DNA from: Candidatus Gemmiger excrementigallinarum
GTDB taxonomy: Bacteria > Bacillota > Clostridia > Oscillospirales > Ruminococcaceae
Direction: 5' to 3'
DNA length: 64,000 nucleotides
Assembly: GCA_019116445.1 (NCBI GenBank)
Contig: DXBP01000029.1
Location: 1-64,000, forward strand
Shown: piece by piece, positions 1 through 64,000 of the stretch
Position numbering within the stretch: position 1 is the first letter of the stretch
Layout: each line of letters opens with the position of its first letter
The notes under the pieces: generated by a model
Told to the model about the DNA's origin: nothing
The model's database searches: none
The model's input: the letters and a program-made list of their open reading frames with translations, nothing else
Made by a program: the position numbers and the translations under genes

Positions 1-195
1 TTTTAAAAGATGGCCGAAGGTATCGTCCCCCACCTTGCCGATGAGGGCCGTGGTGCAGCCGTACTTTTGCAGCGCCGCCAAAAAATTGCCCGGCGCGCCG
101 CCCGGCTGGGCTTTCAGGGTCGGGTAACCGGCCTCGTCGGTGGAAACGGGGGCGAAGTCGATGAGCAGTTCGCCCAGTGCAACAACATCTTTCAT
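1..195 (-). CDS. PfkB-family sugar kinase (fructokinase-like), N-terminal part
   Basis: The first 65 codons of a leftward gene that continues beyond the window edge. The N-terminus (MKDVVALGELLIDFAP) is the typical first strand of ribokinase/PfkB sugar kinases. It is followed by the sugar-contacting GGAPGNFLAAL segment and a GKVGDDTFG motif, the order seen in fructokinases. Such enzymes phosphorylate a free sugar, often fructose, in the cytoplasm. The ATG at 195 has a GAGGTCA ribosome site at 201-207. Substrate cannot be decided because the catalytic C-terminal half is missing. Family assignment is firm; fructokinase is the most likely member. Confidence 0.85.
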   Translation of the reverse strand, partial: MKDVVALGELLIDFAPVSTDEAGYPTLKAQPGGAPGNFLAALQKYGCTTALIGKVGDDTFGHLLK

Positions 196-271
196 GCGAA
201 TGACCTCCCGGAATGATATGCTCTTGCGTTACCGCGGCCCAAAGCCACCTTGGTATGTCAGGTTCTTTTGT

Positions 272-277
272 ATTATA
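272..277 (-). promoter_or_regulatory. Extended -10 promoter for the sugar kinase
   Basis: On the minus strand TATAAT (277-272) is preceded by TGC, giving an extended -10 element. No convincing -35 was found. It lies about 75 bp upstream of the kinase start. Confidence 0.5.
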
Positions 278-352
278 GCATAAAAGTTCTGTCCGCGCAC
301 CGGTCTGCTGTTGTTTTTTCACACAGATTTTTGGGGGATTTACAAACTTTGC

Positions 353-381
353 TTGCATTCCGGGCAAAATCATGATATAGT
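353..381 (+). promoter_or_regulatory. Promoter of the riboswitch-controlled P-type ATPase
   Basis: TTGCAT (353-358), a 17-bp spacer and TATAGT (376-381) form a near-consensus sigma-A promoter. The predicted transcription start, near 388, coincides with the 5' edge of the riboswitch. Confidence 0.75.
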
Positions 382-387
382 TTCTCG

Positions 388-530
388 TTGAAAAGGGAGT
401 AGTTGAAGTCGCACCGTCAACATCCCGATTCCCGTTCGCGGAATCTGGCGGAGCGCGCCCACAAAGTGGTAACAAGACTTTTCGGCCGGGAACAGATGTA
501 CCCAGGGCCGGGAAGTCTTTTTCTTTTTCC
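388..530 (+). ncRNA. yybP-ykoY (Mn2+) riboswitch with intrinsic terminator
   Basis: The two conserved arms of the yybP-ykoY aptamer are readable: AAAAGGGAGTAG at 391-402 and AACAAGACTTTTC at 471-483. They close a P1 helix, GAAAAG (390-395) with CTTTTC (478-483). The 3' P1 strand is also the 5' half of a terminator: 474-487 pairs with 506-519 (some G-U), capped by GGG/CCC, and runs into a T-rich tract at 518-528. Ligand binding that stabilises P1 would therefore prevent termination, making this an ON switch. Members of this family sense Mn2+ and control TerC-type, MntP-type and P-type ATPase manganese exporters. The assignment rests on recalled consensus, not a covariance search. Confidence 0.85.
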
Positions 531-531
531 C

Positions 532-548
532 TGCCGGGTGGCCCGGCA
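532..548 (+). other. GC-rich hairpin in ATPase leader
   Basis: TGCCGGG (532-538) and CCCGGCA (542-548) form a seven-pair stem just downstream of the riboswitch terminator's T-tract. No T-run follows, so it is not itself a terminator. It may insulate the ribosome site at 562-574. Confidence 0.4.
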
Positions 549-583
549 CAGTAGAATCAACAGGAGAGGCGGAGAAGTAAAGT

Positions 584-3196
584 ATGCAGAAATCCTATTT
601 CAATCTATCCCCCAAGGAAACCCTGGAACAACTGGGCGTCACGTCCGGCGGACTGAACGCCCAACAGGCGGCCCAGCGGCTGGAACAGTACGGCCCCAAC
701 CGCCTGGCGGAGGGCGAGAAAAAGAGCTGGCTGGCCGTTTTTGCCGAGCAGTTCAAAGACCTGCTGGTGGCCATTCTGATCGTGGCAGCCATCATCTCCA
801 TGTTCTCCGGCAATCTGGAGAGCACGCTGGTCATCTTCGCGGTGCTGATCCTCAACGCCGTGCTGGGCACCGTGCAGTATTTTAAAGCGGAAAAATCCCT
901 GGAAAGCCTGAAAGCCATGAGCGCCCCCTCGGCCAAGGTGCTGCGGGACGGCCAGCGGATGGAAGTGCCCGGCGACCAGGTGGTCCCCGGCGACATCGTG
1001 GAACTGGAAGCCGGCGACCTGATCGTGGCGGACGGCCGCATCCTGAACAGCTGGTCCCTGAAGGTGAACGAAAGTTCCCTGACCGGTGAGTCCGAGGCGG
1101 TGGAAAAAAGCCGTGAAGCCATTGAAGGCACCGAGGTGGCCCTGGGCGACCAGAAGAACATGGCCTTCTCCGGCTCGCTGGTGACCTACGGCCGCGCCAC
1201 CATGGTGGTGACCGGCACCGGTATGGACACCCAGCTGGGCCGCATCGCCGCGCTGATGAACCAGACCCAGCAGCGCAAGACCCCGCTGCAGAAGAACCTG
1301 GATGACTTCTCCGGCAAGCTGGCGGTGGTCATCATGGTCATCTGCGCCGTGGTGTTCCTGCTGTCGGTGTTCCGCAACGGCATGAGCGTGCTGGATTCCC
1401 TGATGTTCGCCGTGGCCCTGGCGGTGGCGGCCATCCCCGAAGCCCTGAGCTCCATCGTCACTATCGTGCTGGCTATGGGCACCCAGAAGATGGCCCGCCA
1501 GAACGCCATCATCAAGGAACTGAAAGCGGTGGAAAGCCTGGGTTCCGTGCAGGTGATCTGCTCCGACAAGACCGGCACCCTGACCCAGAACCGCATGACG
1601 GTACAGAACATCTGGGCCGACGGCACCCTGACCAAGGGCACCGACCTGGAACTGGCCAACGACGCCCAGCGCGCCCTGCTGAAGATCGCCGTGCTGGACA
1701 GCGACGCCACCATCAACCCCGAAACCAACGCCCCTGTGGGCGACCCCACCGAGGTAGCTCTGGTGCAGCTGGGCAACTACTTCTATGTGGAGGCCCCGGT
1801 CTACCGCAGCCAGCATCCCCGCCTGGCGGAACTGGCCTTTGACTCCGACCGCAAGCTGATGAGCACCCTGCACAACACCGATGACGGCCCCATGCTGTTC
1901 ACCAAGGGCGCCATCGACGTGCTGCTGGACCGCTCTACCAAACTGCTCACCGCCGACGGTGCCGTGCCTATGACGGCGGAACGCCGGGCCGAGATCGAGC
2001 GGGTGAACCGGGAACTTTCCGAAAACGGCCTGCGGGTACTGGCCTTTGCCCAGCGCCCGATGCCCGAAGCCCGTCTGCTGACCCTGGAGGATGAGCAGGA
2101 TTACACCTTCGTGGGCCTGATCTCCATGATCGACCCGCCGCGGCCCGAGAGCGTGCAGGCGGTGGCCGAGGCCAAGAAGGCCGGCATCCGCACCGTGATG
2201 ATCACCGGCGACCACAAGGTGACCGCCACGGCCATTGCCAAGCAGATCGGTATTTTTGAGGACGGCGACCTGTCCGTGGACGGCGTGGAACTGGAAGCCA
2301 TGTCCGACGCCGAACTGGACGAAAAGCTGCCCCATATCGCGGTGTATGCCCGTGTTTCGCCGGAGCATAAGATCCGCATTGTGACGGCCTGGCAGCGCCG
2401 CGGCTGCATTGCAGCCATGACCGGCGATGGTATCAACGATGCCCCCGCCCTGAAAAAGGCCGACGTAGGTGTGGCCATGGGCATCACCGGCACCGAGGTG
2501 AGCAAGGACGCCGCCGCCATGATCCTGGCCGACGACAACTTTGCCACCATCGTCAAGGCGGTGCTCAACGGCCGCAGCGTCTACGCCAACATCCGCAACG
2601 CCATCCAGTTCCTGCTCTCCGGCAACATGGGCGCCATCCTGGCGGTCATCTATGCCTCTGTGGCAGGTCTGAGCGTGCCCTTCCAGCCGGTGCACCTGCT
2701 GTTCATCAACCTGCTCACCGACAGCCTGCCCGCCATTGCCCTGGGCATGGAACCTGCCCGCCCCGGTCTGATGGACCAGAAGCCCCGCGACCCCAACGCT
2801 TCCATGATGGACAAGCCCATGCTGACCCACGTGTTCGGCCAGGGCCTGATGATCGGCGTTGCTTCCATGATCGCTTTCTATATCGGCCTGGCCCAGGGCG
2901 ATGCAGCCCTGGCCAGCACCATGGCCTTTGCCACCCTGACCCTGGCTCGTCTGTTCCACGGCTTCAACTGCCGCGGCACCGAGTCCATCTTCAAACTGGG
3001 CCTTGGCGGCAACCCCTATTCCCTGATGGCCTTCGGCGTAGGCGTACTGCTGCTGGCCTTCGTGCTCTTTGTGCCCGCCCTGGAGGGCCTGTTCCTGGTC
3101 GCCCCGGTGACCGGAACCCAGCTGCTGTGCATCATCGGTCTGGCCTTTGCGCCCACGCTGCTGATCCAGCTTTCCCGTGTGGTACGGGGCAAATAA
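584..3196 (+). CDS. P-type cation-transporting ATPase, probable Mn2+/Ca2+ exporter
   Basis: 870 residues, full length for a P2-type ATPase of the Ca2+/PMR1 group. Visible landmarks: N-terminal cation-ATPase domain; TGES actuator loop (about residues 167-170); M4 PEAL motif in AAIPEALSSIVTIVLA; phosphorylation site DKTGTLTQN with Asp328; hinge TGDGIND (about 613-619); and a C-terminal bundle of membrane helices. It couples ATP hydrolysis to cation movement across the cytoplasmic membrane. The PMR1-like sequence fits Ca2+ and Mn2+. Control by a yybP-ykoY riboswitch points to Mn2+ detoxification, as known for L. lactis YoaB and pneumococcal MgtA. The ATG has AGGAG/GGAG ribosome sites at 562-574. 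The gene is monocistronic, closed by the terminator at 3211-3243. Confidence 0.92.
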   Translation: MQKSYFNLSPKETLEQLGVTSGGLNAQQAAQRLEQYGPNRLAEGEKKSWLAVFAEQFKDLLVAILIVAAIISMFSGNLESTLVIFAVLILNAVLGTVQYFKAEKSLESLKAMSAPSAKVLRDGQRMEVPGDQVVPGDIVELEAGDLIVADGRILNSWSLKVNESSLTGESEAVEKSREAIEGTEVALGDQKNMAFSGSLVTYGRATMVVTGTGMDTQLGRIAALMNQTQQRKTPLQKNLDDFSGKLAVVIMVICAVVFLLSVFRNGMSVLDSLMFAVALAVAAIPEALSSIVTIVLAMGTQKMARQNAIIKELKAVESLGSVQVICSDKTGTLTQNRMTVQNIWADGTLTKGTDLELANDAQRALLKIAVLDSDATINPETNAPVGDPTEVALVQLGNYFYVEAPVYRSQHPRLAELAFDSDRKLMSTLHNTDDGPMLFTKGAIDVLLDRSTKLLTADGAVPMTAERRAEIERVNRELSENGLRVLAFAQRPMPEARLLTLEDEQDYTFVGLISMIDPPRPESVQAVAEAKKAGIRTVMITGDHKVTATAIAKQIGIFEDGDLSVDGVELEAMSDAELDEKLPHIAVYARVSPEHKIRIVTAWQRRGCIAAMTGDGINDAPALKKADVGVAMGITGTEVSKDAAAMILADDNFATIVKAVLNGRSVYANIRNAIQFLLSGNMGAILAVIYASVAGLSVPFQPVHLLFINLLTDSLPAIALGMEPARPGLMDQKPRDPNASMMDKPMLTHVFGQGLMIGVASMIAFYIGLAQGDAALASTMAFATLTLARLFHGFNCRGTESIFKLGLGGNPYSLMAFGVGVLLLAFVLFVPALEGLFLVAPVTGTQLLCIIGLAFAPTLLIQLSRVVRGK

Positions 3197-3210
3197 TCCC
3201 AATGCAACAG

Positions 3211-3243
3211 GCGGGGAGCGCTGCGGCGCTCCCCGCTTTTTTT
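3211..3243 (+). terminator. Rho-independent terminator after the ATPase
   Basis: An 11-bp GC stem (3211-3221 with 3226-3236), a GCGG loop and seven Ts at 3237-3243. Confidence 0.95.
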
Positions 3244-3396
3244 GTAGACGTGCCTAATTCCCGGCGGTATTGTTTGGGTACTCTGTCACTTGATTCCATG
3301 CCCTTGTGCCGTTAGACTTATTGTATACTATATTTTTTGGATGTTGCGGGCACCCTCCCTGTATTGGTGCCCGCCCAAAAGAAGAGGAGGCACCCC

Positions 3397-4146
3397 ATGA
3401 AAAAGACGATGGCCCTGGCCTTGACCGCCTGCCTGCTGGCCGCCCTGCTGGCCGGATGCAGCCAGACCTCCGCCGACAGCAGCGCTCCGGATACTTCCAG
3501 CAGCGCCGCAGAGTCCCAACCGGAAGAAACGCCCGCCGAGAGCACCCCGGAAGAGGAAGCCCCGGCCGAGGAACCCGCCGCCGAGGAAAGCGAGGAGGAA
3601 CCCGCCGAGTACGTTCCCGGTGAGCGCACCGACACCGACTACACCAACACCACCCTGGGCCTGCACTTCACCCTGCCCGAAACCATGGTCATGGCCAGCG
3701 ATGAAGAGATCCAGAACATGATGCAGGTGGGGTCTGAGATGATGTACGAGGACCCCGAAACCGGCGAAAAGATGCTGGACTACGCGCAGTTGTCCACCGT
3801 GTATGAGATGGTTGCCGCCGACGTGACCAACGGCAGCAACGTGATGGTGGCCAGCGAGAAGCTGGCACTTTCGGGCATGACCGAGGACCAGTACTTTGCC
3901 GCCCTGGAGCAGCAATTGGCCCAGACCACCGTGACGGTGGATTTTGGCGAAACCGAACAGATCACCCTGGGCAACACCACCTTCACCGGCATGACCTACT
4001 CGGTGCAGAACGGTGAGATCACCGCCACCCAGACCATGCTGCTGAAAAAGTCCGGTGACCGGATGTACATGGTGAACTTCTCCTACACCGACCCGGCCCA
4101 GTACGAGGCCATTCTCAGCTGCTTCACTCCGCTGGAAGCCGCATGA
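3397..4146 (+). CDS. Secreted lipoprotein of unknown function
   Basis: 249 residues. A lipoprotein signal peptide (MKKTMALALTACLLAALLAGC) ends in an LAGC lipobox, so the protein should be lipid-anchored outside the membrane at Cys21. An acidic Ser/Glu/Ala/Pro-rich linker follows to about residue 75. A globular domain comes next (TTLGLHFTLPETMVM onward) containing FTGMTYSVQNGEITATQTMLLKKSGDRMYMVNFSYTD in outline. That pattern resembles small extracytoplasmic binding or assembly domains found in clostridial lipoproteins. The start is the ATG at 3397, with GAGGAGG at 3384-3390. A TATACT-type -10 is visible at 3324-3329 without a clear -35. The stop overlaps the next start (ATGA), so the two genes are probably coupled. 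No specific function can be claimed. Confidence 0.85.
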   Translation: MKKTMALALTACLLAALLAGCSQTSADSSAPDTSSSAAESQPEETPAESTPEEEAPAEEPAAEESEEEPAEYVPGERTDTDYTNTTLGLHFTLPETMVMASDEEIQNMMQVGSEMMYEDPETGEKMLDYAQLSTVYEMVAADVTNGSNVMVASEKLALSGMTEDQYFAALEQQLAQTTVTVDFGETEQITLGNTTFTGMTYSVQNGEITATQTMLLKKSGDRMYMVNFSYTDPAQYEAILSCFTPLEAA

Positions 4147-4502
4147 CCCGGCCCCCGGGCTGGTGGTTCCTGTGGCGGGCCGTTCGCCTGGTCCTTTGGG
4201 GATGCACAGCATGCTTGCTGGGCCAGGGGCTCTTGGCCCCCTTTCTCCCCACTGTTTCTGCGTCGTTTCCTGATACAGCAGTCCAGGCGATACAATTTAC
4301 TGGTTTTATCAGTCTATTTTGGTTTGCTACCGCCGGTGCCGTAATCAGTGTGCTGCTCTTTGTGGAAAGTTTCCAACGTTGGTACCGCGCCCGCTGCTGG
4401 CAAAACCGTCTACTTCTGGCCGCCGATACCCCGCCCTTTTTTGGCGCGGTTTTGGAAGTCTTTTTTCTATGCTGGGTGCTGGCACAGGCCGCACTGCCCT
4501 GA
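4143..4502 (+). CDS. Small membrane protein coupled to the lipoprotein
   Basis: 119 residues with about three hydrophobic segments (roughly 10-32, 48-72 and 98-117) and a basic Trp/Arg-rich loop between the second and third. The ATG lies inside the lipoprotein stop (ATGA at 4143-4146), suggesting translational coupling. The local ribosome site is weak. No family is recognised. The gene ends just before the shared terminator at 4516-4562, which supports a two-gene unit. It could be a membrane partner of the lipoprotein. Lower confidence because it is short and lacks an independent ribosome site. Confidence 0.6.
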   Translation: MTRPPGWWFLWRAVRLVLWGCTACLLGQGLLAPFLPTVSASFPDTAVQAIQFTGFISLFWFATAGAVISVLLFVESFQRWYRARCWQNRLLLAADTPPFFGAVLEVFFLCWVLAQAALP

Positions 4503-4515
4503 TGGCTGTACACAG

Positions 4516-4562
4516 AAAATCCCCTGCGTATTTCTTTACGGAACGCGCAGGGGATTTTTTTG
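4516..4562. terminator. Bidirectional terminator
   Basis: AAAATCCCCTGCG (4516-4528) pairs with CGCAGGGGATTTT (4546-4558). Flanking A and T runs allow it to end both the rightward small membrane gene and the leftward GLUG-repeat gene. Confidence 0.9.
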
Positions 4563-4565
4563 ATT

Positions 4566-7500
4566 TTATTGGGCTGCCGCCTTCTTTTTGCGATGCCGGT
4601 GGCAGGTCCACAACCCAACCGCCAGCAGCAGGAGCAGCGCAGCCCCCGCACCTGCCAGCAGCGGCAGCGGAACCGTATGCCGCGGCACCGCAGCCAGGGC
4701 GGTATCACCGCTTTGCAGGGTGCAGACCAGGTAGCTGCCGTCGGCGGTGGTTTCGGCCTTGCGCCAGCTGCCGTCGGCACCGCGCAGGTACAGGTCGCTG
4801 TCGGCCTTCAGCGGCAGATAGTGCAGCCGCACGCTGCCGGAAACTTCCTCCGGCAGGGTGAACTGCCAGCTTTCGCTGGTACCGGGGGCCGGGGTTTCCT
4901 CGCAAGGCGTCAGGGTCAGCGCACCATCGCCAAAGCTGCCCTCCGCCAGCAGGATGGCACGGCCATCCTCCCGCTGTTCGGTGCTGGCGATGACCGTGGA
5001 AAACGGCGTGTACACCGCTGTGACCCTCTGGTCAAAGGTGATGTTTTCCGTTACAAAGTCCGCCCAGACCGCCGTGCAGCCTGCCTTTTCGGGAACGGCC
5101 GGGGCTTCGGCCGGGTCAAAGGCCGCGCCGTACTCCACCGGGAGGGTGGCCACCGTCTGCCCGTCCGCCACAAAGGTGAGGGTGATTCGGGAGAACGTTT
5201 CCGGCAGGCCCTCCTGCCCGGCCAGGGCGGCAAAGTCCGCAAAAGCCATCGGTTCGGCCTGTCCGGCATAGCTGATGCCGTCGATGCCGCCCAGGGTTTC
5301 GCTCACAAAGCAGTTGCCCTGTACGGCGCTTTCGTTATCCTGCAGCTGGTTGAGGGCGTTGCCCAGGGAATCTTCGGCCAGCAGACCGCCGGCCACAGCC
5401 CCCACCTGCTCGTTGCCGGTGACTTCCACCATGGCGCGGCAATCGGTCAGGGTATAGGCACTGCCTGCAATGCCGCCGACCCAGGCATCCCCGGCCAGAC
5501 GCGCCTTGACAGCGCACTGCCGGATGGCCGACTTGCTTTGCCCGGCAATGCCGCCCACATAATCCACATCCTCCTGCAGCAGGTCGGCGGTATTGTAGCT
5601 TTGCAGCACGCTGCCCAGCTCCATACTGCCCACGATGCCGCCCGCGCACTGCTTTTTGGCCTGCACGGTGCCCTGATTGGTACAGTCGCGCACCACGATG
5701 CGGGTCTTGTAGGTCATGTTCAGCGAACTGCTGCCGCTGATTTTGGTATCGTCCTCGGGGTCCAGGTCATTTTCCCGCGCCATGGCACCGGCAATGCCGC
5801 CGGCATTCAGGTCGGCGTAGACTTCCCCGGCATTCAGGCAGTTGCTGACCTTGCCCTCGGTGTCGCCGTCGGTATCTTCATCCGATACATCCTCAAAAAC
5901 GGTGCCCTGGCCGGCATTTTCCGCCGCGCCCAGCAGTGTATCGGTGATTTTGTTCATCTGGTTGGTGATGGCCTCGATGTCCCGGATCAGGGCCTGGGTA
6001 TGGTCGCCGGTACTGGTGCCGATGGAATCCACCCCGTCGGCGATGGCCGTCAGGCTGCCGCTCAGGCTGTTGCGCGCCGCCGTAATGGCATCCTGATTGT
6101 TCACCTCAAGGCTGGGCACCGGTACCGATGCCTGGCCGTCCAGCGAAGCGGAACCGCTGCCTTCCAGCGTATGGTCCACCGAAAGCTGCGGTGCCCGATG
6201 GGGCGGGCGGTTGTGGGCGGTGTCGGCACGCTCTGTTTCCGGAACGGTGGACTCCGTCCCTTTCGTCGGCTGAGGGTCCGGCACCGGAGTCACGGTGGGA
6301 GCCGGTTCCGGGGTAATTTCCGGCCGGGGTGTTTCCTCCGGCTGGGGCGTTCCCTCGGGCACAGGCGTAGGTGTTGCCTCGGGGGCGGGGGTGGTTTCCG
6401 GGGCAGGGGTGGTTTCCGGGGCCTGGGTAGGGGCCGGGGTCACCGTCACATCCGTAGAAGATGAAACATTTCCCTGGCCGGTCAGGTCTGCCAAAGCCGT
6501 CACCGTCAGGTTCTGAGTGCCGATGTCGATGCCCTCTTCCAGTTTCCGCACCAGGGTATCCACCGCACTGCGGGCGCCGTCCACCCGGTTTTTCAGGTCA
6601 TCGAAGCGGGCGGTCAGCTCACTGGAGGAAGCCGAGGCATCCTGGGCGGCCTGGTTCATCAGCCCCTGGAGGGTATCCAGTTCTCCCCGCAGCTGCTGCA
6701 GGGTATCCTGGCTGTATTGCAGCACACTGGAAGGCTCCATCTGGCCCACGATGCCGCCGCCTTCCTTGCGGGCGTGGACGGTACCGTAGTTGACGCAGCC
6801 TTCGATGTAGCCGGTCTGGCTGCCCGCAATGCCGCCCACGTTGTAGCCGATATGGTCATAGCCCACAGCCCCGCGGTTGACACAGGCGCGCAGCACACCG
6901 GCAGAACTGCCCGCGATACCGCCAATATCGGTGATGTCGGCGGCGCGCTCGGTGGTGAGCAGGTCGGTGACGGTAAGGTCTTCCAGCTTGACTTCGTTCT
7001 GGCTGACGGTGGTATTGACGGCGGCGCCGTTGGTGCAGCCGGAAACCACACCGTCGTTCTGGCCGGTGATGCCGCCCACAAAGTGGTCGCCGTAGACGCT
7101 GCCGTCCACCGTGCAGCCGTTGATGATGCCGGTAACGGTGTTGCTGCCCGCGATGCCGCCGATGCGGCTGGTACCGCTGATGGTGCCGCTGAAGCTGCAG
7201 TTCTGGATGGTACCGGCGTTTTCCCCCGCCAGACCGCCCACCCCGGCGCGGGTACCGCCGGGCTGCACCGTACCGGTGACATGGAGGGCTTTGACCACGG
7301 CATCCTGCTGGATGTAGCGGAAAAGCCCCTGCACACTGCCCTCCCCCGTGAGGGTCAGGCCGCTGATGGTATGGCCGCCGCCCTCCAGCGTACCGCCGAA
7401 GGTGGGAATACCGGCAAAGTCGGTGCCGGTCAGGTCAATATCCGCCGTGAGCACCACGGTGCGGCCGCGGCTCCAGCTGTCCAGGCGGCAGTCCTTTGCC

Positions 7501-7640
7501 AGGGCCACCAGCTGGTCGGCGGTGGCCACCTCCATCGTAATGGTTTCTTCCCCCTCGGCGCAGACCGCCGGGGCCAGCAGACCCGCCAGCATACACAGGC
7601 TCAGCACCGCCGAGAGAAGGCGTTTTCTTCTGTTTTTCAT
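4566..7640 (-). CDS. Large secreted GLUG-repeat surface protein
   Basis: 1024 residues. A signal peptide (MKNRRKRLLSAVLSLCMLAG...VCAEG) precedes many copies of the GLUG-type beta-helix repeat, with patterns such as GVGGLAGEN, RIGGIAGSN and HFVGGITGQN alternating with N/S-C turn residues. A predicted helical segment follows (about 310-375: LQQLRGELDTLQGLMNQAAQD). Then comes a Pro/Thr/Glu-rich stalk (about 400-465), a second set of GLUG repeats (about 600-780) and a C-terminal domain. The chain ends with one membrane helix (LPLLAGAGAALLLLLAVGL) and a basic tail. It should be exported and anchored by this helix; no LPXTG is visible. The start at 7640 has GGAGGAAG at 7643-7650 and overlaps the stop of the upstream MMPL gene (ATGA). 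GLUG proteins are known in adhesins and surface proteins; the ligand is unknown. Confidence 0.88.
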   Translation of the reverse strand: MKNRRKRLLSAVLSLCMLAGLLAPAVCAEGEETITMEVATADQLVALAKDCRLDSWSRGRTVVLTADIDLTGTDFAGIPTFGGTLEGGGHTISGLTLTGEGSVQGLFRYIQQDAVVKALHVTGTVQPGGTRAGVGGLAGENAGTIQNCSFSGTISGTSRIGGIAGSNTVTGIINGCTVDGSVYGDHFVGGITGQNDGVVSGCTNGAAVNTTVSQNEVKLEDLTVTDLLTTERAADITDIGGIAGSSAGVLRACVNRGAVGYDHIGYNVGGIAGSQTGYIEGCVNYGTVHARKEGGGIVGQMEPSSVLQYSQDTLQQLRGELDTLQGLMNQAAQDASASSSELTARFDDLKNRVDGARSAVDTLVRKLEEGIDIGTQNLTVTALADLTGQGNVSSSTDVTVTPAPTQAPETTPAPETTPAPEATPTPVPEGTPQPEETPRPEITPEPAPTVTPVPDPQPTKGTESTVPETERADTAHNRPPHRAPQLSVDHTLEGSGSASLDGQASVPVPSLEVNNQDAITAARNSLSGSLTAIADGVDSIGTSTGDHTQALIRDIEAITNQMNKITDTLLGAAENAGQGTVFEDVSDEDTDGDTEGKVSNCLNAGEVYADLNAGGIAGAMARENDLDPEDDTKISGSSSLNMTYKTRIVVRDCTNQGTVQAKKQCAGGIVGSMELGSVLQSYNTADLLQEDVDYVGGIAGQSKSAIRQCAVKARLAGDAWVGGIAGSAYTLTDCRAMVEVTGNEQVGAVAGGLLAEDSLGNALNQLQDNESAVQGNCFVSETLGGIDGISYAGQAEPMAFADFAALAGQEGLPETFSRITLTFVADGQTVATLPVEYGAAFDPAEAPAVPEKAGCTAVWADFVTENITFDQRVTAVYTPFSTVIASTEQREDGRAILLAEGSFGDGALTLTPCEETPAPGTSESWQFTLPEEVSGSVRLHYLPLKADSDLYLRGADGSWRKAETTADGSYLVCTLQSGDTALAAVPRHTVPLPLLAGAGAALLLLLAVGLWTCHRHRKKKAAAQ

Positions 7641-10138
7641 ACTTCCTCCCCCTCGGTATAACTCTGAGCCCACACGGTAGCGTCCTGGGGCAGGGCGTAG
7701 TCCGGTGCGGCCGGTTCGATGGTGGTGCCCGAAGTCACCGCTGCGTTCAGCGTGCCGTTCAGGGTACCCTTGATCTCAGCGTCGATAACACCGTTCACAT
7801 AGCCCCGCACCCGGCCGCTGACCCGCATATTGCCGCTGGCGGTGCGGTTGATGCGCGTCAGGTCGATGGGCGCTTTCATGGCAAAGCTGGTGCGCTCCAC
7901 GATGGAATCACCGATGAGCAGGATCTGGGGCAGCACCGCCAGCACCAGCACGATGGAGATAATGGTACCACGACCCAGGCAGGTGCCGATAGCGGCAATG
8001 ACCGGGTTGGTGGTCATCTGGCCGATGAGGGCACCGGACACCGCCAGGATGGTGCCGGAGGTAAAGATGGTGGGGAATGCCTCGTTGAGGGCGGCCACGA
8101 TGGCCTGCCGGGGCGGCATTTCCCGCTTAAGGTCGCTGTAGTGGCTGGAAATAACGATGGCATAGTCGATGTTGGCGCCCATCTGGATGGCGTTGACGAT
8201 GAGGTACCCCAGAAAATACAGGGGTTCATCCTGCAGGGTGGGCACCGTGAAGTTCATCCAGATACTGCCCTGAATGACGATGATGAGCAGGATGGGCAGC
8301 CCCACCGACTGGAAGGTGAAAAGCAGGATCAGCACCACAAAAAGGGCTGACAAAACGCTGATCAGGACGTTATCCTGCACGAAGGAGCCGGACAGGTCCT
8401 TGACGTTGGTGGAGTTGCCCACCACATAGGTATTGCCGCTGTAATACCGGGCGAGGATGCCGCGGATGGTATCCAGGAAGGCCATGGTTTCGTCGCTTTC
8501 CTCGGGCAGGTTCAGGTAGACCACCATGCGGCTGTACTGGTCGCTTTGCAGCTGGACCTGGGCCCAGTTGAGCTGGTCGAACAGGTCGTCCAGGGTATCC
8601 TGGATGTCCCCTTCCAGGGTGATGTTGCCGCCTTTCATCTCATCCTGCAGGAACATGAACAGGTCGAACAGCGGCACCTTATAGTCCCCGATGCAGCTGA
8701 GCACACTGCCGTACTGGTCGTGGTCCACGGCGTAGGCCACATACAGGGCTTCCGCCACCTCGTAATCGGTGCCCGCCAGTTCCGAGAACTGCCGCGGCGT
8801 GACCGCATCGGCCAGCATATAGCCGTCCTGGGCCTCGGTGTTGGCCAGGCCCTGGCAGGATTTCACCTCGGGGCAGGCTTCCAGCTCCTGGAGCACCGCC
8901 CGCTCGGCGTCGTAGTTGCCCTTGGGCACAATGAGCGCCACCATGTTTTCGTTGCCGAAGGTAGACTTGATCTTCTGGTGGGCGATCTGGCTTTCGCTCT
9001 GTTTGGCGGTGACCAGGTCGGTAAAGCTGTAGCAATAGGGGCAGTTGTTGGCCAGCACCGCCGCCACCACGACCACCACCGCAAAGATGGGCGGGATCAC
9101 CCAGCGGGTAGCCACATCGAATTTGCCCAGGAAGTTGATCTGGGGGATGAGTTTACGGTGCCGGGTGGCATCGATCTTTTTGCTGAAGAGCATGAGCAGG
9201 CCCGGCATCAGCGTAAACACCGACAGCAGGCTGAACAGAATGGCTTTGATCAGCACCGTGGCCATATCCCGGCCGATGCCGAAGTGCATGAAGGCCAGCG
9301 CCCCCAGGCCGGAAATCGTGGTCAGGGAGGAGGAGCTGATCTCGGGGATGGCCTTGGCCAGCGCCGCGATGCAGGCTTCCCGGGTGTCCTTGGTTTCGTG
9401 CTCATCGGAGAAGCGGTGGCACAGGATGATGGCGTAGTCGATGGCCAGAGCCAGCTGCAGGATCACCGTAACCGAGTTGGAGATAAAGGAAATGGTCCCG
9501 CACAGGAAGTTGGTGCCCATGTTGAGCACCGCCGCGGCGCCGAAGGTGAGCAGCAGCACCGGCACTTCGGCGTAGGAGCGGGAGGTCAGGGTCAGCACCA
9601 CCACGATGATGACCGCTGCAATGACCAGGATGGTGCCCATCTCGTCGGCCAGGTCTGCCGACATATCCTGGCCCACCTCGGTGTCAATATAGTAATCCTG
9701 GCCGGTCAGCGCCTCCCGGATGCCCTGGACTGCCTGGATGCTCACCGCATCGGTGGCGGTGCCGTCAAAGGTCACCGAGTACAGCGCCGAAGCGTCCTTG
9801 TAATGGGATTCGGTTTCGTCAAATTCCACGCTGTAAACGCCATCCACCGCTTCGATGGTTTGCTGCAGCGCTTCGGCGATCTCCGGGGTGACGTTGGATA
9901 CCATGACCCGCGCCGTGCCGAAGGTAGTGAAATTGTCGTTCATCACCGTCAGGCCCTGGCGGGTTTCGGTATCGGCGGGCAGGTAGGTGGTGATGTCGTT
10001 TTCCACCTTGACCCAGCCCGATGCGATCACGCTGAATATCAGCGCCAGAATATACAGCAGAAAAAACAGGTTGCGTTTGTCCACAATAAAGGCCGCGACC
10101 TTTTCCATTCCGCTGGTTTTCGGCTTCTTTTCCTGCAA
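7637..10138 (-). CDS. RND/MMPL-family exporter
   Basis: 833 residues arranged as two halves, each a membrane helix, a large extracytoplasmic domain and a bundle of helices. The halves carry the matching motifs ALAIDYAIILCHRFSDE and MGANIDYAIVISSHYSDL, where the Asp-Tyr pair in TM4/TM10 is the proton-relay signature of MMPL/RND pumps. These proteins export lipids, drugs or surface precursors by proton antiport. I choose a TTG start at 10138, because GGAGGG (10152-10147) sits 8 bp before it. The in-frame ATGs at 10159 and 10201 have no ribosome site, and 10201 falls in a -10-like TATGAT. The gene overlaps the GLUG surface protein by 4 bp, so the pump may help export or assemble that protein or its ligand. 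A mostly hydrophilic C-terminal tail (about 75 residues) is rich in Gly/Thr. Confidence 0.9.
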   Translation of the reverse strand: MQEKKPKTSGMEKVAAFIVDKRNLFFLLYILALIFSVIASGWVKVENDITTYLPADTETRQGLTVMNDNFTTFGTARVMVSNVTPEIAEALQQTIEAVDGVYSVEFDETESHYKDASALYSVTFDGTATDAVSIQAVQGIREALTGQDYYIDTEVGQDMSADLADEMGTILVIAAVIIVVVLTLTSRSYAEVPVLLLTFGAAAVLNMGTNFLCGTISFISNSVTVILQLALAIDYAIILCHRFSDEHETKDTREACIAALAKAIPEISSSSLTTISGLGALAFMHFGIGRDMATVLIKAILFSLLSVFTLMPGLLMLFSKKIDATRHRKLIPQINFLGKFDVATRWVIPPIFAVVVVVAAVLANNCPYCYSFTDLVTAKQSESQIAHQKIKSTFGNENMVALIVPKGNYDAERAVLQELEACPEVKSCQGLANTEAQDGYMLADAVTPRQFSELAGTDYEVAEALYVAYAVDHDQYGSVLSCIGDYKVPLFDLFMFLQDEMKGGNITLEGDIQDTLDDLFDQLNWAQVQLQSDQYSRMVVYLNLPEESDETMAFLDTIRGILARYYSGNTYVVGNSTNVKDLSGSFVQDNVLISVLSALFVVLILLFTFQSVGLPILLIIVIQGSIWMNFTVPTLQDEPLYFLGYLIVNAIQMGANIDYAIVISSHYSDLKREMPPRQAIVAALNEAFPTIFTSGTILAVSGALIGQMTTNPVIAAIGTCLGRGTIISIVLVLAVLPQILLIGDSIVERTSFAMKAPIDLTRINRTASGNMRVSGRVRGYVNGVIDAEIKGTLNGTLNAAVTSGTTIEPAAPDYALPQDATVWAQSYTEGEEV

Positions 10139-10165
10139 TGCGGGTTCCCTCCGTTCCATAAGAAG

Positions 10166-10190
10166 AAAAACAGCCCCCTTCCGGAGCTGT
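10166..10190 (-). promoter_or_regulatory. Terminator-like hairpin in the MMPL leader
   Basis: On the minus strand ACAGCTCC (10190-10183) pairs with GGGGCTGT (10177-10170), followed by five Ts and CTTCTT (10169-10161). It lies between a TATGAT -10-like box (10201-10196) and the TTG start at 10138, so it could act as an attenuator or as a 5' stabilising stem. Confidence 0.45.
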
Positions 10191-10278
10191 CCCCCTATCA
10201 TACTACAGCGGTTTCCGCCACGCCATGGACACTTTTGAACATTTGTCTAACATTTAAACATCCGCGGCACATCTGCGC

Positions 10279-10313
10279 AAAAAAACCGGCCCGCTTGCAG
10301 CGGACCGGTTTTC
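10279..10313 (-). terminator. Terminator of the 271-residue membrane-protein gene
   Basis: Reading leftward, AAAACCGGTCCGCT pairs with AGCGGGCCGGTTTT across a short GCA-type loop. It is followed by a run of Ts (10285-10279). Confidence 0.85.
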
Positions 10314-10321
10314 CTTTGGTT

Positions 10322-11137
10322 TCAGCCTTCGGCGGCTTTGGCACCGCGAAGGGTTCGCGCAGCGGCCAGGTTTCCGCCCTCCTGCCGGAACAGGGACTCA
10401 TACCGTTTCTCTGCGGCTTCGTCCCGGGCGGCGCGGCTGGCAAGGAGCAGCATCCAGCAGACATCCAGCTTGGCCAGTTTGGTGGGCAGCTGCTGCATCT
10501 TCTGTTCCAGCACCCCGCAGTCGGCGGTATGGCCGGTCAGCAGCCCCAGCCAGGTCTGGTACAGTTCCACGTCCCCTTGCAGGTTTTCTGCCAGGGGCGG
10601 GTTGCTTTCCCGCAGGGATTCCACCTGGCGGGCAAAGGTCTGCAGGGCGGCTTCCGCCCCCGGCACCTCCCCGCCCCACAGGCAGTAGCGGCAGCGGCTG
10701 CGCAGAACCAGCGCCTGCAAGGCGCTGCGCTTGGGTTCTGCCAGCTGCGCCGACGGCTGCACCAGCGTGGCCAGCGCCTGCTGCCAGTCCCCCGCCGCAC
10801 AGTATCCGTCGGCCAGGTTGACCGCCGCCGTAACGGCCCCCGCAGAGTCCGGGGGCATGGCTTCCGCCACCGGGGCATAGGCCGCCACAAAGGCGTCGGG
10901 CTGCAGTTTCAGGTGCAGCTGTTCCAGCATGGACTGCTGGCAGGCCGATGCCACCATCCCGGCCGCAAACCAGGTCGCCCCCAGGCAGACCCCTGCCGCC
11001 AGTACCAGCGTCAGCCCCAGCTGCCAGGGCGGCATCTGCCGGCGGTAGACCGCCAGCACGGCCAGGCAAAGCAGGGTGGCCAGCCCTCCGGCCACCAGTA
11101 CCCACCGGCTTTTGTTCAACTTCCAATATAGCTTCAT
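10322..11137 (-). CDS. Membrane-anchored protein with TPR-like soluble domain
   Basis: 271 residues. Two N-terminal membrane helices (WVLVAGGLATLLCLAVLAVY and LGLTLVLAAGVCLGATWFAAG) are followed by about 200 residues rich in Ala/Leu/Gln helices. Helix pairs such as AVNLADGYCAAGDWQQALATLVQP resemble tetratricopeptide repeats. This suggests a membrane-tethered scaffold facing the cytoplasm. The start at 11137 is set by GGGAGG (11151-11146) with 8-bp spacing. The gene stands alone with its own terminator, leftward, between the MMPL leader and the divergent sugar-acid operon. No named family is recognised. Confidence 0.8.
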   Translation of the reverse strand: MKLYWKLNKSRWVLVAGGLATLLCLAVLAVYRRQMPPWQLGLTLVLAAGVCLGATWFAAGMVASACQQSMLEQLHLKLQPDAFVAAYAPVAEAMPPDSAGAVTAAVNLADGYCAAGDWQQALATLVQPSAQLAEPKRSALQALVLRSRCRYCLWGGEVPGAEAALQTFARQVESLRESNPPLAENLQGDVELYQTWLGLLTGHTADCGVLEQKMQQLPTKLAKLDVCWMLLLASRAARDEAAEKRYESLFRQEGGNLAAARTLRGAKAAEG

Positions 11138-11310
11138 TCCTGCAGCCTCCCTGTCGAGCACTTTCTTTTAAGCATACACCTTGCCCGGCCAAATGAAAAG
11201 TAGAATTCCCGCCCCCTGCCTTTGTGCATCTTTTACCAAAAACAATCTTTTTGTAGGAATTTTATGATATTCTTGTTACCCATACCAATGAAAAATGTCA
11301 AATCCCGTGT

Positions 11311-11316
11311 TATAAT
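11311..11316 (+). promoter_or_regulatory. Extended -10 promoter of the glycerate operon
   Basis: TGTTATAAT (11308-11316) gives an extended -10. The -35 region (TGAAAA near 11289) is poor. It lies about 55 bp before the first gene and suits activator-dependent control by the CdaR-type protein downstream. Confidence 0.55.
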
Positions 11317-11370
11317 AGCCACAAGATCATGATTTTGTCACACATTCCCGGTCCAAGGAGGAATCACGCT

Positions 11371-12201
11371 ATGGTCCGCATTACCACGCTGATGGAAAAC
11401 GTTCCCTCAGAGCACAAGGCCCTCAAAGCCGAGCACGGCCTTTCCTTTTTGGTAGAAGCCGGCGGCAAGCGTTTTTTGTTTGACTGCGGTTCCGGCGAGG
11501 ACACCCTGTACAACGCCCACCGGCTGGGTGTGGACCTGACGACGGTGGATTTCACGGTCTGTTCCCACAGCCACTACGACCACGCCGCCGGGTTCCGGGA
11601 TATGGTGGAACAGGGCGCCGGCGGGGGGCTGCTGTACACCGGCCCGGGCTTCTGGGACAAAAAATATGCCTTTGACGGTGTCAAATACACCGATCTTTCC
11701 GCCGGGTACGACCCGGCATTCCTGGCCGCCCACGGCATTGAGCAGCGGGTCTGCGACGGGCTGCTGCCGCTGGCGGAGGACTGCTGGCTGGTGGGAAATT
11801 TTGCCCGCCGCGCCGCTTTTGAAACGATCCCGCCCCGCTTTGTAAAGGGAGAGATCCCCCATACCGTGGCGGATGATTTTTCCGATGAGATCTGCCTGGC
11901 CATGCAGACGGCCCGGGGACTGGTGGTCCTGGTGGGATGCTCCCACCCGGGCATCCTGAATATGATCCGCACCGTGCACGAGGTCTTGCAGCAGCCGGTG
12001 TATGCGGTTTTCGGCGGCACCCATCTGGTGGAAGCGGACGAAGCCCGCATCGAAGCCACCGTAAAGGAACTGCAGAATCTCGGAATGTCCGTACTGGGTC
12101 TGTGCCATTGTTCCGGCGCACTGGCCGAGGACTGGATGACCTGCCACAGCACTTTGCAGGCCTGCCACATGGCGGTGGGCGACTGCATCGCGTTTGAATA
12201 A
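11371..12201 (+). CDS. Metallo-beta-lactamase-fold hydrolase
   Basis: 276 residues. The metal-binding signature HSHYDHAAG (about residues 69-77) is preceded by the LFDCGSG strand-turn typical of the fold. Later motifs GCSHPGILNM and FGGTHL supply further ligands. The layout matches the family that includes 7,8-dihydropterin-6-methyl-4-(beta-D-ribofuranosyl)aminobenzene-5'-phosphate synthase-like proteins. Members are Zn/Fe hydrolases or oxidases; the substrate here is unknown. The start at 11371 has AAGGAGG at 11355-11361. It is the first gene of an operon with a CdaR regulator, GntP permease and glycerate kinase, so its substrate may be a sugar-acid lactone or ester. That is inference only. 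Confidence 0.85.
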   Translation: MVRITTLMENVPSEHKALKAEHGLSFLVEAGGKRFLFDCGSGEDTLYNAHRLGVDLTTVDFTVCSHSHYDHAAGFRDMVEQGAGGGLLYTGPGFWDKKYAFDGVKYTDLSAGYDPAFLAAHGIEQRVCDGLLPLAEDCWLVGNFARRAAFETIPPRFVKGEIPHTVADDFSDEICLAMQTARGLVVLVGCSHPGILNMIRTVHEVLQQPVYAVFGGTHLVEADEARIEATVKELQNLGMSVLGLCHCSGALAEDWMTCHSTLQACHMAVGDCIAFE

Positions 12202-12207
12202 AGGCCT

Positions 12208-13347
12208 ATGCATTTTGAAGAACTGGCACAACAGCTTGTGCAGACGGCGTCCACCCTGCTGAACGGACGCATCGTGAATATCATGGATACCCGGGGCATC
12301 ATCGTTGCCTCCACCGAGGCGCCCCGCATCGGTACCCGCCACGAAGGTGCCTGCCAGGTGCTGCGTACCCGGCGGCCGGTGGCCATCCATCGGGAGGAAC
12401 TGGCCCTGTACCCCGGCGCCAAAGAGGGATACAACCTGCCGGTCTGGAACGACGGGCAGCTGATGGCCGTTGTGGGTATTTTCGGCAACCCCGATGAAGT
12501 GCGGGACAGCGCCCACATCCTGGCCGCCTATACCGAGCAGTTTTTCCGGCAGCACGCGCTGGACCAGCGCGCCCGGGTCACCGGGGAGTTGCGCGCCAGT
12601 TACCTGCGCATGGTGCTCAGCGATTTACCACCCAATGCCAGCGAACAGCTGAGCGTTCTGGCGGAAGCCCTCAACCTGCATCTGCGGTTTCCCGTGCGGG
12701 TGCTGGCACTGCGGATTCCCAGCGTACCGGACCCCCGCGGCCAGCAGCAGTTTCTGGACCGCGCCGTGGAGGAACTGCTCTTCCGCCACCTGGTCGCCCC
12801 TTTCTGCGATGTTTGGGCCATCATCGACGACCGGCTGATCCTGCTGAAAAGCGAACCCGACCCGCCGGTTGCCGCTCCCCTTGCCAAAATGGCCCAGGCC
12901 CTGGAACAGGCGCTGGGACGTCCGGTCCGGCTGTGTGCCGGCAGCCCCTGCACCTCGGTGCGTCAGATCCACCGGGCCGGGGCGGAAGCCGCCATCCTGT
13001 GCGACATGGACAGGACCGGCGTGCTGGACATCCAGGATGCTTCCTGCCGCTTCTTTTACCTGATGCAGCGGGCCTCCACCCGGGATGCCGGGTTCATCGA
13101 CGACATGGTGGCCCGGCTGGCCCGGCAGTTTGGCGACAAGGAGCTGGAGGTGCTGCTGACCACCGCCCGCGCCTACTACAATTGCAACGGCAGTGTGGCC
13201 CAGGCGGCCGCCCTGCTGCACGTACACAAAAACACCCTGCAATACCGTATGCACCGTTTGTGGGACACCCTGTGCCCCGGCGACGCTTCCCCGTTTGAGC
13301 GGGAATATCTGCTGCGGCTGTGCATCATGCGCGGCCTGCACGGATGA
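12208..13347 (+). CDS. CdaR/PucR-type sugar-diacid regulator
   Basis: 379 residues. The N-terminal sugar-diacid recognition domain is clear (ELAQQLVQTASTLLNGRIVNIMDTRGIIVAST, then GYNLPVWNDGQLMAVVGIFG). A middle GGDEF-like region follows. The C-terminus is a PucR-type helix-turn-helix (ARAYYNCNGSVAQAAALLHVHKNTLQYRMHRL). E. coli CdaR activates uptake and degradation genes for glucarate, galactarate and glycerate when bound to such acids. Only 6 bp separate it from the preceding gene. The GntP permease and glycerate kinase follow, so it is most likely the operon's own regulator sensing glycerate or a related acid. Confidence 0.92.
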   Translation: MHFEELAQQLVQTASTLLNGRIVNIMDTRGIIVASTEAPRIGTRHEGACQVLRTRRPVAIHREELALYPGAKEGYNLPVWNDGQLMAVVGIFGNPDEVRDSAHILAAYTEQFFRQHALDQRARVTGELRASYLRMVLSDLPPNASEQLSVLAEALNLHLRFPVRVLALRIPSVPDPRGQQQFLDRAVEELLFRHLVAPFCDVWAIIDDRLILLKSEPDPPVAAPLAKMAQALEQALGRPVRLCAGSPCTSVRQIHRAGAEAAILCDMDRTGVLDIQDASCRFFYLMQRASTRDAGFIDDMVARLARQFGDKELEVLLTTARAYYNCNGSVAQAAALLHVHKNTLQYRMHRLWDTLCPGDASPFEREYLLRLCIMRGLHG

Positions 13348-13422
13348 TTTTCCCCACTGTTTTGTACCAAAGGCACCGCAGCCTTACAAATTTACTCTCA
13401 TTCTGAACGGAGGAATCAAACT

Positions 13423-14760
13423 ATGTCATCCATCTACCTGTTCGGCGTGATCTTCCTGGCAGTGCTGGTTATGATCATCGCGATCTCCAAGTTCAACCTG
13501 CACCCCTTCATTGTGCTGGTTGTCATCTCCATCGCGGTGGGTCTTGCCTGCGGACTGGACACGGTCACCGTCATCAACACCGTCAAAACCGGCTTCGGCA
13601 ACATACTGGCCAGCATAGGTATCGTCATCCTGTGCGGTACCATCATCGGCACCATTCTGGAAAAAACCGGTGCTGCCCTGACCATGGCCAACACCATCCT
13701 GAAGATCGTGGGCAAAAAGCGCAGCGTCGTTACCATGGGCGCCATGGGATATGTTACCGGCATCCCTGTATTCTGTGATTCCGGCTTCGTGGTGCTTTCC
13801 CCCATCAGCCGCGCCCTGGCCGCCCAGAGCAACACCTCTCTGGCCGTTATGGCCACCGCCCTCTCCGGCGGTCTGTACGCCACCCACTGCCTGGTTCCCC
13901 CGACACCCGGCCCCATCGCCATGGCCGGCACCCTGGAAGCTGACCTGGGCCTGACCATCCTTGTCGGCCTGCTGATCTCCATTCCCGCCGTGGCAGTGGT
14001 CATCCTGTACGCTACCAAGGTTTCCAGCAAGATCGACATTCCCGCCAACCCCGAATACACCATCGAAGAACTGACTGAGAAATACGGCAAGCTGCCCGGC
14101 GCGCTGCACAGCTTCTCGCCCATTCTGCTGCCCATCATCCTCATCGGTCTGTCCTCCATCGCGTCCCTGCCCTCGCTGCCTTTCGGCCAGGGTTTTGTGT
14201 ACACCTTCCTGAACTTCATCGGCAACCCCGTGGTCGCCCTGCTGCTGGGCGTCTTCCTCTCCATGACCCTGATCCCCAAGAGCGAGCGCAAGAACACCCT
14301 GGACTGGGTCACCAAGGGCGTGACCGATTCCGCTGCCATTATCGCCATCACCGGCGCCGGCGGCTCTTTCGGTGAGATCCTGAAGCTCCTGCCCATCGCC
14401 GATGCCACCACCGGCCTGCTGGCTACCGGTCTGGGCGTTCTGGTCCCCTTCGTCATCGCCATGATCCTGAAGCTGGCCATGGGCGCTTCCACCGTTGCCA
14501 TGATCACCACCGCCGGCATGGTCGCCCCCATGCTGAGCAACATGGGCCTGACCAGCCCTCTGGGCCGCGTCCTCGTCGTTATGGCCATCGGCGCCGGCTC
14601 CATGGTCGCCTCCCACGCCAACGACTCCTACTTCTGGGTCGTGTCCCAGTTCTCTGATATGAAGACCAGCGAAGCCTACCGCTGCCAGACCGGTATGACC
14701 GCCGTGATGGGCTTTACTGTAATCGTCATTGTGTACATCGTTTCGCTGTTCGTGGTCTGA
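13423..14760 (+). CDS. GntP-family gluconate/glycerate permease
   Basis: 445 residues, nearly all in membrane helices. The family pattern is clear: [58 protein letters not shown] and, near the end, [17 protein letters not shown]. GntP proteins take up gluconate, idonate, glycerate or similar acids with protons. A GGAGGAA site at 13409-13415 precedes the ATG. Its place between a CdaR regulator and a glycerate kinase suggests D-glycerate, or an acid that yields it, as substrate. Confidence 0.93.
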
Positions 14761-14854
14761 TCTTCACGCTCCGCGCCAGACCGTACTCCCCGCCCGGCCG
14801 ACCGCCCTGCTTCCGGCGGCCGCCGGGCCTTTTCCGTATCGGAGGAATAGATCC

Positions 14855-16087
14855 ATGAGTATTCGACAAGATGCCGAACAAATCCTGCAGCAGGCACTGC
14901 ACGCCGCCCTGCCCGACACCGCCGTGGCCAAAGCACTGGCCGGGCACACCTTTGCCCCGGGCAAGCTGATTCTGATTGCCGCGGGCAAGGCCGCCTGGCA
15001 GATGGCCAGCGCCGCCAGCAATCTGCTGGGGGACCGCATCGACGGCGGTGTGGTGGTGACAAAATACGGCCACAGCAAAGGCCCCCTGCCCCGGCTGCTG
15101 ATCCGGGAAGCGGGCCATCCCGTGCCGGACGAAAATTCCTTTTCCGCCACCCAGGAGGCCATCGATGCGGTCAGCGGCCTGACCGCCGAGGACAATGTAT
15201 TGTTTCTGCTTTCCGGCGGCGGCTCGGCGCTGTTTGAAAAGCCGCTGATCCCCGCTGCCGACCTGGAGGACATGACCCGCCAGCTGCTGGCCTGCGGGGC
15301 CAACATCGTGGAGATCAACACCCTGCGCAAACGGGTCAGCGCCGTAAAGGGCGGGCGTTTTGCCCAGCTGTGCGCACCGGCCCGGGTATTCTCGGTGGTG
15401 CTCTCGGACATTCTGGGCGACCCGCTGGACATGATCGCCTCCGGCCCGGCCTATCCCGATGCCTCCACCTGCGACCAGGCGCTGGCCATCGTAGAGAAAT
15501 ACCATCTGCAGCTCAGCGATACCGTGCGGGAGCACCTGCGGCAGGAAACCCCCAAGACGCTGGACAATGTGGAAACCCAGATCACCGGCAGTGTGCGCCA
15601 GCTCTGCGCCGCTGCCCGCCAGACCTGCCAGGCCCTGGGGTACGAACCCGTCGTGCTCACCGCCGAGCTGTGCTGCACGGCCCGGGACGCCGGCAGTTTT
15701 CTGGGCGCCATTGCCCGGCACCACAGCGGCGGCGGGCGCAAGCTGGCATTTCTGGCCGGCGGCGAAACCGTAGTGCAGCTGACCGGCCACGGGCTGGGCG
15801 GGCGCAATCAGGAGATCGCCCTGGCCAGTGCCCCCCTGCTGGCGGGTCTGCCCGATGTGGCGGTATTCTCCTTCGGTTCCGATGGCACCGACGGTCCCAC
15901 CGACGCAGCCGGCGGCTACTGCGACGGACAGACCCTGGCGCAGCTGCGGGCCAAAGGGCTGGATGTGGACGCCGTACTGGCCGACAACGATGCCTACCAC
16001 GCCCTGCAGCAGTGCGGCGGCTTGCTGATCACCGGCCCCACCGGCACCAACGTGAACGATCTTTCCGTGGCGCTCATCGGCGGCTGA
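14855..16087 (+). CDS. Type-2 glycerate kinase (DUF4147/MOFRL family)
   Basis: 410 residues. The N-terminal half has [10 protein letters not shown] and the Gly-rich [14 protein letters not shown] loop, followed by [13 protein letters not shown] and [21 protein letters not shown]. The C-terminal MOFRL domain shows [25 protein letters not shown] and [16 protein letters not shown]. These are the marks of glycerate 2-kinases, which convert D-glycerate with ATP to 2-phosphoglycerate for glycolysis. The start at 14855 has GGAGGAA at 14841-14847. The 94-bp gap after the permease is GC-rich and can fold (14800-14828 region), perhaps a partial terminator or mRNA processing site. It is the last gene of the operon. 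Confidence 0.92.
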
Positions 16088-16108
16088 CCTCCCTAAAAAA
16101 CAAACAAA

Positions 16109-16140
16109 AGCGGCCACCCTTACGGGTGGCCGCTTCTTTA
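16109..16140. terminator. Bidirectional terminator
   Basis: AGCGGCCACCC (16109-16119) pairs with GGGTGGCCGCT (16124-16134) over a TTAC loop. T-rich on the right and A-rich on the left, it serves both the glycerate kinase and the converging GPH symporter gene. Confidence 0.9.
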
Positions 16141-16156
16141 TTGGGTCAGGGAACCA

Positions 16157-17731
16157 TCAGGCGCGATACTGCTCAGGCAGCTGATCGATGGTCTGCCATT
16201 TTTCCATGGCTTCTTCCAGTTTCATGCCGTTGGCAACCGCATCGTGGCGGCAGGCGTTGACGGCCTGGATCTCTTTCATCTTGTCGCCGGTGAGGCTGTA
16301 GCCCTTCATGGCGATTAGGGTGGCCGCCCAGGCGACCATGGGCACGACGCAGAACAGGATGATGACCACCCAGTTCATGCCGGGACGGAACGGATCGTCG
16401 CCGCCGGGCAGCGTGGTGGTAAAGCCGATGGCAGCCGCCGCCATGCCCACGATGGTGGAGCTGAGGGAGGAAACCAGCTTGTCGACCAGGCTGAACAGCG
16501 TACCGATGATGCCGGGCACGTACTTGCCGGAACGGTAGGTTTCATAGTCGGAGCAGTCGGCAACCATGGGGATGGGCATATCGGCGGTGGCGTAGTAGGC
16601 GCCGTAGCCGATGCCGAAGAAGAGGATGAAGAGGATGGTGTACAGGTTGATGGTCAGGTGGAAGCCGCCTTCCATGCTGTACAGCGCAAGGTTGAAGGCC
16701 GGGTTCTCGGGGTTCCAGAGCAGCAGCAGGACCAGCACGCCGATGTACATGACAAGGGCCACGGCCACATAGCGCATGAGGCTGGCCTTCTGGCCGTGCT
16801 TCTGGCTGGTGCGGATAGTCAGCACAAAGAAGGGAGCGCTGAACACATAGCCCAGGATCATCATGGGCAGGTAGAGAGCATCGTAGTTGCCCATCATGCC
16901 GCCATACAGCATGCAGAGCACCGCGGTGTTGGTGGCAATGGCCAGGGCCAGTTTGCAGCCGGCACCGGCCACCATCAGACGCTGCAGGGGCTGGTTGGCC
17001 TTGATCAGGGCGATGTACTCCTTGACCTTGACCTTCTGCTGGGTTTCGCCGCCGATGCCGAAGTACTCGGGGCGGTCCTTCTCCCAGATACCGATCATAG
17101 CGAGGATCGTCAACGCGAAGGAGATGATCATCGCCAGGGGGATCATGACGTTGAAGAAGTCCTGGGTGGTGTAGTCACCCACGTTGGCACGCAGGATGGG
17201 GGCCAGGAACTGGATGGCACCCATGCCCACCATACTGGCCACCAGGTTGAAGACGGTGAACAGCGGGCGCTGCTTGGGGTCATTGGTCAGAACGGTCTGG
17301 CCAGAACGGGTAACGGAAGTCTGGAAGGTGTAGCCGATAACGTAGATGGCGTAGAACAGCACGTACAGCACATAGCGCACCGGCATCATGGTCGTGGGCA
17401 CCAGCTGGGTGCAGAAGTACAGCAGGAAGCTGGACACGATCATAATGAGGTTGCCGGTCAGCATGAACGGACGGAATTTGCCGAACTTGCCGTTGGTCTT
17501 GTCGATAAGAGCGCCGATAATGGGGTCGGTCACAGCGTCGAACAAACGCATGACGGTGACCATCGTGCTGGCGAACACAAGCGCCAGGCCCAGCACGCCG
17601 CCGTAGTATGCGATGTAAGCCGAAGTCAGAATGTAATAGACGTTGGTAGCGCCGTTGTTAAACGGGAACAGCACCAGCTGGTACAGCTTGGCACGGTTCA
17701 GACCGGACGCTTTGGGGGTCTGTTCGCTCAT
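16157..17731 (-). CDS. GPH-family (MelB-like) sugar:cation symporter
   Basis: 524 residues with about twelve membrane helices. The sequence shows NGATNVYYILTSAYIAYYGGV, then DAVTDPIIGALIDKTNGKFGKFRPFML, the cytoplasmic loop signature of the glycoside-pentoside-hexuronide:cation symporter family. Later GYTFQTSVTRSGQTVLTNDP and the GKYVPG-containing loop also fit. The start at 17731 has AAAGGAG (17747-17741). It lies directly downstream, on the same strand, of GH3 and GH2 glycosidase genes, so it probably imports the oligosaccharide or glycoside those enzymes cleave. A terminator precedes it, so expression is likely lower than, or separate from, that of the GH3 gene. Confidence 0.9.
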   Translation of the reverse strand: MSEQTPKASGLNRAKLYQLVLFPFNNGATNVYYILTSAYIAYYGGVLGLALVFASTMVTVMRLFDAVTDPIIGALIDKTNGKFGKFRPFMLTGNLIMIVSSFLLYFCTQLVPTTMMPVRYVLYVLFYAIYVIGYTFQTSVTRSGQTVLTNDPKQRPLFTVFNLVASMVGMGAIQFLAPILRANVGDYTTQDFFNVMIPLAMIISFALTILAMIGIWEKDRPEYFGIGGETQQKVKVKEYIALIKANQPLQRLMVAGAGCKLALAIATNTAVLCMLYGGMMGNYDALYLPMMILGYVFSAPFFVLTIRTSQKHGQKASLMRYVAVALVMYIGVLVLLLLWNPENPAFNLALYSMEGGFHLTINLYTILFILFFGIGYGAYYATADMPIPMVADCSDYETYRSGKYVPGIIGTLFSLVDKLVSSLSSTIVGMAAAAIGFTTTLPGGDDPFRPGMNWVVIILFCVVPMVAWAATLIAMKGYSLTGDKMKEIQAVNACRHDAVANGMKLEEAMEKWQTIDQLPEQYRA

Positions 17732-17750
17732 GTGCGGATTCTCCTTTGCC

Positions 17751-17789
17751 AAAAAAGACGAGCCCCCGCCCCGTGATGGGCGGGGGCTC
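17751..17789 (-). terminator. Terminator between GH3 and symporter genes
   Basis: GAGCCCCCGCCC (17760-17771) pairs with GGGCGGGGGCTC (17778-17789). On the minus strand the stem is followed by GTC and six Ts (17756-17751). Confidence 0.85.
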
Positions 17790-17837
17790 AGGTGTTAATC
17801 AGTTTGCATGGGGTAGTTGGAAGAAAGAGCCTGCGGC

Positions 17838-20813
17838 TTATTCAGCCTTCATGGTCTTCTTCTTTTTGATCGCCTTGACCAGCATGACCACACACACGAC
17901 GGTCAGCACGGCGAGCACGCCGCACAGGGTCCAGGCAGCCAGCTGCCACCACGGAGTGATGACTTCCAGACGGTCCGCCGAAGACCAGCCGTTCATGGCG
18001 TTGGAGTTCACGACGGTGTACAGGATCTTGTGGGTAGCTTCCCGCATCTGGGTCACGATGTAAGCATCGTCCTCGTAGTTGGCCAGGATCTCGGTATGCA
18101 GCGGCGTGGGGCTGTCCCAGATCTCGGTGCCGGCGATCAGAGCGTCGCAGGAATCCATGTAGTGGCTGCCGCCGGAGTAGTCGGTGATGGACATACCGCG
18201 CATACCCAGCTCACCACGCAGGTAGTCGGTCTGCAGGTTCTCGTACTTGCCGCACCAGGTAGCGCCCCAGCGGTTGAAGCCGGACATGGTGCACCAGGCA
18301 CCGCCGTCCACAACAGCCTTGTCGGCCACTTCCAGGTAGATCTCACGGGCGGTCTGCTCGTTCAGCCAGGTGTTGACACCCATACGGCTGGACTCGGAGT
18401 CGTTCAGGGCGACGTGCTTCAGGTAGACGTACACGCCCATGGACTGGATGCCCTGCACCTCAGAGGCGCAGATTTCGCCGGCGATGAAGGGATCTTCGGA
18501 GTAGTACTCGAAGTTACGGCCGGAGTAAGCGGTGCGGTGCATATTGATGCCGGGGCCGTACAGGCCGGAGTAACCCATGGCCAGGCAGTCCTCGCCGATG
18601 CAGCGGCCCACTTCGTTGATGAGGTCGCGGTTGAAGGTGGCAGCCATGACGTCCTCAGAGGTGTAGCACATGGCGGAAGCGCCACCGGTCAGGGCAGCGG
18701 TCAGACCCTGGGGGCCGTTCTCGTCCTTGGTCGCGGTCTTGCCGATGGAAGCCGCAGCCTTGGTGTTGTGGAAGCCCTGGGTGATCATGAGGTTCATCTC
18801 ATCGAAGGTCATCTGATTCAGCAGGGATTCCCACTGGGGATCATCGTACTCAGCACCGATCATGCTGGCCAGGGTCAGGTCGCCTTCGGCGCCCAGAGTG
18901 GGCATCTCGACGCTGTCGGCCAGGCTGCCGTCGTAGTGGGTGTTCGCCAGGGCAGCGGCCAGGTCGTCGTTCATGGTGAAGTCAAAGGTGCCGGTGGGGT
19001 AGGTAGCGGTCCAGTCGGAGCGGCTCAGCCAGGTCACGCTGCCCGGAGAGTAGCTGACCTTGTTGGGGTCGGCGTCGTCGAACAGGTTGGTGATGGCGTT
19101 GCCGGTGGCTTCGCTGGTGGCATAGGTGGTGGTGTCGAGGGCGGCGTTGGTGTACTTGTAGGTCAGGGTCGCGTCGCCGGCGGCATCCATGCGGTTCTCG
19201 GTGGTTTCGGGGGTGTAGCCCTTGGCTGCGAGGATGTTGTTGGCAGCCTCGTGGGAGCCATCGGCCACGGTGAAGTAGTAGTCACCGGCATCCAGGATGT
19301 AGGTCTTGGCGCCGTTGGCATCGTAGGTGCGCAGTTCGCTCTTGTCCACCGTGATGGTGACATTCTCGGAAGCGCCGGGCTCCAGGATGGCGGTCTTCTC
19401 AAAGCCGCAGAGTTCCACGCTGGCCTTCTCGATGCCATTCTGCTTGTCGTAATCGGTGTAGGGGCTCTGGAAGTAGACCTGGACGGTCTTCTTGCCGGCC
19501 ACGGAACCGGTGTTGGTGACGGTCACGTTGATGGTGAAGGCGTCGGCATCCTCGGTCACGGCAAAGTTGGAGTAACCGAAGGTGGTGTAGCTGTCGCCGT
19601 AGCCGAAGGGATAGGCAACGGTGGTGCCGTAGCTGAAGTCACCCGCGTTGCCGGTGCCCATGACGTAGTCCTCGTAACGGGTTTCGGCATAACGGTAGCC
19701 CAGGTAGATGCCTTCCTGGTAAACAACGTAGTAACCCTGGTTACCGTTGTCCTTATCGTCGGCGGCAAAGCCATAGTCGGCGTTGTTGGAGTAGGGACGG
19801 GAGTAGAAGTTGGTCACAGCGGGGTTGGCCAGGTTGTCGTACCAGAAGGTATCCACCAGGCTGCCGGAGGGGTTGACCGCACCGGCCAGCAGCATGCCCA
19901 CGCCGTTGGCGCCGGTCTGGCCCACGTCACCGATCCACAGGCAGGAGTCGATGCCGTAGTCCACGCCGCAGATCTCGGGGTTCAGGAAGTCCAGTTCCAG
20001 CGCGTTGGAGGTGTTGAGCAGCACAACGATGCTCTTGAAGGTGCCGGCATCCTTGAGGGCCTTCAGGCCGGCCAGCAGGTCCTTCTCCTCCTGGGAGAGT
20101 TCCAGATAGTTGGTGTCGCCGGTCCATTCCACACCGGAGCCGTTGTCACCGCTGGGCAGGTCGGCGCCCTCGCCGCCGGAGCGGGAGAACACCACGATGG
20201 CCGCGTCGCCGTACTCCGCAAAGCTGGAGGCGTTGGCGCTCTCGACCTCGGACCAGGGTGCCTCGTTGACGCCGTACTGGCTGTTGGCACCCAGCGCATC
20301 AGAGATGGCGTCGGGGGTCACGCGGCTGTACTTGGAGGCAATGTCCTCGGATCTGTACCAGTCCCACAGGGTCTGGTTGACGGTGATGCCCTGGGCTTCC
20401 AGCGCATCCTTCAGCGTGGGAGCGGAGGAGGTATCCACCGCACCGGAACCGGTGCCGCCGTACATCAGGTCAACGGAGCCGCGCGCGAACAGGCTGACCT
20501 TGGCGCCGGATGCCAGAGGCAGCGCGGCGTTTTCGTTTTTGAGGAGTGCTGCACCTTCGGACTCGACGGTGGCGCAGAGTTCATCCTCGTAGGACTCGCG
20601 CTCTTCGTCAGAAGCGAAGGAGCTGGTGAAGTAGTTGGTGTCTTCTTCGGTTTCGCCCTTGATAATGCGGTAGGTGCTTGCATTGGTGGCAACGTTGATG
20701 GTGGTTTCGTACATGGGGGCCACCACAAAAGTAGCCACCATTGCGGCCGCCGTCAGAACGGCGCTGACCGCCGTCAAGCCGGACCACAATGCAACTTTGG
20801 ATTTCTTTTGCAT
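17838..20813 (-). CDS. Membrane-tethered GH3 beta-glycosidase with inverted domain order
   Basis: 991 residues. An N-terminal membrane helix (VALWSGLTAVSAVLTAAAMVATFVV) is followed by the GH3 C-terminal-type sandwich domain (ALLKNENAALPL, about residue 90). A fibronectin-III-like domain comes next (about 400-530: INVTVTNTGSVAGKKTVQVYF). The catalytic barrel is last (about 650-930), with KHVALND and the nucleophile motif SITDYSGG, Asp near residue 878. A second membrane helix (WQLAAWTLCGVLAVLTVVCVVMLV) and a Lys-rich tail end the protein. Inverted GH3 order is known in Ruminococcus and Butyrivibrio beta-glucosidases. The two terminal helices suggest a periplasm-facing enzyme tethered at both ends. 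The ATG follows a GAGAGGA site. It sits in one leftward array with GH2 and the GPH symporter. Confidence 0.9.
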   Translation of the reverse strand: MQKKSKVALWSGLTAVSAVLTAAAMVATFVVAPMYETTINVATNASTYRIIKGETEEDTNYFTSSFASDEERESYEDELCATVESEGAALLKNENAALPLASGAKVSLFARGSVDLMYGGTGSGAVDTSSAPTLKDALEAQGITVNQTLWDWYRSEDIASKYSRVTPDAISDALGANSQYGVNEAPWSEVESANASSFAEYGDAAIVVFSRSGGEGADLPSGDNGSGVEWTGDTNYLELSQEEKDLLAGLKALKDAGTFKSIVVLLNTSNALELDFLNPEICGVDYGIDSCLWIGDVGQTGANGVGMLLAGAVNPSGSLVDTFWYDNLANPAVTNFYSRPYSNNADYGFAADDKDNGNQGYYVVYQEGIYLGYRYAETRYEDYVMGTGNAGDFSYGTTVAYPFGYGDSYTTFGYSNFAVTEDADAFTINVTVTNTGSVAGKKTVQVYFQSPYTDYDKQNGIEKASVELCGFEKTAILEPGASENVTITVDKSELRTYDANGAKTYILDAGDYYFTVADGSHEAANNILAAKGYTPETTENRMDAAGDATLTYKYTNAALDTTTYATSEATGNAITNLFDDADPNKVSYSPGSVTWLSRSDWTATYPTGTFDFTMNDDLAAALANTHYDGSLADSVEMPTLGAEGDLTLASMIGAEYDDPQWESLLNQMTFDEMNLMITQGFHNTKAAASIGKTATKDENGPQGLTAALTGGASAMCYTSEDVMAATFNRDLINEVGRCIGEDCLAMGYSGLYGPGINMHRTAYSGRNFEYYSEDPFIAGEICASEVQGIQSMGVYVYLKHVALNDSESSRMGVNTWLNEQTAREIYLEVADKAVVDGGAWCTMSGFNRWGATWCGKYENLQTDYLRGELGMRGMSITDYSGGSHYMDSCDALIAGTEIWDSPTPLHTEILANYEDDAYIVTQMREATHKILYTVVNSNAMNGWSSADRLEVITPWWQLAAWTLCGVLAVLTVVCVVMLVKAIKKKKTMKAE

Positions 20814-20967
20814 GTTGTTTTCCTCTCTTCCGTTTATCTTGGACCGGTCCCCTGTTCCGCGCGGCGGCCGGCTGCGCGCGTTGCACAGCCGCCACGGGTT
20901 CGCCGGGGGCCCGCCCTGTCAACCACCCTGCCTGCCGGCAGGGGATAACCTTGGTAGGGGGTGCGCC

Positions 20968-22887
20968 TTATACCCAGTTGGCGCTGTTGGAGCTGGCCCG
21001 GCTGAGTTTGTACGCCGGGTTGGGGGTATCCACATGGCGGAACGTCGCCTCGTCGATGCGGTCACCCGCCACAGCCTTTACATGGACTTCGCCGGACAGG
21101 GGCAGACGGAAGGTGAACACGTGCTCGCCGGTCTGCTCACCGATCTTCTGACCGTCGGCATAGAGCGCCACGGTGCTCTGGTTGGAGTAGACCTTCACTT
21201 CGATCTCGCTCTCGGTGCGGTCCACGAACCGCTTGGAGCAGATATGCACGAAGGGATCGCTGCTCCACCAGGCCTTATAAATATAGAAGCTGTCCTTCTT
21301 GGTCTTGCGGTCAAAGGTGACCAGGCCCTTGTGGTTCATGCCGGGTTCGCCGCCCTGATCCCGGGCGTCGGCGGCAAAGTCGAACATATTCCAGACGTGG
21401 GTAGCCCACAGCCAGGGATGACGGGCAAAGCAGTTGAGCATATACTCGTGGTACACCGCCTGGTATTCCTCGGTGTGGTCACCGCGGCGGGGCTTGGAGC
21501 TGTGCAGGTTGGGCATACCCTCGGCACCGTACTCCGAGAAGCCCAGCGGGCGGTGGGGGTAGACGGTGTGGAAGAAGTCCATCCACAGATCGTTGAGGAA
21601 GAGGCCCGGCACATACCAGCCCAGGTACAGGTTCCAGCTGACCAGGTCGGTGATGTGGGCCACCCGGTTGAAGGGGCCGCACATGGCGTAGCAGGCCAGG
21701 GTGGTCAGGCGGGTCTTGTCCATCTCGTGGCAAAGGTCATTCAGGACGCGGTGGTTGTCCAGCATATCCTTCTTGTCCTTGGTGGAGATGGTGATCTCGT
21801 TGGAAACGCCCCAGCAGACGATGGAAGCGTGGTTGTAGTTCTGCACGATCAGCTCTTTCATCTGGCTGATGGTGTTCTGGCGGCCGCCCGGCATGTGCTC
21901 CGAGATGTAGGGGATCTCGGCCCAGACGACCATGCCGTTCTCATCGCAGAGATCATAGAAATACTGGTCGTGCTGGTAGTGGGCCAGACGGATGGTGTTG
22001 GCGCCCAGTTCCTTGATGAGCTCCATATCCTCGTCGTGCATGGCGCGGGTGATGGCGTTGCCCAGGGCCTTGCGGTCCTGATGGCGGGATACGCCGTGGA
22101 GCGGGTAGGGCTTGCCGTTGAGGAAGAAGCCCTTGGACGCATCCACCGAGAAGCTGCGCACGCCGAAGCGCTGGCGCACTTCGTCCACGGCGCTGCCGCC
22201 GTTCATCATACGGACGACGCAGGTGTACAGGTAGGGGTCCCGCACGCCGTCCCACAGGTGGGCGTTTTCGATCTTGAGGTCGGCGTCCAGGCCCTGGCCC
22301 TTGGCCACCACGGTGCCGTCGGCAGCCTGGAGTTCGATCTCGATGTCGCCTTCCCCTTCCACCCAGGTCTTGACGTTGACCGAGGCATCGGCGCCCTGGA
22401 CGGTGGGGGTGATCTGCACGCCGCAGCCGCCCAGATAGCCCAGGGCGATGTGGTTGCGGTTGACCACGATGAGGCTTACATCCCGGTAGATGCCGCCGTA
22501 GAAGGTGAAGTCGGCCTTCTGGGGATAGACGGAATCGTTGCGGCTGTTGTCCACCGCCACGGTGAGGGTGTTGTTTTCCGCCAGGATGCCGGTGATGTCG
22601 GCCCGGAAGGTGGAGTAGCCGCCGTCATGGTGCAGGATCTTCTGCCCGTTGACCGTCACATCTGCCGTAGAGTTGACACCCTCGAACTGCAGCCAGACCT
22701 GCTGGGTCGCGGCGTCGAAATCCGGTGCCGCGAACTGCGTCTGGTAGGTGCAGGTGCCGCGCCAGTAATCGTTGCCGCCGTCCTGGCCGTCGAGGTTATT
22801 CCAGGTGTGGGGCAGCTCCACCGCGACGGTGCTGCCGTCGGGACCGGTGAACTGCCAGTTCTTCATCAGCTTGGTGTAGGTGCGCAT
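20968..22887 (-). CDS. GH2 beta-galactosidase/beta-glucuronidase family enzyme
   Basis: 639 residues with the GH2 order: sugar-binding jelly roll (LPHTWNNLDGQDGGNDYWRGTCTY), immunoglobulin-like domain, then TIM barrel. The acid/base motif is SNEITIS and the nucleophile motif is GFSEYGAEG, both intact. No signal peptide, so it is cytoplasmic and acts on imported substrate. Length and the VWNMFDFAADARDQGG segment fit compact Firmicute beta-galactosidases; glucuronidase activity cannot be excluded. The start at 22887 is set by GGAGGTGG (22898-22891). It is the first gene of the GH2-GH3-symporter array, behind a promoter region full of small palindromes. Confidence 0.9.
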   Translation of the reverse strand: MRTYTKLMKNWQFTGPDGSTVAVELPHTWNNLDGQDGGNDYWRGTCTYQTQFAAPDFDAATQQVWLQFEGVNSTADVTVNGQKILHHDGGYSTFRADITGILAENNTLTVAVDNSRNDSVYPQKADFTFYGGIYRDVSLIVVNRNHIALGYLGGCGVQITPTVQGADASVNVKTWVEGEGDIEIELQAADGTVVAKGQGLDADLKIENAHLWDGVRDPYLYTCVVRMMNGGSAVDEVRQRFGVRSFSVDASKGFFLNGKPYPLHGVSRHQDRKALGNAITRAMHDEDMELIKELGANTIRLAHYQHDQYFYDLCDENGMVVWAEIPYISEHMPGGRQNTISQMKELIVQNYNHASIVCWGVSNEITISTKDKKDMLDNHRVLNDLCHEMDKTRLTTLACYAMCGPFNRVAHITDLVSWNLYLGWYVPGLFLNDLWMDFFHTVYPHRPLGFSEYGAEGMPNLHSSKPRRGDHTEEYQAVYHEYMLNCFARHPWLWATHVWNMFDFAADARDQGGEPGMNHKGLVTFDRKTKKDSFYIYKAWWSSDPFVHICSKRFVDRTESEIEVKVYSNQSTVALYADGQKIGEQTGEHVFTFRLPLSGEVHVKAVAGDRIDEATFRHVDTPNPAYKLSRASSNSANWV

Positions 22888-22911
22888 AACCCACCTCCAT
22901 TTGTAAAATTT

Positions 22912-22969
22912 TTGCAAACGTTGTTAATTGTATGGTACCGTATGCACAAAAATTGTGCAACCGGTTTGC
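22912..22969 (-). promoter_or_regulatory. Palindrome-rich control region of the GH2 gene
   Basis: Three symmetric elements lie within 58 bp: TTGCAAACGTTGTTAA (22912-22927, close to LacI-family/cre half-sites), GCACAA-AAA-TTGTGC (22944-22958, perfect) and GCAACCGGTTTGC (22957-22969, core AACCGGTT). A minus-strand TACAAT (22932-22927) could be the -10; the -35 is weak. The layout suggests binding by a LacI/GalR-type regulator that is not encoded in this window. Confidence 0.5.
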
Positions 22970-23011
22970 GAAAATTGGTAGCTTTACGTGAATAAGTGGT
23001 TATTTCCCATC

Positions 23012-23066
23012 AAAAAAGAGCGCCCGTACTTTGTGTAACTTGCACAAAGTAATAGCGCTCTTTTTT
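23012..23066. terminator. Large bidirectional terminator
   Basis: AAAAAAGAGCGC (23012-23023) pairs with GCGCTCTTTTTT (23055-23066). An inner stem TACTTTGTG/CACAAAGTA extends it. It ends the leftward histidine kinase operon and isolates the GH2 promoter. Confidence 0.9.
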
Positions 23067-24318
23067 ACGATTCTTCCCGCAGCGGGACCAGAACTTTGAG
23101 GGAGGAGAAACCTTCCCGCGTTTCCGCCGTAACGGTGCCGCTGTATTTTTGCACGATTTGCCGCACGACCTTGAATTCGTATCGTCCGGGGCGGGTACCG
23201 GACCCCGCCGGTTCCTCGGGCCCTACCAGGTTCAGCACCGCGAACCCCTGCCGGGCATACAGCAGCAGGTCGATCATGGCGTGGTCGGGGGAGGATTGAT
23301 GGGACGCCGCCTCGATGACCGGGTCCAGGGCGTTGGCAAACAGGGCGTAAAGGTCGCCCGGTTCCATAAAGGCCAGGCAGCGGCCGTCCGCCACGCAGTT
23401 GAGCCGGATGCCGTGGGATTCGCACAGCAGGCTCTTTTCGGTCAGGGCCACGTCCAGCACCTCGTTGCCGGTATGCACATCGGCATCATAGAGCCGGGCG
23501 GCCTGTTCGGCTTCGTCCAGGCTCTTTCGCGTGCTGGCGTCGGGGTTCAGGCGGCGCAGGTCGGCGATCTGCACCTTCAGCTCATGGCATTTGCGGTTGA
23601 TGATCTGCACGTTCTGCCGCGCCACCCGGTATTGCTGGCGCTGCCGGTCATACAAAAGGTTCAGGGCTTCCATCTCCTTCTGCATGGCGGACTTTTTGAA
23701 CAGTTCGGTCTGCAGATACAGCAGCGTCAGGCAGTAGAGCTGGGTCAGTACCGCCGGAGCGGCCAGCTGGTTGCTCCAGTCCCGGGGCATCCCCCAGATG
23801 CTTTGCAGCGACAGAAACTGGAACCAGAACATCCCGCCCAGCAGCACGGCGCTGAGCATCTGCCGCGGGCCGATGCGGTAAGCGCCGTCCTCCGGCATAC
23901 CCCGGCCGATGGTGGCATAGATCAGCACACAGCAGGCGGCAAAAAACACCAGCTGCATGGCCCAGAAAGGCGCCGTATCCGGCGCAGCCAGCCCCCAACC
24001 GGCACGGCCCAGCAGGGAGGAGAGGAACAGCCACAGTTCATAAATCACATCCGCCGTGAGCAAAATCCAGATGGAACAGTACAGGCTGGCGGTCCAGCTG
24101 AGTTCCACACAGAAACGGGCGGCCGCCACACCCCACAACAGGCCCGCTATGCTGCTGACCAGAAAATACCGGAACCCCTGCAGCCCCCAGGAAAGGGCCA
24201 GCATGGGCACCAGGGCCACGGCCAGGCAAAGCAGCACCCGCTGCCAGAAGTGCGGGCGGCGGCGCAGGGGCAGGAACAGGGCCAGGGAGGCGCCGCCCAG
24301 CAGCAGGAACAGCGTCAT
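23065..24318 (-). CDS. GHKL-type sensor histidine kinase
   Basis: 417 residues. About six membrane helices occupy residues 1-200. A coiled-coil linker follows (KKSAMQKEMEALNLLYDRQRQQY), then a region resembling the AgrC/LytS phospho-acceptor part (NRKCHELKVQIADLRRLN, candidate His). The C-terminal GHKL ATPase domain has an N-box-like LYALFANALDPVIEA. It lacks a classical CA G2 box, ending EFKVVRQIVQKYSGTVTAETREGFSSLKVLVPL. It overlaps the LytTR regulator gene by 4 bp. Such pairs sense peptides or cell-surface cues. The start is the ATG within the overlap. It lies downstream of the regulator in the operon. Confidence 0.88.
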   Translation of the reverse strand: MTLFLLLGGASLALFLPLRRRPHFWQRVLLCLAVALVPMLALSWGLQGFRYFLVSSIAGLLWGVAAARFCVELSWTASLYCSIWILLTADVIYELWLFLSSLLGRAGWGLAAPDTAPFWAMQLVFFAACCVLIYATIGRGMPEDGAYRIGPRQMLSAVLLGGMFWFQFLSLQSIWGMPRDWSNQLAAPAVLTQLYCLTLLYLQTELFKKSAMQKEMEALNLLYDRQRQQYRVARQNVQIINRKCHELKVQIADLRRLNPDASTRKSLDEAEQAARLYDADVHTGNEVLDVALTEKSLLCESHGIRLNCVADGRCLAFMEPGDLYALFANALDPVIEAASHQSSPDHAMIDLLLYARQGFAVLNLVGPEEPAGSGTRPGRYEFKVVRQIVQKYSGTVTAETREGFSSLKVLVPLREES

Positions 24319-25019
24319 AGCAGCGCACCCCCGACGTATGCCGCCACCGCGCTCATAAACGCCGTGCGCTGGCGGCGGCTGATGGCCAGGCGGTCCTGCC
24401 CCACCAGGACAAAGTCATCCTGCACCGATTTGATGTGCCGCAGATTGACCAGATAGCACTGGTTGCAGCGCACAAAATGATAGGACACCAGCTGCTTTTC
24501 GGCACTTTGCATACTGGCGCGCACCGGCAGCACTTCCTCCGCCGTATGATAATACAGCATACGGTTGTGGGTTTCGAGATAGAGAATATCGTCGGTGTTC
24601 AGCACCCGCAGCGCGCCCCCGGTCTGAATGGGGATCTGGGCGCTGCCCCGGCGCTTGACCCGGTGGATGGCCCGTTCCAGCTTGACCTTGAACTGATAGT
24701 AGTTCACCGGTTTGAGCACAAAGTCCAGGGCATCCACCTCATAGCCGCGGATGGCATACTGGGCCATGTTGGTCACAAAAACCAGCACCACATCCTGGTC
24801 CACGGCCCGGATGTGTTCCGCCGTGACCAGGCCCCCCTGCCGGGGCATCTCGATATCCATGAAGAGGATGTCAAACCCGCCGGGATAGGGCGTGATGGCC
24901 GCCCCGTCCACAAAGGTCTGCACTTCCAGCGCGGTCCCGCTTTCGGCCGCGTACTCTTCCACAAACCCGCAAAGCTGTGCCCGTACGTCGGCATTGTCTT
25001 CCACGATTGCGATCCGCAT
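24315..25019 (-). CDS. LytTR-family response regulator
   Basis: 234 residues: a receiver domain with acidic pocket (IVEDN), phospho-acceptor in LFMDIEMPRQGG (about Asp53) and FVLKPVNYYQF with the conserved Lys. A LytTR DNA-binding domain follows (about 130-230: ILYLETHNRMLYYHT... FVRCNQCYLVNLRHIKSV). It would bind paired direct repeats upstream of its targets. The AAAGGAG site precedes the ATG at 25019. The pair sits just upstream of the GH2/GH3 array, separated by a terminator, so a regulatory link is possible but not shown. Confidence 0.92.
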   Translation of the reverse strand: MRIAIVEDNADVRAQLCGFVEEYAAESGTALEVQTFVDGAAITPYPGGFDILFMDIEMPRQGGLVTAEHIRAVDQDVVLVFVTNMAQYAIRGYEVDALDFVLKPVNYYQFKVKLERAIHRVKRRGSAQIPIQTGGALRVLNTDDILYLETHNRMLYYHTAEEVLPVRASMQSAEKQLVSYHFVRCNQCYLVNLRHIKSVQDDFVLVGQDRLAISRRQRTAFMSAVAAYVGGALL

Positions 25020-25088
25020 GGGCTTACTCCTTTACGTTTTTCTGTCGGGCAGCGGCCCTGCGGCCCGCGCCTGCCCCATTTTCCTTTT

Positions 25089-25117
25089 ATTATAAAAGAG
25101 AGCGGGCGCAAAATCAA
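25089..25117 (-). promoter_or_regulatory. Promoter of the LytTR/GHKL operon
   Basis: Minus-strand TTGATT (25117-25112), a 17-bp spacer and TATAAT (25094-25089) make a near-consensus promoter. Confidence 0.75.
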
Positions 25118-25154
25118 GCCGAATCCTTCTACTTCCCGCCGGGGTCCGGGCCGC

Positions 25155-25186
25155 AAAAAGCCCCGGTGCCAAACCGGTACCGGGGC
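25155..25186 (-). terminator. Terminator of the MalY-type gene
   Basis: GCCCCGGTACC (25186-25176) pairs with GGCACCGGGGC (25170-25160) on the minus strand, then five Ts. Confidence 0.85.
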
Positions 25187-25193
25187 GCGGGAT

Positions 25194-26441
25194 TCAGCGG
25201 GCGGTTTCCCGTTCCGAGAGGAAGGGACCGTTGAACACATAGGCATCCAGGCGGCGGAAGGCTTCCTCCACCCGGGCAAGGGGCAGTGCCAGGTTCATGC
25301 GGATGGCGCAGGGGCCGTGGAACATCCGGCCGTCCTGCCAGGCCACGCCCACGTCCCAGCCGGCCTGCAGCACCTCGCCGATGGTGCGGCCGTGGGCGGC
25401 GCACCAGTCGGTGCAGTCCAGGAACAGCATATAGGTGCCCTGGGGCTTGGCCACCGAAACCCCGTGGAAGCGGGCGGCGATGAAATCGCAGGCAAAGTTG
25501 ATGTTGCCGCTCAGGGTCTGGCACAGTTCGTCCACCCAGACATAGCCCTCGGGCTTGTAGGCGCCGATGAGGGCGTGCATGGAGAGGACGTTCATCTCAT
25601 TATAATGGGGTTTGGAGCTTTTGGCCGTGACCCGGTCCCGCAGATACGGATGGTAGATGATGTGGTAGCTGCCCACCAGACCTGCCAGGTTGAAGGTTTT
25701 GCTGGGGGCGTACAGGGCCACCGTGCGCTGCCGGGCATCCTCGCTCACCGACTGGGTGGGGATATGCCTGTGGCCGTTGAGCAGGATGTCGGACCAGATC
25801 TCATCGGAGATCACCAGGCAGTCGTTGGCCTTGTAGACCGCCATGGCCTGTTCGATCTCTTCCCGCTCCCACACCCGGCCGCAGGGGTTATGGGGCGAGC
25901 AGAAGATGGCTACATGGATATGATATTTTTTGAGTTTGGCGTCCATATCGGCATAGTCCATCCGCCAGACGCCCTGTTCATCCTGCACCAGCGGCGAGTG
26001 GACGATGCGATAGCCGTTGTTTTTCAGCGCGTTGGTAAAGCCGATATAGGTGGGGCTGTGCAGCAGCACCCCGTCGCCGGGGGCAGCAAAGGCGGTCAGT
26101 GCCGAAACCACCCCGCCCAGCACGCCGTTTTCGTACCCGATGCAGTCCTTCGTCAGCAGCGCGGGGTCGGCGCCGTTGCGGATGACCTGCCAGCGGATGA
26201 TGGAATCGTAATATGCGTCGGTGGCCTCAAAATAGCCGAAGGCCGGGTGCTGCGCCCGCTCGATGATAGCCTGCTGTACCGTGGGCACCGTGGGGAAATT
26301 CATATCGGCCACCCACATGGGGATGGCGTCAAAGCCGGGTTTGGGGGCCGCCGGCGCAAAACCGCCCGGCTTGCCCAGGGCATCCACCGCAATGGCATCT
26401 TTGCCGCGGCGGTCCATAATCGTTGTAAAATCGTACTGCAT
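25194..26441 (-). CDS. MalY/PatB-type aminotransferase (cystathionine beta-lyase-like)
   Basis: 415 residues of PLP fold type I. The N-terminus reads YDFTTIMDRRGKDAIAVDAL, the MalY/PatB signature, with PMWVADMNFPT following. PNP-type motif SPHNPCGRVW, cofactor motif ISDEIWSDI and the PLP-lysine segment APSKTFNLAGL (Lys near 248) are all present. MalY/PatB proteins cleave cystathionine or cysteine S-conjugates to a thiol, pyruvate and ammonia. In the cytoplasm it would serve methionine synthesis or cysteine-sulfur release. An extended -10 (TGC-TATAAT, 26490-26485) lies upstream, with an AAAGGA ribosome site. Adjacent NifU/NifS is also sulfur-linked but has its own promoter. Confidence 0.9.
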   Translation of the reverse strand: MQYDFTTIMDRRGKDAIAVDALGKPGGFAPAAPKPGFDAIPMWVADMNFPTVPTVQQAIIERAQHPAFGYFEATDAYYDSIIRWQVIRNGADPALLTKDCIGYENGVLGGVVSALTAFAAPGDGVLLHSPTYIGFTNALKNNGYRIVHSPLVQDEQGVWRMDYADMDAKLKKYHIHVAIFCSPHNPCGRVWEREEIEQAMAVYKANDCLVISDEIWSDILLNGHRHIPTQSVSEDARQRTVALYAPSKTFNLAGLVGSYHIIYHPYLRDRVTAKSSKPHYNEMNVLSMHALIGAYKPEGYVWVDELCQTLSGNINFACDFIAARFHGVSVAKPQGTYMLFLDCTDWCAAHGRTIGEVLQAGWDVGVAWQDGRMFHGPCAIRMNLALPLARVEEAFRRLDAYVFNGPFLSERETAR

Positions 26442-26484
26442 GGGGAACCGTCCTTTCCGGCGGCAGCGGCCGCCCTTTCGGGGT

Positions 26485-26490
26485 ATTATA
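26485..26490 (-). promoter_or_regulatory. Extended -10 promoter of the MalY-type gene
   Basis: Minus-strand TATAAT (26490-26485) preceded by TGC. There is no clear -35, matching the extended -10 pattern seen at other genes here. Confidence 0.55.
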
Positions 26491-26510
26491 GCACACTTTC
26501 CCCCGCCGCA

Positions 26511-26550
26511 AAAGACACCCCCGGCCCGTCCGTAACGGACAGGCCGGGGG
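26511..26550 (-). terminator. Terminator of the nifS-nifU operon
   Basis: CCCCCGGCCTGTCCG (26550-26536) pairs with CGGACGGGCCGGGGG (26532-26518). TGTCTTTT follows on the minus strand. Confidence 0.8.
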
Positions 26551-26555
26551 GTGGA

Positions 26556-26996
26556 TTATGCGCCGTGGGCGTCGCAGTGGGCGCAGTTTTCACAGTCGGG
26601 GAACTGCTTTTTGTCGTAGGTGATGCCGTGGCGGTCATAATAGTCCTTCAGGGCCAGCTTGATGGCCTCCTCCGCCAGCACCGAACAGTGCACCTTGTGG
26701 GCGGGCAGGCCGTCCAGGGCCTCCACCACCGCCTTGTTGGTGACAGCCAGCGCATCGGACACCGGCTTGCCCTTGATCATCTCGGTGGCCATGGAGCTGG
26801 AAGCGATGGCACTGCCGCAGCCGAAGGTTTCAAACCTGGCATCGGTGATGGTATCGTTGTCAATCTTGAGGTAGATTTTCATGATGTCGCCGCACTTGGC
26901 GTTGCCCACCTCGCCCACGCCGTCGGCGTTCTCGATGACGCCCACATTGCGGGGGTTCCGGAAATGGTCCATGACGGTTTCACTGTACAAAGCCAT
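26556..26996 (-). CDS. nifU: NifU/IscU-type Fe-S cluster scaffold
   Basis: 146 residues. The IscU-type domain carries the three ligand cysteines Cys35 (NAKCGD, with Asp37), Cys60 (FGCGSA) and Cys104 (HCSV). It assembles [2Fe-2S]/[4Fe-4S] clusters using sulfur from NifS. The C-terminus adds an unusual Cys-rich tail (DCENCAHCDAHG), common in clostridial NifU homologues but absent from E. coli IscU. The start at 26996 has a GGAG site. Only 16 bp separate it from nifS, so the two form an operon and a minimal ISC machinery without IscA or chaperones here. Confidence 0.95.
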   Translation of the reverse strand: MALYSETVMDHFRNPRNVGVIENADGVGEVGNAKCGDIMKIYLKIDNDTITDARFETFGCGSAIASSSMATEMIKGKPVSDALAVTNKAVVEALDGLPAHKVHCSVLAEEAIKLALKDYYDRHGITYDKKQFPDCENCAHCDAHGA

Positions 26997-27012
26997 AGCT
27001 GATACACTCCTT

Positions 27013-28203
<1,191 letters not shown>

Positions 28204-28270
28204 TGGATTCATCCTTTCCCGCAGGGGCGCGCCGGGCGGCGCTTTATTCCCTACTTGTTTTGTATGGTTT

Positions 28271-28299
28271 ATTGTACGCTTCATTTCCCTACTTGTCAA
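28271..28299 (-). promoter_or_regulatory. Consensus promoter of nifS-nifU
   Basis: Minus-strand TTGACA (28299-28294), a 17-bp spacer and TACAAT (28276-28271). Confidence 0.85.
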
Positions 28300-28304
28300 G
28301 TAGG
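28288..28304. promoter_or_regulatory. Perfect 17-bp palindrome over the nifS -35 box
   Basis: CCTACTTG-T-CAAGTAGG covers the -35 hexamer. A further half-site CCTACTTG lies at 28250-28257, between the -10 and the gene. The position suits a repressor; an Rrf2/IscR-type protein is the natural candidate for Fe-S genes. None is encoded here. Confidence 0.65.
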
Positions 28305-28337
28305 TTTTTCGTTTTCTGGACAACCGACTGCCCATGG

Positions 28338-28343
28338 TATAGT
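28338..28343 (+). promoter_or_regulatory. Extended -10 promoter of the fibro-slime surface protein
   Basis: TGGTATAGT (28335-28343) gives an extended -10; -35 TCTGGA (28315-28320) is weak. It diverges from the nifS promoter. Confidence 0.5.
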
Positions 28344-28497
28344 GGAAGTAAGACAGATCCCGGCATCCTGCCCCTTTTTGGGAAAACTTTTTTCCATCCC
28401 GGCGACAGGATTCGTTGAATCTCTCCGGAATCTTCTTTGTATAGTAAAAATATCGCGGCGTATCCGCACACAGCTACCCCGGCAAGGAGGAACCCAA

Positions 28498-31400
28498 ATG
28501 CAACTGAACCATGTTTCCCGTCCCACGGCAGCCCGTCTGACGGCGGTCCTGCTGGCGGCCCTTTTCTGTCTGCCCGTCGCCGCAGTGGCGGCTTTTCCCG
28601 CCACGCCGGAACAGGCGGCTCCGGAACAGGCCACCCCCGAACAGACTTCCCAATCCCCCGCCGCTTCGGAAGCGGCAGCACCGGGAGCGGCCGCCCTGGC
28701 CGCCGCCGAACCGGACCCGGCCCCCAGCCCCCTGGCGGGCGGGGATGTGGTGACCGGCACCGTTTCCCCCATCGGCACCACCATCAACCTTTTCGACTAC
28801 TGGATCACCACCCGGGATGCCCCGGACAACGTCAACCCGCCGGACATGAACCAGGGCATCAACGCCGGCAAGGTGCTGCAGTTCAGTGCCAACGCGGGCA
28901 CCGGCGGCGGCATCAACAACTACACCGGCAGCAGCAACCCCCGCACCGGCATGGTGGACAACACCCTGCAAAGCGGGTATCCCCGGCTGGCCCAGAGCGG
29001 GCAGTCCCTCAATTATCTGTTCGACCCCGCTTTGCCCAATGCAGGCAAAGCCGCCTACGCCAACGTGCGCACCCTGCTGCAGATCGACGACGACGGCTAC
29101 TACTATTACGACTGCACCCAGAACTTTGCCCAGTTTGACGAAACCGCCAACGCCTTCACCCTCTTCGACGGGCCGGGGGTGAAAGCCGCCGGCGCCATCC
29201 CCATCGAGGGGCAGTTTTTCCCCTTCAACGATTACAGCCAGGTCAAGGATATGACCTCCCGCAATCCTGCCATCAACCACTATTTCGGCCTCACCATGAC
29301 CACCCGCTTTGTGCAGCAGCCCTACGGCACGGTGGACGGCACCGCCGGGGGCACCCCTGTCACCTATGACTTCGCCGGCGACGACGATGTGTGGGTGTTC
29401 ATTGACGATGTACTGGTGGGGGACCTGGGCGGCATCCATGACACGGCCTCCCTGAGCATCAACTTCCAGACCGGCAACATTCTGATCAACGGCCAGGCAA
29501 ACGGCACCCTGCGGGACAAGTTCCTGGCCGCGGGCGTACCCTGGACCAACGGCAGTTCCGCCACCTTTGCCGACGATACCTACCACACCCTGAAGTTCTT
29601 TTATCTGGAGCGGGGCAATGTGGATTCCAACATGAAGCTGAAATTCAACCTGGTGTCCATCCCCCAGAGCGATCTGATCAAGGTGGACCAGACCGGCAGC
29701 CCGGTGGCGGGGGCACAGTTCGATTTGTATTACGCCGACGACAACTACACCCCGGAACAGCACATTGCCACCGGTACCACCGGCGCCGACGGCACCTTTG
29801 TGTTCCAGAACCCCGACGGCACCCTGCTGAGCCTGAACAACCTGAAAAACGAGTACGGCGGCCCCGGCCAGACCGGCAAATTCGTGCTGAGAGAAAACCT
29901 GATCCCCACCGGGTACCGTGCCCCGGGGAATATGCAGCTGTACTTCCCCACCGACTACCCCGAACTGGCCACCCTGCTTTCGGCCAATCCCTGGGACACC
30001 GGCGCCTACGCCAGCCCCACCGTCACCGTCACCCTGCCCGATACCGTGGAGGATCTGCAGGGCAACCGGTACGGGGTGGATTCCGGCACCTACTTTGCGG
30101 TGGTGCTCAAACGGCAGGATGCCGGGGGTGACGGCAGCAGCACCCAGAGCAACTGGTACCCGGTATCGGGGGACCCCATCACCGGCTGGAACGTGGCCGA
30201 CAGCACCGGCATGGACGCCGTGCTGGAATCCGCCCGGGCCAATCCCTATCTGTTTGTGCTGGACAGCAGCGGTGCCTACAAGGACACCATCGACAATCTG
30301 CCCGGCGACATCCTTACGTACTATTACGTGCTGGCCACCAACGGCAAGCTGACCGACAGCAACGCCCAGTACACCGTCGCCTTTTACCGCACCGGCGCCG
30401 CCAGCCTGGCCGACGCCACCCCCGCCGACACCGTGCGGCTGAATGACGCCGCCGTGATCAACGACCAGACCTTTGACCGGGAATTTGCCGTACGGCTCTA
30501 TGTGCCCAACATCCGGAACTACCTGTTTGTGCAAAAGGTGGCCGAGGACGGTTTCACACCGCTGACCGGCGCGGAGTTCGGGCTGTACAAGGCCGAGGAC
30601 GTGACCGACGGCGCGGTGAACCCCGGTGCGCAGCCCTTTGACACCGTGACCACCCGGGACCAGAACCAGAGTCAGGGGGATGTGATCACCCTGGGCGGCG
30701 CGGGGGTTTTCCCCAACCGGCAGGCCGTACTGCCCGACGGCACCTACTATCTGAAAGAACTGCAGGCCCCCGCCGGGTACGCTCCCAGCAGCGACCTGGT
30801 GGAAGTGGTGGTAGACAACACCGACGTTTACGCCAACGCGGGGACTTCCTCCGACGATGTAACCGTCCTGCGGGGCGTGGGCAAGATCGTGCGCAGTATG
30901 CTGCAGTTTGCGGTACCGGACGACATCAACGCCACCCTCACCGACATCAGCGCCGCCCTGTACACCGCCCCCGCCTACACCCCCGGCACCGGCAACGACT
31001 GGGCCGTGTGGACAGCCTCCGGCCGGGCACCGCTGGAACTTTCCTACTACAGCAACAACCAGATCCTGGAATACGGCCCCACCGTACCGGGAACTTCCGT
31101 CTACTTTGCGGTGCCCGCCGGGTGGTCCCGGCTGAAGATCACCCAGAACTACGCCGCCGGCAGCGACCAGGACCTGAAAATCAACCTGAACGGCCAGGAC
31201 CTGAGCACCCTGTTTGCCAACAGTACCATCGTGCAGGTGCGCAACCAGTCCACCCGGCTGGTGCTGCAAAAGGTCGTGACCGGTCCTGCGGGCGAAGCCA
31301 CCCGTCCCTTCGCTTTCACCCTGGCGCTGCACAGCGCCGACGGCACTCCGCTGTCCGGTGATTACGGCGGTCTGGTTTTCAACGACGAGGGCACGGCGGA

Positions 31401-31869
31401 AACCACCCTGACCGACGGCGGCGAAGTGACCCTGCGGGGCCTGCCCGACGGCACCGTCTGCACTGTGTATGAAACACCGGTATCCGGCTACGAAACCACT
31501 GTGCAGATCAACGGCGGCGAAGCCCAGCCCGGCCCCCAGGCCACCGTGACGACCCAGCCCGGGCTGACGAGCATCCTGTACATCAACCACAGCACCCGCA
31601 CACCGCCCACCCCTACGCCCGATCCATCCCCCACCCCCACGGCTACCCTGCCCGCTTCCGCCACACCGGCCCCCACCCACACCGCGGGTTCCGGTACAAA
31701 GGAGCCTTCCCCTGCACCCACGCCCACGGCTTCCCCTGCGCCTGCCGGCGCACCGGGCAGCCCGCCCACCGGCGATGCCTTTTCCCCCGTGGTTTGGGGT
31801 CTGCTGGCAGCGGCCGCTGCCGCCGGGCTGCTTGTGCTCCTGTTCCGCAGATGCCGTCCCCGCTCCTGA
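28498..31869 (+). CDS. Wall-anchored fibro-slime/SpaA-domain surface protein
   Basis: 1123 residues. A signal peptide (to about residue 35) is followed by an Ala/Pro/Glu-rich segment with PEQA-type repeats. A fibro-slime domain (about 190-390) has the hallmark DDDVWVFIDDVLVGDLGGIH. Two SpaA/prealbumin-like Cna-B domains follow, starting DLIKVDQTGSPVAGAQFDLY (about 391) and LFVQKVAEDGFTPLTGAEFG (about 675). A third related beta-domain begins near 918 (LVLQKVVTGPAGEATRPF). A Pro/Thr stalk leads to SPPTGDAF, a membrane helix and RRCRPRS, a sortase signal of the PPTGD variant. The protein should be covalently wall-linked as an adhesin or pilus-like subunit. The start has AAGGAGG at 28484-28490. 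No sortase lies in the window. Confidence 0.9.
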   Translation: MQLNHVSRPTAARLTAVLLAALFCLPVAAVAAFPATPEQAAPEQATPEQTSQSPAASEAAAPGAAALAAAEPDPAPSPLAGGDVVTGTVSPIGTTINLFDYWITTRDAPDNVNPPDMNQGINAGKVLQFSANAGTGGGINNYTGSSNPRTGMVDNTLQSGYPRLAQSGQSLNYLFDPALPNAGKAAYANVRTLLQIDDDGYYYYDCTQNFAQFDETANAFTLFDGPGVKAAGAIPIEGQFFPFNDYSQVKDMTSRNPAINHYFGLTMTTRFVQQPYGTVDGTAGGTPVTYDFAGDDDVWVFIDDVLVGDLGGIHDTASLSINFQTGNILINGQANGTLRDKFLAAGVPWTNGSSATFADDTYHTLKFFYLERGNVDSNMKLKFNLVSIPQSDLIKVDQTGSPVAGAQFDLYYADDNYTPEQHIATGTTGADGTFVFQNPDGTLLSLNNLKNEYGGPGQTGKFVLRENLIPTGYRAPGNMQLYFPTDYPELATLLSANPWDTGAYASPTVTVTLPDTVEDLQGNRYGVDSGTYFAVVLKRQDAGGDGSSTQSNWYPVSGDPITGWNVADSTGMDAVLESARANPYLFVLDSSGAYKDTIDNLPGDILTYYYVLATNGKLTDSNAQYTVAFYRTGAASLADATPADTVRLNDAAVINDQTFDREFAVRLYVPNIRNYLFVQKVAEDGFTPLTGAEFGLYKAEDVTDGAVNPGAQPFDTVTTRDQNQSQGDVITLGGAGVFPNRQAVLPDGTYYLKELQAPAGYAPSSDLVEVVVDNTDVYANAGTSSDDVTVLRGVGKIVRSMLQFAVPDDINATLTDISAALYTAPAYTPGTGNDWAVWTASGRAPLELSYYSNNQILEYGPTVPGTSVYFAVPAGWSRLKITQNYAAGSDQDLKINLNGQDLSTLFANSTIVQVRNQSTRLVLQKVVTGPAGEATRPFAFTLALHSADGTPLSGDYGGLVFNDEGTAETTLTDGGEVTLRGLPDGTVCTVYETPVSGYETTVQINGGEAQPGPQATVTTQPGLTSILYINHSTRTPPTPTPDPSPTPTATLPASATPAPTHTAGSGTKEPSPAPTPTASPAPAGAPGSPPTGDAFSPVVWGLLAAAAAAGLLVLLFRRCRPRS

Positions 31870-31944
31870 AAAATTTCCCCTGCCTATGGATTTGTGCCCC
31901 CAAACGTGCTATGGTAGGAAGGTACAAACACCGAGAAACATGAA

Positions 31945-31976
31945 CCGTGCGCCGGGCACAACAGGCACGGGCTTTT
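31945..31976 (+). terminator. Possible weak terminator after the surface protein
   Basis: CCGTGC (31945-31950) pairs with GCACGG (31965-31970), followed by GCTTTT. A short stem with a 14-base loop, so uncertain. Confidence 0.35.
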
Positions 31977-32007
31977 GCCCGCCCCGGCACAGAAAGGACG
32001 AAGCAAG

Positions 32008-32751
32008 ATGAAACAGGTACAGGTATTTGCCCACCGGGGCGCCAGCGCCTACGCACCGGAAAACACACTGCCGGCCTTTGCCCTGGCTATGGAGCAGGGC
32101 GCGGACGGCATTGAACTGGACGTGCATCTGAGCCGGGACGGCGAGCTGGTGGTCATCCATGACGAAGCGCTGGACCGCACCACCAACGGCACCGGCCTGG
32201 TGAAAGACCATACCCTGGCCGAACTGCAGGCCCTGTGTGCCGACAACGGGATGCCCGGCTTTGCCGCAGCGCGGATCCCCACCCTGGAAGAAGTGCTGAC
32301 GCTGGTAAAGCCCGGCACCATGGCGGTGAACATCGAGCTGAAAACCGGCATCCTGTGGTACGACGGCCTTGAGGAAAAGGCGCTGCGCCTGGTGGAAAGC
32401 CTGGGTATGCAGGACCGGGTGATCTGGTCCTCCTTCAACCACTACAGCATCGAAAAGGTGCGGCAGCTGGCCCCCGATGCCCGGACCGCCTACCTGTACA
32501 GCGATATTATCTGTGATGTGGAGAAATACGCCGCCGCCCGCGGGGTGGATGGCCTGCATCCGGGGCTGTACAACGTGAAGATGGCGGATTTTCTGCAGCG
32601 GTATCTGGCCAGCGGGCTGGACGTGCGCGTCTGGACCGTCAACGAAGCCGATGACCTGCGCCGGCTGATGGATGCGGGCGCCGACGTCATTACCAACGAC
32701 CCCAAGCTGGCGCTGGAAGTACGCCGCGAACTGCAAGCCCCGGCTTTTTAA
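32008..32751 (+). CDS. Glycerophosphodiester phosphodiesterase
   Basis: 247 residues of the GDPD TIM-barrel family. The catalytic block AHRGASAYAPENT is followed by GADGIELDVHLSRDGELVVIHDE, containing the metal-binding Glu/Asp and second His. Later NIELKTG and the C-terminal VRVWTVNE...GADVITNDP complete the pattern. It hydrolyses glycerophosphodiesters to glycerol-3-phosphate and an alcohol. No signal peptide, so it is cytoplasmic. ATG 32008 has AAAGGACG upstream. It stands alone between the surface protein and a convergent terminator. Confidence 0.95.
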   Translation: MKQVQVFAHRGASAYAPENTLPAFALAMEQGADGIELDVHLSRDGELVVIHDEALDRTTNGTGLVKDHTLAELQALCADNGMPGFAAARIPTLEEVLTLVKPGTMAVNIELKTGILWYDGLEEKALRLVESLGMQDRVIWSSFNHYSIEKVRQLAPDARTAYLYSDIICDVEKYAAARGVDGLHPGLYNVKMADFLQRYLASGLDVRVWTVNEADDLRRLMDAGADVITNDPKLALEVRRELQAPAF

Positions 32752-32768
32752 AACACATCCCATACAGC

Positions 32769-32813
32769 AAAACCCCCGCCGCCGCGGTTTTCCGCGGCGG
32801 CGGGGGTTCTTGT
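32769..32813. terminator. Bidirectional terminator
   Basis: AACCCCCGCCGCCGCGG (32771-32787) pairs with the complementary arm ending at 32808. It ends both the GDPD gene and the converging brnQ. Confidence 0.85.
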
Positions 32814-32832
32814 ATATCAGTAAAAGCGGGGG

Positions 32833-34173
32833 TCAGGCGCGGCGCATCCGGCGCAGCACCAGGCCGACAGCCAGACCGATCACCGCCGGCAGCACCCAGC
32901 CAAAGCCCTGTTTGCACAGCGGCAGCCAGGTTTCGGCCAGCGTGACGACGCCTTCCAGATGGAGGAAGACCCGGGTCTGCACGGGCAGGGTGCGCAGCAG
33001 GTCGAACACCGCCGCCACCGCCGTGCACCCGATGGTCCAGCGCAGCACCGTTTTGTCGTTGCCGAAGAGCCCGCCGCCCAGGGTGAGCAGGATCAGCACG
33101 ATGGAAAGCGGATACAGGAACATCAGCACCGGGGTGGAATAGGCCAGGATCGCATTGAGGCCCAGATTGGCGATGAGGAAGGACACCACGCAGAAAGTCA
33201 CCGCCCACACCCGGTAGGAAGGGCCGTGGGGGAAGATTTTCACAAAGGTTTCGCCGCAGCTGGTGATAAGGCCCACGGCAGTTTTCAGGCAGGCGATGGT
33301 GACGGTGGCCGCCAGGATCAGCGCGCCGGCCGGGCCGAAATAATACTCCGCGATCCGGGCCAGGGCCTCGCCGCCGTTGCTGGAAGCCTCAAACTGGCCG
33401 CGGCTCTGGGCACCCACCACCGTGACCATGAGGTAGATCGCCGTCATGAGCAGCGAACTGAACAGCCCCGCAAACACCGTGCTCTTGGCCACCTCGCCGG
33501 GCTCTTCCACCCCCAGGCCGCGGATGGCGTGGACCACAATGATGCCGAAGGCCAGGCTGGCCAGGGCGTCCATGGTGTTGTAGCCTTCCAGCAGGCCGGT
33601 GGGCAGCGCCGCCGCGGCATAGCTGCCGGTGGGGTCGATGTCAGCCACCGAGCCCAGGGGCGCTGTGAGCGCCCGCAGCACCAGCACCGCCAGAAAGCAG
33701 AGGAACAGCGGATTCAGCACCTTGCCGATCCAGGTAAGGATCTCGCCGGGGCGCAGCGAGAAAAACAGCACCGCCCCGAAAAACACCAGCGAAAACACCG
33801 CCAGGGCCGCATTCTGGCCCGTTGCAGGCAGCATACGCTGGATGCCCACGGTATAGGATACCGTGGCGCAGCGGGGTATGGCAAAAAAGGGGCCGATGGT
33901 GAGGTACAAAAGGCAGGTAAAAAACAGGCCGTAGCCCTTGCCCACCCGGCTGCTGAGTTCCAGCAGGCCCTCCTCCCGGCTGACGCCCAAAGCCGCCACG
34001 CCCAGCAGCGGCAGGCCCACACCGGTGATGAGAAAGCCCACCGAGGCCAGCCAGAGATTGCGCCCCGCCATCTGGCCCATGGAGGCCGGGAAGATCAGGT
34101 TTCCCGCGCCGAAAAACATGCCGAATAGCATGCTGGCAACCACAAGGAGCTGCCGGAAAGTCAGTTTTTTCAT
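32833..34173 (-). CDS. brnQ: Branched-chain amino acid:cation symporter
   Basis: 446 residues with about twelve membrane helices. The N-terminus MKKLTFRQLLVVASMLFGMFFGAGNLIFPASMGQMAGRN is the LIVCS/BrnQ signature. Motifs YLTIGPFFAIPRCATVSYTVGI and SLAFGIIVVHAIRGLGV follow. It imports Leu, Ile and Val with Na+ or H+. The start at 34173 has AGAGGA upstream; the longer upstream reading frame overlaps the promoter and is rejected. Monocistronic. Confidence 0.95.
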   Translation of the reverse strand: MKKLTFRQLLVVASMLFGMFFGAGNLIFPASMGQMAGRNLWLASVGFLITGVGLPLLGVAALGVSREEGLLELSSRVGKGYGLFFTCLLYLTIGPFFAIPRCATVSYTVGIQRMLPATGQNAALAVFSLVFFGAVLFFSLRPGEILTWIGKVLNPLFLCFLAVLVLRALTAPLGSVADIDPTGSYAAAALPTGLLEGYNTMDALASLAFGIIVVHAIRGLGVEEPGEVAKSTVFAGLFSSLLMTAIYLMVTVVGAQSRGQFEASSNGGEALARIAEYYFGPAGALILAATVTIACLKTAVGLITSCGETFVKIFPHGPSYRVWAVTFCVVSFLIANLGLNAILAYSTPVLMFLYPLSIVLILLTLGGGLFGNDKTVLRWTIGCTAVAAVFDLLRTLPVQTRVFLHLEGVVTLAETWLPLCKQGFGWVLPAVIGLAVGLVLRRMRRA

Positions 34174-34212
34174 AATCCGATTCCTCTTACACACCTGTAT
34201 GAAGTTGATTTC

Positions 34213-34241
34213 ATTATAGCGCGGTTTGGAAACGGGGTAAA
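34213..34241 (-). promoter_or_regulatory. Promoter of brnQ
   Basis: Minus-strand TTTACC (34241-34236), a 17-bp spacer and TATAAT (34218-34213). Confidence 0.65.
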
Positions 34242-34266
34242 GGGCGGGGCACAATTTTTGCCGCCG

Positions 34267-34294
34267 TACCGGGGCAGCCCGTCGGCTGCCCCGG
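34267..34294 (-). terminator. Hairpin after the DUF454 gene
   Basis: ACCGGGGCAGCC pairs with GGCTGCCCCGGT in a strong stem, but no T-run follows. Likely the end of the leftward ABC operon or an mRNA-stabilising stem. Confidence 0.5.
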
Positions 34295-34310
34295 TCCTGG
34301 CCTTATGCGG

Positions 34311-34706
34311 TCATTCGTCGGTTTTGTCCTCCTTCTCCGGCAGGGTGCGCACCCCGAACAGGAAGTAGAAGATATGCCCCACCCAGACAAAGGCCAGCAC
34401 GATGCGCCCCACGGCCACGGCGTGCATGGCGATGAACCCGGCGGCCATCAGGATGGTGACGGTGACCATGATACGGATCTTGGCCTTGCGGGTCAGGCCC
34501 CGGCCCGCCGCCAGATCGGCCAGGTTTTCCCGGTAAAGGCGGGTGCCTTTGAACCAGCGGTCCAGCCGTGCACTGCTTTTGCCGAAGCCGTAGGCCGCCA
34601 GCAGCAGAAAGGGAAAGGCCGGCAGCAGCGGCAGCACAGCCCCCACCGCGCCCAGGGCCAGGCCCACAAAGCCCAGCGTCAGATACAAGAGTTTGCGTAC
34701 AGGCAT
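34311..34706 (-). CDS. DUF454 (YbaN-like) inner membrane protein
   Basis: 131 residues. MPVRKLLYLTLGFVGLALGAVGAVLPLLPAFPFLLLAAYGFGKSSARLDRWF in outline is the DUF454 signature, including the LPLLPxxPFLLLAAxxFxxSS core. A second helix pair follows. Function is unknown; E. coli YbaN is the reference member. GAAAGGAACG precedes the ATG. It is the last gene of the five-gene leftward cluster with the CydDC-like ABC transporter; 3 bp separate it from the YgbA-like gene. Confidence 0.88.
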   Translation of the reverse strand: MPVRKLLYLTLGFVGLALGAVGAVLPLLPAFPFLLLAAYGFGKSSARLDRWFKGTRLYRENLADLAAGRGLTRKAKIRIMVTVTILMAAGFIAMHAVAVGRIVLAFVWVGHIFYFLFGVRTLPEKEDKTDE

Positions 34707-34709
34707 GGT

Positions 34710-35042
34710 TCATCGTTCCTTTCGGTTGTGTTCCCATCGGGATTCCAGCAGGTGGCGCACCGCCAGCACCGGGTGGACCAGCAGCATCCGCGGACCGGAG
34801 AACCGCATCACATCCCGGATCTTTTCCCGCATATCGGCGCGGTAGCAGTGCACCTTGCACTGGGAACAGAAGGTTTTGGTTTCCATAAACGGGCAATGGT
34901 CGCTGCGCTGCCGGGCATAGGCATCCAGCGCTGCGCAGTCGGGGCACAGGCCGCTGGGGGTATGGTGTTTGCGGCGGCAGTAAAGGGCGATCATACAGCT
35001 GACCACCTGTTTTTCCCGCTGGCGTTTGTCGGCCGTTGTCAT
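34710..35042 (-). CDS. YgbA-like Cys-rich protein (nitrous-oxide-stimulated promoter family)
   Basis: 110 residues. Conserved Cys/His pattern: VVSCMIALYCRRKHH, LCPDCAALDAYARQRSDHCPF, FCSQCKVHCY, then MREKIRDVMRFSGPRML. This matches the YgbA family, whose E. coli member belongs to the nitric-oxide-responsive regulon and supports growth under nitrosative stress. The nine or so cysteines could bind Zn or an Fe-S cluster. It overlaps the upstream CydC-like gene by one base. Family match is from recalled motif, not a search. Confidence 0.8.
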   Translation of the reverse strand: MTTADKRQREKQVVSCMIALYCRRKHHTPSGLCPDCAALDAYARQRSDHCPFMETKTFCSQCKVHCYRADMREKIRDVMRFSGPRMLLVHPVLAVRHLLESRWEHNRKER

Positions 35043-36697
35043 CAGCTCACTCTCCCGTTTTCCACCGAGTAGACGGTATCGGCAATGCCCATGGTGGACG
35101 CCCGGTGGGATACCAGCACCACGGTGCGGCGGCCGTGTTCCTGTTCCAGCGCCTGCAGAATGACCGCCTCGTTCAGGCTGTCCAGGTTGCTGGTGGGTTC
35201 ATCCAGCAAAAGGAAGGGCGCATCGTGCAGGAAGGCCCGGGCCAGGCCCAGCCGCTGCCGTTCCCCGCCCGAAAGGGTATCCCCCAGTTCCCCCACCGGC
35301 GTATCATACCCCTGGGGCAGCGCCGCAATGAAATCGTGGAGGGATGCCTTTTTGCAGGCGGCCACCAGTTCCTCGTCGGTGGCATCCTGTTTTGCAATGC
35401 GCAGATTGTTGCGGATGGAATCGTGGAAGAGATGGGTTTCCTGGGTGACAAGGGCCTGCATCCGACGCAGATCACCCGTATTGATGTGTTCCACGCTGCG
35501 GCCGGAAATCTGCACCTGCCCCTGCTCCACCTGCCAGAACCGCAGGAACAGCTTGAGCAGGGTGGATTTGCCGCTGCCCGACCGCCCCACGATGCCGATG
35601 GTCTGCCCCGCCGGTACCGGCACGGTGACATTTTGCAGGATGGTTTCCGCCCCGTAGCCGAAGGTTACGTTTTCGGCCCCGGCCCCCGCAAAGGTCACCT
35701 CGGGCTGGCCGTGGATGTCCTGCACCAGCGGGGTTTCCTCCAGAATATCCAGCACCCGGTTGCCCGCGGCAAAGGTGCTTTGCAGCGTAGCGCCCAGGTT
35801 GGCCAGCGCCACCACCGGGCCGAAGGAGCTCATCAGGGCGATGGTGGGGATCAGCACCCCCGCAAAGTCCACCGCCCCGGCCAGGCAGAGCGCCGTGGCC
35901 GCAAACAGCATACCCAGGTCAAAAAGCCAGAGGATCAGCTGGGTGGCGGCGGTGCTGCGCCCCGCTGTGCGTTTGAGGCGGGCTTCCTCCCGGGAGAGTG
36001 CCTCGGTGCGGGCCTGCATCTGCTGCAGGCGGTGGGTCCCGGCGCCGTATTGCAGGATTTCGGGCAGGCCGCGCAGGCTGTCCAGCACAAAGCCCGCCAG
36101 CGCCCCCGAAGCCGTGCGCAGCCGCAGACCGTCCTGCCCGCTGGCCCAGGAGGTAGCCAGCGGCACGGCAAGACCCACCACCGCGTAGGCCGCCAGGGCC
36201 AGCGCCCCCAGCAGCGGATGGAACCCCGCAATGAACACCACCATGACGGCGCTGAACAGCAGGGCGATCAGTGCCGGGGAGATGGTGTGGGCATAAAACA
36301 CCTCCAGCAGTTCAATGTCCGAGGTGATAACGGCGATCAGGTCGCCTTTTTCCCGGCTTTCCAGCTTGGCGGGTGCCAGACGGCGCAGGGCGCGGAAGAC
36401 TTTGTCCCGCAGCAGGGCCAGCAGTTTAAAGGCGATAAAGTGATTGCAGGCCTGTTCACCGTAGCGCAGCACCGCCCGCAGCAGGGCCAGGACGGCGGCG
36501 ATGCCGAACAATCCCGCCAGGGGCAGCGGCAGGGCAAAGCCCAGCACCCCCAGGATGCCGAAGCCCCCCAGGACGGTGAGGAAGGTGGCGCACAGGTGCC
36601 CCGCCAGCCCCATGGTGACCGCCAGGGCCATATAGCCGGCCAGGGGCCGCACCAGCCCGATGAGCCGGGTCATCACGGCAAAACCGCTTCGCTTCAT
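35042..36697 (-). CDS. cydC: CydC-like ABC exporter subunit
   Basis: 551 residues: six-helix transmembrane domain (about 1-310) fused to an ATPase domain. Walker A GRSGSGKST (Lys377), Q-loop TQETHLF, signature LSGGERQRLGLARAFL and Walker B FLLLDEPTSNLD are intact. Sequence and pairing match CydC of the CydDC thiol exporter, which sends cysteine/glutathione out for cytochrome bd assembly. No cydAB is nearby, so another substrate, such as heme or a siderophore, is possible. The start at 36697 has AGGAGGT and overlaps the cydD stop (ATGA). Confidence 0.82.
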   Translation of the reverse strand: MKRSGFAVMTRLIGLVRPLAGYMALAVTMGLAGHLCATFLTVLGGFGILGVLGFALPLPLAGLFGIAAVLALLRAVLRYGEQACNHFIAFKLLALLRDKVFRALRRLAPAKLESREKGDLIAVITSDIELLEVFYAHTISPALIALLFSAVMVVFIAGFHPLLGALALAAYAVVGLAVPLATSWASGQDGLRLRTASGALAGFVLDSLRGLPEILQYGAGTHRLQQMQARTEALSREEARLKRTAGRSTAATQLILWLFDLGMLFAATALCLAGAVDFAGVLIPTIALMSSFGPVVALANLGATLQSTFAAGNRVLDILEETPLVQDIHGQPEVTFAGAGAENVTFGYGAETILQNVTVPVPAGQTIGIVGRSGSGKSTLLKLFLRFWQVEQGQVQISGRSVEHINTGDLRRMQALVTQETHLFHDSIRNNLRIAKQDATDEELVAACKKASLHDFIAALPQGYDTPVGELGDTLSGGERQRLGLARAFLHDAPFLLLDEPTSNLDSLNEAVILQALEQEHGRRTVVLVSHRASTMGIADTVYSVENGRVS

Positions 36698-38433
36698 GCA
36701 GGTACCTCCTGTTTGGTGTAGTGTTCCAGCTTTTGCTGGGCGTTCCAGAGTCCGGCGTAGGGGCCGTCCTCCGCCAGCAGCGCGGCGTGGCGGCCGCACT
36801 GCACCACCCTGCCGTCCTCCAGCACATAGAGGGTATCGGCGCCGGCCACATTGGCCAGCCGGTGAGAAATGAGGATCACGGTTTTGGTTTCGGCCAGGGT
36901 CCGGATCAGGGCCATGATATCGTTCTCGCTTTCCACATCGATGTTGGAGGTGGCTTCGTCAAAGATATAGACCGGGCTGTCATGGAGCAGCGCCCGGGCC
37001 AGTGCCAGGCGCTGGCACTGCCCGCCCGAAAGATTGGATGCCTTCTCGGTCAGCTGTGTATCCAGCCCCTGTTCCGCCCGCAGGAAGTCCGCCAGCCGCA
37101 CCTGTTCCAGCACCTTCCACAGCGCGGCGTCATCCGCTTGCGGGGCAGCCATCAGCAGGTTTTCCCGCACGGTACCCTTGAAGAGATAGCTGTTGTGGGA
37201 GAGGTAGGTCACGGTACGGGCCAGGCTTTCCTCGGTGATTTCTGCCAGCGGCACACCGCCCAGGGTAACGCGGCCCTTCTGGGCACGGCGGCGGCCGGTG
37301 AGCAGGGCGGCCACGGTGGATTTTCCGCAGCCGGACTCCCCCACCAGCGCCGTAAAGCTGCCCCGGGGGAACTGCATGGTAACATCCTGCAGGATGGGCC
37401 GGGCAGGGTCATAGGCAAAGTCCACGGCTTCCAGCGCCAGCGTACAGTCGGCGGGCGCCGGGCGGGTACCGCGGGCAGGTTCCGGGGTATCCAGCAGGCG
37501 GAAGATCTTCTCGCTGGCAGCCATGCCGTTCATAGCCACATGGAAGAAGCTGCCCAGCAGCCGCATGGGCAGGAAGAAATCCGCCGCCAGCAGCAGGATC
37601 ATGGCGCAGCCCTGCAGGCTGACCGCCCCCGCCGCAAACCGGCTGACCGCCAGCACCATGCCCGCCGCGGCGCCGCCGTAGGCGATGAGGTCCATGATGG
37701 TGATGGAGTTGAGCTGCATCGTGAGCACCCGCATGGTGATCTTGCGGAAGGCCTCGGCCTGAGCGTTCATCTCCCGGTTTTTGAAGTCATCGGCCTCATA
37801 GATTTTCAGGGTGGTCAGGCCCTGCAGATTCTCCAGGAAGGTATCCCCCAGCGCCGTATACTGCCCCCAGTACCGGCCCAGCAGCTTTTTGGCCCAGGTC
37901 TGCACCGCCGCGATGGCGGCGGGAATCAGCGGCACGCAGACCAGCAGGACCGCTGCCGAGGCCAGGTCGATGGGGGCCAGCACCACAAACAGCGTCAGCG
38001 GCGCCAGCATGGCGTAAAAGAACTGGGGCAGATACTGCCCGAAGTAGATTTCCAGCTGGTCCACCCCCTCCACGGCCACCTGGACCACCTCACTGGTCTG
38101 GACCGATTCCCGGTAGGCGGTGCCCAGGCGCAGCAGTTTGCGGTACATCATGCTCCGCAGCCGTGCTTTGACGGTTTTGCTGGAAAGATAACTCATACGG
38201 GCCGCCCCCACGGCACAGCCGAACCGCACCGCCAGCGCCGCCACCGCCAGCAGGGCGGCACGCCACAGATCGGCGGGCAGGGCCTGCCCCGCCCAAAGCC
38301 GGGCCAGCAGGCGGCAGACCGCCGTAACCAGCAGAATGTTGGCCCCCAGGGCCAGCCATTGCAGCGCCACGTTGGCGGCAATATACTTGCGGCTTTCAGG
38401 CACCGTGGAAAGCAGGCGTTTGTCGATCATCAT
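36694..38433 (-). CDS. cydD: CydD-like ABC exporter subunit
   Basis: 579 residues. Six membrane helices, then an ATPase domain with Walker A GESGCGKST, Q-loop YLSHNSYLF, signature LSGGQCQRLALARALL and Walker B VYIFDEATSNID. It pairs with the overlapping CydC-like subunit as a heterodimer. The start is ATG 38433 or the adjacent in-frame ATG 38430, with AAGGGGG upstream. It follows the four-helix membrane protein gene by 3 bp. Confidence 0.82.
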   Translation of the reverse strand: MMIDKRLLSTVPESRKYIAANVALQWLALGANILLVTAVCRLLARLWAGQALPADLWRAALLAVAALAVRFGCAVGAARMSYLSSKTVKARLRSMMYRKLLRLGTAYRESVQTSEVVQVAVEGVDQLEIYFGQYLPQFFYAMLAPLTLFVVLAPIDLASAAVLLVCVPLIPAAIAAVQTWAKKLLGRYWGQYTALGDTFLENLQGLTTLKIYEADDFKNREMNAQAEAFRKITMRVLTMQLNSITIMDLIAYGGAAAGMVLAVSRFAAGAVSLQGCAMILLLAADFFLPMRLLGSFFHVAMNGMAASEKIFRLLDTPEPARGTRPAPADCTLALEAVDFAYDPARPILQDVTMQFPRGSFTALVGESGCGKSTVAALLTGRRRAQKGRVTLGGVPLAEITEESLARTVTYLSHNSYLFKGTVRENLLMAAPQADDAALWKVLEQVRLADFLRAEQGLDTQLTEKASNLSGGQCQRLALARALLHDSPVYIFDEATSNIDVESENDIMALIRTLAETKTVILISHRLANVAGADTLYVLEDGRVVQCGRHAALLAEDGPYAGLWNAQQKLEHYTKQEVPA

Positions 38434-38436
38434 GAT

Positions 38437-38763
38437 TCAGTCCCCCTTGAACCCGCGCCGGCAGGCAAAAATGTGAATGGCCAGAAAGAACACGCCGGTG
38501 ATGGATACCACCTTGTGAACGGCCAGTACCCAGGGCACCGCCGCAAAAATCAGGCTGAGAATGCCGCTGACAAAGGCCAGCAGGACCCCGCCCAACAGTG
38601 CCCACCGCCGGGCACCCGGCTTTTTGCGGCTTACCGCCATGTGGACCAGGCAGAGCAGCAGAAACACCGTGGACGCCAGCTTGTGGACGACCAGCCCGGT
38701 AAGGGGCACCGAAAGGGTACATACAAAACTGACGAGCAGCGACCAGTAGAGGAGTTTTTTCAT
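38437..38763 (-). CDS. Four-helix membrane protein (DUF4405/cytochrome b-like)
   Basis: 108 residues with four membrane helices. Two helices carry paired histidines: VVHKLASTVFLLLCLVHMAV and AVHKVVSITGVFFLAIHIF. This two-plus-two histidine layout is that of small b-type heme-binding bundles (DUF4405-like). Heme binding is inferred. ATG 38763 is chosen because AAAAAGG lies 8 bp upstream; ATG 38784 has no ribosome site. First gene of the cydDC-like operon. Confidence 0.75.
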   Translation of the reverse strand: MKKLLYWSLLVSFVCTLSVPLTGLVVHKLASTVFLLLCLVHMAVSRKKPGARRWALLGGVLLAFVSGILSLIFAAVPWVLAVHKVVSITGVFFLAIHIFACRRGFKGD

Positions 38764-38788
38764 AGACGGGACCTTTTTTGCCATAGTA

Positions 38789-38804
38789 GTTAGTTTTAGC
38801 TAAC
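38789..38804. promoter_or_regulatory. Inverted repeat in the cydDC-like leader
   Basis: GTTAG-TTTTAG-CTAAC is a 5-bp inverted repeat with flanking TA extension, reminiscent of DtxR/IdeR-type metal boxes. It may instead be part of an RNA switch with the nearby terminator. Confidence 0.4.
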
Positions 38805-38815
38805 GCACAATCCGT

Positions 38816-38843
38816 AAAAAAGCCGCCGCTGATTAGCGGCAGC
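38816..38843 (-). terminator. Terminator between the winged-helix gene and the cydDC-like operon
   Basis: Minus-strand GCTGCCGCT (38843-38835) pairs with AGCGGCGGC (38830-38822), followed by six Ts. It lies just downstream of a consensus promoter, so it can also attenuate the following operon. Confidence 0.85.
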
Positions 38844-38854
38844 TAACTTCGGAT

Positions 38855-38883
38855 AGAATAACAAGTTTTGGCGCCCTTGTCAA
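38855..38883 (-). promoter_or_regulatory. Consensus promoter upstream of the cydDC-like operon
   Basis: Minus-strand TTGACA (38883-38878), a 17-bp spacer and TATTCT (38860-38855). The predicted start near 38848 is immediately followed by the intrinsic terminator. Confidence 0.75.
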
Positions 38884-38905
38884 GCCTTTTTTTGCCCGGC
38901 AGGGT

Positions 38906-39199
38906 TCATTTCTGCCCGTGTTTGAGGGCGTATCCCTTGCGCATGACGGCGCGGATCTCTCCCCGCAGGCCCAGTTTCTGGCGCAGGCGGGCGATGTGGA
39001 TATCCACCGTGCGGGTCCGGATGGGCACCGTGACGCCCCACACCCGGTGCAGCAGTTCCTCCCGGGTGAACACACACCCGGCCCCGCTCAGCAGGACCAT
39101 CAGCAGCCGGAATTCGGTCCGCGTCATGTGGACCTCCTGCCCCTGCCGGTATACCCGCTGGGCCGCGGTGTCGATCAACAGATCCTTGTAATGTATCAT
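38906..39199 (-). CDS. Stand-alone OmpR/PhoB-type winged-helix DNA-binding protein
   Basis: 97 residues that correspond only to the C-terminal DNA-binding domain of OmpR-type regulators: MTRTEFRLLMVLLSGAGCVFTREELLHRVWG, then TRTVDIHIARLRQKLG and VMRKGYALK. There is no receiver domain and no in-frame upstream coding sequence for one. It may be regulated by abundance or by partner binding. Its own promoter candidate is at 39241-39269. The ribosome site is weak (GGCGGG). It follows the GHKL kinase gene by 78 bp. Confidence 0.85.
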   Translation of the reverse strand: MIHYKDLLIDTAAQRVYRQGQEVHMTRTEFRLLMVLLSGAGCVFTREELLHRVWGVTVPIRTRTVDIHIARLRQKLGLRGEIRAVMRKGYALKHGQK

Positions 39200-39240
39200 A
39201 CCCGCCCGCCTGGTTTCGATTGGTTTCGGCTTACCTTCTC

Positions 39241-39269
39241 AGTATAGCCGGGCAGGGCGGGATTTTCCA
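39241..39269 (-). promoter_or_regulatory. Candidate promoter of the stand-alone winged-helix gene
   Basis: Minus-strand TGGAAA (39269-39264), a 17-bp spacer and TATACT (39246-39241). Confidence 0.5.
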
Positions 39270-39277
39270 CAAAACCG

Positions 39278-40639
39278 TCATGAACGGGGGAAACGATGTC
39301 GTGAACGGGGACTTTTTTCCGGTCCGGATTCCGGCGGGCGGTCCGGCCAGTCGGCACTGAACACAAACCGCCCCCCTTCATAAAAGCAGGTGTATTCGGC
39401 CCCGTACCGGTCCAGAATATCCCGCACGTTCTGCAGCCCGAAGCCGTGCAGCAGCGGGTCCGCCTTGGTGGTGGCGATCTGCCCGTCCTCCACCGTGACC
39501 GGGCGGCTGGGGTTGACCACCGAAACCGAAAGGCAGGGCGGATCGCCCTGGGCATGGTACAGGATCTTTGCCTCCACCCAGCGGTCCCGCTCCGGCAGGG
39601 GGCCGCAGGCTTCCATGGCGTTATCCAGCAGATTGCCCAGCACCAGCGTGACATCCACGGCGTTCAGCCCCAGGGCCGACAGATCGTTGACCCGGAACCG
39701 CAGATCCAGCCCCCGCTTCTGGGCGGCATAGCCTTTCTGGTTGAGCACCGCGTCGATGGCCGCGTTGTGGGTGTTCACCAGCAGGATACGTTCGGTCTGG
39801 CGGATCTTCAGTTCTTCCAGATAGCTTTGCGCCTGGGCCACATCACCCTGTTCCAGCAGGCCGGAAAGGGTGGCCAGGCAGGCGCGGAAATCATGGGTGA
39901 GCTTGCGCTGGGTGGCGTAAGCCTGGCTGAGGGCCTGGAGGTTTTCGTCCTGCACCCGGGCGCGTTCCCGGGCTGCCACCAGAGCTTCCCGGTCCATGGC
40001 GCTGCGCTCCAGCCGGTCGAAGAGCAGCAGCGCCGCCACATCCACGATCTCCAGCACCAGCAGCGTGCTCTGCCACCGGCTCTCGCTGCGGTAATACAGG
40101 CCGTAAAAGGCCACCAGCGTCATCAGCGGAAAAACCGTGGCCAGGGGCACCCAGACCCGGGGCGCGCCGTCCCCGCAGGGCAGCGGCTTATGCAGCCGCC
40201 AGATCAGCCAGCCCAAGATCATGCCCACCAGGGAACGGGCCACAAACACCGCCGAGTACAGCGGAATATTCCAGACCAGCTCGTCGTAGGTCAGCCCGAA
40301 CAGGACCATGGCGATCCGGTCCATCCAGTAGTTGGGCGCACTGCCCAGGGCATAGGCCGTCACCGCCACAAAAAAGGCCCGGTCCCACCGCGCCCGGTAC
40401 GATGCCAGGATCAGCGCAAAATTCACCAGGCAGCTGCCCACCGACATAACCAGGGCGGTCTGGCCGGACCAGGGGCCAAACTGCAGGCAGACATTGCAAA
40501 AGTACCACAGCAGCAAAATTTCCCAGAACCGTTTTCCCCGGCAGCGGCGGTGGAAAAAACTCTCGAAGATCAGCACCATGCCCACGGCGGAGGTGACCGA
40601 GTTAAAGAAGGAAAGAAGGATGCTCCATACTTCTAGCAT
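39278..40639 (-). CDS. GHKL sensor histidine kinase (AgrC-like)
   Basis: 453 residues. About six N-terminal membrane helices (1-200), a coiled coil (DREALVAARERARVQDENLQAL), then the phospho-acceptor motif KLTHDFRACLATLSGLLEQGD. The GHKL domain has the N-box VTLVLGNLLDNAMEAC and the G-box HGFGLQNVRDILDRYG. This is the AgrC/peptide-sensor type. It overlaps the LytTR regulator by 7 bp. Ligand unknown. Confidence 0.92.
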   Translation of the reverse strand: MLEVWSILLSFFNSVTSAVGMVLIFESFFHRRCRGKRFWEILLLWYFCNVCLQFGPWSGQTALVMSVGSCLVNFALILASYRARWDRAFFVAVTAYALGSAPNYWMDRIAMVLFGLTYDELVWNIPLYSAVFVARSLVGMILGWLIWRLHKPLPCGDGAPRVWVPLATVFPLMTLVAFYGLYYRSESRWQSTLLVLEIVDVAALLLFDRLERSAMDREALVAARERARVQDENLQALSQAYATQRKLTHDFRACLATLSGLLEQGDVAQAQSYLEELKIRQTERILLVNTHNAAIDAVLNQKGYAAQKRGLDLRFRVNDLSALGLNAVDVTLVLGNLLDNAMEACGPLPERDRWVEAKILYHAQGDPPCLSVSVVNPSRPVTVEDGQIATTKADPLLHGFGLQNVRDILDRYGAEYTCFYEGGRFVFSADWPDRPPESGPEKSPRSRHRFPRS

Positions 40640-41343
40640 ATCTGCCGTCCTTTCCAGGCCAGAAACCGCTGTTTGTTGGCCCGGTAGCTGCGGGTGCTCA
40701 CCGGCAGCGGGGTGCCGTCGGTCAGGCGCGCCCCCGTGCTTTGCAGCGTATCCAGATACGCCATATTCACCAGGTAACTTTTGTGCAGCCGCAAAAAGCC
40801 CTGCTCGGCCAGCATGGATTCCAGCTGGGTGAGGGTGGTGTGGGTGACCAGATGGTCCCGGGGCCCGCCCTGCAGATAGAGATGCTGGTCCCGGCCCCGG
40901 CTTTCGATATAGCGCAGCGACGGCAGCGGCACCGACACCGGCTCACCGCCGCAGACCAGTTCCAGCGTTTCCCGCCGGGCGCAGCAGACCGCCAGGGCGT
41001 CCTCAAAATAGGCGGGGAGTTTGCTGTCCAGCTCCCCCTTGGCCAGATACCGGAAGGCGTTGACCTCATACCCCTCCGGGGCGTACTCCTTGTAGTTCGT
41101 CACAAAGATCAGCACGGTATCGGGCCGGGTGCGCCGCAAGGCCCGGGCCACCTCGATGCCGTTGGCCGCCCCCAGGTCGATGTCCAGAAACAGCAGGTCA
41201 CAGGGTTCCTCCGCCAGCCCGGCCGGGCCGGTCAGGTACCGCACCCGCATACTGCGGGGGGAAAAATCCGGCAGGGCTTCTATTTTGCGGACCAGCGCCC
41301 GGGCAAACGTTTCCTCGTCATCGCAGACCAGGATATGCAGCAT
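40633..41343 (-). CDS. LytTR-family response regulator (AgrA-like)
   Basis: 236 residues. Receiver: VCDDEE pocket and LFLDIDLGAANG phospho-acceptor. The usual KP loop is replaced by RYLAKGELD, where Lys is retained but Pro is not. The LytTR domain runs from about residue 130 to 230 (YIESRGRDQHLYLQG... FLRLHKSYLVNMAYLDTL). A GGGGAG ribosome site precedes ATG 41343. First gene of the operon with the GHKL kinase. Confidence 0.92.
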   Translation of the reverse strand: MLHILVCDDEETFARALVRKIEALPDFSPRSMRVRYLTGPAGLAEEPCDLLFLDIDLGAANGIEVARALRRTRPDTVLIFVTNYKEYAPEGYEVNAFRYLAKGELDSKLPAYFEDALAVCCARRETLELVCGGEPVSVPLPSLRYIESRGRDQHLYLQGGPRDHLVTHTTLTQLESMLAEQGFLRLHKSYLVNMAYLDTLQSTGARLTDGTPLPVSTRSYRANKQRFLAWKGRQIC

Positions 41344-41375
41344 ACAACTTTCTCCCCTTTCCGGTGTTTTCTTTC

Positions 41376-41404
41376 ACCATAGTACGGCCGCCCCCTTTTG
41401 TCAA
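41376..41404 (-). promoter_or_regulatory. Consensus promoter of the second LytTR/GHKL operon
   Basis: Minus-strand TTGACA (41404-41399), a 17-bp spacer and TATGGT (41381-41376). Confidence 0.75.
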
Positions 41405-41414
41405 CGGCTCCGGC

Positions 41415-41451
41415 AACCAAAGCCCGCCCGCAGCGTTCTGCGGGCGGGCTT
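41415..41451 (-). terminator. Terminator of the WYL regulator gene
   Basis: An AAGCCCGCCCGCAG arm pairs with CTGCGGGCGGGCTT across a short loop (minus strand). The T-tract is short (TTTGGTTG). Confidence 0.65.
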
Positions 41452-41459
41452 GCGATGTT

Positions 41460-42986
41460 TCAGGCTTTGTAGTCGTCGGCCGCTGCCTGCAGCAGCGCCG
41501 CCATCTGCCGCCGCTTTTCCGCCTGGGCTTCGCATCTGGTCAGGCAGCAGGCCCCCGCGTGCTGCAAAAGCCACTGCTTTGCACCATCCCACACGGCTTC
41601 CCGCACCCGGATGCGCACCCGGTTGCCCGGCAGGTTCTGTTCCAGCGTGATATTTTTCGGCCCGAAATCATCCACCGCGCTGTTCATCAGGGAGGCATCG
41701 CAGTCGATGAGAAGGGATTCCGGCGTGCCGGAATACATGATGGTGCTGCCGTCACGGTATTCCATCCCCGCCCGGGACCTGGCCCGGTAGACCCGCTCCA
41801 GAATGTCCTGGATCTCTGTGGGCCTGTAGGTGATGTCGCACTGGGATTCGTCCAGTCTGACCGGCTGCAGATTCCGCACACGGTCCAGCCGCAGATTGGA
41901 GAGCACCGGGTTCTGCCCCTGTGCGCCGCCGGTCACCCGGGGCGACAGGTCCAGCCGGAACCCGCACAGATAAAAATAGCCGTTGCTGTACACCACCTTC
42001 CAGGGCAGCAGCGGGATCCGGTGTGTTTTGCACAGCGTCAGCTGCCCGTTGTGCCACTGCCAGCGGTGATAGTCCAGCTCGTACCAGAACATCTTCTTGA
42101 GGTCGACCTCGTCGGTATCCTCGGCGTAGACCTGCCAGGCCCTTTCCACCGCTGTCAGCGCCTGTTCCAGCTGTTCCGGCAGTTCGCCGCCCTGTGGGCA
42201 ATCCCACTTTTCCTCGCTCACGCTGTCCATGGCATACCGGCGCTCACTGGTCAGCCCCAGCAGATCCAGGATCTGGTCGGTGTGCTTTTTGTCCAGGAAC
42301 GGATAGTACGCCGCCTGTACGGCCGCCATCTGCTGCTCCGGCTGCCCTACCCCCGCAATGTGGTAGATCGGCTCCTTTTCGTCACAGCGGACCAGACGGA
42401 ATCCCTGCACCCGCGCCGCCAGCCAGTCGGCCAGCTTCTGGTCTTCCATCGCCTGCAGCCGGTCTTCCAGCATCACCAGTTCCTGCAAAAGGCTGTCCAC
42501 CGTCTTGCGCTGGATGCCTACCTCTTTTTCATACTTTCTCTTTTTTCCTTCGATCACGACCTCTTTTACGCTGGCCTTCATCTGCTCCTGCAGCGCCTGC
42601 TGCTCCTGTTTTCCGCTGTATTGCAGCATCATCAGCCGTTTCAGCGTCCGGTACCAGTCTTCCTCCGGGCGTTCCTCGCGCCCGGTTTTCTCCTCAAGGT
42701 CCTCCCCGCTGCCATAAGTCAGGCTTTGCTTCAGCAGCGCCGCATCCCGCTCTTTCAGGCATACATTCATGGCCTGCTCCAGCTTCATTGCCTGGATGAT
42801 GCTCCGGTCGCTCCACAGCAGCTGCTGTTCCCCGGTCCATTTGTTTTTCCATTGCTTGAACTTCTGCTCACTGCCGATATACAGATAAGAATCCCGGTAA
42901 AACCACCCCAGTACCGTCACCAGCAAAAAACGGTCGATGCTGTGGTTGGAACGGCGTGCCGTCCGCCGGTCCTTTTCTTCCGTCAC
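41460..42986 (-). CDS. WYL-domain regulator divergent from the AAA/ClpP operon
   Basis: 508 residues. The N-terminal 300 residues are basic and helical, with a coiled coil (GKQEQQALQEQMKASVKEV) but no clear helix-turn-helix. The WYL core is at about 320-400: HRIPLLPWKVVYSNGYFYLCG... LSNLRLDRVRNLQPV. A WCX-type C-terminal extension follows (SLLIDCDASLMNSAVDDFG, then AVWDGAKQWLLQHAG). WYL proteins often sense nucleotides or DNA ends and commonly control defence islands. The GTG start at 42986 is set by GGGGGG (42999-42994) and by a promoter whose -10 lies at 43023-43018. Longer frames would start inside the promoter. Transcribed away from the 43162-53384 operon, sharing a 175-bp control region. 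Confidence 0.85.
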   Translation of the reverse strand: MTEEKDRRTARRSNHSIDRFLLVTVLGWFYRDSYLYIGSEQKFKQWKNKWTGEQQLLWSDRSIIQAMKLEQAMNVCLKERDAALLKQSLTYGSGEDLEEKTGREERPEEDWYRTLKRLMMLQYSGKQEQQALQEQMKASVKEVVIEGKKRKYEKEVGIQRKTVDSLLQELVMLEDRLQAMEDQKLADWLAARVQGFRLVRCDEKEPIYHIAGVGQPEQQMAAVQAAYYPFLDKKHTDQILDLLGLTSERRYAMDSVSEEKWDCPQGGELPEQLEQALTAVERAWQVYAEDTDEVDLKKMFWYELDYHRWQWHNGQLTLCKTHRIPLLPWKVVYSNGYFYLCGFRLDLSPRVTGGAQGQNPVLSNLRLDRVRNLQPVRLDESQCDITYRPTEIQDILERVYRARSRAGMEYRDGSTIMYSGTPESLLIDCDASLMNSAVDDFGPKNITLEQNLPGNRVRIRVREAVWDGAKQWLLQHAGACCLTRCEAQAEKRRQMAALLQAAADDYKA

Positions 42987-43017
42987 AAAAAGTCCCCCCA
43001 ACGTTATTTTTGTTTTC

Positions 43018-43046
43018 ACTATAGCATTCCGCCTTCGGCCCGTCAA
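43018..43046 (-). promoter_or_regulatory. Promoter of the WYL regulator
   Basis: Minus-strand TTGACG (43046-43041), a 17-bp spacer and TATAGT (43023-43018). It predicts a leader of about 25 bases before the GTG start. Confidence 0.8.
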
Positions 43047-43087
43047 GGCGATCCGGGATTTTTAGTGCGGATTTATTTTTCCCCCCT

Positions 43088-43093
43088 TATAAT
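43088..43093 (+). promoter_or_regulatory. -10 element of the AAA/ClpP operon promoter
   Basis: Perfect TATAAT, but the -35 at 17 bp is GTGCGG, which is poor. A weak -35 suggests dependence on an activator, plausibly the divergent WYL protein. Confidence 0.55.
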
Positions 43094-43100
43094 ACAATCA

Positions 43101-43128
43101 CGCTCCCCGGCAGGGCTGCCGGGGAGCG
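43101..43128. promoter_or_regulatory. Perfect 12-bp inverted repeat at the operon start
   Basis: CGCTCCCCGGCA (43101-43112) and TGCCGGGGAGCG (43117-43128) with a GGGC loop. It starts about where transcription should begin and has no T-run. It is either an operator or a 5' mRNA stem. Confidence 0.65.
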
Positions 43129-43161
43129 GCTCCACCACTGTTTTCAAGGAGGCTCTCTGCC

Positions 43162-44208
43162 ATGTTCTGTCTGAAATTGTATAAGACCGGGTATCTCCCT
43201 TACCGCGAAGATCTGGACCTCTTCCCGCTGAGTGCCACCTTCCGTTCCTACCTGGACCACGGCTGGCTGCGCGGCGCCGCCGGGCAGCGCCTGCTGTGGA
43301 AGCTGGTCCGCGGCCGCTGGGACGAAACCGACGGCGAATTCTGGCACGGGGAAGATGGCATCCATCCCGCCGCCGAGCTGCCCAACGAGGTCAAATTTGC
43401 CCTGACCCTGGCGGAAAACGCCCGCCGCCACCTATGGACGACACTGCCCCGGGAGCCGAAGCTGGACCCCGAGCGGATGATGCCCGTCTGGCAGGTTCTG
43501 GCCGAAGAGCCGCAGGACCTGCCGCTGGCCCTGCGGTTCTACGACGAAAGCGACTGCGGGCTGCTGCAGGTCCTGCAGCAGAACCAGCTGCCGCTGGAAG
43601 TGACCCTGGGCGGGCGGCGCCGCCGGGGCACCGTGGAGGAGGTGTTCCGGGCCCTGTTCCGGATGCCGTCCCCCATGGCGCTGCTGCGCCAGGTAAAGCA
43701 GCTGCGCCGCACCCTCTACCCCGGCTGGGATGAGGACGGCGCCCCCTTTGTGCCCCGCCGGGCCGCCGAACTGGGCTACGGGGATTGGACGTTCCACAAC
43801 CGGCTGGTGGCCGAACCCTACTGCATGGACGAAAGCCCGCTGCTGCACAGCCGGGTCCCCACCTGCCTGACGGTGACCCGCCACGCCGACGGAAGCTGGA
43901 CGATGGACTATCCCATCCCCGACACGCTGCTTTGCCCCGGACTGCCCCCGGACGCCAACGGCTACGACGAGCTGATGGCCCTGTGCGGCGAAGGCCTTGT
44001 CCCCGGCGACCACCGCTGGGCGCTGGTGTGTGACAGGGAATTTTCTCCCCGCATCCCGCTGGAAAGTCCCTGTTTCGGTTTCGTTTTTGACGAAGCCGCC
44101 CGCACCCTGGAACTGACCGAACAGGAGAACGCCCTGCACCGGATGCAGGATGCTTTGACCGGGCTGCTGCGCTACACCGCTGCCCATAAGGAGGAGAAGG
44201 TTCCGTGA
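43162..44208 (+). CDS. Unknown-family protein 1 of the AAA/ClpP operon
   Basis: 348 residues, soluble, no signal peptide or membrane helix, unrecognised. The N-terminus (MFCLKLYKTGYLPYREDLDLFPLSATFRSYLDHGWLRG in outline) differs from its neighbours. The C-terminal third carries the operon's shared module: a basic-ADG turn (VTRHADGSWTM), then RWALVCDREF, CFGFVFDEAARTLELTEQENALHRM. Rich in Arg, Trp and Leu. AAGGAGG precedes the ATG at 43162, 34 bp after the palindrome. It is the first gene of the operon, and its stop overlaps the GTG of the next. No catalytic motif is visible. Confidence 0.85.
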   Translation: MFCLKLYKTGYLPYREDLDLFPLSATFRSYLDHGWLRGAAGQRLLWKLVRGRWDETDGEFWHGEDGIHPAAELPNEVKFALTLAENARRHLWTTLPREPKLDPERMMPVWQVLAEEPQDLPLALRFYDESDCGLLQVLQQNQLPLEVTLGGRRRRGTVEEVFRALFRMPSPMALLRQVKQLRRTLYPGWDEDGAPFVPRRAAELGYGDWTFHNRLVAEPYCMDESPLLHSRVPTCLTVTRHADGSWTMDYPIPDTLLCPGLPPDANGYDELMALCGEGLVPGDHRWALVCDREFSPRIPLESPCFGFVFDEAARTLELTEQENALHRMQDALTGLLRYTAAHKEEKVP

Positions 44209-45332
44209 TTACGTTATACTGCTGCACCAACGATTATGAAGCCGCCGGCCCACCGTTTTTCCCGGGCGGTTTTCCCGACCCGGTGGAGCTGCTGCCCCTG
44301 CTGCTGGAGGAGGACCTGCTGCGCACCCCCGCCTGTGAAGCCGTACTGGAAAGGCTCAACGCGGGTCACACCCGCCTGGACAGTGACCCCTGTTATCTGG
44401 TGTACCGGAACGGCCGGCGGCGGCCGCTGATCTGCTTCCGCCGGTCCCTGCAGGCCGCCCTGGCCGTGGCGGCGGTGGTCTCCCTGCCCCAAGAGCATCC
44501 TCTGCTGTCCCGTCTGCGGTGGGCAAAGGCTCTTGCTTCCGGCCGCGGTGCTGCCGGCTGGCCCTGTCTGGCACTCACCCCGGATCTTTGCGATGCCTGC
44601 ACCTGGGAGGCACTGAACGCGCTGGATCTGCCCGTTGCCCTGGCCGGGGATGTACGGGATGTGGCACGGCTGCGCCAGGCGCTCCGGAACGGACAGCCGC
44701 AAGATTCCCGCCCCGCCCCTTACCGCCTGGTGCGCAACGGGCGCGGCCCCGCGGTGCTGACCTGGCAGGATGCCCCCGGCAAGGCTGAGGACGGTACCCT
44801 GCTCACCGATGGCGACGGGTTCGATCTGGTGGGCTTTCACTGGCAGAATCCCGCCAGCTGGTGCCGGTCGGACCTGGTCACGATGCTGGAAGATCTGCCG
44901 CTGCCCCGCGCCAATCCCGCCCCGCCCCCGCTGCACACCCGCTATGCCATCCGGGACCGGCTGCACCAGTATCTGTTCCCGTGCCCTCGCACCGGCAGTC
45001 CCGCCATGACGCTGCTGCAGCTGGAACGGGACGCCGACGGTTGCTGGTATGCCGGGGAACGGTCCCTGGAACCCTGCCGCCGCTACCAGGTCCTCTTCGA
45101 GGAAGCCCTGCAGGGAGCCGGTGACCGCGAGCGCTGGGTGTTGGTGCTGGACCTGGACCGGCAGGAGCCGCCCTGTCTGCGGGAGCTGACCCGGTGCCGC
45201 CTGTACTATTGCTTCCACTTAAAACGCCGCACCGTAACGCTCACCGACGGCACCGATGCCCTGCGCAGTTTTTTGAAAGTCCTGCTGCGCTACGCCGATG
45301 CCCCTCCCCGAAAAAGAGGTTCCGTGCTGTAA
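44205..45332 (+). CDS. Unknown-family protein 2 of the AAA/ClpP operon
   Basis: 375 residues, cytoplasmic, unrecognised. A close tandem paralogue of the next protein: both begin MITLYC, and share CYLV...GRRRPL, RSLQAALAVAA-type helices, ALTPDLCDACTWEALNALDLPVALAGD, PAPYRLVRNG and the C-terminal module MTLLQLERDADGCW... ERWVLVLDL... KRRTVTLTDGTDALRSFLK. GTG start at 44205 with a long AAGGAGGAGAAGG site, overlapping the previous stop (GTGA). The middle may be a degenerate nucleotide-binding fold without a Walker A; that is a guess from strand/helix pattern only. Confidence 0.85.
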   Translation: MITLYCCTNDYEAAGPPFFPGGFPDPVELLPLLLEEDLLRTPACEAVLERLNAGHTRLDSDPCYLVYRNGRRRPLICFRRSLQAALAVAAVVSLPQEHPLLSRLRWAKALASGRGAAGWPCLALTPDLCDACTWEALNALDLPVALAGDVRDVARLRQALRNGQPQDSRPAPYRLVRNGRGPAVLTWQDAPGKAEDGTLLTDGDGFDLVGFHWQNPASWCRSDLVTMLEDLPLPRANPAPPPLHTRYAIRDRLHQYLFPCPRTGSPAMTLLQLERDADGCWYAGERSLEPCRRYQVLFEEALQGAGDRERWVLVLDLDRQEPPCLRELTRCRLYYCFHLKRRTVTLTDGTDALRSFLKVLLRYADAPPRKRGSVL

Positions 45333-45359
45333 ACGCCCCCCATCCAAGGAGAGATTTTT

Positions 45360-46514
45360 ATGATCACTTTGTATTGCGCCACCCATGACCACCGGCACAG
45401 CAGTCTGCTGGCCGACATTATGCAAGGATGCCATACCAACTGCCCCGATCCGCTGGCCGTGCTGCCCCTGCTGCAGGAAGAAAACCGGATGCACACCCTT
45501 GCCTGTGAAATGGTGCTGCAGCGGCTGACCCTGGGCCGGGTGCACCTGGACGCCGATCCCTGCTATCTGGTGGAGGCCGACGGCCGCAGGCGGCCCCTTG
45601 CCTGCTTTGACCGCACACTGCAGGCCGCCCTGGCCGTGGCAGCGGCAGCCGCCCTGCCCGCCGACCACCCGCTGCTGCCCCGCCTGCGGCAGAAAATCCC
45701 CGGGGGCCGCCCGGTCCCTGCCTGTACCGGCAACCTCTGCCTGGCTCTGACCGAAGACCTGTGCGATGCCGATGTGTGGGAAACGCTGAACCGGCTGGAT
45801 CTGCCCATCGACCTGGCCGGGGACGCCCCCATGGTGGACCGGCTGCGCCAGGCGCTGGCGCGGGGCGGACGGATTCCCCTGGAGATGGGCGCCCATCCCG
45901 CCCCCTACCGCCTGGTGCGGGACGGCAGCGATCTGACGGTGCTGACCTGGCAGGACACCCTGGGGGATACCGAGGACGGGGCCATGCGGGTGCCGGGGCC
46001 CGGGTTTGAGCCGGTGCTTTTCCACTGGCAGGACCCTGACAGCTGGCGGACCCCGGACCTGGACCTGCTGCTGGATGCGTTGCCGGTGCCCCGTGTGGGC
46101 AGCATTCTGCCGGGACTTGGCACCGACTATGCCATCCACGACAAACGGCAGCAGGCATTTCCCGCCCGGTGCTTCGGCCGCCCCGCCATGACCCTGCTGC
46201 AGCTGGAACGCCACGCCGACGGTCACTGGTCCGCCCTGGAAGGGGACCCCGGGGACTGGGAGGATTACCCCACGCTGTTTGAAGCCGCCCTGAAAGACGC
46301 CGGCACCGCCGAGCGCTGGGTACTGGTGCTGGACCTGGGCGGGGATGCCCCGCGCAGTTTGCAGGAGCTGAGCCGGTGCAGCCTGTACTTTGGTTTTCAC
46401 CTGAAACGCCGCACCGTAACGCTGACCGACGGCACCAACGCCCTGCGCAGCTTTTTGAAGGCGTTGGCACGCTACGCCCGCACCGATGCCGGAGAAAGGA
46501 GTTTTGTACTGTGA
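45360..46514 (+). CDS. Unknown-family protein 3, tandem paralogue of protein 2
   Basis: 384 residues, cytoplasmic, unrecognised. It aligns along its full length with protein 2: CYLVEADGRRRPL, TLQAALAVAAAAALP, LCLALTEDLCDADVWETLNRLDLPIDLAGD, PAPYRLVRDG, MTLLQLERHADGHW, ERWVLVLDLGGD and KRRTVTLTDGTNALRSFLK. A recent duplication is likely. AAGGAGAG precedes ATG 45360 and 27 bp separate it from protein 2. The stop overlaps the GTG start of protein 4. No catalytic residues can be proposed. Confidence 0.85.
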   Translation: MITLYCATHDHRHSSLLADIMQGCHTNCPDPLAVLPLLQEENRMHTLACEMVLQRLTLGRVHLDADPCYLVEADGRRRPLACFDRTLQAALAVAAAAALPADHPLLPRLRQKIPGGRPVPACTGNLCLALTEDLCDADVWETLNRLDLPIDLAGDAPMVDRLRQALARGGRIPLEMGAHPAPYRLVRDGSDLTVLTWQDTLGDTEDGAMRVPGPGFEPVLFHWQDPDSWRTPDLDLLLDALPVPRVGSILPGLGTDYAIHDKRQQAFPARCFGRPAMTLLQLERHADGHWSALEGDPGDWEDYPTLFEAALKDAGTAERWVLVLDLGGDAPRSLQELSRCSLYFGFHLKRRTVTLTDGTNALRSFLKALARYARTDAGERSFVL

Positions 46515-47908
46515 AGATCACCAGATGGAAGCCTGTTTTATACCGCCGCAACGCCCGCGAAGAGGAATTCCTCCAGATTCCCAGGGGCTTCTGGGCACCG
46601 CTGGCCCAGCTGCTGCAAACGCCCCATCTGACCGGGGCGGCCGTTGCCCTGCTGCAGGCCGGACTGCCCCGCTGCTTTGCGGTGCGGGGGGACTGCCTGG
46701 GCCACGCCCAGGATGCCGCCGCCCGGCTGCTGCCCCTGGTGCTCTACCGGGAAGCGCTGGACCTGACCCCGCTGACCGACCGCTGCGCCGATCCCGCGGC
46801 ACTGAGGGACTATGTGGAGGAACAGCTGGCGGATTTTTCCGCAGGCGGCCCCGCCGCAACGGAACGGCAGGTACGGGTCTGCCGGGCCCTGCCTGCCGGC
46901 ACCCCCGGGGCATCCTCCCTGCAGCCTGCCCTGCCGGCGGGCTGCCCCCTGCCGGTGCTGGTGCAGCAGTGGCGAGACCAGCCGCTGGCCGCAGACGCCG
47001 TCCAGGCGCTGGAACGCAGCACCGGGCCGGTGCTGTTGCTGCAGACCACCGAGGCGCCCGCACCCGACGGCTGGCCGGTGCTGACCATTCCCGCTGCCGA
47101 TGATGCCTGGTACGGCGAGCTGCTGTTCCAGATCTGCCGCCGCAGCCCGGTGGATTACATGGCCCGCGGGGAAGCCCATGAAGCCGCCCGGGGATTGCTG
47201 CAGCGGTTCGGCCACACCCTGACCGAGCAGGATTTTGCCCTGGCTGCCGACTATGTGCGCCGCCGCCAGGGCCCCGATGGGCGCACCAACGCCGCCTACT
47301 TTTTGCAGCTGACGGCCGAGATGCCCCGGGGTACCCTGCCCTGCTGCGCGGATGTATCCGGTGCCGCGCTGTTCCGCCGGGCCCAGGTATCGGACCGGCT
47401 GCAATTCGCCGTTCCCTGTATGGCGGTAGCGGCCTGGAAAGCCTGTGCCCGCCGGATGCCCCGCCCCTATCCCCACGGGGAAACCGACGAAATCCCCGCA
47501 GGGCTGCCCGCCGGGCGGCAGGTCCGCAACCGGATGCACTACGCCCCGCCCGCCGAACTGTGCCTGCACGCCCCCTGCACCCTGCTGGTGGCGGAAGAAA
47601 CCCCCGAGGGGGAGGACTTTTACGGCCGCCGGGTGCATGACCTGCACAGCTATGCCGATCTGGCCGGGGCCGCCGCCGCGCTGAACGACCACCGCCCCGG
47701 TGTGCGCTGCTGGGTGCTGGTCCTGGACTGCGCCCCCGAGGACCTGCAGGCCGAGGACCTTTGCCGCGCCCCCTACGCCTTCTGTGTGGACAGGGACAGC
47801 CTGACCCTGTACGACGGGTACGAAGGGCTGCAGGCCTTTGCCGACGCCGCCGGGGCGCTGATGCGCCGCAACCAGCAGAATCATCCGGGAAAATTTTCAC
47901 GGTACTAA
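46511..47908 (+). CDS. Unknown-family protein 4 of the AAA/ClpP operon
   Basis: 465 residues, cytoplasmic, unrecognised. The GTG start at 46511 sits in the preceding stop (GTGA) with GAAAGGAG 11 bp upstream. Residues 1-200 contain helices (FWAPLAQLLQTPHLTGAAVALL) and a strand-rich VLLLQTTEAPAPDGWPVLTIPAADD segment. A helical lid-like region follows (YMARGEAHEAARGLLQRFGHTLTEQDFALAADYVRRR), reminiscent of AAA small domains without visible Walker motifs. The C-terminus is the shared module: CTLLVAEETPEGEDFYGRR, RCWVLVLDCAPED and PYAFCVDRDSLTLYDGYEGLQAF. A Thr/Pro/Cys-rich middle. Function unknown. Confidence 0.85.
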   Translation: MKITRWKPVLYRRNAREEEFLQIPRGFWAPLAQLLQTPHLTGAAVALLQAGLPRCFAVRGDCLGHAQDAAARLLPLVLYREALDLTPLTDRCADPAALRDYVEEQLADFSAGGPAATERQVRVCRALPAGTPGASSLQPALPAGCPLPVLVQQWRDQPLAADAVQALERSTGPVLLLQTTEAPAPDGWPVLTIPAADDAWYGELLFQICRRSPVDYMARGEAHEAARGLLQRFGHTLTEQDFALAADYVRRRQGPDGRTNAAYFLQLTAEMPRGTLPCCADVSGAALFRRAQVSDRLQFAVPCMAVAAWKACARRMPRPYPHGETDEIPAGLPAGRQVRNRMHYAPPAELCLHAPCTLLVAEETPEGEDFYGRRVHDLHSYADLAGAAAALNDHRPGVRCWVLVLDCAPEDLQAEDLCRAPYAFCVDRDSLTLYDGYEGLQAFADAAGALMRRNQQNHPGKFSRY

Positions 47909-47975
47909 AATCAGGGTGGTATGCTGTAACCATCCCCTCCGGAACCACCCCATCTGAAAAAAGGAGCGATCTTGC

Positions 47976-48554
47976 ATGAATACGATTCCCCTTGTCTGCG
48001 ATAAACAGGGCCGTACCCGCGACCTGAGCTCGGCCCTGCTGGAACAGCGCATCCTGACGCTGAACGGCCCCGTGAACACCGAACAGGCCGAGGTACTTAC
48101 CGGCGCGCTGCTGTATCTGGACGCCCAGCCCGGCGACGCCCCCATCCACCTGTACATCAACAGTCCCGGGGGGTCGGTCACCGACGGGCTGGCCATCCAC
48201 GATGTGATGCGCCAGTGCCGCCATCCGGTATACACCTACTGCCTGGGGCAGGCGGCCAGTATGGGGGCCGTGCTGCTGGCCGCCGGTGCCCGCCGGTACG
48301 CCCTGCCCAACAGCCAGGTGATGATCCACCAGCCCAGCGGCGGCGCCGTGGGCAAATGTGATGACATCCAGGTGGCGGCGGCTTCCATTGCGGCGGCCCG
48401 CACCCAGCTGAACAGCCTGCTGGCCCGCTACACCGGCAAAAGCGTTGAGCAGATCGACCACGATACCACCCGGGACAACTTCATGACCCCGGCCCAGGCG
48501 CGGGACTACGGCCTTATTGATGAGGTACTGGAAGAACCCGCCGCCAACGGCTGA
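47976..48554 (+). CDS. clpP: ClpP-type serine protease, orphan
   Basis: 192 residues. Intact ClpP core: YINSPGGSVTDGLAIHDVM (oxyanion region), nucleophile Ser95 in GQAASMGA, His118 in MIHQPSGG and Asp167 in TTRDNFMT. ClpP forms a double heptameric chamber that degrades proteins fed by an AAA+ unfoldase. The N-terminal axial region (MNTIPLVCDKQGRTRDLSSALLEQ) departs from the usual IPxVxExTGRGERAYDIYSRLL pattern, so partner binding may differ. No ClpX, ClpA or ClpC is adjacent; the only AAA+ protein in the operon is CbxX-like. An AAAGGAG site precedes ATG 47976. The 67-bp gap before it holds an inverted repeat (GGGTGGT...ACCACCC). It may be a second, dedicated ClpP beside a housekeeping copy elsewhere. 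Confidence 0.93.
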   Translation: MNTIPLVCDKQGRTRDLSSALLEQRILTLNGPVNTEQAEVLTGALLYLDAQPGDAPIHLYINSPGGSVTDGLAIHDVMRQCRHPVYTYCLGQAASMGAVLLAAGARRYALPNSQVMIHQPSGGAVGKCDDIQVAAASIAAARTQLNSLLARYTGKSVEQIDHDTTRDNFMTPAQARDYGLIDEVLEEPAANG

Positions 48555-48583
48555 CACATTCACTCCAAGGAGGTTCGGTTTCC

Positions 48584-50404
48584 ATGCCCGGCCCACAGAT
48601 TGAACTCTGGCTCTATGATACACAGGCGGACCTGAACCGGGATACCGCCCAAGGCAGGGTCTGCCCCTGGGACGCCATCCCCGTGGTGCGGCTTTCCTGC
48701 CCGGCGCGGGAAGCCCCCGCCCTGCCCTGGAAGGTCACCGACGATTCCGACAACTATCTCACCGGGCTGCAAAGGGTACTGACCTTCAACGGCCGGGCGG
48801 GGCTTCCCACCCAGATGCACTATTCTCTGGACGCCTTTCTGGACGGGACCGACCCGCTGCTGCTGGCCGCCACCTGGGACGACCTGTGGGTGCTGATGGA
48901 AGCGGTATGGGATCACCACGATCCCGCCCCCGCCTGGATAGACCGGCCGCTGACGCTGCATTACCGCGGCTTCACCGGCCCCATGCCGCCGCGGGCGCTG
49001 CCCCGTTTTGCCGCCCTGTTCCCGGCCCAGACCTTCCCCCTGGTGGAACTGCTGGACCAGGCCCTGGCCTCTCGCCGCCGTCCCCTGCCCCGCCGGAGCC
49101 ATCCCTTCCCCATCAGCGACTACGGGCGCGGCGTCTGGCGCACCGCCAACCGATGCCGGCGGCGGGAATCTTCCGCCCTCCCGTCGGAAACCACCGCCTG
49201 CCTGCCGCCGGACAACCGGTGGCTGAACGCCCTGCGGGGCTGGAAGATCCGCAGCTGCCTGCCCGACCGGGGCGTACCGATGGGTGTGCCCTGGAACTGG
49301 CCGCTGGATGTGAACTATCCCCGCCTGTGGGTCCTGGACCGGCTGCCCGCCGGTGAATGGCACGCCTACACCTTCCACCAGGCCCTGTATCCCGCCTGGG
49401 TGGAACTGCTCTGCCAGGCCATCCGCCATCTGCCCGCCGGTGCTCACCGCCTTGTCTTTGTGCCGGAGTCCTGGACCCCCATGAAGGACGCCGAATGTAT
49501 CGCCACCGGGCATTGTTTCTGCTTTGCGGTGGAGGAGGAAACCCACCGCATCACCATCACCCGGGATGAGGATGCCCGGGCAGCCTTCCGCCAGGGGGTG
49601 GCGAACTACCGCATCGGGGGCCTGGGCCTTCCGACGAAAGACCCCGACGCGCTGCTGACCGCCGCCTGGCACGACCTGTGGGTACAGTTCGGCCCCGCCG
49701 GGGTACCGCTGACGCTGTACCGCAACGGGGCCCCCGTACCGGCAGCAGCCTGCCCGCTCCTGCCGTTCCCGGCACGGCCCGGTCTGGTGCTCCACGAACT
49801 GGAAGCCGCCCTGGCCCATCGCCGCCGCCCGCTGCCCGGCCCGGCCCGCCCGTTCCCCATGGAAGTCTTTTACCGGGAAAGCTGGCAGGACGCCTTTGCC
49901 CAATGGCGATGGCAGACCCCCGCCCCCCTGCGGGAGGACGCCGACCCGCCGGAAGTTTGGGACGAATGGCTGGAATCCCTGCGGGGCTGGAAGGTCCGCA
50001 GCGCCCTGCCTGACCGGGGTATTGCAGGGAAGCAAAGTTCCTGTTCCGCCCCGCTGGCATACCGCTATCCCACACTGTGGATCATCGACCGGCTGCCCAC
50101 CGGCGAGCAGTACGCCTGCACGGTCCCGGTGGGCTGCAAACATCCCGGCTGGCCCCTGCTGCTGAGCAGCGTTCTTCGCAATCGTCCCGCCGGGGCCAGC
50201 CGCCGGGTCTTTGTACCGGAACGGGAGAATTCCTCCCGGGCCCCGGCCCGCGCCGTCAGGGGGCCTTGCCTCTGCTTCGCCGTGGACGAGGAAGAACACC
50301 GTATCACCATCACCCGGAATGACGACGCCCGAGTGGTGTTCCACCAGGCACTGGCGGATTATCTCCGCAGCCTGGACGCCGACGCGCGGCACTTCCCGCG
50401 CTGA
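48584..50404 (+). CDS. Unknown-family protein 5 with internal duplication
   Basis: 606 residues, cytoplasmic, unrecognised. Two repeats of about 250 residues follow an N-terminal segment of about 90. Matching pairs: TWDDLWVL/AWHDLWVQ, LDQALASRRRPLP/LEAALAHRRRPLP, WLNALRGWKIRSCLPDRG/WLESLRGWKVRSALPDRG (about residues 213 and 462), RLWVLDRLPAGEWHAYT/TLWIIDRLPTGEQYACT, and CFCFAVEEETHRITITRDEDAR/CLCFAVDEEEHRITITRNDDAR. Each repeat ends in the module found in the operon's other unknown proteins. Trp, Arg and Pro rich. An AAGGAGG site precedes ATG 48584, 29 bp after clpP. The duplication suggests an oligomeric or multivalent scaffold or adaptor. Confidence 0.87.
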   Translation: MPGPQIELWLYDTQADLNRDTAQGRVCPWDAIPVVRLSCPAREAPALPWKVTDDSDNYLTGLQRVLTFNGRAGLPTQMHYSLDAFLDGTDPLLLAATWDDLWVLMEAVWDHHDPAPAWIDRPLTLHYRGFTGPMPPRALPRFAALFPAQTFPLVELLDQALASRRRPLPRRSHPFPISDYGRGVWRTANRCRRRESSALPSETTACLPPDNRWLNALRGWKIRSCLPDRGVPMGVPWNWPLDVNYPRLWVLDRLPAGEWHAYTFHQALYPAWVELLCQAIRHLPAGAHRLVFVPESWTPMKDAECIATGHCFCFAVEEETHRITITRDEDARAAFRQGVANYRIGGLGLPTKDPDALLTAAWHDLWVQFGPAGVPLTLYRNGAPVPAAACPLLPFPARPGLVLHELEAALAHRRRPLPGPARPFPMEVFYRESWQDAFAQWRWQTPAPLREDADPPEVWDEWLESLRGWKVRSALPDRGIAGKQSSCSAPLAYRYPTLWIIDRLPTGEQYACTVPVGCKHPGWPLLLSSVLRNRPAGASRRVFVPERENSSRAPARAVRGPCLCFAVDEEEHRITITRNDDARVVFHQALADYLRSLDADARHFPR

Positions 50405-50434
50405 ATGTTGCCTTGAAGGAAAGGAGAAATCACC

Positions 50435-52354
50435 ATGAAGAAGTCCTTGCCCAAACAGTTGAATATGCCCTTTGTAGAGCAGGTCAACATTCCGTTTCAA
50501 AAGATTCACGCCAGCATTCCCGCCCTGCAGCTGCCCCCGATGAACGAAGAAATGATAGACGCCGACCTGGACCTGGCGCCCCATCTGAAACCCCTGCGGA
50601 ATCTGCGCTTGGACAAGTCCCATGCCTGCTGCGTGATCCGCAGCGAAACGAAAGAGCTGGGCCTGCTGGCAGCCGCCTATGTGGCTGCCCGCCATGGAGC
50701 CGTGTATCTGGACACACTTCTGGATGCCGAAGATTACAACCTTGACCGCACCGTGGCGTGCGAGTGTCCCCACTGCGATCCCGTGTTTTTTCAGAACACG
50801 CTGCCCATTTACTCTATGAAAACGCATCCTTCCTTTTTTGATGAGGAAAGCGAACCGTCGGACAATTATATGCTCACCAAGCAGGGCGAAAAGATTCGGC
50901 TGCCCCACTGGAGCCAGCTGCCCTGTGAACATCCCCTGATTCTGCTGCTTCCGTGCCCGGATGCCAGCGACAGCGAGCTGATGGAGGAATTGAACCGCCA
51001 GACCGCCATGCGCTCCCTGACACTGGTGGTCATGCCCCTGACCAACTGGCAGCCCCGGGACAGCTTTTTCTCGGCCTTTGAGAGCAACACCGTGCGCATC
51101 GCCAACGAATTGCAGTTCAGCTTTGCGGCCGATGTGGCAACGCTGCACCTGCCCAAGCCGGCCAGCCAGTACAACAAGCTGTTGCTGAAGCAGCTGCTGG
51201 AGGAAAGAAATCTGAGTCTGGATGCAGATTGCCGCCCGGAAACCGTGCTGAAACGGCTGGAATCTTTCCGCGCCAAAAGCTACGGCGTAACCAACACCAA
51301 CCTGCTCAAATATGTGCGGCTGCTGGACCACCTGTACGGCAACCACCATCCCCTGGTGCTGACCCGGCAGCAGGCCCTAAAACCGCTGACTTTGACCAGC
51401 AACCAGAAAAAGTCCCCCAAAAAGCGCACCGCCCGGCCCGAAATCCAGCTGTACGGCTGCGAAAATGTGAAACGCCAGCTGCGCAGCGTGGTGGATACCA
51501 TGCGCATTGACCAGGAACGCCGTGCCAAGGAGCTGCCCTCCTCCCAGCACGGTCAGGTGCTGCTGTTTGCCGGCGCCCCCGGCACCGGCAAGACCACCGC
51601 CGCCCGGATGCTCCACCAATGGCTGGAAAAAGAGGACTTGCTGGATGATGGCTTTGATACCTTCTGCGACTATCATCAGGTGTCGGGCGCCCAGCTGAAA
51701 GCCCCCTTTGTGGGGCAGACCGCGCCGATGATCCACAACCTGTTTGAGTCCCACGCCTTTATTTTCATCGACGAAGCCTATGCCCTGGCGGAATCCGGCC
51801 AGCACGGCGCCAACAACGACCACTTTGCCCAGGAGGCCATGGGCCAGCTCTGCATTGAACTGGAGAATCTGCCCGCCAACCATGTGGTGATTTTTGCGGG
51901 CTACGGCGGCGACCACGACAACCGGATGCGCTCTTTCCTGAACGCCAACCCCGGTCTGGCCAGCCGCATCACCCACACCATCCAGTTTGACCCCTACAGC
52001 CCCGAGAAGGAATTGCCGCAGATCTTCTTCACGCTGGCGGAGGAGCGGGGCCTGAAACTGCCCGCTCCATGGCGCAGCATGGTGGTGCCCTACTTCCAGC
52101 ACCGCGCCCGGCAGGAGGATTTCGGTTCCGGCCGGGAAGCCCGCCGCCTGCTGGAAAGCTGCCTGACCGTGCAGGCTCACCGCCTGGTGAAGGAGATGAA
52201 CTTCCACACCGCATCGCTGAATCAGCTGACAGAGGGCGACCTGCGCCGGGCTGTGGAAGACCTGGAATCCGGGTTCCGCGCCCTGGAGGAGCAGAGCACG
52301 CTGCCCTGCGGGCTGGGGCACAACCGCCCCGCCCCCGACCAAACGGAGGCATGA
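50435..52354 (+). CDS. AAA+ ATPase, CbxX/CfxQ-SpoVK type, with degenerate N-terminal half
   Basis: 639 residues. The C-terminal AAA+ module (about 340-590) has Walker A GAPGTGKTT (Lys386), a pore-loop-like HQVSGAQLKAPFVGQT, Walker B FIFIDEAYAL (Asp446, Glu447), sensor 1 VVIFAGYGGD, and ASRITHTIQF with a candidate arginine finger. This is the CbxX/CfxQ/SpoVK/EccA pattern. The N-terminal half resembles a second AAA fold lacking Walker residues (VIRSETKELGLLAAAYVAARHGAVYLDTLL, then a lid-like SYGVTNTNLLKYVRLLDHLYG). It carries a CECPHC cysteine cluster (about 109-114) that could bind Zn. A likely hexameric remodeller; with ClpP in the same operon it may be the unfoldase, although no classic IGF/IGL ClpP-docking loop was seen. 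Its stop lies 1 bp before the next ATG. Less GC-extreme codon use than its neighbours. Confidence 0.9.
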   Translation: MKKSLPKQLNMPFVEQVNIPFQKIHASIPALQLPPMNEEMIDADLDLAPHLKPLRNLRLDKSHACCVIRSETKELGLLAAAYVAARHGAVYLDTLLDAEDYNLDRTVACECPHCDPVFFQNTLPIYSMKTHPSFFDEESEPSDNYMLTKQGEKIRLPHWSQLPCEHPLILLLPCPDASDSELMEELNRQTAMRSLTLVVMPLTNWQPRDSFFSAFESNTVRIANELQFSFAADVATLHLPKPASQYNKLLLKQLLEERNLSLDADCRPETVLKRLESFRAKSYGVTNTNLLKYVRLLDHLYGNHHPLVLTRQQALKPLTLTSNQKKSPKKRTARPEIQLYGCENVKRQLRSVVDTMRIDQERRAKELPSSQHGQVLLFAGAPGTGKTTAARMLHQWLEKEDLLDDGFDTFCDYHQVSGAQLKAPFVGQTAPMIHNLFESHAFIFIDEAYALAESGQHGANNDHFAQEAMGQLCIELENLPANHVVIFAGYGGDHDNRMRSFLNANPGLASRITHTIQFDPYSPEKELPQIFFTLAEERGLKLPAPWRSMVVPYFQHRARQEDFGSGREARRLLESCLTVQAHRLVKEMNFHTASLNQLTEGDLRRAVEDLESGFRALEEQSTLPCGLGHNRPAPDQTEA

Positions 52355-52355
52355 G

Positions 52356-53384
52356 ATGATCACCCTGGAACGGATCAACTGTGCCCCCTTGCTGGCCGAA
52401 GCAGGGCTGGCGGTGTGCTGTACCGAAACCTTCTGCACCCTGATGGAACAGGGGGCGTTCCGCTCGGCCAACTGCCGCCGGGTGCTGGCCGCCCTGTACG
52501 ACGCCGAGCCCGATGCCGCCGACCCCTACCGTGTCCGCCTGCCCCACCGGGTGTGCTGCTTTGCCAGCCTGGACCGCTGGGCCCGCACCGCCCTGACCGT
52601 GACAGCGGGGAGCGAGGCCCGCAACCCGCCGGTCTTTGCCCTGGACACCGAGCTGATGCAGCCGGAGATCTTCTGGCTGCTGAACAGCCTGCCGGTGGCC
52701 ATCCACCTGGCGGGGGATGACAAAGCCCTGCGCCGCCTGGCCCGCTTTTTGCTGGAAAGTCCCCGCCCGCTGCCCGTTCCCGCCCGCCATCCGGCACCGG
52801 CGGACACCCCCTTCCGCCTGTTGACCGCCCATGGCCCGGTGCTGACCTTCCAGGACCGGGAAGGCACCGACGCTGCGGGGAACCGGCTGGTCACGGACGA
52901 CGGCCTTGCCCTGCTGCGCCCCGCCGATCCGCTGGAAGACCCCCAGGCCCTGGGCCAGATGCTGTATGAACGGTCCCACCTCCAAGGGCTGCTGTACCCC
53001 CATCCGGCCCGGTCCCATCCCACCTGGCTGCAGATCGAAACGCCGGTGGTGAACTGCCTGCTGCGCACCCCTCGCGGCCAGGTCTGCCCCGATACCGACC
53101 TGCTGATCGTGGACCAGCACGCCGACGGCCTGGTGACGGCAGAAAGCGAATCCCCCTGTTCCGCCCGGTATTACACCGACTTTGTGGACCGGGTGCTGGA
53201 AGACCTGCCCCAGGGGCAGCGCTGGGCCCTGGCCCTGCCCCGGCAGGACGCACCGCCGGGCACCCCCTGCTACGGCTTTGCCTTCCGGAACGGGATGCTC
53301 TTTCTCTACGAGGACACCGACGCCCTGGAAATGTTCACCCGCTGCCTTTCGCTGCTGCAGGACCGGCACAGTCCCCGGCCCTGA
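52356..53384 (+). CDS. Unknown-family protein 6, last gene of the AAA/ClpP operon
   Basis: 342 residues, cytoplasmic, unrecognised. Begins MITLERINCAPLLAEAG, like proteins 2 and 3 (MITLYC). It shares PEIFWLLNSLPVAIHLAGDDKALRRLARFLLESPRPLP with their DLPVALAGD segment. The shared C-terminal module is DLLIVDQHADGLV, QRWALALPRQD and CYGFAFRNGMLFLYEDTDALEMF. CGGAGG at 52344-52349 sets ATG 52356; the ATG at 52351 stops after two codons. Directly followed by the operon terminator. No catalytic motif visible. Confidence 0.85.
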   Translation: MITLERINCAPLLAEAGLAVCCTETFCTLMEQGAFRSANCRRVLAALYDAEPDAADPYRVRLPHRVCCFASLDRWARTALTVTAGSEARNPPVFALDTELMQPEIFWLLNSLPVAIHLAGDDKALRRLARFLLESPRPLPVPARHPAPADTPFRLLTAHGPVLTFQDREGTDAAGNRLVTDDGLALLRPADPLEDPQALGQMLYERSHLQGLLYPHPARSHPTWLQIETPVVNCLLRTPRGQVCPDTDLLIVDQHADGLVTAESESPCSARYYTDFVDRVLEDLPQGQRWALALPRQDAPPGTPCYGFAFRNGMLFLYEDTDALEMFTRCLSLLQDRHSPRP

Positions 53385-53388
53385 CTCC

Positions 53389-53422
53389 CGGCTGTCCGCC
53401 CTTGGGCGGGCAGCCGTTTTTT
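53389..53422 (+). terminator. Terminator of the AAA/ClpP operon
   Basis: CGGCTGTCCGCCC (53389-53401) pairs with GGGCGGGCAGCCG (53404-53416), followed by six Ts. Confidence 0.95.
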
Positions 53423-53446
53423 CTTGGGATAAACCGTTGGATTTTG

Positions 53447-53475
53447 TTGTAATGCCCCGGGGGCTTTGCTATACT
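53447..53475 (+). promoter_or_regulatory. Promoter of the dgt-addBA operon
   Basis: TTGTAA (53447-53452), a 17-bp spacer and TATACT (53470-53475) preceded by TGC (extended -10). Confidence 0.75.
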
Positions 53476-53538
53476 GAAAATGTAAAACTTCATCAGATCC
53501 GCCCGTTTTTCGGGCGTTGTATAAGGAGGATGTCCCTT

Positions 53539-54987
53539 ATGGATTGGAAACATCTGCTCAGCGACCGCAAACTGGCCGAAAGCCCCGCCCTGCCCGACCA
53601 GTTTGCCCGGTTCCCCATCAACACTTTTGAGCTGGACTACAGCAACCTGGTCAGCAGCGCCGCCTTCCGCCGCCTGCAGGACAAAACCCAGGTCTACCCG
53701 CTGGACAAGGGGGATTTTGTGCGCACCCGGCTGACCCACTCCATCGAGGTTTCCACCGTGGCGCGGCAGCTGGGCATGATGGTCACCGACGACCGCAGCC
53801 AGTACGCCCGGGCCGAACTGCAGCAGTACCGCACCGAGATTCCGTCGGTGCTGGCCTGTGTGGCACTGCTGCATGATCTGGGCAATCCGCCCTTCGGTCA
53901 TTTCGGGGAAGCCCTCATCGGGGAATGGTTCCGCGGCGCCCTGGACCGCCTGACCTACAAGGGCCAGCCCCTGCGCCAATGGCTGACGCCCCAGATGGCC
54001 CGGGACCTGGAAAACTTTGAGGGCAACGCCCAGGCCCTGCGGCTGCTGGGCAAAGCGGCCCGGGGCGGCAGCATCAATCTGTCCATGGCGGTCATCGGCG
54101 CACTGCTGAAATACCCCACCGACTCGATGCACTTCAACCGCAAAGACCCCGACATCCGCCGCCACAAACTGGGCTACTTTGCCGCCGAGGAAGAGATTTT
54201 CCGCACCGTAACCGACACGCTGGCCATGCACGACGCCGCCGGCGCCGTCTGCCGCCATCCCCTGACCTACCTGATGGAAGCCGCCGACGACATCGCCTAC
54301 GCCACCGCCGACCTGGAGGACGCCCTGAACAAGGGGCTGTTCACCATGGAGCAGTTCCTCAACCGGTATCGCGGGGCCTACCGCGACCAGTTCCGGAACG
54401 GTACCCTGCCCCACGGCACCCCCGCCGACTACAGCGAGCGGCTGCTGCAGGAGCTGGAACAGATGCGGCAGGAGGCCGGCCCCGACCGGGACGAAGCCGC
54501 CCTTTTCCACACCTGGCTGCTGCAGGTGCGCAACTGGCTGATGTATGTGGCGATCTACCGCTTCAACAAAAGCTATGACGAGATCATGGCCGGCACCTAC
54601 CAGGAGGATCTGTTCTACCAGACCAACCACGTGCTGACACTGCAGATCCTGAAGGATATTACCGCCGAGTACGCCTATGACTCCGCCGGCATCCTGCGGC
54701 TGGAACTGGCGGCGGAATCCATCGTGACCTTCCTGCTGGAAAAATACGTCCACGCCGTGCTCTGCTTCGATGAAGCCTACCAGGATGCACTTTGCCAGCC
54801 CACCAGCTCCGACCGCAAATACCTGGCCACCCTGCCCCGGGAACATCTGCTGGACTACCGCCGCGCCCGCACCGGCGATGAGAAAACCGACCTCTATCTG
54901 CGCATCCTGATGGCCACCGATTTTCTCAGCGGCATGACCGACGGCTACGCCCGTACCCTCTACCGCGAGGCCCGCGGCATCGACTGA
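53539..54987 (+). CDS. dgt: dNTP triphosphohydrolase (dGTPase family)
   Basis: 482 residues of the HD superfamily. Metal ligands are visible in RLTHSIEVS (His67) and LLHDLGNPPFGHFGE (His112, Asp113), with YLMEAADDIAYATADLEDA supplying the later Asp. LVSSAAFRRLQDKTQVYPL is the typical N-terminal signature. It splits dNTPs into nucleoside and triphosphate, lowering dNTP pools. ATG 53539 fits AAGGAGG at 53523-53529; ATG 53530 is too close to it. It has its own promoter and is followed by addB after 25 bp. Related enzymes also serve in phage defence, but a housekeeping role is the simpler reading. Confidence 0.93.
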   Translation: MDWKHLLSDRKLAESPALPDQFARFPINTFELDYSNLVSSAAFRRLQDKTQVYPLDKGDFVRTRLTHSIEVSTVARQLGMMVTDDRSQYARAELQQYRTEIPSVLACVALLHDLGNPPFGHFGEALIGEWFRGALDRLTYKGQPLRQWLTPQMARDLENFEGNAQALRLLGKAARGGSINLSMAVIGALLKYPTDSMHFNRKDPDIRRHKLGYFAAEEEIFRTVTDTLAMHDAAGAVCRHPLTYLMEAADDIAYATADLEDALNKGLFTMEQFLNRYRGAYRDQFRNGTLPHGTPADYSERLLQELEQMRQEAGPDRDEAALFHTWLLQVRNWLMYVAIYRFNKSYDEIMAGTYQEDLFYQTNHVLTLQILKDITAEYAYDSAGILRLELAAESIVTFLLEKYVHAVLCFDEAYQDALCQPTSSDRKYLATLPREHLLDYRRARTGDEKTDLYLRILMATDFLSGMTDGYARTLYREARGID

Positions 54988-55012
54988 AACCACCTGTAAA
55001 AGAGGTTTTTGT

Positions 55013-57565
55013 ATGCAAAACGATTGCTTCCTCCAGGGTTTGACAGACTTCACCGCCGGGCAGCCGGCCCACCGCATCCTGCTGGCCCCCTCCCGCAGCG
55101 TGGGGCAGCGGCTGCTGGCACAGGCCGCCCGCCGCGGCGTACCGGTGGCCGGTGTGACGGCCCACTCCCTTTTTACGCTGGCAATGGAACTTTGTGCCGG
55201 GGCCACCGCCGGTCCCGAGGGCTTGCAGCCCCTGACCCGGCTGCAGACCGAAGAGCTGGTACGGCAAAGCCTGTGCCGGCATCCCGTACCGGGCGCCGCC
55301 CACCTGAAAGGGCTGGATGCCGCCCGGGCCGTGTGGCGCCAGCTGGAAAACGACGCCCTGGCCTGCCGGGAACTGCCCGCCGATGACCCCCTGGCTCCGG
55401 TGCGGCAGGATGTGGAGGAAACCCTGACCCGGAACCGGCAGCTGACCCGGCCCGGGCTCTACCGCCTGGCCATCCAGCGGCTGGAACAGGGGGCCGTACA
55501 CCTGCCCGCCGTGGCCTTTGCCCGGCTGGACGCCGTGGGCCTGACGCCGCTGGAAGCACAACTGTGGCGGACCCTGACCCACGGGCAGGAAACCGTGCTG
55601 CCGCTGCCTTCCGGCACAGACCGGGAACTGGCCGACCGGCTTAAGCCCCGCTGCCGGTTTGTGGAGTGCCGCGGCACCGAAAATGAGATCCGCTGGATCC
55701 TGGGCGACCTGGCCCGGTCGGGCATCGCCCCGGACCGGGCCGCGGTGGCGGTGCCCTCCCCCGCGGCGGCGCTGCAGCTGTGGCAGGAGGGCAAGCGCAC
55801 CGGTCTGCCCGTGGCGGTGGACGGCGGCATCCCGCTGGCCGGTTCCGCACCGGCTTCCCTGCTGCGGGGCCTGGAGGCCTGGCAGCAGCACGGCTATGAG
55901 GCGGAAACTTTTCTGGACCTGCTGGGATACCCCGGCTTCCGGGTCCCCCACGCGGCGCAGCTGGCCCGCCAGCTGCGCCGCCAGAACATCGCCTGGGGCC
56001 GGGAGCGCTACAAGCTGCTGTGGACGCCCCGGAAGGAGGACTCCAAGGCGCTGGCCGCCATCCGCCCGGAATGGGAGCCTTTCTTCACCCGGCTTTTTGC
56101 AGCGCTGACCCCCGGCGCCGGTCAAAAGCAGGCGCTTGCCGATCTGCTGCGTGAATCCATTGCCATCCCCGACGGTGAATCGGCAGCCGCCCTGGCCCAG
56201 ATCCGCGCCCTGCTGCAGCAGCTGACGCCCCAGCCCGGCGCCAATCTGCTGACCGATCTGCTGCCCGCCATGGACAACAGCCGCTATCTGAGCAGCGGGC
56301 CGCGCCCCGGCGCCCTGTTCTGCGCCAGCTTTGCCCAGTGCCTGGGCTGCGGTGCCGAAGTGCTGTACGTACCGGGCCTTTCGGCGGCGGAACTGCTCAC
56401 CCCGCCCCAGCCGCTGCCTTTCGGCGGGGAACCGGCCCTGCCGGAAGAACCCCTGACCGTTTCGCTCCGGCGGCTGCTCTTCTCCGCCCAGGGTCAGGTG
56501 GTATTGCTGCGTCCCTCCTACACGGTGGAAGACCTGCTGGAACAGCCCCCCGCCCTGCTCTACACCCAACTGCTGCAGGACTGCGGCGCCCAGGAGGAAT
56601 CCTTCGGCTTCACCAACCCCTCCGGCCTGCCCGCCGTCCCGCCTGTTGCCCCGGCTGAAGCCGAAAAAACGGAAGGCAGCAAGACCTTCCCGGACTTTAC
56701 CACCTGGCTGGCACAGACGCCGCTGTCCGCCAGCGCCCTGGAAATTGCCATCCAGTGCCCCTACCGCTTCATGCTGCAGTATTTTCTGCACATTCCCACC
56801 GAACAGCCCTTCCCCTGGCCCCGCACCCGCTGGCTGGAAGTCAACGAGCTGGGCACGCTGGTACACAGCGTCCTGCAGGCCTATTTTGACCCGAAGACCT
56901 CCCCTGCACCCGATGTCGACACCCTGCTAAAGCAGCAGATCGGTCTGCGGCGGGAAAGTTATCCCCCCGCCGCCGAAGCCCTGGTGGAGAAGGACATCCG
57001 CAAAATCCAGGCCCTGGTGGCGGCGGGCTGCCGCACCCTGCCCGAGGGGTACAAGGTCCTGGCGACGGAACTTTCCTTCGGCGGGACGGACGCACCGCTG
57101 ACCATCCCCATCGGTCAGTATACGCTGTCGGTCCAGGGCAGCATCGACCGGCTGGACCAGGCGCCCGACGGCAGTCTGGCCATTGTGGACTACAAGACAG
57201 GCCGTGTGGACAAATACCGCAGCCATCCCGAACACTATGTACAGCCGCTGCTCTACACCCTGGCGGCCGAAGCCCTGCAAAACCGCCCCGGTGACGTACA
57301 GCGCGCCCGGTATGAGGGTCTTGCCGACGGCAGCACGGTGGAACTGCCCATGACCGGGCCGGACCGGAAAAAAGCGGTTCAACAGCTGGAGTCCTTCCTC
57401 ACCTATCTGTGCGATACGGCGGACGCCCCGGCCTGTGACCCCTGCCTGCAATGGGAAGAGGATCACTGGGTCCCCACCCCCGACGATGCGCCGGTCCGCG
57501 ATTCTGCGGCGTGGTGCGCCTACTGCCCCTATCATGGCTTCTGCCCCGCGAAAGGAGGGCACTGA
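55013..57565 (+). CDS. addB: AddB-like helicase-nuclease subunit
   Basis: 850 residues, shorter than B. subtilis AddB (about 1160). The N-terminal UvrD-like half is degenerate. The C-terminal RecB-type nuclease has GSIDRLD and AIVDYKTG (Asp726, Lys728). Four cysteines frame it in the Fe-S staple pattern: Cys582 (IQCPYRF), Cys835, Cys838 and Cys844 (CAYCPYHGFC). With AddA it processes double-strand breaks for RecA loading. The ATG at 55013 has an AGAGG site. 1 bp separates its stop from the addA ATG. Confidence 0.9.
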   Translation: MQNDCFLQGLTDFTAGQPAHRILLAPSRSVGQRLLAQAARRGVPVAGVTAHSLFTLAMELCAGATAGPEGLQPLTRLQTEELVRQSLCRHPVPGAAHLKGLDAARAVWRQLENDALACRELPADDPLAPVRQDVEETLTRNRQLTRPGLYRLAIQRLEQGAVHLPAVAFARLDAVGLTPLEAQLWRTLTHGQETVLPLPSGTDRELADRLKPRCRFVECRGTENEIRWILGDLARSGIAPDRAAVAVPSPAAALQLWQEGKRTGLPVAVDGGIPLAGSAPASLLRGLEAWQQHGYEAETFLDLLGYPGFRVPHAAQLARQLRRQNIAWGRERYKLLWTPRKEDSKALAAIRPEWEPFFTRLFAALTPGAGQKQALADLLRESIAIPDGESAAALAQIRALLQQLTPQPGANLLTDLLPAMDNSRYLSSGPRPGALFCASFAQCLGCGAEVLYVPGLSAAELLTPPQPLPFGGEPALPEEPLTVSLRRLLFSAQGQVVLLRPSYTVEDLLEQPPALLYTQLLQDCGAQEESFGFTNPSGLPAVPPVAPAEAEKTEGSKTFPDFTTWLAQTPLSASALEIAIQCPYRFMLQYFLHIPTEQPFPWPRTRWLEVNELGTLVHSVLQAYFDPKTSPAPDVDTLLKQQIGLRRESYPPAAEALVEKDIRKIQALVAAGCRTLPEGYKVLATELSFGGTDAPLTIPIGQYTLSVQGSIDRLDQAPDGSLAIVDYKTGRVDKYRSHPEHYVQPLLYTLAAEALQNRPGDVQRARYEGLADGSTVELPMTGPDRKKAVQQLESFLTYLCDTADAPACDPCLQWEEDHWVPTPDDAPVRDSAAWCAYCPYHGFCPAKGGH

Positions 57566-57566
57566 G

Positions 57567-60500
57567 ATGACAGAGAAAGAAGAACTGGGCCTGCGCGCCG
57601 CGCTGACCGGGGACCCTGCCACCTACCGCACCAACTGGCTGGTGGAAGCCGGTGCCGGTGCGGGCAAGACCCATCTGATCGTGGAGCGAATGGTCAACCA
57701 GCTGGCCACGGGATTCTGCGACCCCAAGCAGCTGGTGGCCATCACCTTTACCAACAAAGCCACCAACCAGCTGCGGGAGCGCCTGACCAACACCCTGCTG
57801 GCGCGCCGGAACCAAGCCGCCGGCGACGAGTTTACACGGCTGGAGGAAGTCCTGCGCCGGATGGATGAGATCCAGATCAGCACCATCCACAGCTTCTGCC
57901 AGCGCCTGCTGCGAGAGATGCCGCTGGAAACGGGGCTTCCCTTTTCCTTCACCCTGCAGGATGAGGAGGAGAGTTCCCGCTACCGCACCCATTTTTTCAA
58001 CGCGTGCTGCCGCGATCACGCCGACTGGTTCGCTGCGGCCCAGGACCTGGGCATCCAGCCTTCCTCGCTGGTGGAAAGTTTCCGCCAGTTGCTGGCCTGC
58101 GGCGACGAGGAGATTGTCTGCCTGGATGATGCCGCGCGGGGGGCAATGGAGCAGCAGGCCGTCCGCCTGGCGGAAGCCATGCGGCAGGACTGGACCGGCG
58201 GCTTTTCCGCCGCATGGCCGTCCGGCTGGCGCACCCCCGTGCTGGAACAGCTTCTCTCCTACCCGCCCATCACCTGCTTCCGGCAGGTTCCGGGCTGGCT
58301 CCAGTTGGCAAAACAGTTTGCCGGCATGAAGCAGCCCCGGGAAACGAAATGCACGCTGCCCATCCTCAAAAGTGATGGCAAAACAGAAAAATTCGACATC
58401 CAGCTGGTGGCTGCGGCGCAGGCGCAAGACCCTCTCTCCGATTGCCGGAATGCTTACCAAACCGCCTATAACGCGCAGGAAAAAGCCCGCAAGGCGCTGA
58501 AAAAACAGCAGAACGCCAAAAAAAGCGACAAGGAAAAGATCCGGCAGGCCGAGGCAGATCGCAACGCATGCGTTTCGGCGGTACAGCAGTACCAGGCAAA
58601 ACCGGAATGCCAGTTTATGCTTGCCTGTTACCACCTGTTGAAAAAACGCAAGGAACCGTTTGATGAACTGAAAAGGCTCACATCGGAACTGCTGCACGCC
58701 GTTGTCACCCGCACGCTGCTGCAGTGCCGCCAGGCCATGCAGCAGGATATGACCGCCCGCGGTCTGGTCAGCTACGACGACCTTTTGCGGCACACCCGGA
58801 ATATGCTGCGGAACAGCCCGGCCGCCCGCGCCCATTTTGCCGCCCGGCAGTTCATCGTCTACGTGGATGAGTTCCAGGATACCGACCCCATCCAGGCCCA
58901 GATGCTGTTTTACCTGTCCGCCGCGCCGGAGGGACTCCGGGATGACTGGACCCGCTGTGTGCTGCGTCCGGGCAGCCTTTTTCTGGTGGGCGACCCCAAG
59001 CAGTCCATCTACCGCTTCCGCCGCGCCGACATCGAAGTCTACAACCAGGTCCGGGACCGCTTTGATGAACCCGGCACCACCTGTAAGGTGGCCCGGCTGC
59101 AGTTCAATTTCCGCAGCACGCCGGCGCTGTGCCAATACGCCACCCACATCTTTGCCCCCAGGATGCAGGGCCATGCCGGGCAGGCCGCTTTCCTGCCCAT
59201 GCAGTCCCGGCGTTCGAATGTGGCCGGGGAACCGGTGTATCAGCTCCAAAACGACAACCCTGACGGCATCGCCGCCTGGATCGCCGAGGCGGTGGCCGGG
59301 GGGAAGGCCTGCTTCCGGGATTTTCTGATCCTGTGCTACACCAAAAAGCAGGTGGAAAGCTACCGCCTGGCCCTGCGCCAGCGCGGTCTTCCGGTGAACG
59401 CCACCGGAAACCATTCCCTGGCCGACACCGCCCCCATTGCCCGGTGCGCAGACTGGTGCAACTTTCTGCTCCACCCGCGCTCTTCCGTGGCAGAGGTGCA
59501 GCTGCTGACCCGCGCCGGGTTCGGCCCCGCCCGGCTCTATGCCCTGCAGCAGGCTGCCCGGCAGTCCCTGGATGATCTGCTGAAAACCCGGGCGGATTCG
59601 CTGCAGGCGCTGCTGCCGGGGATGCCCGCGGAACTGCGCCCGCCCCTGCAGATGATCCTGCGTATGCAGGTCCTGCGCGCCCTGGCCCGCACCCTGCCGC
59701 CCATGGCGCTGCTGGAAGAACTGTTCCACGGGGATTACGGCCTGTGGGACGGCGCCCCCGACCCCGAGGATCACGGCTGGGTGTGCGAATACCTGGCACA
59801 GCTGCGCCAGTGGCCTGACCAGGGCCTGGAGGGGTTGCTGAACAAGGCCATCCGGCTGGCCGGTACCAAAGCGGAATATCCCCTGGCCTACAAAAGCAAC
59901 GCCGACGAAATCCAGCTCATGAACCTGCACAAAGCCAAAGGACTGGAAGGGCGCATCGTCATTCTGGCGCCGGGCGTCCACAAAAGCTGGCCGCCCACGC
60001 AGCATCTGCAGGACGGCAAGTGCTGGTTCTGCCCGAATTTCACCCTGGAAGGTCCCGACGGTTCCCGTGGTTCCTTTACCGCCACCCCGCCCGACTGGGC
60101 AGCCCAGTGCGAAAAAGAGCAAACCGCCGCCGAGGCGGAGCGCCTGCGCCTTTTGTATGTGGCCGCCACCCGCGCCGGGGAACTTCTGATCATCGGCCAC
60201 AAATCCGGCAGCCGGAACGCCCAGGATGCCTGGGAGGAACTGACCGGCGGGAAGGAGCTGACCCGGGACACCTCCAACGTACTGCCGGGTCTTTCGGCCG
60301 CGGCCCTGTTTGCGCCGGAAACCGTTGCAACGGCCCCGGTCACCGCACCCCTTACCCTGCCCGATGCCGCAGACGACATGGCCCTGAAAGCGGCGCTCCA
60401 TCGCCTGCCTGACGCTGCCCGGCTGGCCATCACCCCCAGCCGCCTGGACCATCCCGCCCCGCCTGCCCGGACCTTGCAGGAGGACGACACACCGGTGATT

Positions 60501-61181
60501 TCCCCGGAGGACGACACGGCACCGGCTTCCCCTTCCGCCGCCGTCCCCCGCGGCAGCGACTGGGGCACCATCGTTCACCGCACCATGGAACTGGCCGTCA
60601 ACGCAGGCGTGTGGGGCGGCCCGGCGCTGGACCGGCTGGCCGAACAGGCCGTGGAAGAAACCCTGCCCGGGGAACCGCTGACCCAAGCCCAATGCCGCCT
60701 GCTGCTGGGGCAGGACAGTGCCCCCACCCGGCCGCAGGCAGTGGCGACGCTGACCCGTGCCGCCGCCGACGCCTGCGCGCCGCTGCTGCGGGAAGACTCG
60801 CCGCTGCGCTCCCTGATGGCCCGGGGCCATGCTCTGGCGGAATTCCCGTTCTATCTCTCTCTGCCCGACCCGGCCGACGCCCTGTACCGGCATATCCGGA
60901 AGAACCTTGTAAAGGAAGTGCCCGATGGCCGGCCCATCGACCTCAACGGCGTGCTGGACCTGGCCGTGCAGACCCCCGAAGGCTGGACGGTGGTGGACTA
61001 CAAAACCGACTGCCTGCAGCCCGGAGAAAGCGAATCCGCCTACGCCGACCGGCTGCGGACCGCCTACACCCCGCAGATCCGCGCCTACGGCATGATTTTG
61101 CACCGCCTGACCGGCCAGCCTGTGACGCTGTATCTGTGCGCTGTGGCGCTGAAAGGGCAGCTCATTCCCCTGCCCGGCTGA
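57567..61181 (+). CDS. addA: AddA-like helicase-nuclease subunit
   Basis: 1204 residues. UvrD/Rep superfamily-1 helicase: Walker A EAGAGAGKTHL (Lys34), motif Ia VAITFTNKATNQLRERL, motif II VYVDEFQDTDPIQ, motif III LVGDPKQSIYRFRRAD, motif V LMNLHKAKGLEGRIV and motif VI RLLYVAATRA. The C-terminal nuclease has DLNGVLDLA and VVDYKTD (Asp1144, Lys1146). A Lys-rich helical insert occupies about 295-345. It is the motor and one nuclease of the AddAB recombination enzyme. ATG 57567 is set by AAAGGAGGG at 57551-57559. Last gene of the dgt-addBA operon; only a weak terminator-like CGGC/GCCG stem and T-run follow (61175-61199). Confidence 0.95.
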   Translation: MTEKEELGLRAALTGDPATYRTNWLVEAGAGAGKTHLIVERMVNQLATGFCDPKQLVAITFTNKATNQLRERLTNTLLARRNQAAGDEFTRLEEVLRRMDEIQISTIHSFCQRLLREMPLETGLPFSFTLQDEEESSRYRTHFFNACCRDHADWFAAAQDLGIQPSSLVESFRQLLACGDEEIVCLDDAARGAMEQQAVRLAEAMRQDWTGGFSAAWPSGWRTPVLEQLLSYPPITCFRQVPGWLQLAKQFAGMKQPRETKCTLPILKSDGKTEKFDIQLVAAAQAQDPLSDCRNAYQTAYNAQEKARKALKKQQNAKKSDKEKIRQAEADRNACVSAVQQYQAKPECQFMLACYHLLKKRKEPFDELKRLTSELLHAVVTRTLLQCRQAMQQDMTARGLVSYDDLLRHTRNMLRNSPAARAHFAARQFIVYVDEFQDTDPIQAQMLFYLSAAPEGLRDDWTRCVLRPGSLFLVGDPKQSIYRFRRADIEVYNQVRDRFDEPGTTCKVARLQFNFRSTPALCQYATHIFAPRMQGHAGQAAFLPMQSRRSNVAGEPVYQLQNDNPDGIAAWIAEAVAGGKACFRDFLILCYTKKQVESYRLALRQRGLPVNATGNHSLADTAPIARCADWCNFLLHPRSSVAEVQLLTRAGFGPARLYALQQAARQSLDDLLKTRADSLQALLPGMPAELRPPLQMILRMQVLRALARTLPPMALLEELFHGDYGLWDGAPDPEDHGWVCEYLAQLRQWPDQGLEGLLNKAIRLAGTKAEYPLAYKSNADEIQLMNLHKAKGLEGRIVILAPGVHKSWPPTQHLQDGKCWFCPNFTLEGPDGSRGSFTATPPDWAAQCEKEQTAAEAERLRLLYVAATRAGELLIIGHKSGSRNAQDAWEELTGGKELTRDTSNVLPGLSAAALFAPETVATAPVTAPLTLPDAADDMALKAALHRLPDAARLAITPSRLDHPAPPARTLQEDDTPVISPEDDTAPASPSAAVPRGSDWGTIVHRTMELAVNAGVWGGPALDRLAEQAVEETLPGEPLTQAQCRLLLGQDSAPTRPQAVATLTRAAADACAPLLREDSPLRSLMARGHALAEFPFYLSLPDPADALYRHIRKNLVKEVPDGRPIDLNGVLDLAVQTPEGWTVVDYKTDCLQPGESESAYADRLRTAYTPQIRAYGMILHRLTGQPVTLYLCAVALKGQLIPLPG

Positions 61182-61210
61182 AGGCCGCCCCACTTTTTTG
61201 CCGAAATCCA

Positions 61211-61239
61211 TTGACGCCGCCCCGGCCGGGGGCTATAAT
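61211..61239 (+). promoter_or_regulatory. Promoter of the thiamine operon
   Basis: TTGACG (61211-61216), a 17-bp spacer and TATAAT (61234-61239): near-consensus, about 13 bp before the riboswitch. Confidence 0.85.
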
Positions 61240-61251
61240 AACAACCAAACA

Positions 61252-61348
61252 GAATAACCGGGGGAGCTTGTGTGGACAGGCTGAGAGGAAGGAATCACCT
61301 TCGACCCTTACACCTGATGCGGATAATGCCGCCGTAGGAAGTCGTGGG
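61252..61348 (+). ncRNA. TPP riboswitch (THI element)
   Basis: Recognisable THI-box order: GGGGAGC near 61261, GGCTGAGAGGAAGG at 61279-61292, CGACCCTTACACCTGATGC at 61302-61320 and GGATAATGCCGCCGTAGGAAG at 61321-61341. The pyrimidine-binding TGAGA and the pyrophosphate-binding GATAATGCC...CGTAGG are both present. A terminator follows at 61364-61398, so thiamine pyrophosphate should cause premature termination. Confidence 0.95.
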
Positions 61349-61363
61349 AAATTGTACTTTTTT

Positions 61364-61398
61364 CGGGAGGCACCGCGTACGGTGTCTCCCGATTTTTT
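61364..61398 (+). terminator. Riboswitch-controlled terminator
   Basis: CGGGAGGCACCG (61364-61375) pairs with CGGTGTCTCCCG (61380-61391), followed by six Ts (61393-61398). Confidence 0.9.
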
Positions 61399-61575
61399 GT
61401 TTCTTTGCCAGGAAAGGAAGTGAAACCGCCTTCGCGGGCAGTGCCGCGGCGGGCCGAGGGGGAGCGCCCTGGGCCTGGTTTGTACAGCGATGGGAAGCCG
61501 TGTTCCGGCGTGAGAGGAGGCCAGCAAGCCTCGACCGCTTTTTCCGTGCACAGGGGGTTGCCCTGTGTGTTTTCC
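61399..61575 (+). ncRNA. Second structured leader element with its own terminator
   Basis: Between the TPP terminator and thiW lies a GC-rich stretch that folds extensively. One hairpin is 61450-61477 (CGGGCC-AGGG / CCCT-GGCCTG). Another holds TGAGAGGAGGCC...GCCTCGACC (61511-61536), which copies the TGAGA-stem-CGACC part of the TPP aptamer. A terminator, CACAGGG (61549-61555) with CCCTGTG (61561-61567) and a T-rich tail, ends it. The TPP pyrophosphate-binding half is not found downstream of this copy. It could be a degenerate TPP repeat or a different ligand-binding RNA. Confidence 0.5.
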
Positions 61576-61632
61576 TCCGGGAAAGTGTCGCTGTACGGCT
61601 CTTTTCCGCCTATCTGCAAAGGAGTTTTTACC

Positions 61633-62151
61633 ATGAAACATCAAAACGTCCACAAGCTCGCCCTGGCGGGCATCTTCTGCGCCATCGCCGTGGTGGGCAG
61701 CCTGTTTTCCTTCCCCATGTTCGGCAGCAAATGTGCCCCCATCCAGCACATGGTCAACATCCTGTGCGCCGTGCTGCTGGGTCCCTGGTACGGCATCGGT
61801 GTAGCCTTTGTGGCCAGCCTGATCCGCAACCTGACGGGTCTGGGCAGCCTGATGGCCTTCCCCGGCAGTATGTTCGGCGCGCTGCTCTGCGGCCTGGCCT
61901 ACGCCGGCACCCGCAACCTGCCCCTGACCCTGATTGCGGAAGTGTTCGGCACCTCCATCCTGGGCGGACTGTGCGCTTACCCCGTAGCCATCCTCTTTAT
62001 GGGCCAGGCCGCCGGGGATATCGCCTTCTACGCCTACATCGTGCCCTTCCTGGTTTCCACCGCCGCCGGGTCCCTTCTTTCCGGCGTGCTGCTCTACGCC
62101 CTGCGGGGCACCGGGGCTTTGACCCGGATGCAGAACACCCTCTCCCACTGA
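61633..62151 (+). CDS. thiW: ThiW thiazole/thiamine-precursor ECF-type transporter
   Basis: 172 residues with five or six membrane helices. KLALAGIFCAIAVVGSLFSFPMFGSKCAPIQHMVNI in outline is the ThiW signature, followed by LGPWYGIGVAFVASLIRN and FPGSMFGALLCG. It is the substrate-specific (S) subunit of an ECF transporter, thought to import hydroxyethylthiazole; the energising subunits must lie elsewhere. ATG 61633 has AAAGGAG upstream. First gene behind the TPP riboswitch and second leader; thiM follows after 14 bp. Confidence 0.93.
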   Translation: MKHQNVHKLALAGIFCAIAVVGSLFSFPMFGSKCAPIQHMVNILCAVLLGPWYGIGVAFVASLIRNLTGLGSLMAFPGSMFGALLCGLAYAGTRNLPLTLIAEVFGTSILGGLCAYPVAILFMGQAAGDIAFYAYIVPFLVSTAAGSLLSGVLLYALRGTGALTRMQNTLSH

Positions 62152-62165
62152 AAAAGGAAACGCCT

Positions 62166-62981
62166 ATGTTTGCACCGCTCCTCCAGAATCTGCGGGACCG
62201 GCGGCCGCTGGTCCATGCCATCACCAACTATGTCACCGCCAACGACTGCGCCAACCTGCTGCTGGCCTGCGGGGCGTCCCCCATCATGGCCGATGAACCC
62301 GACGAAGTGCCCGAGATCACGGCCCACGCCGCCGGGCTGGTGCTGAACCTGGGCACCCTGCACCGCACCACCATCCCTGCTATGGTGGCCTGCGGCAAAA
62401 CCGCCAACCAAAAAGGCATCCCCGTGGTGCTGGACCCGGTGGGGGCCGGGGCGTCGCAGCTGCGCACCGCCACCGCCCTGCGGCTGCTGCGGGAGGTGCG
62501 GTTCACCGTCATCCGGGGCAACCTTTCCGAGGTGGAAACCCTGGCCCGGGGCCAGGGCGGCGCTCCCGGCGTGGACAGTACCCAGCGAGTGACTGCCGAC
62601 AATCTGGACGCCTGCTGTGCCCTGGTGCGGGACTTTGCCCACCGCACGGGGGCTGTGGTGGCCCTGAGCGGGGCGGTGGACCTGGTGAGCGACGGGCAGC
62701 GGGTCTTTATCATCCGCAACGGCCACCCCATGATGCGTCTGGTCACCGGCACGGGGTGTCAGCTTTCCTGCCTGGCAGGGGCCTTTGCGGCGGCCAACCC
62801 CGGCCAACCCCTGGAAGCCGCCGCGGCAGCGGTGTGCGCCATGGGCCTGTGCGGGGAGATGGCCCACGTCCGGCTGGGACCTTTGGACGGCAGCGGGAGC
62901 TACCGCACCTACCTGATGGACGCCATCTGCCGCCTGACCCCCGACCAACTGGAAAAAGGAGCCCGCTATGAACTTCGATAA
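62166..62981 (+). CDS. thiM: Hydroxyethylthiazole kinase
   Basis: 271 residues of the ThiM family: PLVHAITNYVTANDCANLLLACGASPIMADEPDEV at the N-terminus, VVLDPVGAGASQLRT, VIRGNLSEV and the catalytic anion-hole motif VTGTGCQLS, where Cys replaces the usual region near MGCMLS. It phosphorylates 4-methyl-5-(2-hydroxyethyl)thiazole, the product imported by ThiW, for thiamine salvage. An AAAAAGGAAA site precedes ATG 62166. The stop overlaps thiE by 14 bp. Confidence 0.95.
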   Translation: MFAPLLQNLRDRRPLVHAITNYVTANDCANLLLACGASPIMADEPDEVPEITAHAAGLVLNLGTLHRTTIPAMVACGKTANQKGIPVVLDPVGAGASQLRTATALRLLREVRFTVIRGNLSEVETLARGQGGAPGVDSTQRVTADNLDACCALVRDFAHRTGAVVALSGAVDLVSDGQRVFIIRNGHPMMRLVTGTGCQLSCLAGAFAAANPGQPLEAAAAAVCAMGLCGEMAHVRLGPLDGSGSYRTYLMDAICRLTPDQLEKGARYELR

Positions 62982-63627
62982 AAACCGGCTGCGGCTGTAC
63001 GCCGTGACCGACCGCAGCTGGCTGCGGGGCCAGACCCTGGAGCAGCAGGTGGAAGCCGCCCTGCAGGGAGGCGTGACCTGTGTGCAGCTGCGGGAAAAGC
63101 AGCTGGACCGGGAGGAATTCATCCGCCTGGGCCGCCGCATGGCGGAACTCTGCCGCCGGTACGGCGTGCCGCTGCTCATCAACGACGATCTGGAAGTGGC
63201 CCTGGCCTGCGGCGCCGACGGCGTCCATGTGGGGCAGGATGATCTGCCGGTGGAGGAAGTCCGCCGCCGGGTGGGGAACAAACTGATCGTGGGCGTTTCG
63301 GCCCACAACCCCGAGGAAGCCCGCCGGGCCTACGAGGGCGGGGCCGACTATCTGGGCGCCGGGGCGGTGTTCGGCAGCACCACCAAAACCAACGTGACCG
63401 CCCTCTCCCACGAAACGCTGCGGGCCATCTGTGCCGCCGTGCCCATCCCCGTAGTGGCCATCGGCGGCATCACCCGGGAGAATCTGCCCCGGCTGGCGGG
63501 CACCGGCGTGGCCGGGGCGGCGGTGGTCTCGGCCATTTTTGCCGCCGAGGACATCACCGCCGCCTGCCGGGACCTGCGCGCCCTCTCGGACGCCATGACC
63601 CAGACCAACAACCCCATCGGCGGATGA
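62968..63627 (+). CDS. thiE: Thiamine phosphate synthase
   Basis: 219 residues, TIM barrel. LRLYAVTDRSWLRG, VTCVQLREKQLDREEF, LLINDDLEVALACGADGVHVGQDDLP, ADYLGAGAVFGSTTKTN and PVVAIGGITRENLP are the standard ThiE motifs. It joins hydroxymethylpyrimidine-PP and thiazole-P into thiamine phosphate. AAAAAGGAGCC precedes ATG 62968, inside the end of thiM. Confidence 0.96.
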   Translation: MNFDKNRLRLYAVTDRSWLRGQTLEQQVEAALQGGVTCVQLREKQLDREEFIRLGRRMAELCRRYGVPLLINDDLEVALACGADGVHVGQDDLPVEEVRRRVGNKLIVGVSAHNPEEARRAYEGGADYLGAGAVFGSTTKTNVTALSHETLRAICAAVPIPVVAIGGITRENLPRLAGTGVAGAAVVSAIFAAEDITAACRDLRALSDAMTQTNNPIGG

Positions 63628-63634
63628 CCGCCGG

Positions 63635-63665
63635 GCGGCAGACCGGGGGCACCACTCTCTGCCGC
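63635..63665 (+). other. Hairpin between thiE and thiD
   Basis: GCGGCAGA (63635-63642) pairs with TCTGCCGC (63658-63665), followed by only three Ts. A weak terminator or processing site could lower thiD expression. Confidence 0.4.
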
Positions 63666-63692
63666 TTTACAAAAGTAATGCGAGGTATACAC

Positions 63693-64000
63693 ATGAGAAC
63701 AGCATTATCCATCGCCGGAAGTGATTCCAGCGCAGGCGCCGGTATTCAGGCCGACCTCAAAACCATGACCATGAACGGCGTCTACGGTATGACTGCCATC
63801 ACGGCCCTGACGGCCCAAAACACCACCGGCGTGACTGCAATTTCCGAAGTAAGCCCCGAATTTCTGGTCCAGCAGCTGGATGCGGTGTTCACCGACATCC
63901 GCCCCGACGCCGTGAAAATCGGGATGGTTTCCTCCCCCGCCCTCATCGAGGTCATCGGGGAGCGGCTGCGGTTTTACAAAGCCGAACACATCGTGGTGGA
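63693..64000 (+). CDS. thiD: Hydroxymethylpyrimidine (phosphate) kinase, N-terminal part
   Basis: The first 102 residues; the gene runs off the window end. MRTALSIAGSDSSAGAGIQADLKTM in outline is the ThiD/ribokinase-type start, with NGVYGMTAITALTAQNTTGV and DAVKIGMVSSPALIEVI. ThiD phosphorylates HMP and HMP-P to HMP-PP, the second ThiE substrate. A GAGG ribosome site precedes ATG 63693. It completes a salvage operon thiW-thiM-thiE-thiD. Confidence 0.95.
   Translation, partial: MRTALSIAGSDSSAGAGIQADLKTMTMNGVYGMTAITALTAQNTTGVTAISEVSPEFLVQQLDAVFTDIRPDAVKIGMVSSPALIEVIGERLRFYKAEHIVV

Follow-up and report, generated by a model that had tools for sequence, protein, structure and literature searches.

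The locus described here stands about an even chance of being an accessory AAA+/ClpP protease module that is controlled by a WYL-type regulator and lies on a replaceable chromosomal block with exchangeable, defence-like neighbours. It may serve defence or the control of stress; we infer the docking of the ATPase on ClpP, the substrates and the defence role. In the 64,000-nucleotide stretch of DNA analysed (the window), a WYL-type gene diverges from a rightward series of eight plus-strand genes (A, B, C, D, ClpP, E, AAA+, F, in this order) that ends in a terminator. The sequence-only reading had described this layout and most of it stood: the eight ORFs span 43162-53384, a strong intrinsic terminator (GC-rich, 12-bp, plus strand) lies at the operon end at 53389-53416, and the shared divergent region measures 175 bp between gene A and the probable GTG start of WYL at 42986. 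Its count of four junctions with an overlap or a 1-bp gap was too high, as three of the seven are of this kind (A/B and C/D overlap by 4 bp and AAA+/F has a gap of 1 bp); the other four gaps are 27, 67, 29 and 30 bp.

The grouping recurs in other genomes. A Ruthenibacterium MAG contig carries WYL, D, ClpP and AAA+ together, plus dgt, addB and addA, and a genome of the same order and another family (G723) carries WYL, ClpP and this type of AAA+ together. WYL, ClpP and AAA+ are thus found in three genomes of two families when the window is counted, and their presence in two other genomes of the order indicates that the cluster is not a chance grouping. The G723 ATPase was first matched at E 0.008 and then at 31% identity over 479 aa (E 3e-54); another order-level match (G476, E 0.0018) was dropped when its frame was read by eye as a LysR-type regulator. 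The proposed association of AAA+ and ClpP beside a WYL-type regulator holds beyond the window. The co-occurrence expected of the whole cluster extends to these three genes and not to the A-F proteins other than D, for which no counterpart was detected in the Ruthenibacterium or G723 loci.

ClpP and the CbxX-type ATPase

The ClpP gene (47976-48554, plus strand) encodes 192 aa, and its reading as an intact ClpP-type protease was confirmed: the protein matches PF00574 (214 bits, E 1.5e-63) and keeps the catalytic Ser-His-Asp motifs, which line up with those of 10 housekeeping ClpPs. It falls under the NCBIfam cut-off for the ClpP equivalog (203/309 bits), has an N-terminal loop 3 residues shorter than that of housekeeping ClpP, and matched no PADLOC model at E 1. 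In the ClpP tree, the window and Ruthenibacterium proteins group together (100/100), separate from the ten housekeeping ClpPs in the comparison. That this might be the cell's sole ClpP was considered and rejected, since 33 of 34 other genomes of the genus have a strong ClpP match (at least 229 bits). The genome of the window (G000) showed no second true ClpP; ClpX is missing as well from this 83%-complete assembly, and gaps in the sequence are the best explanation. Accessory ClpPs in G163 and G166 were set aside as a different system: they adjoin a TPR-CHAT protein and a TraG-type ATPase, with ends that lack the tripeptide described below.

The AAA+ ATPase (639 aa; 50435-52354, plus strand) had been called CbxX/SpoVK-type, in agreement with its PF00004 and AAA_lid_6 matches. 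The CbxX-type AAA domain lies at about 339-604; the N-terminal half is family-specific and has no match to A-F. The best NCBIfam models are SpoVK, CbbX and EccA (125, 114 and 111 bits, all far under the curated cut-offs of 423, 459 and 467 bits), which places the protein outside the ClpA/C/X class. Walker A, Walker B and an F/Y-(V/L)-G pore loop are kept in all eight aligned members, and with these motifs the ATPase would form a ring and thread substrates via its aromatic pore loop. A tblastn search with the window ATPase reached at least 80% coverage in none of 11 phage and none of 215 plasmid records, meeting only the AAA half. Viral-contig scans found nothing with the first AAA+ alignment, with D or with a Lachnospira eligens ATPase; L073 found only itself, and wider alignments found L073, L074 and two untailed controls.

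Clp-class ATPases reach ClpP through an internal loop, and to our knowledge CbxX-type ATPases are not usually paired with ClpP. Most relatives of the window ATPase in WYL loci end in IGF or VGF, at the very C-terminus, and in G723 IGF forms the exact end of each of the two ATPases encoded near ClpP. The tripeptide (L/I/V)-G-(F/L) is what Clp ATPases insert into ClpP pockets, according to the available part of PMC8745299, and its presence at the C-terminus of the relatives adds support for the AAA+-ClpP link. Of the 46 compared ATPases whose end is complete, 8 have a strict form, [LIV]G[FL] at most 3 residues from the end: 6 of the 8 in WYL loci and 2 of the 38 for which no WYL could be seen, the other 36 of these lacking it (Fisher p 7.7e-5, or 1.8e-3 once the SpoVK orthologues of the genus are collapsed). 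This test was not blind: similarity to tailed members was one way in which relatives were recruited, the rows are related to each other, the same loci supplied the WYL profile, and the SpoVK controls came with roughly 1.5 kb of flanking sequence. The records of two tailed ATPases show no WYL. The strict motif is failed by Ruthenibacterium, with FGL 3 residues in, and by the window, with CGL 12 residues from the end of a tail modelled at low confidence; the window ATPase also has LGL at 75-77, inside a predicted helix. The AlphaFold models are poor (pLDDT 64 and 63), which likewise weighs against the main reading.

A fuller account, to which we give slightly less than an even chance, is that this CbxX-type AAA+ represents a hitherto undescribed class of ClpP partners that docks by a C-terminal IGF tail, is paired with WYL and sits beside changing defence cargo. 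Some lineages would have gained a ClpP of their own, with docking since drifted from IGF, and the window would have gained A-F as a diversified adaptor family. In the main reading, too, the ATPase would dock on its own ClpP by the tripeptide of a flexible C-terminal tail, in the variants [IV]GF in relatives, FGL in Ruthenibacterium and CGL in the window. Such a ClpP-docking tail on a CbxX-type ATPase would be new. If true, ATP-dependent proteases would gain a new class, a group of ATPases that has received little study would have a readily testable activity, and WYL-linked defence islands would be connected with regulated proteolysis.

We think it unlikely that the ATPase is instead a CbbX-like remodelling motor that acts on A-F while ClpP is a bystander or works solo. 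The closest solved structure is CbbX, and the missing strict motif in the window tail fits a motor as well. In addition, no ClpP gene was seen in four of the seven WYL/AAA+ loci within the stretch examined (5 to 25 kb), so that their ATPase would need the housekeeping ClpP or none. However, ClpP and AAA+ are adjacent or one gene apart in all three ClpP-bearing loci, and the relatives carry the ClpP-docking tripeptide at their C-terminal end.

The A-F proteins

Six related proteins had been proposed, on the plus strand: A (348 aa, 43162-44208), B (375 aa, 44205-45332), C (384 aa, 45360-46514), D (465 aa, 46511-47908), E (606 aa, 48584-50404) and F (342 aa, 52356-53384). The relationship is firm for A, B, C, D and F and weak for E. 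B and C are 55% identical (blastp 7e-111), B-F and C-D match at 5e-11 and 3e-5, and A reaches 27 bits with a profile built from B, C, F and the D proteins of the window and Ruthenibacterium, where 60 shuffles gave 0.6 at best. E, which is made of two tandem repeats that are 42% identical, scores 3 bits against the family profile (best shuffle 1.9) and matches A by blastp at E 0.002. The part common to A-F lies C-terminal and the front parts differ. A has no Pfam, NCBIfam or PHROG match, B has a weak RecX-like match in PADLOC (E 0.0038) and a model without a fold match at E 0.001, and D has a weak Pfam WCX match (E 0.037).

The view of the six-protein family as a core part had to be given up: only D has an orthologue in Ruthenibacterium (full-length, 36%), none was detected in G723, and the G723 proteins p456 and p424 show no detectable relation to A-F. 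A-F are an orphan family and perhaps serve as adaptors. They would bring different targets to AAA+/ClpP, which is the weakest step of the proposed mechanism.

Degradation signals for ClpP are often C-terminal, and the common module of A-F could be read as such a signal. A-F would then be substrates, toxic or signalling proteins that AAA+/ClpP keeps low until phage or stress, as an antitoxin-style guard, and the presence of several diverged copies beside one protease is in keeping with this. We regard it as improbable: no toxin or enzyme domain was found in A-F (Pfam and NCBIfam for all six, PHROGs for the five searched), and none but D was seen in the sister loci.

Regulator and chromosomal block

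The divergent gene (longest ORF 41460-43046, minus strand) had been read as encoding a WYL-domain protein. Its orientation stood, and it matches PADLOC WYL (E 2.5e-6), WYL proteins from related loci and the Ruthenibacterium WYL protein (44% identity); it has no match to the Pfam WYL model at E 1, a model that is reached by WYL proteins from five related loci. A candidate promoter/operator (43088-43128, plus strand) comprises TATAAT at 43088-43093 and, downstream, a perfect 13-bp inverted repeat with a 2-bp spacer (43101-43128), whose hairpin also scores terminator-like on the minus strand; no counterpart of at least 7 bp was found in the Ruthenibacterium intergenic gap. The WYL-type protein would repress the A-F/ClpP/AAA+ transcript via this repeat, and would release DNA upon a DNA-damage or infection signal.

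The stretch from WYL to addA (41356-61191) is one block, replaced by unrelated genes at the equivalent site of two sister species (G180 and G172). It extends beyond the earlier bounds of 41460-53384 to take in a dgt-type HD phosphohydrolase (53539-54987; PF01966, PF13286), an addB-type nuclease (55013-57565; PF12705) and an addA-type helicase-nuclease (57567-61181; UvrD-helicase, PDDEXK_1), all on the plus strand. Their order beside the module is the same in Ruthenibacterium, where dgt also adjoins AAA+ (identities of 69%, 49% and 48% to the window dgt, AddB and AddA). A foreign contig was suspected because dgt is found in 0/34 other genomes of the genus (E 1e-60) and AddB in 1/156 other family genomes searched (E 1e-30), and the MalY of one congener is more distant than those of other genera. 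Misbinning was rejected by NifS, at 92% identity with two congeners, and by synteny flanking the block on both sides (81-89% nucleotide identity in the main pieces, 76% in one 505-bp piece).

The variable, defence-linked setting that had been anticipated is also seen in the sister loci. ZacC-like (452 bits) and ZacB-like (147 bits) genes lie inside the Ruthenibacterium locus, they are fused beside that of G723, which also has MoxR- and VWA-type genes, and other WYL/AAA+ loci carry restriction-type genes (McrBC and NADAR; Methylase_S). The window holds no full set of any PADLOC-listed system, only WYL, weak AAA and RecX-like (B) matches, and the papers listed for ZacA/B/C included nothing relevant. 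The module would control or complement its exchangeable defence or repair neighbours, which are a PLD/SNF2-type helicase, McrBC with NADAR, a specificity gene of type I RM, AddAB and Dgt. An island for DNA-damage repair and not phage defence, in which WYL senses damage and induces AddAB, Dgt and a clean-up protease, would suit the constant place of dgt-addB-addA in two genera and the known WYL-family damage regulator PafBC (PMC11804915, in the part available), but is doubtful given the strong terminator between F and dgt and the restriction-type genes that take their place elsewhere.

Comparison with known systems

The proposed module shares with ClpXP, ClpAP and ClpCP a ClpP with intact catalytic motifs, a pore-loop AAA+ ATPase and, in relatives, (L/I/V)-G-(F/L). 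It differs in that the ATPase is CbxX-type and not ClpA/C/X, ClpP is in the same operon, and the tripeptide of the relatives is at the C-terminus and not in an internal loop. CbbX, SpoVK and EccA have the same AAA domain and AAA_lid_6, whereas the window N-terminal half, the WYL and ClpP neighbours and the C-terminal tail of relatives set this group apart. BrxR/CapW-type regulators also pair a WYL-type protein with a defence-like operon and an inverted repeat close to its promoter (PMC9122601), for which the window has a candidate; the window protein falls short of Pfam WYL, and the available part of that source makes no mention of ClpP.

Among defence systems, the helicase and PLD proteins of PADLOC ZacB/ZacC are in the Ruthenibacterium and G723 loci and absent from the window cluster. 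A defence locus in which VWA genes adjoin a SpoVK-family AAA+ ATPase is also described for CoCoNuT, but the CoCoNuT core is not in the window, and ClpP and the tail motif go without mention in the available part of PMC11090510. The MoxR- and VWA-type genes of vWA-MoxR conflict systems are present in the G723 locus and not in the window cluster, and ClpP is not mentioned among the matches listed for PMC7159879, a source available in part. The activators of the 20S proteasome (HbYX) and HslU, as far as the partial sources go, dock by a C-terminal tail; their peptidases are not ClpP and their motifs differ, yet the proposed C-terminal IGF would dock in the same manner.

Cluster layout and the A–F gene family

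Eight rightward genes and a divergent, leftward WYL-type gene at the left end (41460) occupy 41460-53384, as the sequence-only reading had described. The run consists of A (43162-44208), B (44205-45332), C (45360-46514), D (46511-47908), ClpP (47976-48554), E (48584-50404), a CbxX/SpoVK-type AAA+ ATPase (50435-52354) and F (52356-53384), with a 12-bp terminator (53389-53416) directly after F. Three of the seven junctions, not four as first counted, are overlaps or a 1-bp gap. The ClpP and AAA+ assignments held, both being good Pfam matches.

The open reading frames A-F passed no family cut-off in Pfam, PADLOC or NCBIfam; none had an NCBIfam match, nor did the five searched in PHROGs (A, B, D, E and F) have one there. 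The only matches, all weak, came from WCX for D (E 0.037), a pilin model for F (E 0.019) and, in PADLOC, a RecX-like model for B (E 0.0038). The proposal that all six are related stands for five: B and C share 55% identity, F and D are tied to the B/C family (E 5e-11 and about 3e-5), and a profile built from Ruthenibacterium D together with B, C, D and F gives A 27 bits, where 60 shuffles gave no more than 0.6. It is weak for E, which reaches only 3 bits against that profile (best shuffle 1.9) and is built of two repeats 42% identical to each other. The part common to A-F is C-terminal, about 35-130 residues, and longer in B, C and F. The AlphaFold model of B was poor (pLDDT 63), with no fold match at E 0.001. 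A-F might act as adaptors.

A replaceable block and its relatives

The window comes from a chromosome of its genus, since NifS is 92% identical in the sister species G172 and G180 and nucleotide matches to G180 lie on either side of the cluster (7428-41355 in four pieces, and 61192-64000). The 19.8 kb WYL-to-addA stretch between those matches is missing in G180. Judged by eye and not by family search, G180 carries at that place a glycosidase/transporter/AraC-type cluster, of which G172 has an apparent decayed copy. Directly left of the block, 39278-41343 holds an apparent histidine kinase and LytTR-type response regulator (by eye); the pair is matched in G180, with no match in the G172 stretch. 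None of the 34 other genomes of the genus has a Dgt match at E 1e-60.

A search for the N-terminal half of the AAA+ protein across 396 family genomes found it in two, the present one and a Ruthenibacterium MAG (G031, CALXBO010000013.1), whose genes run WYL (-), D (+), helicase and PLD genes (-), ClpP (+), AAA+ (+), dgt, addB, addA. Given the block boundaries and this order beside a different left flank, dgt-addB-addA and the module appear to be one inherited unit, despite the terminator between F and dgt. The Ruthenibacterium helicase and PLD genes match PADLOC ZacC (452 bits) and ZacB (147 bits), database labels for which the literature search found no paper among the matches listed. A third locus, reached through a weak match among 394 sampled genomes of the order, belongs to another family (G723) and comprises a PLD-helicase fusion (241 bits to ZacC), WYL, AAA+ (31% over 479 aa to the window's), ClpP (49%), a pair of paralogous unknowns, VWA and MoxR genes, and a second CbxX-type AAA+. 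WYL, ClpP and AAA+ thus recur together in both genomes. With VWA, MoxR, the second, IGF-tailed AAA+ and the two unknowns near ClpP, the G723 stretch (L071, 764-8119) is a larger version of the module. As for a variable or defence-rich setting, the window's own block is replaceable, and ZacC/ZacB-type, McrBC, NADAR and type I RM neighbours were found in relatives; a role in defence or DNA damage may be envisaged.

The window ClpP has intact catalytic motifs, and its N-terminal loop falls 3 residues short of that in the 10 housekeeping ClpPs of the genus used for comparison, out of 33 found. It pairs with the Ruthenibacterium ClpP in a tree (support 100/100; housekeeping group 93/93), in which placement of the G723 ClpP is uncertain, with a long-branch warning. 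A different accessory ClpP, 42-46% identical, occurs in two congeners (L037, 5811-12466; L038, 3465-10056), where its gene directly follows one for a TraG/VirD4-type ATPase and lies beside a divergent gene for a TPR-CHAT protein (about 1205 aa); this may be a CHAT/TraG/ClpP system. In two congeners (L039, 8490-11411; L040, 9209-12106; delimited by size, start by eye), a CbxX-type AAA+ gene (517-526 aa) is followed by genes for 299-302 and 147-148 aa, with no ClpP and no IGF tail; the L039 set adjoins MkoA-like and HKD-SNF2 helicase genes.

The ATPase and its C-terminal tail

All eight aligned members retain Walker A, Walker B and an F/Y-(V/L)-G pore loop. The AAA+ model (pLDDT 64) best matches CbbX; tandem AAA proteins come next, over most of the length at low TM-score, which leaves a degenerate first AAA domain as a guess. 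Low model confidence at residues 582-639 is in keeping with a loose C-terminal stretch.

Clp ATPases enter ClpP pockets through a flexible-loop (L/I/V)-G-(F/L) tripeptide, commonly IGL, IGF or VGF (PMC8745299). In G723 both ATPases terminate in the tripeptide (APAIGF and RRSIGF); a Lachnospira eligens plasmid relative (WYL two genes upstream) ends in IGF, and a viral-contig relative in VGF, in one cluster with WYL, NADAR and McrBC genes (L073, 1986-8960). IGF is followed by 3 residues in a Selenomonas plasmid relative (WYL 6.5 kb away) and by 2 on a faecal contig that also carries a type I RM specificity gene and a divergent WYL. Tails were scored in 47 profile-picked AAA+ ORFs from 46 loci, mostly CbxX-type (L003 and L074 distant); with L016 cut at its end, 46 were complete. 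[LIV]G[FL] lay within 3 residues of the end in eight of these; Ruthenibacterium has FGL+3, the window CGL+12, and the other 36 nothing similar in the last 25 residues. The motif marks 6/8 ATPases in WYL loci vs 2/38 elsewhere (Fisher p 7.7e-5; p 1.8e-3 with genus SpoVK orthologues collapsed), in a sample of related rows partly gathered by similarity to tailed members, with a WYL profile built from these same loci and only about 1.5 kb of flank for the SpoVK controls. Two ATPases found later, both without WYL, lack the motif. The IGF tail extends beyond WYL loci, because two of the eight strict-motif ATPases, on faecal contigs labelled phage, have it with no WYL in the record (L090, 12490-15300, 936 aa, two AAA domains; L086, 6819-8873, 684 aa).

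The AAA+/ClpP pairing is probably real, and the ATPase would then dock on ClpP and thread substrates into it. A tail that departs from the motif makes the window's own case weaker than those of the relatives. At title/abstract level, among the matches listed, the literature search, which covered C-terminal tail docking, WYL with ClpP, and both CbxX/SpoVK and ClpP in anti-phage defence, found no description of such a pairing; subscription papers and bioRxiv were mostly outside its scope, and such work may be in print elsewhere.

A candidate operator

The WYL-type protein may control the operon. A perfect 13-bp inverted repeat (43101-43128) starts 7 bp after a TATAAT; the hairpin also scores as terminator-like on the minus strand. 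The corresponding Ruthenibacterium gap between genes has no inverted repeat of at least 7 bp, so a conserved operator is not favoured. The WYL regulator BrxR binds inverted repeats near its promoter (PMC9122601).
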